Shown here piece after piece: positions 1 through 32,524 of a DNA stretch of 32,524 nucleotides. Position 1 is the stretch's first letter. Each line of letters begins with the position of its first letter. A program made the position numbers and the translations under genes. This DNA comes from a virus. The stretch is taken from positions 1-32,524 of IMG/VR virus record IMGVR_UViG_3300023170_000105, one strand, 5' to 3'. Under the pieces are notes generated by a model. It was not told where the DNA came from and made no database searches. It was given only the letters and a program-made list of their open reading frames with translations.

Positions 1-134
1 ATAACGTCAGCACTAACATATACATCAATATATTCTTGAACATTTAACCCCACAATATAACCACAACGACCGTCTCTGCCTTTAACAAGGTCTCCGACTT
101 TCCAATATTGTCCTTTGTAGAATAAGCTCTTCAT
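1..134 (-). CDS. Hypothetical protein, N-terminal part (runs off window)
   Basis: The frame begins at an ATG (132-134) and stays open for 44 codons to the window edge, so only the N-terminus is seen. A GGAG ribosome site lies about 6 bases upstream, just past the stop of the preceding small membrane protein gene. The visible peptide starts MKSLFYKGQYWKVGDLVKGR and contains a 'W-K-V-G-D-L-V' stretch typical of small SH3-like or KOW-like beta-barrels. That resemblance is weak and I assign no function. It is probably the last-read gene of the transcript starting near 366. Confidence 0.6.
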   Translation of the reverse strand, partial: MKSLFYKGQYWKVGDLVKGRDGRCGYIVGLNVQEYIDVYVSADV

Positions 135-135
135 G

Positions 136-324
136 TTAGGCTCCAATTAAATTAACCAAGAAGATAAAGATCTGATACATAACAACTGCTACCCCGATCC
201 AGAACGCTGCGATTGCTGAAATTGCAATCCAAGCACCGATAACAGTGTCTCCTGTTCTTAACACTGTTCTCATTATTTGTGAAACGAAAAGAGTAGAAAG
301 AAAGAAAAGTATAACCCAAGACAT
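136..324 (-). CDS. Small membrane protein with two TM segments
   Basis: This 62-residue protein is almost entirely hydrophobic. One predicted membrane helix spans about residues 3-17 and a second about 28-58, separated by a short loop with two Arg residues (RTVLRTGD). An AAGGAG ribosome site stands 5-6 bases before the ATG. It is the first gene after a sigma-70-like promoter at 366-395, and its stop codon sits just before the ribosome site of the next gene. The small size and two-helix topology would fit a holin-like or superinfection-exclusion membrane peptide, but nothing in the sequence decides this. Confidence 0.65.
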   Translation of the reverse strand: MSWVILFFLSTLFVSQIMRTVLRTGDTVIGAWIAISAIAAFWIGVAVVMYQIFIFLVNLIGA

Positions 325-365
325 TGTGTTCTCCTTTTTGTTTGGGCTTTTGCCAGTGTGAAATC

Positions 366-395
366 ATTATTGCACGATCTGGCAGGATCAGTCAA
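366..395 (-). promoter_or_regulatory. Sigma-70-like promoter
   Basis: Read on the minus strand, TTGACT (390-395) is followed after 18 bp by AATAAT (366-371), with TGC just before the -10. It lies in the 128-bp gap upstream of the two-TM gene. A loose inverted repeat (TGCCAG...CTGGCA, with GTG...CAC inside) surrounds the -10, and a GGCAAAAGCC mini-hairpin follows before the ribosome site. Confidence 0.55.
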
Positions 396-452
396 GAACT
401 ATTTCACAAGCGGTTGAAATGATTACTTTCCACTTGTCGTTCTCTCCAGTTC

Positions 453-662
453 TCATTTTTCCATCCACTGTTCTAGCTTTTGAATTGCCACTTCTTTACT
501 CCCAACCATCAATGAACCAAACGTTTCCGGATGATTTTCTGAATGGCAAAGAAGTAATTCAATAACTTCTTTGATCTCTTTTTCGATCTCTGGGATCACT
601 CCGTTGCAAACTGATCTTTTCCTTGTGATCTTTTTTGCGATCTTTTCTGCGATCTTACACAT
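453..662 (-). CDS. Small hypothetical protein, 69 aa
   Basis: I place the start at the ATG at 660-662 because AAGGAGGAGAA lies directly upstream. A longer frame back to 746 exists but has no ribosome site and overlaps the preceding gene. The protein starts MCKIAEKIAKKITRKRSV, a strongly basic amphipathic segment, followed by an acidic helix-forming region (EIEKEIKEVIELLL). No recognised domain. The start overlaps the end of the metallopeptidase gene by 8 bases, so the two are probably translationally coupled. An internal promoter at 718-746 could transcribe it separately. Confidence 0.6.
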   Translation of the reverse strand: MCKIAEKIAKKITRKRSVCNGVIPEIEKEIKEVIELLLCHSENHPETFGSLMVGSKEVAIQKLEQWMEK

Positions 663-1068
663 TTCTCCTCCTTGATACCACCCATTTGCAGTATGTGTAC
701 AAAAACTTTGAAGCGTAATTGTAATACTTTTCTTCGTCAATGTCAATCTTTAACCTTTTTGCCAAAGCCAAGCCTCTGTCCCAAGCATCGTATTCTTCTT
801 TCAAAACAGAGATCTTGTAAGGACGAAAAGGCTTATCAAACAACCTTGTATTGAAATCTACTTGCGCCTTGTACTTCTTCGCGTATGTATATATGTTTTG
901 TTGTAGCAGGAAGTGACCGCACTCATGCAGGATAGAGAACAATTGATTCTCTTTCTTGTTGTGCTTGTTGTATTTGATTGTTTTGGTGTAGCGATCGAAA
1001 AGATCGATCTTGTCAGGGATCAGGGTGATCCCTTTTGATTCGATCCAATCGGTTAGTTTTTTGTCCAT
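655..1068 (-). CDS. ImmA/IrrE-like zinc metallopeptidase (M78-type)
   Basis: The 137-residue protein carries an H-E-x-x-H zinc motif at residues 48-52 (HECGH), inside a hydrophobic helix (FSILHECGHFLL) as in ImmA/IrrE peptidases. Such enzymes cut repressors or regulators, and phage versions are common but rarely characterised. The rest is basic and Tyr/Lys rich; a downstream Glu (near EEYDAWDRGLALAKR) could be the third zinc ligand, as the E-x-x-A helix in this family often is. The start has an AAGGAG site 8 bases upstream and lies behind a strong promoter at 1087-1115. The target is unknown; a host or prophage repressor is one possibility. Confidence 0.7.
   Translation of the reverse strand: MDKKLTDWIESKGITLIPDKIDLFDRYTKTIKYNKHNKKENQLFSILHECGHFLLQQNIYTYAKKYKAQVDFNTRLFDKPFRPYKISVLKEEYDAWDRGLALAKRLKIDIDEEKYYNYASKFLYTYCKWVVSRRRNV
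718..746 (-). promoter_or_regulatory. Internal sigma-70-like promoter in metallopeptidase gene
   Basis: TTGACA (741-746), 17 bp, TACAAT (718-723) on the minus strand, 11 of 12 consensus bases. It lies in the 3' part of the metallopeptidase frame and would start RNA about 50 bases before the 69-aa gene. Confidence 0.45.
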
Positions 1069-1086
1069 TGCTGCTCCTTTTTATAA

Positions 1087-1115
1087 AGGATAGCACAATT
1101 TCAAGGGAATGTCAA
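1087..1115 (-). promoter_or_regulatory. Sigma-70-like promoter, -35 contains upstream stop codon
   Basis: TTGACA (1110-1115), 17 bp ending TGC, TATCCT (1087-1092). The TGA stop of the 126-aa gene (1112-1114) lies inside the -35 box. It directly precedes the metallopeptidase gene. Confidence 0.7.
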
Positions 1116-1492
1116 GAGGTTTCTCGTGTGGCGTGTCCGGGCTGGAGGTTGGATTTTTCGGAACCATAGGAGCCTTCCATTTTCCAATCCAAGATAGAAG
1201 GGCGATACTTAAAGGGAATGTTTTTCTTGATAGAGGGGATCAGAACATCTCTAACATATTTTTCAGGTGTTCTATCTCCAATAAACATTGAGTTAAACTT
1301 TACGATAGTTTTAATGTAAGTCCTGCTTGGTCTTTTGATTGTTTCCAACCCTCGCGTAACTGTGACGTTTGGAACAGAGCGAAGAATGTTTTCAAACTTC
1401 TTTGTTTCAATGTCACGGTCGCGAGCAAAAGAAAACAAAACATAAACTTCAAAAATCTCAAACTCAAGGTCTTCTAGTAATAATTTCTTCAT
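1112..1492 (-). CDS. Conserved-looking phage protein of unknown function, 126 aa
   Basis: The start is placed at the ATG at 1490-1492 (MKKLLLEDLEFEIFEVYV), preceded by GAGGAAATC. The frame continues upstream to 1567, but that part overlaps the 27-residue membrane peptide in another frame. The body reads like a small alpha/beta protein: R-D-I-E-T-K-K-F-E-N-I-L-R-S-V-P-N-V-T-V, then an alternating beta stretch and a C-terminal K/R-rich region. The layout (regulatory-size, 'PNVTV' strand after a helix) is reminiscent of ferredoxin-like folds; I recognise no specific family. The stop lies in the -35 box of the next promoter. Confidence 0.55.
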   Translation of the reverse strand: MKKLLLEDLEFEIFEVYVLFSFARDRDIETKKFENILRSVPNVTVTRGLETIKRPSRTYIKTIVKFNSMFIGDRTPEKYVRDVLIPSIKKNIPFKYRPSILDWKMEGSYGSEKSNLQPGHATRETS

Positions 1493-1505
1493 AAGATTTC
1501 CTCTA

Positions 1506-1589
1506 TTAATAAAACATAAAGCACAAAGTAACAATACAAGAAATATAAAATCCAATTGCACCTGCACAGCATTTTTCTCTAAAGTCCAT
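1506..1589 (-). CDS. 27-residue single-pass membrane microprotein
   Basis: A short frame fills the gap between Hsp20 and the 126-aa gene. It has a near-perfect ribosome site (AAGGAGG, six bases before ATG at 1587-1589) and ends with TAA 13 bases before the next start. The peptide begins MDFREKCCAGAIGFYISC and continues as one hydrophobic stretch to a C-terminal FMFY. It has three Cys in or near the helix. The strong ribosome site and neat fit between neighbours are the main support; there is no homology argument. Confidence 0.5.
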   Translation of the reverse strand: MDFREKCCAGAIGFYISCIVTLCFMFY

Positions 1590-1636
1590 TTTTAACCTCC
1601 TTTTTGTATATAAATAGAAGAAATCCCAGTGTTTTC

Positions 1637-2023
1637 TTAATTAATTTCGATCTTTTTTGTTGTCGGCTTGACAGGCTCCACTTTTGGAATTGAAATCTCA
1701 AAGATGCCATCCTGTGCTTTTGCCGAGATCTTTTCAAGATCAGTGTTTTCTGGGAGTGTCCAGCTTTTCTTGAAAGAAGAACAGAAGTAACTGTTTTCTT
1801 TTTCTTCGTTGTGTTCGTGAGAAACTGTCAAAACATCCCCAACAACCTGAATGTCAACCAATTCCTTGGGGACACCAACGGCTGCAATCTGGATCTTGAA
1901 CTGATCGCTCTCCGAAACAACCTTTGTTTGAACTTTTGTTCTTTGATAGCTTGACCTAACATCCAGAGGTCGATCAAAGAAAAGATCAAAAAGTCCATCG
2001 TTTTTTGTGGTAAGTGCAAACAT
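1637..2023 (-). CDS. Hsp20/alpha-crystallin small heat-shock protein
   Basis: This 128-residue protein has the alpha-crystallin layout. A variable N-terminus (MFALTTKNDGLFDLFFDRP) is followed by a beta-rich core (FKIQIAAVGVPKELVDIQVV), the family signature G-x-L/F-x-x-x-x-P-K (GIFEISIPK) and a C-terminal I-x-I anchor (IEI). It would act as an ATP-independent holdase keeping unfolding proteins soluble, and works with the phage GroEL and GroES-like proteins elsewhere in this window. The start at 2021-2023 is set by AAGGAGATTTATT; an upstream in-frame extension runs through the promoter. Hsp20 genes are known from T4-like marine phages. Confidence 0.9.
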   Translation of the reverse strand: MFALTTKNDGLFDLFFDRPLDVRSSYQRTKVQTKVVSESDQFKIQIAAVGVPKELVDIQVVGDVLTVSHEHNEEKENSYFCSSFKKSWTLPENTDLEKISAKAQDGIFEISIPKVEPVKPTTKKIEIN

Positions 2024-2047
2024 AATAAATCTCCTTTTGTTTGAAAT

Positions 2048-2059
2048 GGGCTTTTGCCC
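2048..2059 (-). other. Leader hairpin GGGC-AAAA-GCCC
   Basis: A 4-bp GC stem with an AAAA loop lies in the 5' leader of hsp20, about 13 bases after the promoter -10 box. Similar mini-hairpins occur in the leaders at about 342-352 and 26350-26362. They lack a U-run, so RNA stability or ribosome access is more likely than termination. Confidence 0.4.
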
Positions 2060-2071
2060 TTTTGTGTTGAA

Positions 2072-2100
2072 AGTATAACCATTCTGTCTTTGCTTGTCAA
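2072..2100 (-). promoter_or_regulatory. Sigma-70-like promoter for hsp20
   Basis: TTGACA (2095-2100), 17 bp, TATACT (2072-2077). The TGA stop of the upstream MORN gene (2097-2099) is inside the -35 box. The stretch AAAAAAACTTCTTGACA is shared with the promoter at 2839-2867. Confidence 0.75.
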
Positions 2101-2498
2101 GAAGTTTTTTTGATTTTGTTCCCATAGAAATACTCTTCGTCAATGAGGAGGTCTCCATCTTCATACCACTCTTTGAACACACCGTGCTTCATTCCGTGGA
2201 AGCAGTGTTGTTCAAAACTCTTCTTTCCGTTTTCCCACCACCCTTCCTGCTTTCCGTGCTTTTCCCCGTGGAGGTAGTGCCGTTCACAGAACTTCTGCCC
2301 GTTCGGATACCACTTTTTCCACTCTCCGTGCCACTCTTCATGGAGATAGTGCCATTCAAACTCTTTCTGTCCATTATCATACTCCATCACCATCTTCCTC
2401 CACCCCAACCTTGAAAGGTATTTGTGTTCTTCTTGAGTTAGATCTTGAGGGAGTGATCCGCCTTCATTGATCCATTTTCTGATCTCTTTTGTTCTCAT
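2097..2498 (-). CDS. MORN-type (YwqK-like) repeat protein, copy A
   Basis: The 133-residue protein is built of about four copies of a roughly 23-residue unit of the type 'NGQK-x-x-E-x-x-Y-L-H-G-x-x-H-G-x-x-x-x-W'. This matches the MORN-variant repeat found in YwqK-like proteins, some of which are annotated as antitoxins. Its first 24 residues and last 15 are nearly identical to those of the adjacent copy B, so the pair arose by tandem duplication, with copy A carrying one more repeat. Translation starts at an ATG overlapping the stop of copy B (ATGA). There is no strong ribosome site, which suggests coupling. The role is unknown; such repeats usually bind lipid or protein. Confidence 0.75.
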   Translation of the reverse strand: MRTKEIRKWINEGGSLPQDLTQEEHKYLSRLGWRKMVMEYDNGQKEFEWHYLHEEWHGEWKKWYPNGQKFCERHYLHGEKHGKQEGWWENGKKSFEQHCFHGMKHGVFKEWYEDGDLLIDEEYFYGNKIKKTS

Positions 2499-2815
2499 TT
2501 GATTTTGTTCCCGTAGAAATATTCTTCGTCAATGAAGAGGTTTCCGTCTTTATCCCAACCTTTGAACACACCGTGCTTCATTCCGTGGAGGAAGTTCCAT
2601 TCATAAGACTTCTGTCCGCTGCTCCACCATGATTCTTTCTTTCCGTGCTGTTTCCCTCGGAGGTAGTACCGTTCATAGCTCTTCTGCCCGTTGTTATGCC
2701 AGCCTTGCAACTTCAAACACTCCAATCCCTTGAGGTGTTCTTTTTCTTCTTGTGTCAGATCTTGAGGGAGCGATCCTCCTTCATTGATCCATTTTCTGAT
2801 CTCTTTTGTTCTCAT
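2495..2815 (-). CDS. MORN-type (YwqK-like) repeat protein, copy B
   Basis: This 106-residue paralogue of copy A shares the opening MRTKEIRKWINEGGSLPQDL and the ending around DEEYFYGNKIK, with about three MORN-type units between them. The start at 2813-2815 has GGAGG five bases upstream; a methionine four codons earlier lacks such spacing. It is the first gene after the promoter at 2839-2867. Differences between the copies are concentrated in the repeats, as expected for divergent binding surfaces. A third remnant of the same 3' end lies at 27000-27035. Confidence 0.75.
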   Translation of the reverse strand: MRTKEIRKWINEGGSLPQDLTQEEKEHLKGLECLKLQGWHNNGQKSYERYYLRGKQHGKKESWWSSGQKSYEWNFLHGMKHGVFKGWDKDGNLFIDEEYFYGNKIK

Positions 2816-2838
2816 TTGAACCTCCAACGTTTGCAGCC

Positions 2839-2867
2839 ATTATTGCAAAGTTGGGCTGAAATGTCAA
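2839..2867 (-). promoter_or_regulatory. Sigma-70-like promoter for the MORN pair
   Basis: TTGACA (2862-2867), 17 bp ending TGC, AATAAT (2839-2844). The -35 contains the TGA stop (2864-2866) of the zinc-knuckle gene. An inverted repeat TTTGCA/TGCAAA flanks the -10, giving operator-like symmetry. Confidence 0.75.
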
Positions 2868-3532
2868 GAAGTTTTTTTGAAGTGGTCTTTAAGATACTGG
2901 TGGACGAGGGTGTAGAACTTTGTGTAGGAGCGATTGTAGGAGTGATGAAGGTTGTTTGGGTATTCACCTGACAAAACAATATTGTTTATATCAGATAACC
3001 TCCCCAACTCTTCTTGGATACTTTTTTCGTTGTCTGTCTGATAAACATTGATAACATCGGAGTACAGCTTTGAATTGACACCAGTTGTATGATTTAGTTT
3101 AATAAGGCTGTTCTGTTCTCTAACTTCTGGGAACTTTTTCAACAAGAACATCCTGACTTGTTCTATCTGTGTTAGATGGAAATGGTCTGGCTTCATTGTT
3201 TTTTGATTTAATACTTTAATACAGTAGTAGGTGTGAGGGAAGAACCAGTTGTTATTGTTTTTCCAATTAAACTCAAAAAGAGAATTGGCAGAGAAGTTTC
3301 TCCAAGCAATATCTAGGATGACACCGTTTGTTGGAGTAATCTCTTTTGATTTGTAAACCTGACAAAAGACCCCACGGTGAAGTCCAGTTGACACGATAAT
3401 GTCTTTTGCTATCTCTGTTAGCCAATGGGTGATTTCTTTTTGCAGATGCTCGTGCTGTATGTATCTTCTACAAGTGCGAACATTGTGATTTTTCTTACCG
3501 CAAAAAGAACAAGCCATTGGTATTACCTTCAT
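2864..3532 (-). CDS. Zinc-knuckle protein of unknown function, 222 aa
   Basis: Residues 8-21 form a perfect C-x2-C-x4-H-x4-C zinc knuckle (Cys8, Cys11, His16, Cys21), the type that binds single-stranded RNA or DNA. The remaining 200 residues are not recognised. They are mixed alpha/beta, rich in Asn, His and aromatic residues, and end in KKTS. The ATG at 3530-3532 overlaps the upstream stop (ATGA). A second ATG at 3515-3517 has AAGGT upstream and would still keep the knuckle, so the start is uncertain by five codons. Nucleic-acid binding is an inference from the knuckle alone. Confidence 0.65.
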   Translation of the reverse strand: MKVIPMACSFCGKKNHNVRTCRRYIQHEHLQKEITHWLTEIAKDIIVSTGLHRGVFCQVYKSKEITPTNGVILDIAWRNFSANSLFEFNWKNNNNWFFPHTYYCIKVLNQKTMKPDHFHLTQIEQVRMFLLKKFPEVREQNSLIKLNHTTGVNSKLYSDVINVYQTDNEKSIQEELGRLSDINNIVLSGEYPNNLHHSYNRSYTKFYTLVHQYLKDHFKKTS

Positions 3533-3864
3533 AGTTTAAATTGTGCCAACAAGATCAAACAAGCCAAAACAAAACAAGTCAAAGACCGTAAAGTAAAGAA
3601 AGGCTCATTTAGAAACATATAACTAAATACAGGCCAAACCAAAAAGCTCGCTGCAAACGCAATAAAACGATTGCCCCACGAGCCAAAGTCCTCGTAACCG
3701 TACTTGAAACCAAGCATAAAAATTATACCAGAAGGAGTTCCAAACAAAAAAAGTGGAGTGAAGAGCTTGCCTTCAAACCACTTAATACAAAACCCTGCAT
3801 TAAGTTGTAACCAGCTTAATGCGTGTCCTATTGTGAATAGGAACATTAGGATGAAAAACTTCAT
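3529..3864 (-). CDS. Integral membrane protein, about four TM segments
   Basis: The 111-residue protein has hydrophobic stretches at about residues 2-21, 34-53, 66-84 and 90-108, connected by short polar loops (KWFEGK; KYGYEDFGSWGNR). It has no signal cleavage motif and no recognised domain. It starts one base after the stop of the FlbD-like gene and ends in an ATGA overlap with the zinc-knuckle gene, so it belongs to a tightly coupled run from 4467 to 2864. Its place near the GroEL and structural-type genes does not define a role. Confidence 0.65.
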   Translation of the reverse strand: MKFFILMFLFTIGHALSWLQLNAGFCIKWFEGKLFTPLFLFGTPSGIIFMLGFKYGYEDFGSWGNRFIAFAASFLVWPVFSYMFLNEPFFTLRSLTCFVLACLILLAQFKL

Positions 3865-4161
3865 TTAACCTTTTAAAAGACCTCTTTGGGTGGCTAGCTT
3901 TTCGTTGATAGCTTGCGGTGTTCCCACAACAACAATAGAAGAAACAGAGCCAGAGTCATGGAGGTTCAACCTAGTAAAAGAAGTTGCCTCATTCAAACCT
4001 TCAGGAAGAACACCTTCTTGTAGATAAGTTCTCATCATTGTTTCTTCTCTAATCAGAGAAACGCTTTTTGGATTAACATAAACTTTTCTTAAATTAAAAT
4101 CCCTTTTGGGAGCATTTGTGTAATTTGTTCTTGCAAAAACTTCAACCAATTCTACCAGCAT
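3865..4161 (-). CDS. Small protein with FlbD-like core
   Basis: This 98-residue protein contains 'RKVYVNPKSVSLIRE', a middle region, and then 'SSIVVVGTPQAINEKL'. The pattern (strand with V-N-P, helix/strand, V-V-x-x-x-x-x-x-I) resembles the short FlbD/DUF-type proteins whose members read 'VNP..I..I...V..G...VV.E....V...I'. The resemblance is from memory and weak, so the functional link to flagella should not be carried over. The start has GGAGG eight bases upstream. Confidence 0.5.
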   Translation of the reverse strand: MLVELVEVFARTNYTNAPKRDFNLRKVYVNPKSVSLIREETMMRTYLQEGVLPEGLNEATSFTRLNLHDSGSVSSIVVVGTPQAINEKLATQRGLLKG

Positions 4162-4173
4162 TCCTGCCTCCTG

Positions 4174-4467
4174 TTATTTTGTTGTGATTAGTTTCCATAC
4201 AGTAACGACCAAAAGTCCCAAGGTTGTTGTAGCAACAGACCAAAGAACTTTTGATACTCCGTTCTTCCAGTTTTCCAACTGTTTAATTCTAGCGTACAAA
4301 CCAGTTTCAGGGTTGTACACTGCGTCTTTAATTTGTTTAATGTCCGATGCCATTTGCTCTTGGCGTTTATTAATCTCGTCTACTGTAAGGGAAATCTTTT
4401 TTAATTCAAAGTCGATCTCCATGTCCAAGTTTTTAATCGCTTGCATTGAATCTTTAGATGGTGTCAT
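4174..4467 (-). CDS. Coiled-coil protein with C-terminal TM anchor (XhlA-like)
   Basis: The 97-residue protein has an N-terminal heptad-rich region (about residues 12-48), a 'YNPETGLYARIKQLENWK' linker and one C-terminal hydrophobic helix (about 72-94) ending KLITTK. This architecture matches XhlA-type haemolysin or phage lysis-accessory proteins, which are also short coiled coils with a C-terminal anchor. A lysis role is possible but unproven. AAGGAGG stands seven bases before the start. It follows groEL after a 39-bp gap. Confidence 0.6.
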   Translation of the reverse strand: MTPSKDSMQAIKNLDMEIDFELKKISLTVDEINKRQEQMASDIKQIKDAVYNPETGLYARIKQLENWKNGVSKVLWSVATTTLGLLVVTVWKLITTK

Positions 4468-4506
4468 TTTATTTCCCTCCTTTCAATGTCATACACAATA
4501 ATTAGT

Positions 4507-6075
4507 TCAAACCTCTACAATGGCGTGGTTGGAAGTAATTAAAGTTCCAGCGACAGAGACAGCGTTGAGCAAAGCACATCGTGTGACTTTAACAGGATCA
4601 ATGATACCATCTTCAACAAAGTTTGTCAACTTGTTTCTCTGGAAGTTGTAACCCCAGTCTTTCTTTCCCTTCTCTGCTCTCTCCAAACAAACAGAAGCAT
4701 CCAGACCACAGTTGTCTGCAATCTGCCTGAAAGGTTTCTCGCAAGCCTTCAAAACAATCTTGTAGCCAGCGATCTGATCTTCGTTGTCTCCTTTGGGCTT
4801 GAGCTTTCTTCTAGCTTTCAGGAGAGCCATCCCTCCTCCAACAACGATCCCTTCTTCCTGTGCGGAGCGAACTGCCTCCAAAGCATCTTCAATGCGATGT
4901 TTTCTTTCAATCATTTCCACTTCTGTTAGACCACCAACTCTGATAACTGACACGCCAGAAGCCAACCTTGTGATCCTTTCTTGGATTCTTTCGCACTCGT
5001 GAATGTCATCTGTTTGTTTGATCTCTTCTGTTAGTGCGTCAATTCTTTTGTCGATCTTTTCAGGATCTCCGCCACCTCCCATAAAGACTGTGTTGTTCTT
5101 GATTGAATCAACAGACTTTGTTGAGCCGAGCATTTCCAAAGTAACATCTCGCAAAGACATTCCTTTCTCCATTGAAACCATTGTGGCTCCCGTAGAGATT
5201 GCAAGGTCTTCCATGATCTTTCTTCGCTCTGTTCCAAAGCGAGGAGGCTTAACAGCCAAGATCTTCAAAGAGCCTCGAACAGTGTTCATGATCAAAGCAG
5301 CTAATGCTTGACCCTCAAGGGCATCAGCCACGATCACTAGTGGCCTTCCATCTCTTGCGACCAGTTCCAAAGCAGGAAGCATATCTTCGACCATCTCTAC
5401 CTTGTGGTCAGTGATTAGAATATGCGCGTTAGACAGCCTAGCAGCCCCTCTACGCTCATCTGTGATGAAAGCCGATGCTACCCAGCCTGTGTCGATTCTA
5501 AAGCCTTCAATGGTCTGTAAGGTGGTTTCTAGGCTGTTGCCTTCTTCAATGTTGATTGCACCGTCTCTACCTGCTTTCTCAATTGCTTCTGCAATAAGAG
5601 AACCAATCTTTTGATCGTTGTTGGCAGAGATTGTTGCAACCCTTTCAATATCTTCAATTGAAGAAACAGGGTTGCTTTGCTTTTGAAGGTTCCCAATAAG
5701 ATCTTCTGCTGCTTTCTCCATTCCTCTTTTCAGATCAGTAGGGGAAAGTCCTGCTGAAATGTATTTCTGGGACTCTTCGTAGATTGCAGAAGCAAGAACA
5801 GTTGTTGTTGTGGTTCCATCGCCAGCGTCGTTTGCTGTTTTTTGTGATGCTTGTTTAAGAACCTGCGCTCCGATGTTTTCAAATGGATCTTCAAATGAAA
5901 CAAAGTTTGCAACTGTTACTCCATCTTTTGTGATGATTGGGGTTGTATCTTTTTGATGTAGAATAACATTTCTTCCTTTCGGGCCGAGAGTTGAAGAAAC
6001 ATACTCTGTTAGGGTTTTGATCCCTTTTTGGATCTTTTCTTGAAGTTGTTTTTTTGAATTGTATTCTAGCGGCAT
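4507..6075 (-). CDS. groL: GroEL-type chaperonin
   Basis: The 522-residue protein aligns over its length with bacterial GroEL. Visible motifs are the nucleotide-binding TLGPKGRNV and KDGVTVA near the N-terminus, GDGTTTTTVLA at about residue 86, and the signature A-Q-E-E-G-I-V-V-G-G-G in the C-terminal equatorial domain. The ATPase aspartates (KDGVTVA; RIEDAL) are kept, so it should be active. It lacks the flexible GGM-repeat tail of bacterial GroEL and ends NHAIVEV. It would fold phage proteins, probably the capsid protein, with a co-chaperonin; a GroES-like gene lies at 19093-19356. AGGAGG precedes the start by 5 bases. Confidence 0.97.
   Translation of the reverse strand: MPLEYNSKKQLQEKIQKGIKTLTEYVSSTLGPKGRNVILHQKDTTPIITKDGVTVANFVSFEDPFENIGAQVLKQASQKTANDAGDGTTTTTVLASAIYEESQKYISAGLSPTDLKRGMEKAAEDLIGNLQKQSNPVSSIEDIERVATISANNDQKIGSLIAEAIEKAGRDGAINIEEGNSLETTLQTIEGFRIDTGWVASAFITDERRGAARLSNAHILITDHKVEMVEDMLPALELVARDGRPLVIVADALEGQALAALIMNTVRGSLKILAVKPPRFGTERRKIMEDLAISTGATMVSMEKGMSLRDVTLEMLGSTKSVDSIKNNTVFMGGGGDPEKIDKRIDALTEEIKQTDDIHECERIQERITRLASGVSVIRVGGLTEVEMIERKHRIEDALEAVRSAQEEGIVVGGGMALLKARRKLKPKGDNEDQIAGYKIVLKACEKPFRQIADNCGLDASVCLERAEKGKKDWGYNFQRNKLTNFVEDGIIDPVKVTRCALLNAVSVAGTLITSNHAIVEV
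4601..4629 (-). promoter_or_regulatory. Possible internal promoter in groEL
   Basis: TTGACA (4624-4629), 17 bp, TATCAT (4601-4606). It lies near the 3' end of groEL and would transcribe the small membrane genes downstream. Because it is inside a conserved coding region, chance cannot be excluded. Confidence 0.35.
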
Positions 6076-6083
6076 ATGCCCTC

Positions 6084-7367
6084 CTATTTAATCAGCTTAT
6101 CCGTTTCTGTTTTCAAAGTTCCGGCATTGCCGGATGCCTGCAAAGCGTGTTTCTTTCTTCCAGTTTCACCCTCATCTGATAAGAAATATTTATTTGTATT
6201 CATTGTAATTTCTTGCAATGCTCTGTAAATTGGAATCAAACTATCTTCTAGATCTTTGGCATATTCTTTTGCAACGGCTTTTAACTTTTCGCGACCCAGA
6301 TCTAACTTACCGATTAGTACTGCTGTATTTTTCACATACGCTGGACTGATCAAGAATTGTTCTTCTTTTTGATATCCGGGAGTTAACTTCAGTGCGTCGA
6401 GCAACTCGTTTGGCCTCTTTTCACGCAATTCCTTATAAGCTTCAAGACTACCATACAGCTTTTTTGTATTCGCGCTGACAACTGGGGCCTGTCCCGGAGA
6501 ATATTTAATTTGGACTTCCGCGTCTTCGCCGTCTTTCAAGTTTTTAATAGCTTCTTTTGCTGCTTGTACTCCGCCTGTGACCGGATACTCTTCCGGATCC
6601 TCTTCATCATTGTCTTCGGGGACGTAGTATAATTTGCCGTCGGAGTCGATCTTAAGATCCTTAACCTTCACAAGACCTGTATAGTACTTATCTTTCATTT
6701 CACCACTGCTGAAGCCGATGTAGTCCAGAAATGTCTTTAAGTTAAGTTCAAATTCATAAAACGCCAGTACCCCTTCGCCTTGTTTTTCAACGACCAAGTA
6801 TTTTACATAGTCGCTTTTATCAAAATGGTTAACCAAGTTAAAAAACGATCCCTTGACAGAAGTTTTAGGAGAAAGGACTTTCAAACTATAAGGCTCTCCA
6901 TTCAATTCAACGTCAACAATTGGAAGGTTTCCAGTTTCTTCATCTTTATCAGCAATCTGCAAAGAGCGCGAACCACCAAAAAGACCTGCTAGGAAAGCTT
7001 CAAACAGAAACCCAGCCGTTGAAGCATTGTACTCATCCATAATATTAGAGAAAATCTCTGTGAACAAAAGATTTGAAAAGATCTCATTGATCTTTCTTTC
7101 CGGTTGATATTCCAAGAACTTACTCACACTGTCCAATTTTTCCTCAACAGTGTTTCCCTTAACATTCTTCATAAGAAGTTCTAGAACCTGTCGATCTTCC
7201 GAGTCTGGCTGTCCCCACGCTTCCGTGATCTTGATTGTCGGGAAGGGAATAGACATGTCATCCGAAGCGCGAGCGTTAACCTGTGCTTGGACAGAAGGTG
7301 ATCTTTCTTCAAACAATTCAACTTGTTCACGGATAAGTTCCAAAAGTTCATTAATTTTCAATTCCAT
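6084..7367 (-). CDS. Unknown 427-aa protein, possible degenerate PD-(D/E)xK fold
   Basis: I do not recognise this protein. It has a helical N-terminus (ELLELIREQVELFEERSPSV), a central alpha/beta region and a charged C-terminal part ending TETDKLIK. The central region reads FLFEAFLAGLFGG ... PIVDVELNG-EPYSLKVLSP. That order (Glu helix, Asp, then S-x-K on a strand) resembles the PD-(D/E)xK nuclease core with Ser replacing the second acid, so a dead or structural version of the fold is possible. It sits between the ClpP-like protease and GroEL, with gaps of 8-12 bases, which suggests a virion-assembly or host-takeover role. The ribosome site (AAGGAA) is moderate. Confidence 0.6.
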   Translation of the reverse strand: MELKINELLELIREQVELFEERSPSVQAQVNARASDDMSIPFPTIKITEAWGQPDSEDRQVLELLMKNVKGNTVEEKLDSVSKFLEYQPERKINEIFSNLLFTEIFSNIMDEYNASTAGFLFEAFLAGLFGGSRSLQIADKDEETGNLPIVDVELNGEPYSLKVLSPKTSVKGSFFNLVNHFDKSDYVKYLVVEKQGEGVLAFYEFELNLKTFLDYIGFSSGEMKDKYYTGLVKVKDLKIDSDGKLYYVPEDNDEEDPEEYPVTGGVQAAKEAIKNLKDGEDAEVQIKYSPGQAPVVSANTKKLYGSLEAYKELREKRPNELLDALKLTPGYQKEEQFLISPAYVKNTAVLIGKLDLGREKLKAVAKEYAKDLEDSLIPIYRALQEITMNTNKYFLSDEGETGRKKHALQASGNAGTLKTETDKLIK

Positions 7368-7379
7368 TTTAACAATTCC

Positions 7380-8060
7380 TTATAAAATTTGATCTGCAAT
7401 TCCCATTTCAATTGCTTCTTCTGCTGAAAAATAACAATTCACTTTCTTTTTGATCAAAGACCTCAACTTTTTCTCTGAAAGGTTTGTTTCTCTTGCAAGG
7501 CATTCAATGTATTGCTTTTGAAGAACTTTGATTTCTTTTGTGTCGTTTTCAATGTCTTGAAGATCTCCAACTGCCCCACCAGCAACAGGGTGGATCATCA
7601 CCCTGCAATTCTTTCCAATCTTTCTCTTGCCTTTTGTTCCTGCTGCGAGAAGAAGAACTCCTGCTGACATAACCTTTCCAAGACCGATTGTTTCAATCTC
7701 ACAGTCTTCTTTGACAAGATCCATTACATCATAAATGGCAAACATTTCGTGAGCGGAGCCGCCGTGCGTTGAGATAATAAACTTGATTGGTTTATATGTT
7801 TCTTCATAATCTTCGTCAGTAGGCTCTTCTTTGTCCATTGCCTCTTCTTTGAGAACACTTTGTTTTCCTGTTTTGTGGAGATGCAGGAGAGAATAAACCA
7901 TAGAAGCTCCTGCTTCTTCGGTAAGGTCTTCATAAAGACCAAACGAACGGTTCTCTTCTTTGCCTCCGGCAACATCATCAATGTAAAACGCAGAAAGAAG
8001 ATCAAGACCTTTTTCTTCTTTTTTCTCTTCTTTTGCTTGTTTTTCTTCGGAAATCTTCAT
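7380..8060 (-). CDS. clpP: ClpP-like serine protease with altered triad
   Basis: The 226-residue protein aligns with ClpP. 'IISTHGGSAHEMFAIYDVM' replaces the usual S-P-G-G strand, the nucleophile is Ser132 in GKVMSAGVLLLAAGTKGKR, and the base is His157 in RVMIHP. The third triad position, Asp in E. coli ClpP just before R-F-L-S-A, is Asn208 here (VNCYFSAEEA). About 28 acidic residues (62-90) are inserted before the second strand. In phages ClpP-like proteins often serve as prohead proteases. Its position between an acidic repeat protein and GroEL fits capsid maturation, but that is inference. It is the first gene behind the promoter-terminator element at 8102-8144. Confidence 0.88.
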   Translation of the reverse strand: MKISEEKQAKEEKKEEKGLDLLSAFYIDDVAGGKEENRSFGLYEDLTEEAGASMVYSLLHLHKTGKQSVLKEEAMDKEEPTDEDYEETYKPIKFIISTHGGSAHEMFAIYDVMDLVKEDCEIETIGLGKVMSAGVLLLAAGTKGKRKIGKNCRVMIHPVAGGAVGDLQDIENDTKEIKVLQKQYIECLARETNLSEKKLRSLIKKKVNCYFSAEEAIEMGIADQIL

Positions 8061-8101
8061 ATTTCACCTCTTTTTTAATAATTAGTTTGCAGATAAAACA
8101 A

Positions 8102-8131
8102 AACCCGTGAATATTATTATACTCACGGGTT
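8102..8131 (-). terminator. Terminator hairpin overlapping a promoter
   Basis: Perfect 9-bp stem (8102-8110 with 8123-8131), 12-nt loop, followed on the minus strand by a U-rich TTTTGTTTT. It lies 36 bases after the stop of the acidic repeat gene. The loop holds the TATAAT of the overlapping promoter. Confidence 0.75.
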
Positions 8132-8144
8132 CTTTAAAAGTCAA
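8116..8144 (-). promoter_or_regulatory. Promoter with -10 in terminator loop (clpP-groEL operon)
   Basis: TTGACT (8139-8144), 17 bp, TATAAT (8116-8121). RNA started here would begin within the distal stem, so it carries only half of the hairpin and escapes termination, while readthrough from upstream is stopped. The same arrangement recurs at 21112-21152. Confidence 0.8.
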
Positions 8145-8167
8145 TACTTTTCTTGAAATAAATCAAA

Positions 8168-8716
8168 TTATTTCAGCTTCTGAAGTCGTCTCATCACTCT
8201 TTCAGCGATAACTTCTGCTTTTCTGTCTTTTCGCTTTGCTTCATCAAGTCGCCTCATCACTCCTTCAGCGACAGCTTCTGCTTTCCTGCTTTTTCTTTTT
8301 GTTTCGTCAAGGCGACGAACAACTCGCTTAGTGATACGGCTAGCCATAGCTTCCATCAAGTCTTCAGCGGGGGCCTCTTCTTCCATGTCCACTTCGAGGT
8401 CTTCTTCGTCAGCTTCCATGTCATCCATTTCGGGAGCTTCATCAACATCGCCGGCCTCAACTTCTGCGTCTACACCTAAAGAGTCCATCATTGCTTTGAT
8501 ACCTGCGACCAGATCATCTTCGTCAAAGGTTTTCTTTTCGGGCATCGGCTCGTCCATTTCCGGAGCGTCCATTTCGGGCTCATCTTCTTTGTAAGCGCGG
8601 CCCATGTACGCCGGCTCATCGTCTTTGTACATGCCTTCATTAAGTTTGCCACTGGCGATGTTAGCCAGTTTTTGGAAGCGTCTGATCGCCTCTTCGTTCA
8701 ACAGTCTTTTAGACAT
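8168..8716 (-). CDS. Highly acidic protein with C-terminal tandem repeats
   Basis: The start is at 8714-8716 (MSKRLLNEEAIRRFQKLANI), set by AAGGAG ten bases upstream. The 182-residue protein has three parts: a basic N-terminal helix; an extremely acidic, Met-rich middle (about residues 35-120, many D/E-M-D/E runs); and a basic C-terminus with a repeated unit of about 21 residues ('AVAEGVMRRLDEAKRKDRK' type, two and a half copies). The charge layout resembles capsid scaffold or core proteins that a prohead protease digests, and a ClpP-like protease gene follows. I infer but cannot show that role. The upstream palindrome at 8730-8749 may regulate it. Confidence 0.65.
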   Translation of the reverse strand: MSKRLLNEEAIRRFQKLANIASGKLNEGMYKDDEPAYMGRAYKEDEPEMDAPEMDEPMPEKKTFDEDDLVAGIKAMMDSLGVDAEVEAGDVDEAPEMDDMEADEEDLEVDMEEEAPAEDLMEAMASRITKRVVRRLDETKRKSRKAEAVAEGVMRRLDEAKRKDRKAEVIAERVMRRLQKLK

Positions 8717-8729
8717 TGCGTATTCTCCT

Positions 8730-8749
8730 TTATATTTGCGCAAATATAA
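8730..8749. promoter_or_regulatory. Perfect 20-bp palindrome in leader of acidic gene
   Basis: TTATATTTGCGCAAATATAA is a perfect palindrome that ends next to the AAGGAG ribosome site of the acidic gene. It could be a protein-binding site or, as RNA, a hairpin near the ribosome site. No sigma-70 promoter of the common type lies upstream. Confidence 0.5.
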
Positions 8750-8778
8750 TTTGTTTCAGTTACAAATAAATAGTCCTT

Positions 8779-9021
8779 TTAAGGCAAAAGATCAAATTCA
8801 AGTAAATATTTCACTTTATTGACAGCTTTTTTTTCTGTTTCGTGTATTGTAACCGCAGAAGTATTTAACCTAGTTGCAATCTCTTTGAGTGTCATGTGAC
8901 CGTTTAACTGTATTGAAACAAAAGAACAATTAAGTTCTTCTGGGAAATTGATCCACATTCTACATAATCTTTCTTCGCACTCCTTTTTCATTATTACACA
9001 TTTTTTCACACACGCTTTCAT
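8779..9021 (-). CDS. Sigma-region-4-like HTH protein with Cys cluster
   Basis: The start at 9019-9021 follows the upstream stop by one base (TAA-T-ATG). The 80-residue protein begins with four cysteines (C4, C8, C15, C20; C-x3-C-x6-C-x4-C), which could bind zinc. The C-terminal half reads NGHMTLKEIATRLNTSAVTIHETEKKAVNKV. That is the pattern of sigma-70 region 4 ('MTLEEIGxRLGxSRERVRQIEKKALxKL'), the helix-turn-helix that binds the -35 box. There is no region 2, so it is not a full sigma factor; it could be a promoter-switching adaptor or a separate transcription regulator. It lies just upstream of the late-type genes. Confidence 0.65.
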   Translation of the reverse strand: MKACVKKCVIMKKECEERLCRMWINFPEELNCSFVSIQLNGHMTLKEIATRLNTSAVTIHETEKKAVNKVKYLLEFDLLP

Positions 9022-9022
9022 A

Positions 9023-9364
9023 TTAAAAATCCCTTTCTTTTGCGATAAGATTGAAGAGATCCTCCAACTCTTCCTCATCAAAATTATAATCTTCCATTAT
9101 CCCTTCGGACTCTCTTAACTTCTTTGCTGCATATTGATTGTTTCTTTTCCCCAGTTTAAGTTCTGTTTTAACTTGCTCAACCAACTTAATTGCTTCGGGG
9201 TTCTCTTCGTTGCAAAGATCAACAAATGTCCGAAAGAAGTCACCTTGCCTTAAAAGCCCGTGGTAACGAAGCCACATTAAAAATCTAGCGTGTTTGTCTG
9301 TGTCGATCCAGAGGCAAAGTCTTTTTATATTCTCTCTAGTTTGAATGCCATAAATCTTTGACAT
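9023..9364 (-). CDS. Small protein, possible ribbon-helix-helix N-terminus
   Basis: The 113-residue protein reads 'IKRLCLWIDTDKHARFLMWLRYHGLLRQGDFFRTFVDLC' in its first half, a strand followed by two helices as in ribbon-helix-helix DNA-binding proteins. A charged helix and a strongly acidic tail (FDEEELEDLFNLIAKERDF) follow. Its ATG overlaps the stop of the IMPDH/GMPR gene (TAATG), and it is directly followed by the sigma-region-4-like gene. Two possible DNA binders in tandem suggest a regulatory pair; this is inference. Confidence 0.55.
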   Translation of the reverse strand: MSKIYGIQTRENIKRLCLWIDTDKHARFLMWLRYHGLLRQGDFFRTFVDLCNEENPEAIKLVEQVKTELKLGKRNNQYAAKKLRESEGIMEDYNFDEEELEDLFNLIAKERDF

Positions 9365-10377
9365 TATCGCAGTCCGTGAGGTTTTGATTCTGCCATACCA
9401 GCAGAGGAGATCTGACAGAACCTAGCTTTCTCTTGAAGTTCTTTGATGCTTGTTACACCGGAGTAGGAAAGGCCAGAGCGAATGCCATCCACCAAACCTT
9501 TAACAACACCATCAACACTTCCTTTATAGGGAGAATAACTTGTAACACCCTCAACAGAGTTTGCCATTCCTCTCCAATCTGTTTGCGCTTCTTTTGAAGC
9601 CATCCCTCTGAATTGTTTATAAAGCCTACCATCCAAGTTCAAGATTTGACCCGGAGCTTCATCTGTCCCAGCGAGCAGAGAGCCAAGCATCACAACGTCT
9701 GCCCCTGCTGCAAGAGACTTAACAATATCTCCCGCTGTTTTAATCCCACCATCTGCTACAATCTTTGTTCCGCCTCTCTTTGCTTTCGAAGCCCACATGA
9801 TAGTTTGTAGAGTTGGAACGCCGTGACCGGTTTGAATTCGAGTTGTACACATTGAGCCGCCGCCAACACCACAACGAACAGAACTCGCTCCGTGGCTGGC
9901 ATTGTGTGAGAAGCCAGCCAAAGTTGCAACGTTCCCTGTCATAATGTGGATGTCATTTGAAACAACCCTTTTAAGGTGGTATAGAGCCTCTTCAACCAAG
10001 ATGTGGTCTCCATTAGCCACATCCACACAAAGAAGTGATACACCAGCCTCTACGAGCCTCTGAGCGCGTTCTAGATAGTCTCCGACTGCACCCACTGCTG
10101 CTCCAACTTTTCTTCCGGCGGAAACAACTTCATCAACCATTTCCACTTGTCTTTCAATTGTACAGTAGCGATGAAGGATTGCGATACCTCCCAGTTCATT
10201 TAGGCGGATAGCCATCTTTGAACCAGACACCGTGTCCATTGGGGACGCAATGATTGGGATATGAAGCTTAAGATCCGGCGACAGTTCAACTGAAATGTCT
10301 ACGTCCTTTCTTGTTCTGATCTGTGAGTAAGCTGGAACCAAAAGAACATCATCAAAGCAATAAGTTTTTTCTAACAT
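9364..10377 (-). CDS. IMPDH/GMP reductase family enzyme, CBS-less
   Basis: The 337-residue (beta/alpha)8 enzyme shows the family's YCFDDVLLVPAYS start, PIIASPMDTV, and a catalytic loop GGGSMCTTRIQTG with Cys177. IMP dehydrogenase makes XMP from IMP; GMP reductase makes IMP from GMP. Several features favour the reductase: no CBS module, length near 340, CVDVANG at residues 117-123, T-G after CTTR, and no Arg-Tyr pair in the flap (residues 258-286). However, the Glu of the reductase G-M-S-S-E motif is shifted (GMASKEA), and the C-terminal ESKPHG is IMPDH-like. I lean to GMP reductase at about 60:40. PurA lies three genes upstream. Confidence 0.85.
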   Translation of the reverse strand: MLEKTYCFDDVLLVPAYSQIRTRKDVDISVELSPDLKLHIPIIASPMDTVSGSKMAIRLNELGGIAILHRYCTIERQVEMVDEVVSAGRKVGAAVGAVGDYLERAQRLVEAGVSLLCVDVANGDHILVEEALYHLKRVVSNDIHIMTGNVATLAGFSHNASHGASSVRCGVGGGSMCTTRIQTGHGVPTLQTIMWASKAKRGGTKIVADGGIKTAGDIVKSLAAGADVVMLGSLLAGTDEAPGQILNLDGRLYKQFRGMASKEAQTDWRGMANSVEGVTSYSPYKGSVDGVVKGLVDGIRSGLSYSGVTSIKELQEKARFCQISSAGMAESKPHGLR

Positions 10378-10848
10378 TTATCTCTCCATTGTGGAAGTTT
10401 TAGGCGCAAGGTAATCAAAGCCATCAAAGATAACAACAGCAGAAGGAAAAGGAGCAGAGTTGGTTCCTGCACCAAACTTAAGTCTTCCCTTGACAAAGCG
10501 AATTTCTCTAGCTTTCATACAGTAATCGTGCCACCATTGAGTACAAGTTCTGGCGGGCAGGAGACACACAACTGTTGTCCCATCCTTGTAAGACTCTTGA
10601 TAAGCTTTCTTGACCCATTGCTTGATTGTTCTGCCGTATGGGGGGTTCATAAAGACAAAGCCTTCCCAGTCCTGCTCCAAGCCGTTGTCCTCTTCCGTAA
10701 AGAAGTTGTCGCACTTTGCATTATCTTCTGTCGAACAGGGATCAAGATCAAAGTTGAACTCTCTATCCAGTTTGTCATAAAAGTCTTGTGGAGTTGCCCA
10801 TTCCGGTGTCTTCGAAGAAAACATCACCTTCTGTGTGTTAGCATCCAT
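10378..10848 (-). CDS. Phage DNA N6-adenine methyltransferase (Dam-type)
   Basis: The 156-residue protein matches the small phage N-6-adenine methylase family. It has W-x-T-P-x-x-F (EWATPQDFYDKLDREFNFDL), D-P-C-S/A (DLDPCSTEDNAKC), the catalytic NPPYG in FVFMNPPYGRTIKQWV, and VCLLPARTCTQWWH. It transfers a methyl group from SAM to adenine N6 in DNA and probably protects phage DNA or marks it for packaging or replication. It is separate from the R-M methylase at 19365-20354, so the window encodes two adenine methylases of different classes. It starts 11 bases inside the zinc-ribbon gene and ends directly before the IMPDH/GMPR start. Confidence 0.88.
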   Translation of the reverse strand: MDANTQKVMFSSKTPEWATPQDFYDKLDREFNFDLDPCSTEDNAKCDNFFTEEDNGLEQDWEGFVFMNPPYGRTIKQWVKKAYQESYKDGTTVVCLLPARTCTQWWHDYCMKAREIRFVKGRLKFGAGTNSAPFPSAVVIFDGFDYLAPKTSTMER

Positions 10849-11080
10849 AAGTTGTCTCCTTTTCTTGACAATCTGGACAATAAAGCAAAACTTGTTTCAA
10901 GCTTTCCGTTACTTCTACTTTGAAAGTCTGAACGTGTTGTTTGTCTTGTTTGTTATACTTTGTTCCACAAGTTGTGCATTTGTCTGGCACACCGTTCAAC
11001 ATTAGATCAATTACTGATTTCATTTGCTTTTTTGCTTCCTTTTTCTTTTGCTTTTCAATTCTTCTTTTAATCTGTCTCAT
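10838..11080 (-). CDS. Small zinc-ribbon protein
   Basis: The 80-residue protein has a very basic N-terminal helix (MRQIKRRIEKQKKKEAKKQM) and a zinc ribbon with C-x2-C pairs at Cys35/Cys38 and Cys68/Cys71. The two knuckles are separated by 29 residues, mainly beta-strand. The basic helix suggests nucleic-acid binding. It starts by an ATGA overlap with purA and overlaps the methylase start by 11 bases. No specific family is recognised. Confidence 0.7.
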   Translation of the reverse strand: MRQIKRRIEKQKKKEAKKQMKSVIDLMLNGVPDKCTTCGTKYNKQDKQHVQTFKVEVTESLKQVLLYCPDCQEKETTYGC

Positions 11081-12087
11081 ATTAGCAAGCCTCTCACTTC
11101 TTTCGGGTTATCAGAAAACATTGTTCTTTCTACGATCTTGTCAAACTCTTTGATGATTGTTAGTTTAAAACTTACCTCGTCTGCATAAGTGAACCTGATT
11201 CCTTTCGAGAAGCAAGCCCACTTCCCAACTTCTCTCATAACATCTAGTTTGTTGACCACTAGGTGTGTTACCCCGTTCATTATAACAGCTTTCTTAAGCT
11301 TTGTCAAGTCCATCCAGTTGCATTGTCGCCTTCGCCCTGTTGTTGAGCCAATCTCCTGCCCAATGTTGGCAATATCAACAAAGACTGGATCGTCCGATTG
11401 AAACTCTTTTGCTCCAACATAAGTTTCATAACATTTTGCAACGCCATAAACACGACGAATGCAAGAATGCGGAACACCATTCTGAATGGCTCCGGCTGTT
11501 GTACAAACTGAAGAAGTAACATAAGGGTAATCACCCCAGTCAATGTCTAGGTTGTAGCCTTGCGCGCCTTCAAAAAGAACTTCTTTCTCTCTGTCATCCG
11601 AGTAAAGCTCTTCGTAAAGATCAATCAACATATCTTTTTGAATGATCTGGTCTGCTCTAATGCCAACCCTTCCTACTTTATCTTTGTAAGCAGGGCCGAC
11701 ACCTTTCTTTGTTGAACCAACATTAGAACCAGTTGCATCCTCTTTGCGATGCTTCTCATGGATGATATGGGCTTTCTTTGAAACAAAAAGATTACCACGA
11801 ACTTTGATGCCTTGCTCTTCCAAGTCTTCAATCTCTTTGTAAAGAGCTTGAGAATCAACAACACAGCCAGACCCAATGATAGACTTAACGCCAAAGAAAA
11901 CTCCTGTTGGGATTTGGTGTGTTACAAACTTCTTGCCATTGTGATAAATTGTATGGCCTGCGTTTGCACTACCATTGAACCTAATACAATAATCATATGA
12001 CTTTTGTTGCAACAGTTGATATGTAACTTTGCCTTTTGCTTCGTCTCCTGCTTGAAGACCTACCACTACGTCTGCTGTGATGTTCAT
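11077..12087 (-). CDS. purA: Adenylosuccinate synthetase, short archaeal-like form
   Basis: The 336-residue protein has all the key PurA elements: P-loop-like GLQAGDEAKGK with catalytic Asp15, NAGHT with His45, VGSTKKGVGPAYKDKVGR, the aspartate/IMP loop STTGRRRQ at 248-254, and the guanine-specificity motif NKLD at 279-282. It would join IMP and aspartate with GTP to form adenylosuccinate. Bacterial PurA is near 430 residues; this length matches archaeal forms and phage PurZ. PurZ, which makes the diaminopurine precursor, has Ser for the catalytic Asp and lacks NKxD, so canonical PurA is more likely. Unusual changes are W-to-A before GDE and G-to-A in DEAKGK. The start has AAGGAGAGAGA. Confidence 0.9.
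   Translation of the reverse strand: MNITADVVVGLQAGDEAKGKVTYQLLQQKSYDYCIRFNGSANAGHTIYHNGKKFVTHQIPTGVFFGVKSIIGSGCVVDSQALYKEIEDLEEQGIKVRGNLFVSKKAHIIHEKHRKEDATGSNVGSTKKGVGPAYKDKVGRVGIRADQIIQKDMLIDLYEELYSDDREKEVLFEGAQGYNLDIDWGDYPYVTSSVCTTAGAIQNGVPHSCIRRVYGVAKCYETYVGAKEFQSDDPVFVDIANIGQEIGSTTGRRRQCNWMDLTKLKKAVIMNGVTHLVVNKLDVMREVGKWACFSKGIRFTYADEVSFKLTIIKEFDKIVERTMFSDNPKEVRGLLI
11279..11307 (-). promoter_or_regulatory. Perfect consensus promoter inside purA
   Basis: TTGACA (11302-11307), exactly 17 bp, TATAAT (11279-11284), all 12 bases matching. It lies about 190 bases before the purA stop and would give extra transcription of the zinc-ribbon, methylase and IMPDH/GMPR genes. Confidence 0.6.
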
Positions 12088-12096
12088 TCTCTCTCC

Positions 12097-12564
12097 TTAA
12101 TTTTGATTGAACAGTTCTCTTTTCCAGTATGCTTCTTCTTTTCCGTCAGTCGAGCCAAAGCCGCCATCACCCCTGCTGGAGTCATAAAGTTCATCAGCCT
12201 CGATAAAAGCACAAGTCTCCACTTTGCGGAGAACCAACTGTGCGATCTTCTTTGGAAATTCAATATCGGGCGATGCCTGATCCAGCTTGAGAAGAGGAAC
12301 AAAAAGCTCTCCTCTATATCCAGAGTCAACAACCCCAATAGAGTTAGCTTGAATGTATCCGGACTTAATGATACTGGAGCGTGGAACAATCTCAAAGTAA
12401 TAACCACATGGCGGCTCAATAGCCAACCCAGTTGAAAACATTACAACACCATTGTCCAACTCTTTGTGTTTGTCAAGAACCCAAAGATCATATCCAGTAT
12501 CACTAAGGTGAGCCTTGCGAGGGATCACAGCGTCTGGCCTCAACTTCTTAACCTTCGTCTCCAT
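12097..12564 (-). CDS. dut: dUTP diphosphatase (dUTPase)
   Basis: The 155-residue trimeric-type dUTPase shows all five motifs: DTGYDL, PRSSIIKSG, GVVDSGYRGELFVPL, IAQLVL and the C-terminal arm RGDGGFGSTD. It hydrolyses dUTP to dUMP and PPi, keeping uracil out of DNA and supplying dUMP to ThyX (18096-18812). The start at 12562-12564 follows GAGGAGG by eight bases; a long upstream extension in the same frame overlaps the 78-aa gene and has no dUTPase features. After motif 5 there is an extra tail of about 17 residues (EEAYWKRELFNQN). Confidence 0.95.
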   Translation of the reverse strand: METKVKKLRPDAVIPRKAHLSDTGYDLWVLDKHKELDNGVVMFSTGLAIEPPCGYYFEIVPRSSIIKSGYIQANSIGVVDSGYRGELFVPLLKLDQASPDIEFPKKIAQLVLRKVETCAFIEADELYDSSRGDGGFGSTDGKEEAYWKRELFNQN

Positions 12565-12784
12565 CTTCAACCTCCTCTGCTTGTACAGAAACCAACTGTT
12601 GCAGGGAAAGAAGCTTTCCTTCTGCATCTGCCAGCTTTTGAACCATCTTGTCCATCGAGTTGACAATATTGGGATGATCCCCAACTCCAACGGAAGCTGC
12701 AAAATAAACTTCGAGAACAGCCTTTGCTTCGGCAATCTCTGCTTCATAACGGCGCACAAGCGCATCATACTTAAGTGTACTCAT
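12548..12784 (-). CDS. Small coiled-coil protein, 78 aa
   Basis: It is the first gene after the perfect promoter at 12811-12839, with AAGGAG seven bases before its ATG. The protein is helical (EAEIAEAKAVLEVYFAASV; MVQKLADAEGKLLSLQQL) with an acidic C-terminus (EEVEDGDEG), and its end overlaps the dut start by 17 bases. Phage structural and regulatory coiled coils can look like this; no family is recognised. Confidence 0.65.
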   Translation of the reverse strand: MSTLKYDALVRRYEAEIAEAKAVLEVYFAASVGVGDHPNIVNSMDKMVQKLADAEGKLLSLQQLVSVQAEEVEDGDEG

Positions 12785-12810
12785 CTTTTCTCCTTTTAAG
12801 TTATGCTATC

Positions 12811-12839
12811 ATTATAGCAAAATGTTACACAAATGTCAA
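12811..12839 (-). promoter_or_regulatory. Perfect consensus sigma-70 promoter (dut-purA operon)
   Basis: TTGACA (12834-12839), 17 bp ending TTGC, TATAAT (12811-12816). The dnaE stop codon (12836-12838) is within the -35. A 6-bp inverted repeat TGCTAT/ATAGCA (12804-12819) covers the -10. Confidence 0.88.
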
Positions 12840-15800
12840 GCTAATAGTTTAAAGTTTTTTCGGATAGAGCGAGTGCTGAATCCCCAAGTGGGGTGATACT
12901 CAAGCTTCGCCATGTAGGGACGATTAATATGGATCTTGTCTTTCTCAGGATCAACCCCCCAACATTTGATATCGACCATACCTGAATCATCAATAGTCTT
13001 CAAGATCCAATAAAGTTTGCCATTCTTTGTTTTCTTTTTGATGATCTCTCTTGGAACAAACCAAGCAACCATAAGATCCTCATCGAACTGGGAGAGGGGC
13101 GGAACACAATGCTGCTCCAATTGCCTCACAACATCGTCGTCCATAACCTTGTGGAAGGGATACATACCAGTCAACCCGACAAGATACTCAATCCTTTCCT
13201 CTTCGGAGAACTCTCCCTCTGGTTTGTAAAGTTCGATGTTCTCCGCTAGCTTCTTTTTGTTTCTAGGTTTGTCAACAGCGACAGCAGACCAGAAGTGTTT
13301 GTCACCAGTGAAGCGATCATCAATAAGTTCGTTCATTGCTCCGGCTCTAATCAAGACATCCACCGCTTTCTTGTTGAGTTTGTTGTGCTTTATCTCGTCG
13401 TGAAACAAAAGCTCATCAATTGTATCAAAAGGTCTGTGCATCAAAAGCTCATCAATTGCTTTCTCACCCAATCCTTTGATCGAAAGAAGGGGCTGAACCA
13501 AGGTCTTGTCGTCCAAGATAGCCCAATGCCTTTCCGACTTGTTGATGCTGACCTCTTGAATGTCAAAGCCCAAACCTTTTGCAATAGAGATTGCCTTCTC
13601 TTTCCTGCTTTCTGGCTCCTTATCTAGGAACGCTGCCATCCATTCCACAGGATAGTAATATGATAACCAAGCGCATTGGTAAGAAAGCATAGAATAAGAA
13701 ACAGCATGCGACTTATTAAAACCATATCCCGAAAAGTATTCGAAAGTTTTCCACAACTTTTCTGCATCACCGTTTGGGATTTTCTTTTCAGAACATCCGC
13801 GAATGAACTTTTTGTATATCTTGTCTTTCTCTTCATGACCTTTGCCCGTTCCTTTCTTTGTCAGAAGTTTGCGAAGTTTGTTACCCTCATCCAAAGAAAC
13901 GTTCTTGCCCAACTTGTGAGCTAGCAAAGCAATCTGCTCTTGAAAGATCAGGAAGCCGTGAGTTTCTTTTGTTACTTCTTCAACAATCGGATGAATGTAT
14001 TCAACATGTTTCAAGCCTTCTTTTGCATCCACATATTCTTGATCAACGCCGGCTGATAGGGGACCGGGGCGAAAGATCGAAGTGATAGCAGAAATATCAA
14101 TGATGCTGTTAGGTTTTGCTTTAACACAAAAGTTTTGCGCTCCTGTTTCTGTGAACTGGAATGTCCCAGCGAAGTTGCCTTTGTGGAAAACATTCTCATA
14201 AACTTCCTTGTCTTTAATGTCCATCACGTCCGGATGCAAGTGTTTGTTGTAGAACTCTTTAATGTCATTGAAAGAAACGTCTTTCTTTCCCTGCCTAGTC
14301 AGGATATGCTCAATGCAAGATTCAATCATCCGAAGCGAAGCCAATCCAAGAATATCAAACTTGATGAAGCCAAGAGGCTCCAAGTGACGAACGTTCTGAC
14401 CTTCCGACCAAGGAGTTTGACGAACGCCACCGTTCTTGATCAGAGGCATATATTTATCTAAGTTCTCTCCGACCACCACGCCCCCTGCGTGTCTTGAACA
14501 TGATCGAACCTGCCCATACAATTGCAAGACGTGCGTCTTAACGTTTGGGTACTTCTGCAAGAAAGCTTTCAAGGAATCAGAGTACTCCATCACTTCTTCA
14601 AAAGTCGGGGTGTAAACACCCGCCTTTATGCCGTGAACTTGCTTTGCAATCGGCGTAGCTTCCTTCAGCATCCTGCTGGTAACAGGGTTGACTTCCGTAA
14701 AGGGAATGTCATAGAACTTTGCAATGTCCTTGATCAGGGAACGAAGCTGCAAAGTGTTCCAGTTCGAAATAGGGACAACAACATCATCACCCCACTCTTG
14801 AATAAACATATCCTTCAAAGCCATAGGGTCGGAAACGTCATAGTCAATGTCAGGATAGTCTGTCGCATCTTTGCGAAGAAAGCGTGAGAACAGAAGACCC
14901 CACTTGATTGGATCAATCTGCGTGATACCCAGAACATAAGCAACCAAAGAACCAGCAGCAGAGCCGCGTCCGGCTCCTGTCAACTGATACTCCAATGCTT
15001 TATCGGAGATTGCTTTCATCGTCAAGAAATACTTTGAGAAGCCACGAGAAGAAATAACAGTCACCTCCTCTTTCAAGCGAGCAACATAATCTCTCTTCTT
15101 GTCCAGTCCTTTAGCCTTCAAACCTTCAAAACAAAGTTCAATTAGAGCTTGGTCTTCGTCCTTTCCTTCTGGGACGACAAAGTCTGGCAGTCGAACAGTT
15201 GCATCTGGTTCAAAGTCTTCAACCAACTCATGAGCAATGTAGTAAGTGTTCTCAATACTTTGTCGAACATCTTCATCGTTGTATTCGTGACCGGAAAGTT
15301 TGGAATACTTCAAGTAAGATTCAAAGACTTGATCTCCGTTCTTTGGATACAACTCATAGCCAATCTCATCAACAGACTGCGGAAGCTCGTCAGACAGCCA
15401 GTCTGGCTTCTTCGACATTCCAAGCCAGCCGAGCCTCTTGTAAAGTTCGCGGTCTTTCCAAAGCTCTGGTCGAGCGTAGTGAGAGTCCACAGTCGAGATC
15501 AGCTTGATGCCATATTCCTTGGAAAGCTCAATGATACATTTATTAAGCTTGTGTTGCTCTGGAATGTTGTTCCATTGAAGTTCTGCAAAGTATCTTTCTT
15601 TGCCAAAGATATCAATAAAGTCTTCAACAACGGGACGCATCAAGGCCACAAGCTCTTCGTGACTAGCTTCAGGGTTGTCCCAGACAACCTGTGCGAAAGG
15701 CCCACTGATGCAAGTAGTAGAGCAGATCAAACCTTCATTGTATTCTTTCAAAAGCTTTAGATCGATACGAGGCTTACGATAAAAGTATTTATCTTCGTGA

Positions 15801-16234
15801 GAAGTGGAAACCAACTTGAAAAGGTTGTTCAATCCCTTTTGGTTCTGTGCGATCAAGAGGAGGTGGTTGTAGGTGCGAACACGGTTCTTTCCTTCGGAAG
15901 CTTCCATGTTAACACCCTTTGCCTTTTCTTTTTTCTTCTTTTCATTCGCAGCATCAAAAGCTTCTTGCCACTCTTCAACATCTTTGATGTAATAAGCTTC
16001 GCAACCAAAGAGAGGTTTGAATGTTCTTCCTTCTTTGTTCATCTTCTTTGCGTGAAGAAGCTGCCAAGAGAAGCCATTCATGTTTCCGTGATCGGTCAAA
16101 GCCATTGCATCCATGCCGTTCTCATAGGCAAAGTCCATATGATCACTTGGGTAACCAAGAGCGTCGAAGGGTGAGCCAGCAACAGAGTGAGCGTGAAGTC
16201 CGACAAACTTAAGTTTTGATTTTACTCTTTCCAT
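12836..16234 (-). CDS. dnaE: DNA polymerase III alpha subunit (family C, DnaE-like)
   Basis: The 1132-residue protein has the DnaE layout. An N-terminal PHP domain includes HAHSVAGSPFDALG and ALTDHGNM, then GCEAYY and later STVDSHYA. The palm has GRGSAAGSLVAYVLGI, the catalytic pair PDIDYD and the third aspartate in IKFDILGL. The fingers have FQFTETG, FRPGP and FSGYGFNKSHAVSYSMLSYQ, and a C-terminal OB-like region follows. PHP metal ligands look kept, so proofreading by PHP is possible. It is close to bacterial DnaE in length (about 1160). Family C polymerases are uncommon in phages, and a family A polymerase is also present here. AGGAG precedes the start by seven bases. Confidence 0.96.
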   Translation of the reverse strand: MERVKSKLKFVGLHAHSVAGSPFDALGYPSDHMDFAYENGMDAMALTDHGNMNGFSWQLLHAKKMNKEGRTFKPLFGCEAYYIKDVEEWQEAFDAANEKKKKEKAKGVNMEASEGKNRVRTYNHLLLIAQNQKGLNNLFKLVSTSHEDKYFYRKPRIDLKLLKEYNEGLICSTTCISGPFAQVVWDNPEASHEELVALMRPVVEDFIDIFGKERYFAELQWNNIPEQHKLNKCIIELSKEYGIKLISTVDSHYARPELWKDRELYKRLGWLGMSKKPDWLSDELPQSVDEIGYELYPKNGDQVFESYLKYSKLSGHEYNDEDVRQSIENTYYIAHELVEDFEPDATVRLPDFVVPEGKDEDQALIELCFEGLKAKGLDKKRDYVARLKEEVTVISSRGFSKYFLTMKAISDKALEYQLTGAGRGSAAGSLVAYVLGITQIDPIKWGLLFSRFLRKDATDYPDIDYDVSDPMALKDMFIQEWGDDVVVPISNWNTLQLRSLIKDIAKFYDIPFTEVNPVTSRMLKEATPIAKQVHGIKAGVYTPTFEEVMEYSDSLKAFLQKYPNVKTHVLQLYGQVRSCSRHAGGVVVGENLDKYMPLIKNGGVRQTPWSEGQNVRHLEPLGFIKFDILGLASLRMIESCIEHILTRQGKKDVSFNDIKEFYNKHLHPDVMDIKDKEVYENVFHKGNFAGTFQFTETGAQNFCVKAKPNSIIDISAITSIFRPGPLSAGVDQEYVDAKEGLKHVEYIHPIVEEVTKETHGFLIFQEQIALLAHKLGKNVSLDEGNKLRKLLTKKGTGKGHEEKDKIYKKFIRGCSEKKIPNGDAEKLWKTFEYFSGYGFNKSHAVSYSMLSYQCAWLSYYYPVEWMAAFLDKEPESRKEKAISIAKGLGFDIQEVSINKSERHWAILDDKTLVQPLLSIKGLGEKAIDELLMHRPFDTIDELLFHDEIKHNKLNKKAVDVLIRAGAMNELIDDRFTGDKHFWSAVAVDKPRNKKKLAENIELYKPEGEFSEEERIEYLVGLTGMYPFHKVMDDDVVRQLEQHCVPPLSQFDEDLMVAWFVPREIIKKKTKNGKLYWILKTIDDSGMVDIKCWGVDPEKDKIHINRPYMAKLEYHPTWGFSTRSIRKNFKLLA

Positions 16235-16243
16235 TTAATACTC

Positions 16244-16501
16244 CTATTTGGATCTTTTTATGTCTCTTTTCAAATACACAACAGCGTCTTCAATTTCTTC
16301 AACAGAGAAAGCAATGTCTTCCAACATTCTTTCAATTGAGCCTAATCTAGTGTTGTTGAGGTATTCATTATAGCACTCTTCACAGATTGTGTCAATCAAA
16401 ACTTGCTCGTCGTAGTTTAAATCTGCGTAACTTCTAGGCATCTCTGCGTCAATTTTGAGTTGGTTTATGATCCGATCATAAACTTTGTCTGGTTCAAGCA
16501 T
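16244..16501 (-). CDS. Small acidic helical protein, 85 aa
   Basis: The start at 16499-16501 (MLEPDKVYDRIINQLKIDAE) follows GAGGAGG; longer frames overlap the upstream gene. The protein is helical and acidic with two nearby cysteines (ICEECYNEYL) and ends IKRSK. It overlaps the end of the GT-A-like gene by eight bases and precedes dnaE by nine, so it may act with the polymerase. A perfect promoter lies within it (16367-16395). Confidence 0.6.
   Translation of the reverse strand: MLEPDKVYDRIINQLKIDAEMPRSYADLNYDEQVLIDTICEECYNEYLNNTRLGSIERMLEDIAFSVEEIEDAVVYLKRDIKRSK
16367..16395 (-). promoter_or_regulatory. Perfect consensus promoter just upstream of dnaE
   Basis: TTGACA (16390-16395), 17 bp ending TGC, TATAAT (16367-16372), inside the 85-aa gene and about 130 bases before the dnaE start. 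All 12 bases match consensus. Confidence 0.65.
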
Positions 16502-17342
16502 CTTCTTCCTCCTCTTTAAAAAGCTCTCCAAAAGAATATGACGCAACAAAGCCGGGCTTATGAAGCTCTGCTGCAAAATCTGTTCGCATATACTCCATGT
16601 AGCCCTCCCACTTTCTTATGTCATATGTCTTTCCAATTTCAAAATCACGATCTATTGTAGCAGAATTAAAGATTTTGTCAAGAGGTATTTTTATGCTTGC
16701 TTCAACCATTGAATTTTCTTCATAAAATTCATAGGCCAGTTCATCATATTTCTCTTTTGCTTCGATACAATCCTTGTAAGTGATAGTAAAAGGAACGTTG
16801 ACACCATCTTTGTATGTTTTACCTTCTGATTTAAAAGCAAAGTTTATGTCTTGCTTCATATGCTTCTTCTCGTATATTGCATCATAATAATCACATACCA
16901 AATAAGGATCAATAATAAGAAAGCGATCAGGCAAAGTCCACTTGGAGATCAATCCAGACATCTCATATGCCTCCAAGCAGCCGTGAAGCACAGACCAAGA
17001 AGGGCATTCTGCTTTGTGTCTATCTTTGATATGAACCGGAACGTAATAAATTGGGACTGTATGTTTAGTATCTCTTCTCTCCAGAAGAAAGGTGCTTGGA
17101 TGTCTTAATCTCTCTCCAACAACCTTTTTGATTAGAGGTTGCATATTCTTGTTACAGACAAGCCAAATTGAACTAACGCCCATAAAACAAGCATCTGCTA
17201 CGACGCGCTGTATTGCTGTGAATGATTTTCCTACCGGTTGAAGGGCGGGATGCCAAGGGAAGCGATAATCTGTCTTCTGATCAGTTATTGGAATGACTGC
17301 GACGACATTTGCTATCATTGCGTCAAAGTATGGTTTTTCCAT
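16494..17342 (-). CDS. Nucleotidyltransferase-like (GT-A fold) protein
   Basis: The 282-residue protein starts with 'ANVVAVIPITDQKTDYRFPWHPALQPVGKSFTAIQRVV' followed by 'ACFMGVSSIWLVCN'. This is the order seen in NTP-transferase/GT-A proteins: a strand with a nucleotide-binding loop, a helix that fixes the product ('xxPVGKxxxIxxxV'), then a strand. A possible metal-binding acid lies in 'FLIIDPYLVCDYYD'. The usual G-x-G-T-R-hydrophobic loop is absent, so substrate cannot be guessed. It overlaps the upstream gene by 20 bases, and together with it forms a pair between thyX and dnaE. Confidence 0.55.
   Translation of the reverse strand: MEKPYFDAMIANVVAVIPITDQKTDYRFPWHPALQPVGKSFTAIQRVVADACFMGVSSIWLVCNKNMQPLIKKVVGERLRHPSTFLLERRDTKHTVPIYYVPVHIKDRHKAECPSWSVLHGCLEAYEMSGLISKWTLPDRFLIIDPYLVCDYYDAIYEKKHMKQDINFAFKSEGKTYKDGVNVPFTITYKDCIEAKEKYDELAYEFYEENSMVEASIKIPLDKIFNSATIDRDFEIGKTYDIRKWEGYMEYMRTDFAAELHKPGFVASYSFGELFKEEEEDA
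16654..16681 (-). promoter_or_regulatory. Internal promoter candidate in GT-A-like gene
   Basis: TTGACA (16676-16681), 16 bp ending TGC, TACAAT (16654-16659). It would transcribe the 85-aa gene and dnaE. Confidence 0.45.
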
Positions 17343-18099
17343 TTAACACCTCCTTGTAATACGAATTTTCAAATGTTATTCTCTTACCTGTCTCTACTTT
17401 GTGTTTTTGTATCTTTACGACATCTCTGTGCATATGCTCTAGTTTTATTGGTTTATAATATTTCCTGCCGTTATAGACTGTTGCGATCCTATCAGTTCTA
17501 TACCCTTCTTCTTTTAGCCTCGCCAACACTGTCAATCGAAAGATCGAGCCTTCTAGGTCTGCATCATTCAACTCACTGCCTTCAAGATAAGACAAGATCG
17601 CTATGTCTTTTTCATTCTTGTTGTGGTTGTCGCGACTTGTTGAGTGTAAGAAGATCTTGTTGATCACTCTGTTATCATCCTCAAAAACAAGATCTTCCTC
17701 AATCAAACCTTCTTCGTTGTATATACCTGTTCTTAATTTAAGCCAATCAACAACCTTATTACACAACAATTCTGTTTCCAAAACTTGGAATTGATCTGAA
17801 ATAATCTGAACATAATCAAAAACAAAACAATGATTAAATTCAAATTCCTTTGAGGCTTTTCCATCATGGAAAGAAATAAGATTATCTTCTATTTTGATTG
17901 AAGGATTGAAATCAGAAAGGGTAGAAACCAACCCCTTCAAAGAATGCCAGTAAAGCATTTCTGATCTTTCTTCTTCTTTGGTATGGTCAAAGAAGAAGAA
18001 AGGAAGGGGCTTGGTTCTAATAATTGGTAGGTTGTTTTGAACAGCGAACTTAACCGCTTTATGAGAAGAGCCAATAACTATTTTGTCACACTTGATCAT
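17323..18099 (-). CDS. Unknown 258-aa protein
   Basis: No family is recognised. The N-terminus 'CDKIVIGSSHKAVKFAVQNNLPII' is a strand-loop-helix-strand resembling the start of a nucleotide-binding (Rossmann-like) fold, but without G-x-G-x-x-G. A central 'FNHCFVFDYVQI' strand and a C-terminal lysine/arginine-rich region follow. It overlaps thyX by four bases (ATGA) and the next gene by 20 bases, suggesting co-translation and a common process with its GT-A-like partner. Confidence 0.55.
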   Translation of the reverse strand: MIKCDKIVIGSSHKAVKFAVQNNLPIIRTKPLPFFFFDHTKEEERSEMLYWHSLKGLVSTLSDFNPSIKIEDNLISFHDGKASKEFEFNHCFVFDYVQIISDQFQVLETELLCNKVVDWLKLRTGIYNEEGLIEEDLVFEDDNRVINKIFLHSTSRDNHNKNEKDIAILSYLEGSELNDADLEGSIFRLTVLARLKEEGYRTDRIATVYNGRKYYKPIKLEHMHRDVVKIQKHKVETGKRITFENSYYKEVLNGKTIL

Positions 18100-18812
18100 T
18101 TATCCTCTTTGTTGATCTCTCTATACGCTCTAACAGTAACGGGCCAAAGGTCTTCTGCAATCTCCAAACAAGCTTCGGCTGCTTTTTGAATTTCCCATTG
18201 CGCTCCTTCGTGTGTGCGAAGGCCAATAAACTTAAGAAGGTTGTTTAGATCGACTGTGCCATAATATTCTGTGTACATGTTTTGAGGAAGCACTCCCCTT
18301 GCTTGCTCCCTACAAATGCCTTTGTCAATCAATTCATTGAAAAGCTTCAACGATCTTGTGTGATGATCTTGAATTACTAAATTAGCCGGAGCAGCATACC
18401 CCAAATATCTTGAATAAACATTGGGATTGACCAATTCATCTTCATTGCTAGCTTGCCTGTTAGACTTATGTTGAGTTCTGAATTGGGTCGGCTCATAAAA
18501 CTCAATGTTGAAGTCTGTATATCTTCTGGAAATCTCATTGTACTTCCAAGTACGATGGCGATGATGCTGCGAGCGGACAAAAAGCGGAACTTTAAACCGA
18601 AACGTAACATTGTTGTGTTCCAAAGTAGAAGTATGCTTGTGTTTGATCAAATATTTAATCAGCTTTTGATCTTTCAGATCCATAATCTCTTTGTGTTTGC
18701 CAAAGCTCACGCGAGCAGAGTTGACGACTGTAAGGTCGGTTCCCATATGCTCAACAAACTCAACTTTGCCAATGCCGTCTCCGTACAGTTCAATTGATTT
18801 AGAATATTTCAA
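18096..18812 (-). CDS. thyX: Flavin-dependent thymidylate synthase ThyX
   Basis: The 238-residue protein contains the ThyX signature RHR-x4-NE-x-S-R (RHRTWKYNEISRR, residues 85-97), with 'HTSTLEHNNVTFRFKVPLFVRSQ' before it and 'NNLLKFIGLRTHEGAQWEIQKAAEA' after it. It methylates dUMP to dTMP using FAD, NADPH and methylene-tetrahydrofolate, without needing DHFR. dUMP comes from the phage dUTPase and ribonucleotide reductase. The start is unusual: TTG (18810-18812), overlapping the upstream stop as TTGA, with GGGAG about nine bases before it. No ATG start fits. Confidence 0.95.
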   Translation of the reverse strand: MKYSKSIELYGDGIGKVEFVEHMGTDLTVVNSARVSFGKHKEIMDLKDQKLIKYLIKHKHTSTLEHNNVTFRFKVPLFVRSQHHRHRTWKYNEISRRYTDFNIEFYEPTQFRTQHKSNRQASNEDELVNPNVYSRYLGYAAPANLVIQDHHTRSLKLFNELIDKGICREQARGVLPQNMYTEYYGTVDLNNLLKFIGLRTHEGAQWEIQKAAEACLEIAEDLWPVTVRAYREINKEDK

Positions 18813-19096
18813 TTTTCTTCTCCCAGTGCCATTCTCAAAAGTTTTTTCATGTCTTCGTCAACAGGGTAAACATTATCACACCTGATCGGCTTCGCTTGGT
18901 AATATTCATAAAACCCCTGCTTTGCTTCCTCAAAGCATTTTTCAAATTGCTTGTTTGGAAACCAATCCACAACATAATATTTCCAATCAGTGGAGTTCTC
19001 TCCGTTCCAACCTTCTCTGGTAGTTGTGCCGGTAATCCTTCCAAAGCGAAGAACATGCGTTGAATAAATTGTATATACAATATCTCCCACTTTCAT
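18809..19096 (-). CDS. Small protein with SH3-like N-terminus, 95 aa
   Basis: The N-terminus 'MKVGDIVYTIYSTHVLRFGRIT' resembles an SH3-like barrel ('xVGDxVY...xxxGxIx'), followed by aromatic-rich beta-strands (DWKYYVVDWFPN) and a helical C-terminus. It is coupled at both ends: ATGA overlap with the GroES-like gene and TTGA overlap with thyX. Function unknown. Confidence 0.6.
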   Translation of the reverse strand: MKVGDIVYTIYSTHVLRFGRITGTTTREGWNGENSTDWKYYVVDWFPNKQFEKCFEEAKQGFYEYYQAKPIRCDNVYPVDEDMKKLLRMALGEEN

Positions 19097-19356
19097 TGAA
19101 CCACCCCCAGAAGATAATTTTCTTGAATTAGGTGATAAGTTTCACCCAATGCTTTAACTTCTCTAATCATTGTTTTCTCTACAACAACTTTAGAACCAAC
19201 TGGGACGCTAGTTGTACAATTGTCACTAGCCTGCAAAATCTCCACAACAACTAGGGGATCTTCTTCCTTTCTGTAATTGTCCGGAAGAAGAACAGCAGAT
19301 TGTTCTTTCTTTTTGTCTTCTTTCTTAACCAAATAATGTCTGTTTAACGGCTTCAT
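19093..19356 (-). CDS. GroES-like co-chaperonin (gp31-type)
   Basis: The 87-residue protein matches the GroES/gp31 beta-barrel: 'MKPLNRHYLVKKEDKK' (family: 'I-x-P-L-x-D-R-V-L-V'), 'QSAVLLPD' (family 'S-G-I-I-L-P-D'), 'VVVEIL', 'VPVGSKVVV' and a final 'YHLIQENYLLGVV' ('xxxxEDDILAVV'). The stretch KEDKKKEQSAVLLPDNYRKE includes the expected mobile-loop position, but it is charged and lacks the usual I-V-L tripeptide, so its fit to GroEL is uncertain. It lies 13 kb from the phage groEL. It could serve host GroEL, the phage GroEL, or both. AGGAGG precedes ATG by four bases; upstream frames lack a ribosome site. Confidence 0.75.
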   Translation of the reverse strand: MKPLNRHYLVKKEDKKKEQSAVLLPDNYRKEEDPLVVVEILQASDNCTTSVPVGSKVVVEKTMIREVKALGETYHLIQENYLLGVVQ

Positions 19357-19364
19357 TTTTCCTC

Positions 19365-20354
19365 CTAGTAGTTTGTGCAAATAATATGAACAGCAGAATA
19401 AGAATGAGAATCTCTTTTTTCTTTGTCAACTCTTTCAAAAGATATATTATTGATTCCAAGCTTTTGCAAACTTTTCACAGCAGCATTTGCTTTCTTGGCG
19501 TCCTTGTCTTTCAAGGGCTCTGTGACATCCTTCTCAGAAACAACAACATATTCTACCCCATCTTCTACTTCTTTTTTTCTATATTTAACGCCATAATTGT
19601 GTTCGTACTCCTTTTTGATGTAGCCATCGTACAGTTTACTAGTAAATTCATCTTTGTTGATAATAATCAACGCTCTTGTTTTCGTTGTTTTAAACCAGTT
19701 GGCTAGCTCTTCTTGCTCTTTGTCTAGAAACTCGCCATTCGGATGGTACTTTGTAAATTCCCTAGTGTAAGGGGGATCTATAAAAACAAAGTCATTTGGC
19801 CCACAATTTTTAACAGCGTCTTTCCAATCTCCATGAAGTATCTCTGTATTGTTCAATAAAGTTGTAAGCTTTTTAACATCCGTATCAAATGTTTTAAATG
19901 TCTTGTAATAGCCATATGGAACGTTGAATTTTCCATCTTTGTTGAACCTGAGCATGCCGCCATAACTAAGCTGCCTAAGTGTATAAAACCTAACGGCATT
20001 CTCAAAATCGCTAGCAACCTCACCATCTCTAACATCATAAAAATACTTTTTAGCTACATCTTTGTAGTCGTCTTTAGACTGTGCATTTAAAGCCTTGACA
20101 TCTTTATTATAATCAGACGTTATTGAATTAAGATGATCAGCTAGTTTTTTAGGATCGCTTTTACAAACGTTATAAAAGTTAATCAAATCAAAATAGCTAT
20201 CATTGATAATGCACTTATCATGCTCCAAGTTTAACCAGAGAGCGCCGCCTCCAATGAATGGTTCGCAATATGTTTCATATTTTTCTGGCATCCACTCTTT
20301 AATCGAATTCAATTCTCGTCTTTTTCCACCAGACCACTTAAACATCGGAATCAT
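19365..20354 (-). CDS. D12-class DNA adenine methyltransferase of R-M pair
   Basis: The 329-residue enzyme has the class alpha (Dam/MboI/EcoRV type) motif order: FKWSGGKRRELN at residues 5-16, EPFIGGGALW at 31-40 (SAM binding), INDSYFDLINFYN, RFNKDGKFNVPYG and catalytic DPPY at 193-196. It methylates adenine N6; the target sequence cannot be read from the protein alone. Compared with Dam (about 280 aa), it has an extra charged C-terminal region (from about residue 270). It starts by ATGA overlap with the putative endonuclease gene and has its own AAGGAG, so both come from the same mRNA. Confidence 0.93.
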   Translation of the reverse strand: MIPMFKWSGGKRRELNSIKEWMPEKYETYCEPFIGGGALWLNLEHDKCIINDSYFDLINFYNVCKSDPKKLADHLNSITSDYNKDVKALNAQSKDDYKDVAKKYFYDVRDGEVASDFENAVRFYTLRQLSYGGMLRFNKDGKFNVPYGYYKTFKTFDTDVKKLTTLLNNTEILHGDWKDAVKNCGPNDFVFIDPPYTREFTKYHPNGEFLDKEQEELANWFKTTKTRALIIINKDEFTSKLYDGYIKKEYEHNYGVKYRKKEVEDGVEYVVVSEKDVTEPLKDKDAKKANAAVKSLQKLGINNISFERVDKEKRDSHSYSAVHIICTNY

Positions 20355-20938
20355 TTTACTTCTCCTTTTGAGTATTTACCCATCCAAGCCCACATATCTT
20401 TGTATTCTTTCTCTGTCATATCCAAGCCAATATCGTCAAAAAAAGACTTCACACCAACCGTTACATCTTCTTGCCCTTCTTTAAAATATTTATATCCGGC
20501 TGCTTCCCACATGGTTGGGACGAGTATCTTTCCAGCAAATCTTTCTCTATCAAGACTTTGTTTAGAAAGATGTTCCGCAACAAGATCAAGCTTTTGAATA
20601 ACTGCTGGATTTTTTTCTGTGTCAAAATCAATATTACACTTAATTTCATAATATTTATTACTATAGGCTAGATCAATCTGCACTTTATTTTTCTTTCCCG
20701 GGATCGTTACGTGGTCTAATTCATGATAATTAACTTTGTTACTTTCTTTTGCTAGCCTATTAAATACTTTTTCAATAATATTTCCAGCCTTAATGCATAC
20801 AGACTGTATGGAAAACCCCTGCTGTTCTGGGAACAGCAGTCCTTTTGCACTAACCTTGATGGTTTGTTTTTTTTGAAAATTTACCCTTCTAACTTCCTCT
20901 TTCCAAATTTGTTTTGCCTGTTTTACACTAATTGACAT
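20351..20938 (-). CDS. Putative type II restriction endonuclease (PD-(D/E)xK)
   Basis: I place the start at 20936-20938 (MSISVKQAKQIWKEE), set by AAGGAG ten bases upstream; an in-frame extension to 21016 has no ribosome site. The 195-residue protein contains a PD-(D/E)xK core: Glu56 in a helix (NIIEKVFN), Asp89 on a strand (KVQIDLAY), and E98-I-K100 (YYEIKCN). This spacing matches type II restriction enzymes. It is co-transcribed and overlaps with a D12 adenine methylase gene, the usual R-M arrangement. No family match beyond the motif is claimed, and the cleavage site is unknown. The upstream promoter carries a 25-bp operator-like palindrome. Confidence 0.72.
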   Translation of the reverse strand: MSISVKQAKQIWKEEVRRVNFQKKQTIKVSAKGLLFPEQQGFSIQSVCIKAGNIIEKVFNRLAKESNKVNYHELDHVTIPGKKNKVQIDLAYSNKYYEIKCNIDFDTEKNPAVIQKLDLVAEHLSKQSLDRERFAGKILVPTMWEAAGYKYFKEGQEDVTVGVKSFFDDIGLDMTEKEYKDMWAWMGKYSKGEVK

Positions 20939-20944
20939 GTCTTC

Positions 20945-20969
20945 TTTCTCCTTTGTGTCGTTAACAGCT
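20945..20969 (-). repeat. Shared 5' leader, copy 1 (restriction gene)
   Basis: Twenty-five bases (minus strand AGCTGTTAACGACACAAAGG then AGAAA) match the leader of the ssb gene at 29739-29763 in 24 of 25 positions. It includes the ribosome site AAGGAG. Confidence 0.7.
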
Positions 20970-21041
20970 AATTTGTCAAAACAGTTCTTAAGCACGTTGC
21001 CTATCATGAAACACAACCCACTCTTTTCTGTCTCGACTTTA

Positions 21042-21066
21042 TGTCACAATTATATCAATTGTGACA
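21042..21066. promoter_or_regulatory. Operator-like palindrome over the R-M promoter
   Basis: Perfect 10-bp arms TGTCACAATT and AATTGTGACA, separated by five bases. The palindrome covers the -10 box and probable start site of the promoter at 21049-21077, so a bound protein should block transcription of the R-M pair. No dedicated controller (C) gene is next to it. Confidence 0.75.
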
Positions 21067-21077
21067 ACTTTTGTCAA
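21049..21077 (-). promoter_or_regulatory. Perfect consensus promoter of the R-M pair
   Basis: TTGACA (21072-21077), 17 bp, TATAAT (21049-21054). Transcription would start near 21042, about 100 bases before the endonuclease start, leaving a long leader. Confidence 0.85.
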
Positions 21078-21111
21078 GGTTTTTATTTTAAATAATCTCC
21101 AACTCAAACAA

Positions 21112-21147
21112 AAAGACCCCTACATTATAGCAAATGTAGGGGTCTTT
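21112..21147 (-). terminator. Strong terminator hairpin after the RNR gene
   Basis: Perfect 15-bp stem (21112-21126 with 21133-21147), six-base loop, followed on the minus strand by TTTTTGTTTG, 24 bases after the RNR stop. The loop and its edges contain the TATAAT of an overlapping promoter. Confidence 0.88.
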
Positions 21148-21152
21148 GTCAA
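21124..21152 (-). promoter_or_regulatory. Perfect promoter embedded in the terminator
   Basis: TTGACA (21147-21152), 17 bp, TATAAT (21124-21129), all 12 bases matching. The -10 is in the hairpin loop, so initiated RNA contains only the distal arm. It is the stronger of two promoter-terminator composites in the window. Confidence 0.8.
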
Positions 21153-21171
21153 CACTTTGTTTAAGCTTTTG

Positions 21172-23034
21172 TTAAATTATTTCACAAGACCCACCGCCAC
21201 AAGCAATCTCGCCTGAAAGATTGGTGTTGTCCACTTCTTCCACAACTTTTGAAAGGTCAAGTGACTTAAGTGTGCCAAGAAGTCTTTCGTATTCTTCTTT
21301 GGTGCAAGTCTCAAAAGGTGCTTGCTTGTAAGTTCCTAGGTCTTTGGGAAGCACAGAAAGTCCGTTGAAGTTGTGTCGGTTTTCCCACATCCATTCTCCA
21401 ACCTTTTCCCACTCACCTTGACCAATGCTAACAGTTGCAGAAACATTGTTTGTGTTCTGTCCACTTCTGTGGCCTTCTTGAACCCATTCAACGTTGAACT
21501 TGCGAACCCTCTCCAACATGTCCATAACATCTTCGTCTCTAGTAATAGCACCTTCAGGGGCTTTTTGCGGGACGCTAATGACAGCCTGCGTTGAAGGGTT
21601 AAACAATTCATCTTCCAACATTTCAGGAGCAACTTCCTTCAGGTAAGGATAGATTGCTTCATTCTTTCCAACGCGAACACGACGAATGTAATACTGGTCG
21701 TGCCAAGCGTGGATACCGCTGGAAGTTCCCAGAATGATCGAAGCAGTTCCTTCAGGTTTCACGCAAGTTGTTCTTGCAGCGGGATTGATGCCAAGCATCT
21801 CTGCCACTCTTGCGTTCTCTTCTTTGACAACTTGCGCTGCTCTTTTAAGGTCAAGGCTCATCACTCCACCGGATGCGATACCGGTCATAGAAACGCCAAT
21901 AAGGGCATCCTTTTCCGTAACCTTCCTCCAACTATCTCTTAGGTAGTGGAAGTCCGTATACGCCGCCTGAACCGTCCCTATGAACGCAGCAGCCCTCACT
22001 CTCTTCTCCAATTCTTCTTGATCGTAAACATCAGAGACATTCACAGTTGTCAAGTTGCAGAACTGGTGGCTCTTCAGGGAGATCTCGCAACATGGGTTGA
22101 CTCCGCGATCAGCATTGTTCGAGAAGTAAATACCGGGCTCACCAGAGTTGGAAGCTTCAATCTTTTCCCAGAACTTCAAGAACTCTTCTTTCTTGATCTT
22201 GTGACGAAGAACAACAGCGGAGTTGTTCGACCTTGCTCTTTGAGGAGCGTATTCCCACCAGTTGCCGGCCTTACAGCTAATCATTTGCTCGTCGTCAAAA
22301 TCAAAAAGAGAGATCAAAGCAGCGCGGCGAATACCACCAGCTAACACAGCATCAGCAATATAACATACAATATCATGAACTTCAAGAGAAGTCAACTTTT
22401 CTCCAGTTTCTTTTGCTTCCAAAACCTTTCGGATATTGTGGAGGCAATCATGGAGAGGTTGTGGGCCGGGAGCTTTTCCGCCTGAAGTGATCAAACGCTC
22501 ACCTTTCGCTCTGATATCGCTATAGTCAAATACAATCGTGCTGGTTCCAGAGAAGTAAGACTTCATCAAAGTCTTGACTGCATCTGCCCAACCTTCAATG
22601 GAGTCTCCGATCAGATAACGCCGCTTTCTTTTGATTGGCTTTTTGATCTCTGGGAGCTTTTCAATGTGGTGGTTCTGCACAGAGAAGCCAACACCAGTAC
22701 CGCCGAGAAGAAGAAACATAATCTCCGAAAAGGCTCGCCAATCATCCATTGCCAGATAAGAGCAGTTGTATTGTCTTGCCGGGTTGATCTCAATAGGACG
22801 ACCGGAGAACTGCATTGCCCTCATCGAACCAAGAACTTTCTTGTCATAAACTGTCATATAAGCATTGATAAGTTCTTCTTCAAACCCGGGAATGTGTTTA
22901 AACTTTTTCAAATGCATTGCGCGGTTTCTATTGACCGCTTCGTGAAACAACTCTCTTCTTTTCTTTCTATCATCGTACTTGGAATACTTCATCCACTGTA
23001 CGACATCGCTCAAAATCTCACTACTCTTTTCCAT
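21172..23034 (-). CDS. nrdJ: Class II (B12-dependent) ribonucleotide reductase
   Basis: The 620-residue protein matches monomeric class II RNR. It has an N-terminal redox cysteine in ARQYNCSYLAM, an active-site loop NPCCEISLKSHQFCNLTTVN, GGIRRAALI, and a C-terminal cysteine pair C612/C617 (CGGGSC) that is re-reduced by thioredoxin. There is no NrdB partner gene here, as expected for class II. It makes deoxynucleotides from ribonucleotides with adenosylcobalamin and without oxygen. It is shorter than the Lactobacillus enzyme (739 aa). It follows dnaB by 11 bases; a terminator follows it. Confidence 0.93.
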   Translation of the reverse strand: MEKSSEILSDVVQWMKYSKYDDRKKRRELFHEAVNRNRAMHLKKFKHIPGFEEELINAYMTVYDKKVLGSMRAMQFSGRPIEINPARQYNCSYLAMDDWRAFSEIMFLLLGGTGVGFSVQNHHIEKLPEIKKPIKRKRRYLIGDSIEGWADAVKTLMKSYFSGTSTIVFDYSDIRAKGERLITSGGKAPGPQPLHDCLHNIRKVLEAKETGEKLTSLEVHDIVCYIADAVLAGGIRRAALISLFDFDDEQMISCKAGNWWEYAPQRARSNNSAVVLRHKIKKEEFLKFWEKIEASNSGEPGIYFSNNADRGVNPCCEISLKSHQFCNLTTVNVSDVYDQEELEKRVRAAAFIGTVQAAYTDFHYLRDSWRKVTEKDALIGVSMTGIASGGVMSLDLKRAAQVVKEENARVAEMLGINPAARTTCVKPEGTASIILGTSSGIHAWHDQYYIRRVRVGKNEAIYPYLKEVAPEMLEDELFNPSTQAVISVPQKAPEGAITRDEDVMDMLERVRKFNVEWVQEGHRSGQNTNNVSATVSIGQGEWEKVGEWMWENRHNFNGLSVLPKDLGTYKQAPFETCTKEEYERLLGTLKSLDLSKVVEEVDNTNLSGEIACGGGSCEII

Positions 23035-23045
23035 TACTTGTCTCC

Positions 23046-24419
23046 TTATTGACTGCTCTTAAATTTCTTGTACTTTTCTCTTAACAATTCATCTTGCTTT
23101 TTCGCTGCTCTGTCCATCACAACAGATGGACTTTCTCCATTGTCATCAATAACTTTAATGCAAACGTTGGAAGTATCCATAAAGAGAGGATAAACCATTC
23201 CATCTGCTCCGTTTCGGTTCTTTGCAATAAAGATCCTTCCTGTGTTGTTGTTTTTATCTTCGACTGTTCTTGAAAGCGAAAAGATAAAGTCTGCAACAAA
23301 ACATTTGTTAAACGCTTCAGAGATTGACTCCATTGTAACAACCTCTGCGTTCAAGCCAGAGCGGTTTGTTTGAGAAGCTGTGTAGAGAGTTGCTTCTGAA
23401 AGCTTTGCAATTCCTCGCAGTTCTTCATAAATCTCTTCCAACTCTTGTCTTTTTTCTCTTTGATGTCGCACTGGCTTTAAAAGATCAGCATAATCAATTG
23501 CAATAAAGTCTGGCTCAATGCCTCTATTCTTCAAACGAAGAAGGTGCGCTTTGATTGTTTCAGTTGAAGCATACTTTGTTGGGTACTCTTTTACAATCAA
23601 ATGCCCATTAAGTTCCCGAACCTTTTCCAAAACAACTTCTTTCATGTCGTTAAGGTCAGTTAGATGAACACCGGTGAGGCATGAGTCAAACCTTTTTGCA
23701 ACAACGGTATCTTCCAACTCCAAAGTGTAATAAACAACTGTTTTGCCTTGCTTCAGAGCTTGTGCAGCCAGATGGACCAAGGCCATTGATTTTCCTGCGC
23801 CAGTGGGAGCCACAACAACACCCAACTCTCCCTTACCAAGGCCGCCGCCAGTGATAGCATCGACTTGCTTCCAGCCTGTTGTGATTGGCCTTCGAAACTT
23901 CACTTCATACCTTTTCTCAAAGTCTTTCAGGTAATCATAGCCAAAGTCTGTGTTCGATCCAAGCTTCAAAGAATCGTTGATAATCTTGCTGATCTCTTCA
24001 AAAGAAGCAGAATGAATCAGCTTTGCTGATTTGATCATGGCCTCTTTCAAGTTTTGCTTTCTGCAAAAGTCCAAAGCCTTTTTCTTGATGAATGCGTCCC
24101 CTTCAAAGTCTGGCACTGTTGTCATCAGCTTTGTGAAGTAATCTCGCACTTGCTTCTTGAGGACATCAGATTCATCTTCGATACCAGAGCGAAGAATGGT
24201 TGCAACAATATCTCTTGAGGGGTGTGTTCCAAATTCCCTTTTGTAATCGACGATAACTTGAACGAAAAGCTGAAGATACTTGACCTCAAAAAACTCCACC
24301 TTCAAAACTTCAAAGACTTGATCACAAAACTCGCGATCATCTAATACAATTCGGCAGAGACTTTCTTGGAACTTTTTGCCGAACCGAGAGAAGTCTATCT
24401 TGTCATGTGTGTTAATCAT
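23046..24419 (-). CDS. dnaB: Replicative DNA helicase, DnaB-like
   Basis: The 457-residue protein has a helical N-terminal domain (1-150), a linker, and a RecA-like ATPase domain. Walker A is APTGAGKS (about 204-211), Walker B lies in PDFIAIDYADLL, and 'LYTASQTNRSG' resembles the DnaB H3 motif. It should form a hexamer that unwinds the fork ahead of the DnaE polymerase. No separate primase is seen in this window. The start has AGGAG, eight bases upstream, behind the promoter at 24468-24496. Confidence 0.92.
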   Translation of the reverse strand: MINTHDKIDFSRFGKKFQESLCRIVLDDREFCDQVFEVLKVEFFEVKYLQLFVQVIVDYKREFGTHPSRDIVATILRSGIEDESDVLKKQVRDYFTKLMTTVPDFEGDAFIKKKALDFCRKQNLKEAMIKSAKLIHSASFEEISKIINDSLKLGSNTDFGYDYLKDFEKRYEVKFRRPITTGWKQVDAITGGGLGKGELGVVVAPTGAGKSMALVHLAAQALKQGKTVVYYTLELEDTVVAKRFDSCLTGVHLTDLNDMKEVVLEKVRELNGHLIVKEYPTKYASTETIKAHLLRLKNRGIEPDFIAIDYADLLKPVRHQREKRQELEEIYEELRGIAKLSEATLYTASQTNRSGLNAEVVTMESISEAFNKCFVADFIFSLSRTVEDKNNNTGRIFIAKNRNGADGMVYPLFMDTSNVCIKVIDDNGESPSVVMDRAAKKQDELLREKYKKFKSSQ

Positions 24420-24467
24420 ATCTACTCCTGTTAGATTTTGTTTCTTGAGGGGGTGAGTTTAAATAGA

Positions 24468-24496
24468 ATTCTATCAGACTTTATTCTTTAAGTCAA
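24468..24496 (-). promoter_or_regulatory. Sigma-70-like promoter for dnaB
   Basis: TTGACT (24491-24496), 17 bp, TAGAAT (24468-24473). It overlaps the end of the exonuclease gene. A 12-bp perfect palindrome ATAGAATTCTAT (24463-24474) covers the -10. Confidence 0.68.
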
Positions 24497-25439
24497 CTAC
24501 ATTTTTTCTGCAAAACCTCCAAAGGTCGCTCCAGTCGTACACACCGAAGCCATCTTCATTCATCATCTTAATAATATTCGTTTTGTTAAAGTCTGGTTTG
24601 ATCTCTTCAATCGCTTCTTTAATCACTGCCGAGTTGTTTGGCGAAATGTTTGGAGTGTAAAGTTGCATGAGTCCATAGTTCTTTTTGATCAGATCTTTGT
24701 TTTCCAAAATACCATTGTGAAACTTCAGCTTCTTTTCTTCTTTCTCACAGGCTTGGAAGACATCTTCAAAGGTTGCGTCCTTCTCCTCTTTAAGGAAAGG
24801 AAGTCTTTTTGCAATTGTTTTCAAACCTGCTCCGGGAACACCGGCAAGGTTATCAGACTTGTCTCCTGCAATTGCTCTTGCCATTGCAAAGTTTGCTGGG
24901 GAGATCTGATGCTCTTCCAAGACAGTCTTTTTTGTGACCAGTTCTTTTTGAATTGGGCGATAAAGCACTGTTTCTTCATCACACAGTTGAATAAAGTCTT
25001 TGTCGCTGGACACGATCACTTTCTGACAGCCTCGCATTGTTCTGCAAATCTTTGCGATAACGTCATCAGCTTCAATACCTTGCAAGAGGATCTGTGGGAT
25101 AGGCATCATGTTGATGTATTCCAGCAGTCTAGTTTGTTGCCAAATCTTGTTCTTGACCTCTTCTTCTTCGGACATCAGCTTGACACCACGATTGAAGCGA
25201 ATAGGCTTGCGACCAGCTTTGTAGTTTTTGTTTTGCGCTCTTCTTTTTTGAGAGCCTCCGGGGCCATCCCAAGCAACAATGATCCGATCTGGTTTAAGCT
25301 CTCTGATCATCTTTTGCACAGATGCAAGAAAGCCCTTAACGCCTCCGATCGGATCGCCATTGGTTGAAAGGCTGGGGTTGACAATGTAGTTTCTCAAATA
25401 CAAATTGAGCCCATCAATGATCACAACTCTTTCTTTCAT
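24474..25439 (-). CDS. 5'-3' exonuclease / flap endonuclease
   Basis: The 321-residue protein has the PIN/FEN metal-binding residues: VVIIDGLNLYLR near the N-terminus, IVAWDGPGGSQKR, EADDVIAKICR, VSSDKDFIQL and AGDKSDNLAGVPGAGLKTIA. The last is the helix-hairpin-helix DNA-binding entrance. It is similar in layout to T4 RNase H and to the Pol I 5' nuclease domain, and would remove RNA primers and flaps. It is separate from the family A polymerase at 31558-32524, as in many phages. It follows a strong promoter. Confidence 0.93.
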   Translation of the reverse strand: MKERVVIIDGLNLYLRNYIVNPSLSTNGDPIGGVKGFLASVQKMIRELKPDRIIVAWDGPGGSQKRRAQNKNYKAGRKPIRFNRGVKLMSEEEEVKNKIWQQTRLLEYINMMPIPQILLQGIEADDVIAKICRTMRGCQKVIVSSDKDFIQLCDEETVLYRPIQKELVTKKTVLEEHQISPANFAMARAIAGDKSDNLAGVPGAGLKTIAKRLPFLKEEKDATFEDVFQACEKEEKKLKFHNGILENKDLIKKNYGLMQLYTPNISPNNSAVIKEAIEEIKPDFNKTNIIKMMNEDGFGVYDWSDLWRFCRKNVVDLKNKV

Positions 25440-25472
25440 TTTGTTCTCCTGTGTGGTGAAAAGTATGGTAGG

Positions 25473-25501
25473 ATTATAGCAGATTATAGGAAGGAAGTCA
25501 A
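25473..25501 (-). promoter_or_regulatory. Sigma-70-like promoter for the exonuclease
   Basis: TTGACT (25496-25501), 17 bp ending TGC, TATAAT (25473-25478). A second CTATAATC copy lies 14 bases upstream of the -10. Confidence 0.8.
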
Positions 25502-25508
25502 GAAGAAA

Positions 25509-25919
25509 TTAGCCAAGTTCAGAATATGTTGCTTCAATCATTGGAAGACCAAATCGCTCTTCCAGTTCCCTGCAAAGTTGGAGGCGCTCATCGCCGTCTT
25601 CAGGCGCTTCAAAAGTAAGATAGGTCTTACCATACTCAAAACCGCTCAAACCTTGAATATAGCCCCCCTTACGCCACTCGTAAGACCTAATTTCACAGTC
25701 CTCTTGGAGGTGATTCCAAATAAAGTCAATAAACTCCATTTCAAACTCGTAGTCGGCTTTGTTGCAAGAAAAGTCTCCAAAGCTGCTTTCCCAATCCATC
25801 CTAGCAGTCTGAGGCTCTTCTCCTTCTTCTAGCTCTTCTGGATCAAAATAATCAAGAAAGTAATTCATATTTTCATCTGTAAACTCAAAACCAATTTTGT
25901 GTACTGGATAGTATTCCAT
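25509..25919 (-). CDS. Acidic unknown protein, 136 aa
   Basis: The protein is rich in Glu, Asp and aromatic residues, with a probable alpha/beta fold: 'HKIGFEFTDENMNYFLDYFDPEELEE' at the start, 'CEIRSYEWRKGGYIQGLSGFEYGKTYLTFEAPEDG' in the middle and a helix with LCRELEERFG at the end. DNA-mimic proteins and small phage inhibitors can be this acidic, but nothing here is diagnostic. A GGAG site lies before the start, and the gene ends just upstream of the exonuclease promoter. Confidence 0.6.
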   Translation of the reverse strand: MEYYPVHKIGFEFTDENMNYFLDYFDPEELEEGEEPQTARMDWESSFGDFSCNKADYEFEMEFIDFIWNHLQEDCEIRSYEWRKGGYIQGLSGFEYGKTYLTFEAPEDGDERLQLCRELEERFGLPMIEATYSELG

Positions 25920-25940
25920 TTTCTCTCCTATTGATAAATT

Positions 25941-26324
25941 TTAATGGCAAAGAATAATAATTGACAAACCTGACAGCAAATGCCAGAGGGTGTGATAAAG
26001 GTCGTACCTATCATCATAACTTTCAATCTTCAAACAAAACATTCCCAAAGTGAAGACCCCCACACCAACAAACAAATAAATTGGAGGAGGAGGATCAACC
26101 ACAATAAAGCACCAAAGAGCATATCCAACTGTTGTGCAAGCCATTTTGACATCTAGCTTGTGGAAGTCTTGCTCTTTAGAATAATGATAAAGAAAAGACA
26201 AAGTCCAAGATATTAATATCATTACAGACAAATAAGGAAAGTTATCTAGATATGCCGAGAAAGCAGAAAATAAATAAACATTGTTTGAAATAAGAACAGG
26301 GTCATGTAAAGGTTTTCTTCTCAT
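25941..26324 (-). CDS. Membrane protein with CREST-hydrolase residue pattern
   Basis: The 127-residue protein has about four to five membrane segments (around 14-27, 30-49, 62-78, 82-100 and 108-126). Polar residues are placed as in the CREST superfamily (alkaline ceramidases, PAQR receptors, Per1): Ser43 and His47 in SFLYH, Asp58 in HKLD, and an H-x3-H pair His111/His115 in YHTLWHLLSG. In ceramidases these residues hold zinc and cut an amide bond. The protein is about half the usual length. The residue pattern is visible; membership and activity are inferred. It follows the tRNA-Leu gene. Confidence 0.6.
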   Translation of the reverse strand: MRRKPLHDPVLISNNVYLFSAFSAYLDNFPYLSVMILISWTLSFLYHYSKEQDFHKLDVKMACTTVGYALWCFIVVDPPPPIYLFVGVGVFTLGMFCLKIESYDDRYDLYHTLWHLLSGLSIIILCH

Positions 26325-26349
26325 TGTCTTTTCCTTGTGTGGTATAAGT

Positions 26350-26362
26350 GGGGCAAAGCCCC
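26350..26362 (-). other. Leader hairpin GGGG-CTTTG-CCCC
   Basis: A short GC-rich hairpin sits between tRNA-Leu and the membrane protein start (26324). It has no U-run, so termination is unlikely. It resembles the hairpins in the leaders at 2048 and about 342. Confidence 0.4.
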
Positions 26363-26405
26363 AGTCGCATTAATGATATCACCTCACTTTCGGTTCCGCG
26401 ACCAG

Positions 26406-26489
26406 TGGGGCTGGAGGGACTCGAACCCTCACGCTCTTACGAGCAAGGCATTTTAAGTGCCCAGTGTCTACCAATTCCACCACAGCCCC
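26406..26489 (-). tRNA. tRNA-Leu (TAA)
   Basis: 84 nt, acceptor GGGGCTG/CAGCCCC, long variable arm typical of tRNA-Leu, anticodon TAA in loop (ACTTAAAA) and T-loop TTCGAGT. The 3' CCA is not encoded. It reads UUA, a codon common in AT-rich phages. Confidence 0.93.
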
Positions 26490-26494
26490 CGAAA

Positions 26495-26569
26495 TGTGCC
26501 CGGTAGGATTCGAACCTACGATAACTCCGTTATGAGCGGAATGCCTTAACCAGACTTGGCTACGGGCAC
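26495..26569 (-). tRNA. tRNA-Met or tRNA-Ile2 (CAT)
   Basis: 75 nt, acceptor GTGCCCG/CGGGCAC, anticodon loop CTCATAA giving CAT, T-loop TTCGAAT. CAT anticodons can be Met, initiator or lysidine-modified Ile (AUA). A paired G1-C72 excludes the usual initiator form. It is separated from tRNA-Leu by five bases. Confidence 0.9.
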
Positions 26570-26576
26570 GATCAAA

Positions 26577-26798
26577 TTACTCATCTAGTATACCATAACC
26601 TGCAACAACTGTCAAGTCAATTGAGTTTCCATCAAAAGAAACCTTTCGTCTGTATACTCTTGCTTTTAGATTTGCAGCTTTGATGTCTTTCTTGAGAAAC
26701 TTAATGAACTTTTCCCTTTCTTCATCGGTTGAGTGGATGTGGTGTGGAACCACAGCGGCTTCGACAAGGTTTTTAACGTCTGCTTTCGACCTCTTCAT
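26577..26798 (-). CDS. Small hypothetical protein, 73 aa
   Basis: The protein starts MKRSKADVKNLVEAAVVPHH and is basic overall, with a helical part and a C-terminal beta stretch (YRRKVSFDGNSIDLTVVAGYG). It overlaps the DUF3310 gene by 26 bases. Its 3' end contains the promoter at 26587-26615, which would transcribe the tRNA pair. No family recognised. Confidence 0.55.
   Translation of the reverse strand: MKRSKADVKNLVEAAVVPHHIHSTDEEREKFIKFLKKDIKAANLKARVYRRKVSFDGNSIDLTVVAGYGILDE
26587..26615 (-). promoter_or_regulatory. Internal promoter for the tRNA pair
   Basis: TTGACA (26610-26615), 17 bp, TATACT (26587-26592). It lies in the 3' end of the 73-aa gene, with a start point near its stop, about ten bases before tRNA-Met/Ile. 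Confidence 0.6.
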
Positions 26799-27003
26799 CT
26801 AATCTCTCCTTTTCTTTTATAGCATAATCCAAATACCACTTTGCTTTCTTAAGATCTGTTAAAGGATCTTTCTTGTGGTTGTGTCTTGCTATATATTTTA
26901 CAACATTTCCTAAGCAAAAGTCAAGCTCCCAATCTTGAATTGCATCAATAACTTCAATTTTGCCTACATTATAATGCTTTGGATGATTCACTTTCTCTTT
27001 CAT
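26773..27003 (-). CDS. DUF3310-type phage protein
   Basis: The 76-residue protein shows the DUF3310 pattern: 'VNHPKHYNVGKIEVIDAIQDW', 'GNVVKYIARHNHK', 'DLKKAKWYLDYAI'. The family is widespread in phages and has no firmly known role; it is often next to nucleotide metabolism or replication genes. Its ATG overlaps the stop of the MORN-like remnant (ATGA). Confidence 0.85.
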   Translation of the reverse strand: MKEKVNHPKHYNVGKIEVIDAIQDWELDFCLGNVVKYIARHNHKKDPLTDLKKAKWYLDYAIKEKERLDEEVESRR

Positions 27004-27035
27004 TTGATTCTGTTCCCGTAGTAATATTCTTCATC
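27000..27035 (-). pseudogene. Remnant 3' end of a MORN-type gene
   Basis: The stretch reads DEEYYYGNRIK-stop and is nearly identical in DNA to the ends of the MORN genes at about 2097-2140 and 2495-2530. The rest of that gene is missing; the 83-aa gene runs into it. It retains the ATGA junction that starts the DUF3310 gene, just as copy B starts copy A. Confidence 0.65.
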
Positions 27036-27282
27036 TTTTCTTCATTCTTTTCATTTCTTTGTTGGATGGTCTGGCTTTCTTTTTCTTTTTTTGACCTTCA
27101 AAAAGACCAACTCCGTGAACTCTGCAATACTCTTCAAAGAAAAGATGATTGTTCAAACCTTTTTCCAAACAAAGATCGGCCATCTCCATCCAAACAATTT
27201 GCTTGTCTTCTTTATCTCCATCAATGTATTGTTTACAAAGTGAGGTTAATTCAGGGTGTTCTGTGATTTTAATCTTTGACAT
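27031..27282 (-). CDS. Small basic-tailed protein, 83 aa
   Basis: The N-terminal half is helical and acidic ('LTSLCKQYIDGDKEDKQIVW') and the C-terminus is a cluster of basic residues (QKKKKKARPSNKEMKRMKKR) that could bind RNA or DNA. No family recognised. It lies between tRNA-Glu and the MORN remnant. Confidence 0.55.
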   Translation of the reverse strand: MSKIKITEHPELTSLCKQYIDGDKEDKQIVWMEMADLCLEKGLNNHLFFEEYCRVHGVGLFEGQKKKKKARPSNKEMKRMKKR

Positions 27283-27310
27283 TTTATTCTCCTTTGTTGG
27301 AAACTAATTG

Positions 27311-27382
27311 TGACTCCTACGGGATTTGAACCCGTGTTACTGATGTGAAAGACCAGCGTCCTAACCACTAGACGAAGGAGCC
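27311..27382 (-). tRNA. tRNA-Glu (TTC)
   Basis: 72 nt, acceptor GGCTCCT/AGGAGTC with a G-T pair at position 2, anticodon loop CTTTCAC giving TTC, T-loop TTCAAAT. Its 5' end directly abuts a terminator-like hairpin. No CCA encoded. Confidence 0.93.
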
Positions 27383-27403
27383 AAAAGAAGCCCTTTCGGG
27401 CTT
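27383..27403 (-). repeat. Hairpin abutting tRNA-Glu 5' end, copy 1
   Basis: Minus strand AAGCCCGAAAGGGCTT followed by CTTTT, a stable GAAA-loop hairpin with a U-run. The same 21 bases occur at 27650-27670. It ends exactly at the tRNA-Glu 5' base. Confidence 0.75.
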
Positions 27404-27409
27404 TTAAAG

Positions 27410-27491
27410 TGGGGGCGGGTGGATTCGAACCACCGAAGGCATCGCCGGCAGATTTACAGTCTGCTCCCTTTGGCCGCTCGGGCACACCCCC
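27410..27491 (-). tRNA. tRNA-Tyr (GTA)
   Basis: 82 nt, acceptor GGGGGTG/CGCCCCC (with one G-C/T-G wobble), long variable arm, anticodon loop CTGTAAA giving GTA, T-loop TTCGAAT. Confidence 0.93.
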
Positions 27492-27499
27492 AAAATTTG

Positions 27500-27572
27500 C
27501 TCCGACAGCAGGGCTCGAACCTGCGACAAGGTGGTTAACAGCCACCTGCTCTACCAACTGAGCTATGTCGGA
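27500..27572 (-). tRNA. tRNA-Asn (GTT)
   Basis: 73 nt, acceptor TCCGACA/TGTCGGA, anticodon loop CTGTTAA giving GTT, T-loop TTCGAGC, discriminator G. Confidence 0.95.
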
Positions 27573-27575
27573 AAA

Positions 27576-27649
27576 TTGACCCGGAGGGATTTGAACCCTC
27601 ACCCTCACAATTATAAGTTGTGCGCTCTTACCTACTGAGCTACGAGTCG
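27576..27649 (-). tRNA. tRNA-Ile (TAT) with C1-A72 mismatch
   Basis: 74 nt, anticodon stem CACAA/TTGTG with loop CTTATAA giving TAT (reads AUA). The acceptor is CGACTCG/CGGGTCA, so positions 1 and 72 are C and A, unpaired; the other six pairs form (one T-G). A73 is the discriminator. The mismatch is otherwise typical of initiator tRNA. Its 5' end abuts a hairpin. Confidence 0.88.
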
Positions 27650-27671
27650 AAAAGAAGCCCTTTCGGGCTTC
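27650..27671 (-). repeat. Hairpin abutting tRNA-Ile 5' end, copy 2
   Basis: 7-bp stem GAAGCCC/GGGCTTC with a GAAA loop (27654-27671) and TTTT (27650-27653), ending at the tRNA-Ile 5' base. It shares 21 identical bases with 27383-27403. It could also terminate the 76-aa gene. Confidence 0.75.
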
Positions 27672-27685
27672 AGGGTTGGAAGATA

Positions 27686-27916
27686 TTAGCTATCTTCGCG
27701 CTCTTCTACGAAAGCTTTGATGCGGTAAGCTTCGTTGAAGACTTCGTCCAAGGTGGGAAATTCTGGACGGACTGGAACATCGACCGAACGGCCTTCTTGA
27801 GAAAGGTTCCACGCTTGACGGTAGTCAGTCATACTTTCGTAATATTCATCCATCTTTCTTTGTTGAGCAGAATGAAAGATATCAAATCTCAATTCATAAG
27901 GGTTTTTGCTTCGCAT
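27686..27916 (-). CDS. Small conserved-looking protein, 76 aa
   Basis: The protein starts MRSKNPYELRFDIFHSAQQRK and continues as an acidic helical protein. The 'KNPYELRFDIFHSA' opening is familiar to me from small T4-like marine phage proteins, but I cannot verify that here. AGGAGG precedes the start by six bases. A hairpin follows 15 bases after its stop, then the tRNA block. Confidence 0.6.
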   Translation of the reverse strand: MRSKNPYELRFDIFHSAQQRKMDEYYESMTDYRQAWNLSQEGRSVDVPVRPEFPTLDEVFNEAYRIKAFVEEREDS

Positions 27917-27917
27917 T

Positions 27918-29000
27918 TTAATCCTCCTGTGTTTCTAATGCTTCTTCGCTATCTTCGGCTGGTTTATAGATAACATGTTCATCCATAACGTCAAAGATAA
28001 CTTGTCTGAACTCTGGGTCTTGAAGTTTCTCGACCCATTGCTTTGCTTGAAACTTAAACTCTCTTCCCTCTTTCGAGGTCAGAGTGTACCAAGCTCCTCC
28101 GGCTTTCAATCTTTCAGAGCCTTTGATGGCATCAAGCCAACTTTCCTCATCTTGAATTCCAACTTGCTGACCCCAAAGCAACTTAAAGTTGCAAGTCCTT
28201 CCAGCGGAACCAAAACGAGACTTTTCAAGTTTAACTTTCACTTCAGAACCAATCCTAACACCATTGGAATCCAAAATGTAAGCAGCCTTTGCTTTTCTGG
28301 CAGTGAGCCAGATTCTCAAAGAATAGGTATAATGAGCAGCTTTGCCTCCCGGTGTGAAATAAGGAGTAGTCAAAGCTTCTGCAATATTACTGGTGATATT
28401 CGTTTTAAGCTGATTAACAATCAAGAAAGTTGATTGTGTGTTCGCCAAAGGAATCGTCACCTTCGAGAAGGCTTTGGAAAGAATCCTAGCTTTCATTGCC
28501 ATGGAAGATTGAGGGTTGAAGTCGCCTTCAACGTCTTTCTCCGCAGGAGTGTGTGCTAGGGAATCCCAAATAAACAGCCATTTCTCTTCATCTGCCAAAA
28601 GAGTTTCAATCATTTCGAATACTTTCTCAACAGATGCTGCTTGGACATAAAGCAAGTCATCAACATTACAACCAGCTTTTGCCAAGAAAGTAGGATCAAT
28701 TGCTGATTCAGCGTCGAAGTAAGCAACTCTAATGCCCATCTTTTGTGCGTTACCAGCAATTTGTGCAGCCATGAAGCTTTTCCCACTAGCTTCAAGTCCT
28801 GCAATCTCCGTGATCTTTCCAACAGGGATGCCAGCCAATTGACCTCTGCAAATGATAGAGTCCAACCAGCGTGAGCCGGTGGGAATCCATTCTTTGACTT
28901 CTGTTGGATTTTCTTTGTTGAGGTTGTGTGCAACCGTCATGCCTACCTTTTTATTCAGCAGCTTGCGGTACACATCCATGTCTACTTTACCAGCGGTCAT
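27918..29000 (-). CDS. recA: RecA/UvsX-like recombinase
   Basis: The 360-residue protein has a RecA core. Walker A is GLEASGKS (about 68-75), followed by VAYFDAESAIDPTFLAKAG. Walker B lies in WLFIWDSLAHT, with FLIVNQLKTNI and TPGGKAAHYTYSLRIWLTARK (DNA-binding loop 2 and beyond) later. It would load on ssDNA with SSB and promote strand exchange and recombination-dependent replication. The C-terminal region (from about 290) is acidic, as in RecA. It starts two codons after the ssb stop, with GGGGG as the ribosome site. Confidence 0.93.
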   Translation of the reverse strand: MTAGKVDMDVYRKLLNKKVGMTVAHNLNKENPTEVKEWIPTGSRWLDSIICRGQLAGIPVGKITEIAGLEASGKSFMAAQIAGNAQKMGIRVAYFDAESAIDPTFLAKAGCNVDDLLYVQAASVEKVFEMIETLLADEEKWLFIWDSLAHTPAEKDVEGDFNPQSSMAMKARILSKAFSKVTIPLANTQSTFLIVNQLKTNITSNIAEALTTPYFTPGGKAAHYTYSLRIWLTARKAKAAYILDSNGVRIGSEVKVKLEKSRFGSAGRTCNFKLLWGQQVGIQDEESWLDAIKGSERLKAGGAWYTLTSKEGREFKFQAKQWVEKLQDPEFRQVIFDVMDEHVIYKPAEDSEEALETQED

Positions 29001-29003
29001 TTA

Positions 29004-29735
29004 TCAACCCCCAAGAAGTTCGTTGAAAGCCTTTCCAACTTTGTCTTCGACATTAGAAGAGTATTTCTCAACTTCATCTTTGTCGCCACCAGCAAGGTAT
29101 CTATCAAGCAGAGCTTGAACATCTTGTGTGGTTTTTCTTTCGAAAAGACCATCAAAGTCCGGAATAGCCTCCAGAAGTTGAGCGCATTCCTCGTCACCAT
29201 CTTCGCATGCTTTCGAAGCTCGACGCTTCGGAGTAAGAGTGGTAGAGGGGAACATTGCTCCCGGTGCTTTACCATAAGCAAGAACCAAATCGGTTCCAGT
29301 GTCAGTATCGGTAATATCACCGTAGTCGGGGTTCAAAACCAATTGAAGCAATTGCTCATAAACAGTTTTGGAGTAACCCCAAATCTTCACACCTTCTTCT
29401 TCTTTTCCTCGAACGAGGACAGGCGAGAAGAACCTTTGCTTTGGAAACAGCTTTTTAGCCATTTCAATAGACTCCGGAGTGCCTTCGCGATAAAGTTCGG
29501 ATGCAAAGTCCAAAACAGGGGACTCATCACCAAAGTTACGCTTCGGGCAAAGAGTAGGAGCTTTATCCAGTCCGTAATAGAACCAAAACTCTTTGAACGG
29601 ATCGCCATCCGAAGTGGGCAGAATACGAATGGTTTGCTCTCCATCTTCCGGTTTCCAGAAAAGATTGTCTTTACCGCCTCCTTTGTTTTTCAAGCGGTTG
29701 TACTTTTCTCTCATTTTTTTCATGTCAATAGCCAT
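29004..29735 (-). CDS. gp32-like ssDNA-binding protein
   Basis: The start is at 29733-29735, preceded by AAGGAGAAAACA; an in-frame extension to 29783 runs into the promoter. The 243-residue protein resembles T4 gp32-type proteins: a basic N-terminus (MKKMREKYNRLKNKGGGKDN), 'FWKPEDGEQTIRILPTSDGDPFKEFWFYYG' (OB-fold core), then 'VKIWGYSKTVYEQLLQLVLNPDYGDITD', and an acidic C-terminus. It would coat ssDNA at the fork and recruit replication proteins. It shares promoter and operon with recA. Confidence 0.82.
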   Translation of the reverse strand: MAIDMKKMREKYNRLKNKGGGKDNLFWKPEDGEQTIRILPTSDGDPFKEFWFYYGLDKAPTLCPKRNFGDESPVLDFASELYREGTPESIEMAKKLFPKQRFFSPVLVRGKEEEGVKIWGYSKTVYEQLLQLVLNPDYGDITDTDTGTDLVLAYGKAPGAMFPSTTLTPKRRASKACEDGDEECAQLLEAIPDFDGLFERKTTQDVQALLDRYLAGGDKDEVEKYSSNVEDKVGKAFNELLGG

Positions 29736-29738
29736 TGT

Positions 29739-29763
29739 TTTCTCCTTTGTGTTGTTAACAGCT
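29739..29763 (-). repeat. Shared 5' leader, copy 2 (ssb)
   Basis: AGCTGTTAACAACACAAAGG then AGAAA on the minus strand, matching 20945-20969 with one difference. Confidence 0.7.
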
Positions 29764-29778
29764 TCGAGCTTGTGTAAT

Positions 29779-29807
29779 ATCATATCAAAACGAATTCAAA
29801 AAGTCAA
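29779..29807 (-). promoter_or_regulatory. Sigma-70-like promoter for ssb-recA
   Basis: TTGACT (29802-29807), 17 bp, TATGAT (29779-29784). It shares the GTTCTTGAC context with the promoter at 366-395. Confidence 0.75.
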
Positions 29808-29821
29808 GAACTTTTTTCAAA

Positions 29822-30073
29822 TTATTTCAAATTCAAAGTTCCAGACATATGATAAGAAACCAATTCACCCAATAGAGTATTATGATTAATCACTCTGTAA
29901 CCATTGTTCTCAATATCCCAAACCAACTCCATCCCTTCTTGGAGTTTTGCTTTCTTTCCACCTTTCCCTTCGGGAAGAGCTTCTTTTGGAATCTCATCCA
30001 GCTTCACAAACTTCATACTTCGAACAGAGCCATCTTTCTTTTTAAACGAACCGTGATAAACATTGAACTTCAT
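29822..30073 (-). CDS. Small SH3-barrel/WYL_2-like protein
   Basis: The 83-residue protein reads 'FKKKDGSVRSMKFVKLDEIP' and later 'GMELVWDIENNGYRVINHNTLL'. This is the pattern of the small phage SH3-fold proteins ('FxKKDGxxRxMxx...VWDxExxGxRxxxxDxI'). Role unknown. It starts after the tubulin-like gene stop with a two-base gap and an AGGAG site inside that gene's end. Confidence 0.7.
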   Translation of the reverse strand: MKFNVYHGSFKKKDGSVRSMKFVKLDEIPKEALPEGKGGKKAKLQEGMELVWDIENNGYRVINHNTLLGELVSYHMSGTLNLK

Positions 30074-30074
30074 T

Positions 30075-30890
30075 TTACTCTCCTAAGTTTATTCCTTGAT
30101 GGAAGTGTGTTTTTTTTACAATCAAACCAAAATCATAACCAGATTCATTCGGATAAATCTTATAACAAAAATTCTTCTTTTCTTTAAAGTTGCCTTTGAT
30201 CAGCGAAATAAGATCAACATCTTTTTCAAGCCTTTCTTTGTTGATGGACATATAATACCAAAACTCATTTTGATTGTCAAGCAAAAAATAATCATTTTCA
30301 GAATTATTTTCAAAATCATATGATCCAATTGACAAGATCCTATTTCTTTCCATTGAAGAGAACTTTGTTGCTGTGATCGGCTTTGTGTTCTCAAAGTAAT
30401 TCAGCATATGGATCGAATAGCTGATTACGTCATTAATCTTATCAAACTTGTTCATGAATGTCAAGCCTGAAATTGAACTTTCTAATTTCTCATTTGAAAT
30501 CAAGATAATATCCTTGAACACACCAGACCTTGCATAGTCCTGCAAGGCGTTGAAGATCAGTCTGTGCTGTAAGGAATACTTCTCATAAAGTTGATCTTCT
30601 TCTGGAATGATCAGAACTATCCTGATCTCTGTTTCTTTGAATTGCTCCAAGATCTTCAAGGAACATCCGGAGATTGTTCCGGAAGTTGAAACAAAGAAAA
30701 GAGTCTCGGAGTGTCTTGGAACAACTTGAATATTGAAATGATCTTCATATTCCTTATGCGATCCTCTTTCTTCGATCAGAAAGCCCCCTTCCCTTCTTTC
30801 TGTGTCGAAAAGATAAAGATTGTATTGAGGATATTGTTTAAACTTTTCTGCGATATTACAACCACAGTTGCCCAAACCAATCACATTCAT
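30075..30890 (-). CDS. Putative tubulin/FtsZ-fold GTPase
   Basis: The start at 30888-30890 overlaps the pyrF stop (ATGA) and follows AAGGAAGAG. The 271-residue protein resembles FtsZ in order: residues 2-12 VIGLGNCGCNI (family 'VIGVGGGGGNA'), LYLFDTE, 'ETLFFVSTSGTISGCSLKILEQFK' at 62-85 (position of the GGGTGTG loop, here TSGTISG), 'IRIVLIIPE', then a helix (HRLIFNALQDYARSG), 'DIILISNEKLE' and 'FDKINDVISYSIHML' at 149-163. The catalytic T7 loop is not clear. Phage tubulins organise replication centres or plasmids. The G-loop is non-canonical, so GTP binding is unproven. Confidence 0.5.
   Translation of the reverse strand: MNVIGLGNCGCNIAEKFKQYPQYNLYLFDTERREGGFLIEERGSHKEYEDHFNIQVVPRHSETLFFVSTSGTISGCSLKILEQFKETEIRIVLIIPEEDQLYEKYSLQHRLIFNALQDYARSGVFKDIILISNEKLESSISGLTFMNKFDKINDVISYSIHMLNYFENTKPITATKFSSMERNRILSIGSYDFENNSENDYFLLDNQNEFWYYMSINKERLEKDVDLISLIKGNFKEKKNFCYKIYPNESGYDFGLIVKKTHFHQGINLGE
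30252..30280 (-). promoter_or_regulatory. Internal promoter candidate in tubulin-like gene
   Basis: TTGACA (30275-30280), 17 bp, TATTAT (30252-30257). It would start RNA in the last third of the gene and transcribe the SH3-like gene (29822-30073). A weaker site (TTGACA, TAAGAT) lies at 30436-30464. Confidence 0.4.
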
Positions 30891-31561
30891 TGTTTCTCTT
30901 CCTTGCAAAGTTTTTCATACCATTCCAAAACACTTTCTTTTGGGTCTTCGGAATTGTAAATGCTTCTTCCAATAATAGGATAATCTGTGAATGAGTTTTC
31001 TTCGCAGCCTTGCGCTCCAAACCCCGGAGAGTAGATGATCCTATCTTCTCCCAAGATGCTTGAAACTTTCTTGTAAAATTCGTGTTTACTTGGAGGAAGA
31101 ACAAACCTTTTCACTCCAAACTCTGCTGCTTGCTTGTAAATCTTCAAAGAATCTTCATCAGAAAAGAAGCCCCCTTCTTCTTTCGAAAACCCTTGATGAG
31201 TCATTTTGCCGCCAACAATTGTTTCAATGTTTCTTTTTTTCAATTCCTTCAACCAAAAGTCCAAAGAGTCCGGTCCAGCAAAAGGAAACAAGATCGCTTC
31301 ATCAACGCCAGCCATTTTCATAGCAGAAGCAAAGTTCATTCCCATTTGTGGGATGTCGTTTCCTCCTTTTTGATGATCATAGATCACTTTCTTGTTTGGC
31401 GCTCTGAACTTTACCTCATTCACACAACGGATCAAACCAAATGTAAAAACAAGATGAAATCCAATCTTATAACCATAAACCTCTTCCATATCTCCTGTTT
31501 GCTTCATAATCTTAATTGCTTTTTGCATAGGGCAATCAAGAGAGATAACAATCTTTTTCAT
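30887..31561 (-). CDS. pyrF: Orotidine 5'-phosphate decarboxylase
   Basis: The 224-residue (beta/alpha)8 enzyme has Asp9 in VISLDCP, Lys32 in YGYKIGFHL, and an active-site stretch DHQKGGNDIP (D62, K65, D69). 'GFGAQGC' and 'PIIGRSIY' match the phosphate-binding end of the family. It converts OMP to UMP, the last step of de novo pyrimidine synthesis. The active site uses D-x2-K-x3-D-I, which differs from the common D-x-K-x2-D-I by two inserted positions; I recall similar forms in some archaea. Its ATG overlaps the polymerase stop. Confidence 0.88.
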   Translation of the reverse strand: MKKIVISLDCPMQKAIKIMKQTGDMEEVYGYKIGFHLVFTFGLIRCVNEVKFRAPNKKVIYDHQKGGNDIPQMGMNFASAMKMAGVDEAILFPFAGPDSLDFWLKELKKRNIETIVGGKMTHQGFSKEEGGFFSDEDSLKIYKQAAEFGVKRFVLPPSKHEFYKKVSSILGEDRIIYSPGFGAQGCEENSFTDYPIIGRSIYNSEDPKESVLEWYEKLCKEEKQ

Positions 31562-32524
31562 ATGTCCATTTCCTTCATTTGTCCGAAGTTTCTTCCGCCG
31601 GCAATATTTGTTTTGAATTTCCCAAACCTTGTTTCTTGGAACCTTCCAAGTATGCTTTGGACAATCTCCATATCTTCCAAGTCGAAATCAATAACCAAAG
31701 AATCGTGAATAGTAAAAGCCACATCAGATCTCCTCCCTTCCAGCATTTTGTCAATTTTCAAAACTTGCTCCATGAAAAGATCAGATGTTGTTGATTGAAT
31801 AAGGTAATTTAGAGCGTGATGTTGATCTGCTTCTATTTTCCTTCCAAACGGAGTTGTTATTATACCATCTTTATACCATCTTTGCAAGATCTTTTTTCTG
31901 TTGAAGATCTTTTCCAAAGCTTTGTTTTCTTTTTCGGGATTGTAAAACCAAGCAAATGTTTTTTGCTTTGACTTTTCTCTAGTGAATTCTCCACCAAATA
32001 CCTCTTCTGCGATCCAAGAGTGAAGATCGCCTTCCGGCTGCTCTTGCTCGGCCAAAGCCAAGAAAGTTCTCAATTCAGCAGCGTTGAAATCCAGTTCAAC
32101 AAAACAGGCCCTATAAGGCTCAACAAGGCCCCTCAATTCTTTTTTGAGGGTCAGTATAGGGAAAGAGCCTTTCTTCGTCGTTAAACGGCCTGTAACGCTC
32201 TTGAAAGGGTTGTATTTGACCCTAGTTGGAACTCCTTCAAACTTTTTCCTCAAATGAAAGGGAATGTTGGAAAGATTGATGTTCAGATCCTTTTCTGCGA
32301 TCTTGGAGCAAAGCCCGTAGATGCCTGTCATCAAGTCGTTGTTTTCTTTTTCTTCAAAAGTTTCAAATACATGTTGACAAATTTCTTGTTTCAGGGTAAA
32401 ATACTTATTGATCAAGTCAAAAGGAAAAATCGTGTGAACGTTCATTTTTGTTGGATCGCATCCAACGTGCTGGAAAGATTTGAGGAATGCTTTCATTCTT
32501 TTCTGACATTCTTCCCATTCTTTC
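31558..32524 (-). CDS. polA: Family A DNA polymerase, C-terminal part (runs off window)
   Basis: The frame is open at the right edge. The visible 321 residues include thumb and palm elements 'KSVTGRLTTKKGSFPI', motif A 'ELDFNAAELR' (family D-Y-S-Q-I-E-L-R), motif B 'KQKTFAWFYN' and motif C 'TIHDSLVIDFD'. The catalytic aspartates of motifs A and C are present. Two changes are unusual: motif B ends Y-N for Y-G, and motif C has H-D-S for H-D-E. Only the polymerase domain is seen; a proofreading domain could lie beyond the edge. It is the first gene of the pyrF-tubulin run. Confidence 0.88.
   Translation of the reverse strand, partial: KEWEECQKRMKAFLKSFQHVGCDPTKMNVHTIFPFDLINKYFTLKQEICQHVFETFEEKENNDLMTGIYGLCSKIAEKDLNINLSNIPFHLRKKFEGVPTRVKYNPFKSVTGRLTTKKGSFPILTLKKELRGLVEPYRACFVELDFNAAELRTFLALAEQEQPEGDLHSWIAEEVFGGEFTREKSKQKTFAWFYNPEKENKALEKIFNRKKILQRWYKDGIITTPFGRKIEADQHHALNYLIQSTTSDLFMEQVLKIDKMLEGRRSDVAFTIHDSLVIDFDLEDMEIVQSILGRFQETRFGKFKTNIAGGRNFGQMKEMDI

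Follow-up and report, generated by a model that had tools for sequence, protein, structure and literature searches.

Gene content of the window and of the phage

The window (the whole stretch of 32,524 nucleotides that was analysed, IMG/VR record IMGVR_UViG_3300023170_000105) represents part of a phage genome, with most genes lying on the minus strand. It matches a 157-kb IMG/VR contig, hereafter G001, with 99.99% identity across 29.5 kb; window positions 1-29478 and 27947-32524 both align to this contig, the latter with 98.8% identity over 4.6 kb. Since the ends of G001 overlap, the genome is probably circularly permuted or redundant, with a length of about 155 kb.

Two intergenic elements of the window are considered here, both of which sit between same-strand open reading frames (ORFs). 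The first follows an ORF of 620 aa on the minus strand (21172..23034), which matches PHROG 367 (E 1e-130) and carries, according to Pfam, the ribonucleotide reductase (RNR) barrel together with the RNR-II insertion domain of the class II, B12-dependent enzymes, thereby confirming its earlier identification as an RNR gene. Downstream lies a minus-strand ORF of 221 aa, read from a TTG (20351..21016), which belongs to PHROG 26553, a family of unknown function, and whose true start may be an ATG near 20938. The second element is preceded by a minus-strand ORF (8168..8743) for which no family was matched in PHROGs or Pfam, and is followed by the minus-strand gene of a ClpP-like head maturation protease (7380..8060; Pfam CLP_protease, E 1.5e-32; PHROG 94).

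Elsewhere in the window, a GroEL is encoded by the phage on the minus strand (4507-6075), and a set of genes for nucleotide metabolism and replication (9364-10377, 12097-12768, 18096-18812, 30887-31561 and 12836-16234) comprises IMP dehydrogenase/GMP reductase, dUTPase, ThyX, an orotidine decarboxylase-like protein and a DnaE-type DNA polymerase. The minus-strand ORF at 11077-12087 encodes a protein of the adenylosuccinate synthetase (PurA/PurZ) family. A 2-aminoadenine (Z) genome was considered because this ORF matches the PHROG named "2-aminooxy adenylosuccinate synthetase"; in NCBIfam the PurA models outscore PurZ, all of them under the curated cut-offs, and the best-matching solved structures are adenylosuccinate synthetases. 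A Z genome is thus no more than a possibility.

Anatomy of the element behind the RNR gene

Read on the minus strand from 21152, the sequence is TTGACA AAGACCCCTACATTTGC TATAAT GTAGGGGTCTTTTTGTTTG. The -35 hexamer TTGACA (21147..21152) begins about 20 nt past the RNR stop codon, the ORF ending at 21172, and the -10 hexamer TATAAT (21124..21129) is preceded, one base upstream, by TG. Both hexamers agree with the sigma-70 consensus at 12 of 12 positions, and their 17-bp spacing falls within the 16-18 bp typical of such promoters. The same DNA forms a hairpin (minus strand, 21112..21147) of 15 perfect pairs, six of them GC, with a loop of six bases (TGCTAT) and a predicted stability of about -24 kcal/mol, followed at once by a coding-strand T-rich tail, TTTTTGTTT (21106..21114). 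A stable hairpin with an immediate T tract directly behind a gene is the sequence signature of an intrinsic terminator.

The two signals are nested rather than adjacent. The 5' arm of the hairpin occupies the spacer between -35 and -10, the first half of the -10 hexamer lies in the loop and its last half in the 3' arm, and the predicted transcription start, placed at 21117 by the standard distance from the -10 (seventh base past it), falls within the 3' arm. The -10 is thus enclosed by a hairpin on the same strand, with the start inside it; by coordinates, the loop centre lies about -0.5 nt from the start of the -10 and the T run begins at +4. The preliminary description, made from the letters of the sequence, had reported a perfect 15-bp stem with a U-run after the RNR gene and, enclosed by it, a 12-of-12 promoter with 17-bp spacing, and both parts were borne out.

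A second perfect promoter, TTGACA-N17-TATAAT, lies on the minus strand 47 bp beyond this element (21049..21077). Centred on its -10 is a 10-bp palindrome (TGTCACAATT-gatat-AATTGTGACA; 21042..21066) without a T run on the minus strand. This palindrome looks like an operator, and for this promoter the operator reading is kept.

Further nested elements in the phage and in a cousin

Three nested elements are present in this phage, namely those at 21152 and 8144 of the window and one at 36105 of G001, which lies outside the window, and another occurs at 129762 of the cousin contig G002. The element upstream of the ClpP-like gene has the -35 hexamer TTGACT (8139..8144), the -10 hexamer TATAAT (8116..8121) and a hairpin of 15 pairs, G-T pairs allowed, with a loop of four bases and then a T-rich tail (8100..8133), all on the minus strand. 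The preliminary description had placed a comparable element at 8102; the element is real, though short of perfect, the promoter scoring 11/12 and the stem being counted with G-T pairs. The third element combines a 12/12 promoter of spacer 18 with a bulged hairpin of -24 to -25 kcal/mol, and the promoter of the cousin's element scores 11/12.

The association of the two parts was evaluated by a conditional shuffle, in which the hexamers were held fixed, the spacer and the downstream bases were shuffled (n=300) and the T-tailed enclosing hairpin was scored. For each of the four elements (21152, 8144, G001 36105 and G002 129762), none of the 300 shuffles reached the observed stability. Four other promoters of G001 were treated in the same way: two had no enclosing hairpin, and the other two were matched by 12/300 and 7/300 shuffles, the latter being the palindrome-bearing promoter at 21077.

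In one scan of the T-tailed hairpins located outside ORFs, which missed the bulged element at G001 36105, the hairpins on the gene-rich plus strand were fused to a promoter in 2/8 cases in G001 and 1/3 in G002, and those on the minus strand in 0/5 and 0/1, respectively. It was a looser local-fold scan with a 64-nt span that revealed this third G001 element; as it called hundreds of hairpins, mostly long and imperfect, it was excluded from the statistics. Long T-tailed hairpins similar to one another, and unfused to promoters, are repeated within about 5 kb at G001 38117 and 39374 (also 34146).

Relatives at the RNR and ClpP sites

Sixty-nine related RNR loci were found in IMG/VR, and the downstream junction was compared for 26 of them. 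L001 and L002 represent this same phage (RNR 100% identical; L002 is located in G001). In L003 and L004, whose RNR is 98% identical, the promoter is kept at 11/12 (TATGAT) and the hairpin is kept as well, a C-to-T change giving one G.U pair; the T run is broken (TCTTGTTATTT), so that termination may be weak there. In both loci the nested element behind the RNR gene is directly followed by a Shine-Dalgarno sequence and a GroES-like gene (L004 5307-5570). L005, with an RNR of 93% identity, has a strong terminator at this site without the promoter. Past L001-L005 the comparison of this junction says little, because in relatives whose RNR is about 60-65% identical the sequences behind the gene are different.

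A scan for nested elements over 77 sequences (1.03 Mb, mostly RNR relatives of about 60% identity) covered 336 hairpins and 1051 promoter-like sites, bulged hairpins and loops longer than 8 escaping it, and returned eight nested elements, every one of them in this phage, L003 or L004. The perfect TTGACA-N17-TATAAT occurs anywhere in the records of 5/20 relatives. The search with ClpP gave six loci, one of which is this phage, and no element was present at the corresponding position in the ClpP relatives L071 and L072 (49%). As judged from these sequences, the evidence for joint upkeep of promoter and hairpin at the RNR site appears thin and mixed, and in part contrary.

Survey of phages and bacterial genomes

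A scan of IMG/VR with the pattern TTGACA-N17-TATAAT-N3-30-TTTTTT gave at least 80 loci. Among the 80 phage matches listed, which were by design preselected for a 12/12 promoter and T6, the -10 was enclosed in a hairpin of -12 kcal/mol or lower (here called fused) in 13, against 0.2 in shuffled sequences, and at -15 kcal/mol or lower in 11, against 0. These fused matches have unrelated sequences and share the same design. Some of them are nevertheless kin: L119, L152, L144 and L184 precede dnaJ-like genes, and L121, L141, L154 and L164 are alike in sequence, so that the 13 fused matches correspond to about seven lineages. In a further 6 of the 80 listed, a hairpin of -12 kcal/mol or lower has its 5' arm beginning in or just past the -10, and the predicted start is again inside. 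With the same pattern, bacterial genomes yielded two fused cases and three with the 5' arm starting in or just past the -10, among 81 matches. The difference in fused elements between phages and bacteria has a Fisher p of 0.003 if the matches are taken as independent, which the phage matches are not.

By using a looser pattern on 19 of these phage records and G001, additional nested elements were found in G024 (-20.3 kcal/mol), G041 (-25.2 kcal/mol) and G037 (-24.2 kcal/mol), with sequences different from the others, so that G024 holds two; another match of the looser pattern in G041 was without a hairpin.

The position of the hairpin relative to the promoter was also counted, considering only the distinct matches listed and hairpins of -12 kcal/mol or lower that precede the T6. 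When the T6 lies 3-30 nt past the -10, a hairpin is present in 22/79 matches and spans the predicted start in 21 of these 22. When the T6 lies 31-60 nt past the -10, a distance at which most hairpins would fall wholly within the promoter's own RNA, a hairpin is present in 7/77, three of the seven spanning the start (22/79 vs 7/77, Fisher p 0.004 if independent). In the tandem arrangement, with the T6 0-30 nt before the -35, 19/88 matches have such a hairpin. Among the matches listed, hairpins that include the start are thus about as common as tandem ones, and those confined to the RNA of the promoter itself are rarer.

The geometry of the fused elements is narrow. All 14 that were measured have their loop centre 2.5-7 nt downstream of the point where the -10 begins, and in all of them the T6 begins 7-20 nt past the predicted start. 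In five of the 14 (L121, L141, L154, L164 and L166), the 3' arm resembles a ribosome-binding site that the T run separates from the ATG, as judged by eye and with some weak cases. A 3' arm that can also be read as a Shine-Dalgarno sequence, with the T run giving the spacing to the start codon, is present at L164 831-886, L166 1668-1717 and phage K 28038-28095. Four elements that are alike among themselves (L131, L132, L146 and L192) have a small hairpin and T6 immediately behind TTGACA-N17-TATAAT; here hairpin and T6 lie mostly in the predicted own transcript, which would give a very short RNA or an attenuator.

Cultured phages

A panel of 17 cultured phages was searched with the pattern TTGA-N19-TATAAT-N3-25-TTTT. 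Eight of them match, and a strong nested hairpin was found in one match only, in Staphylococcus phage K (-17.5 kcal/mol), the remaining matches folding at -6.7 kcal/mol or weaker. The terminators of phage K are annotated in its record, independently of the present analysis, and 39 of them remain when the right terminal repeat copy is left aside. Four of these 39 (28048-28084, 102225-102244, 111908-111962 and 121936-121968) enclose an early (at least 10/12) or late (at least 9/10) promoter motif, against 0.35 in shuffles, the late -10 motif being taken from PMC7698491. Of the four, 28048-28084 and 121936-121968 contain promoters, 111908-111962 contains a late -10 motif, and 102225-102244, with a hairpin of only -7.9 kcal/mol, is a doubtful case. 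In the element at 28048, the 3' arm continues into GGAGGA-TTTTTTT-ATG.

Joint conservation in the dnaJ-linked family

A protein alignment of the dnaJ-like genes from four element-bearing loci was used as query, and the best 80 of 565 relatives were taken. Four of the 80 had too little upstream DNA, and the remaining 76 represent 55 distinct upstream regions. A promoter and a T-tailed hairpin are nested in 51 of these 55 regions, a count that includes two of the query-source loci (L649 and L713); neither part is present in four, and a single part in none. Counted by loci, 72 have both parts and four have neither. Among the 51 promoters, 45 score 12/12, five 11/12 and one 10/12.

The preliminary description had supposed that the design, and not the sequence, is repeated, and this was upheld by the same geometry in unrelated sequences of this phage, its cousin, other phages and phage K. 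Its further suggestion of selection on the design is supported by that recurrence and by the dnaJ regions retaining both parts. Random loss of a single part among relatives, which it had held to speak against such a reading, is absent from the dnaJ-linked family (0/55), while the RNR site gives a mixed answer, L003 and L004 having both parts and L005 the terminator alone.

A probable boundary between transcription units

It is highly probable, from the arrangement of the sequence, that these are operon-boundary elements, each combining the intrinsic terminator of the gene before it with a host-type sigma-70 promoter placed inside that terminator. The anatomy, its non-randomness, its recurrence and the joint conservation of its parts in one phage family are direct observations. 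In the proposed mechanism, the 17-bp promoter spacer, the part of the promoter that is free in sequence, would double as the terminator's 5' hairpin arm, the -10 would supply the loop and the inner arm, and the bases past the -10 would supply the 3' arm and then the T run. A polymerase arriving from the RNR gene would transcribe both arms, so that the hairpin would form and transcription would stop at the T run. A polymerase loaded at the nested promoter would start within the hairpin and proceed into the next gene; its RNA would escape termination because a start inside the hairpin leaves it without the 5' arm. One stretch of about 45 bp would therefore end one transcription unit and begin the next. 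From this anatomy we infer the activity of both halves, the start site and the one-way logic. The type of promoter suggests, in addition, that this phage uses the host polymerase.

Annotation usually treats promoters and terminators as distinct boxes, while here the spacer of a promoter would work as the arm of a terminator, and the nested design would be a simple way of bounding transcription units in about 45 bp. If it is common, it would change the operon calls made in phages, it would furnish synthetic biology with a natural insulated promoter, and it would offer a natural test bed for the local restart of terminated RNA polymerase in living cells.

Why the design is kept

One account of the upkeep of the design is that room is scarce in short gene junctions and that the two signals overlap without any further benefit, which is quite possible, if short of probable. 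Such compact packing is compatible with the boundary reading and bears only on the reason for which the design persists. In agreement with it, 58/80 of the phage matches listed have a same-strand stop codon no more than about 30 nt upstream of the -35, against 22/81 of the bacterial ones, and the tandem arrangement is about equally common (the 19/88 given above). The tight placement of the loop centre in 14/14 elements and the nesting throughout most dnaJ regions weigh against overlap by packing only, although what they demonstrate is constraint, and not a benefit beyond packing.

A benefit of this kind would be the recycling of the polymerase, that is, the RNA polymerase would release its RNA at the T run, stay on the DNA, keep or regain sigma and restart on the nested promoter. 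This would couple the next gene to the preceding one without a joint mRNA; it adds to the boundary reading and is compatible with it. In single-molecule experiments, E. coli RNA polymerase is retained on DNA in vitro after most intrinsic terminations and can restart nearby, with an effect expected to vary with the distance between terminator and promoter (PMC6978380; PMC11347151). Both studies state that recycling has not yet been demonstrated in vivo, and according to the second, a lytic phage that has its own polymerase would benefit little from it (PMC11347151). For phages that depend on the host polymerase, and whose terminator and promoter are almost no distance apart, the situation differs. 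The short interval from the predicted start to the T6 in the 14 fused elements fits with recycling, but compactness alone predicts the same anatomy, and recycling is at present a rather unlikely explanation. The joint reading that phages using the host RNA polymerase have repeatedly evolved terminator-promoters of near-zero distance for polymerase recycling, some of them with 3' arms resembling ribosome-binding sites (L164, L166 and phage K 28048), is put forward as a still more speculative proposal. A ribosome-binding site in the 3' arm would be hidden in the hairpin of read-through RNA and left free in RNA from the nested promoter.

The palindrome might instead be a DNA operator laid over the -10 for a repressor or an activator, its likeness to a terminator being incidental. 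Symmetric operators overlapping -10 boxes are common, and the neighbouring promoter at 21077 carries a palindrome across its -10 without a T run. This reading is improbable for the nested elements, as coding-strand T tails follow them, the arm sequences differ from element to element, and the phage K copies were annotated as terminators by others. The stems of the dnaJ-linked family also speak against it. In 47 distinct elements, 11 outer stem positions gave 517 cells, of which 421 are Watson-Crick pairs, 41 G.U, six A.C and 49 other, these cells being counts of related sequences and not independent changes, in a fixed register picked for best pairing; more than one type of Watson-Crick pair occurs in 10 of the 11 columns. 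A DNA operator would give no excess of G.U over A.C, whereas the excess found (41 vs 6) suggests that pairing is maintained in the sense of one RNA strand, as in a terminator and not as in a symmetric operator. A count on minimum-energy pairs (G.U 73 to A.C 2) was discarded as biased and replaced by the fixed register.

The preliminary description had also raised a mobile regulatory cassette, copied as a promoter-terminator unit around phage genomes. The presence of several nested elements per genome (three in G001 and two in G024) would suit such a copying, yet it is very improbable, and the claim found no support: in the elements compared, copies in the same genome, such as those at 21152, 8144 and G001 36105, have only the promoter hexamers in common. 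Finally, although the window is rich in weak sigma-70-like sites (28 in one half and 41 in the other, shuffles giving 24.5 and 30.1, respectively), the overlap of promoter-like and terminator-like sequence by mere chance is hardly credible and was rejected by the conditional shuffles (0/300 for each of the four elements), with the excess of fused matches among the 80 listed and the joint conservation at dnaJ pointing the same way.

Comparison with known systems

The component parts are textbook matter, and nesting as a recurrent phage design appears to be undescribed within the literature searched, in whose accessible portions, covering few subscription journals, no account of it as a class was found. 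With the intrinsic (Rho-independent) terminator, the RNR-site element shares the stable hairpin, the direct T run and the position just past a stop codon; unlike an ordinary one, it carries a consensus promoter, read on the same strand, within its loop and arms. With the sigma-70 extended -10 promoter it shares TTGACA-N17-TATAAT with TG before the -10, and it departs from the ordinary form in having a spacer that serves a terminator hairpin as its 5' arm.

In the frd-ampC region of E. coli, the terminator of one operon and the control region of the next share DNA. The shared hairpin is there an attenuator downstream of the ampC start, so that the ampC RNA contains it, whereas at the RNR site the predicted start falls inside the hairpin. 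The hairpin promoters of phage N4 have a short stem and a 3-nt loop and are read by the giant virion RNA polymerase, features unlike the 15-bp stem and six-base loop described here.

The Kayvirus phages (phage K and vB_SauM-515A1) resemble the present design in that annotated terminators of phage K enclose promoters. Within this group, a promoter directly behind the terminator t97 and a sequence of the late consensus shortly ahead of t33 have been described (PMC7698491). Accounts of this group present promoters and terminators as neighbouring or separate, and their accessible portions do not mention nesting (PMC7698491; PMC11598898; PMC10383478). The systems described for recycling or reinitiation are alike in that transcription restarts at a promoter near a terminator. 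For T7, T3 and SP6, the distance between the termination sites and the closest starts is given as 14 to 1742 bp (PMC11347151). The recycling systems so described have their promoter and terminator at distinct sites, whereas in the RNR-site element the two share the same DNA, and recycling is a proposal.
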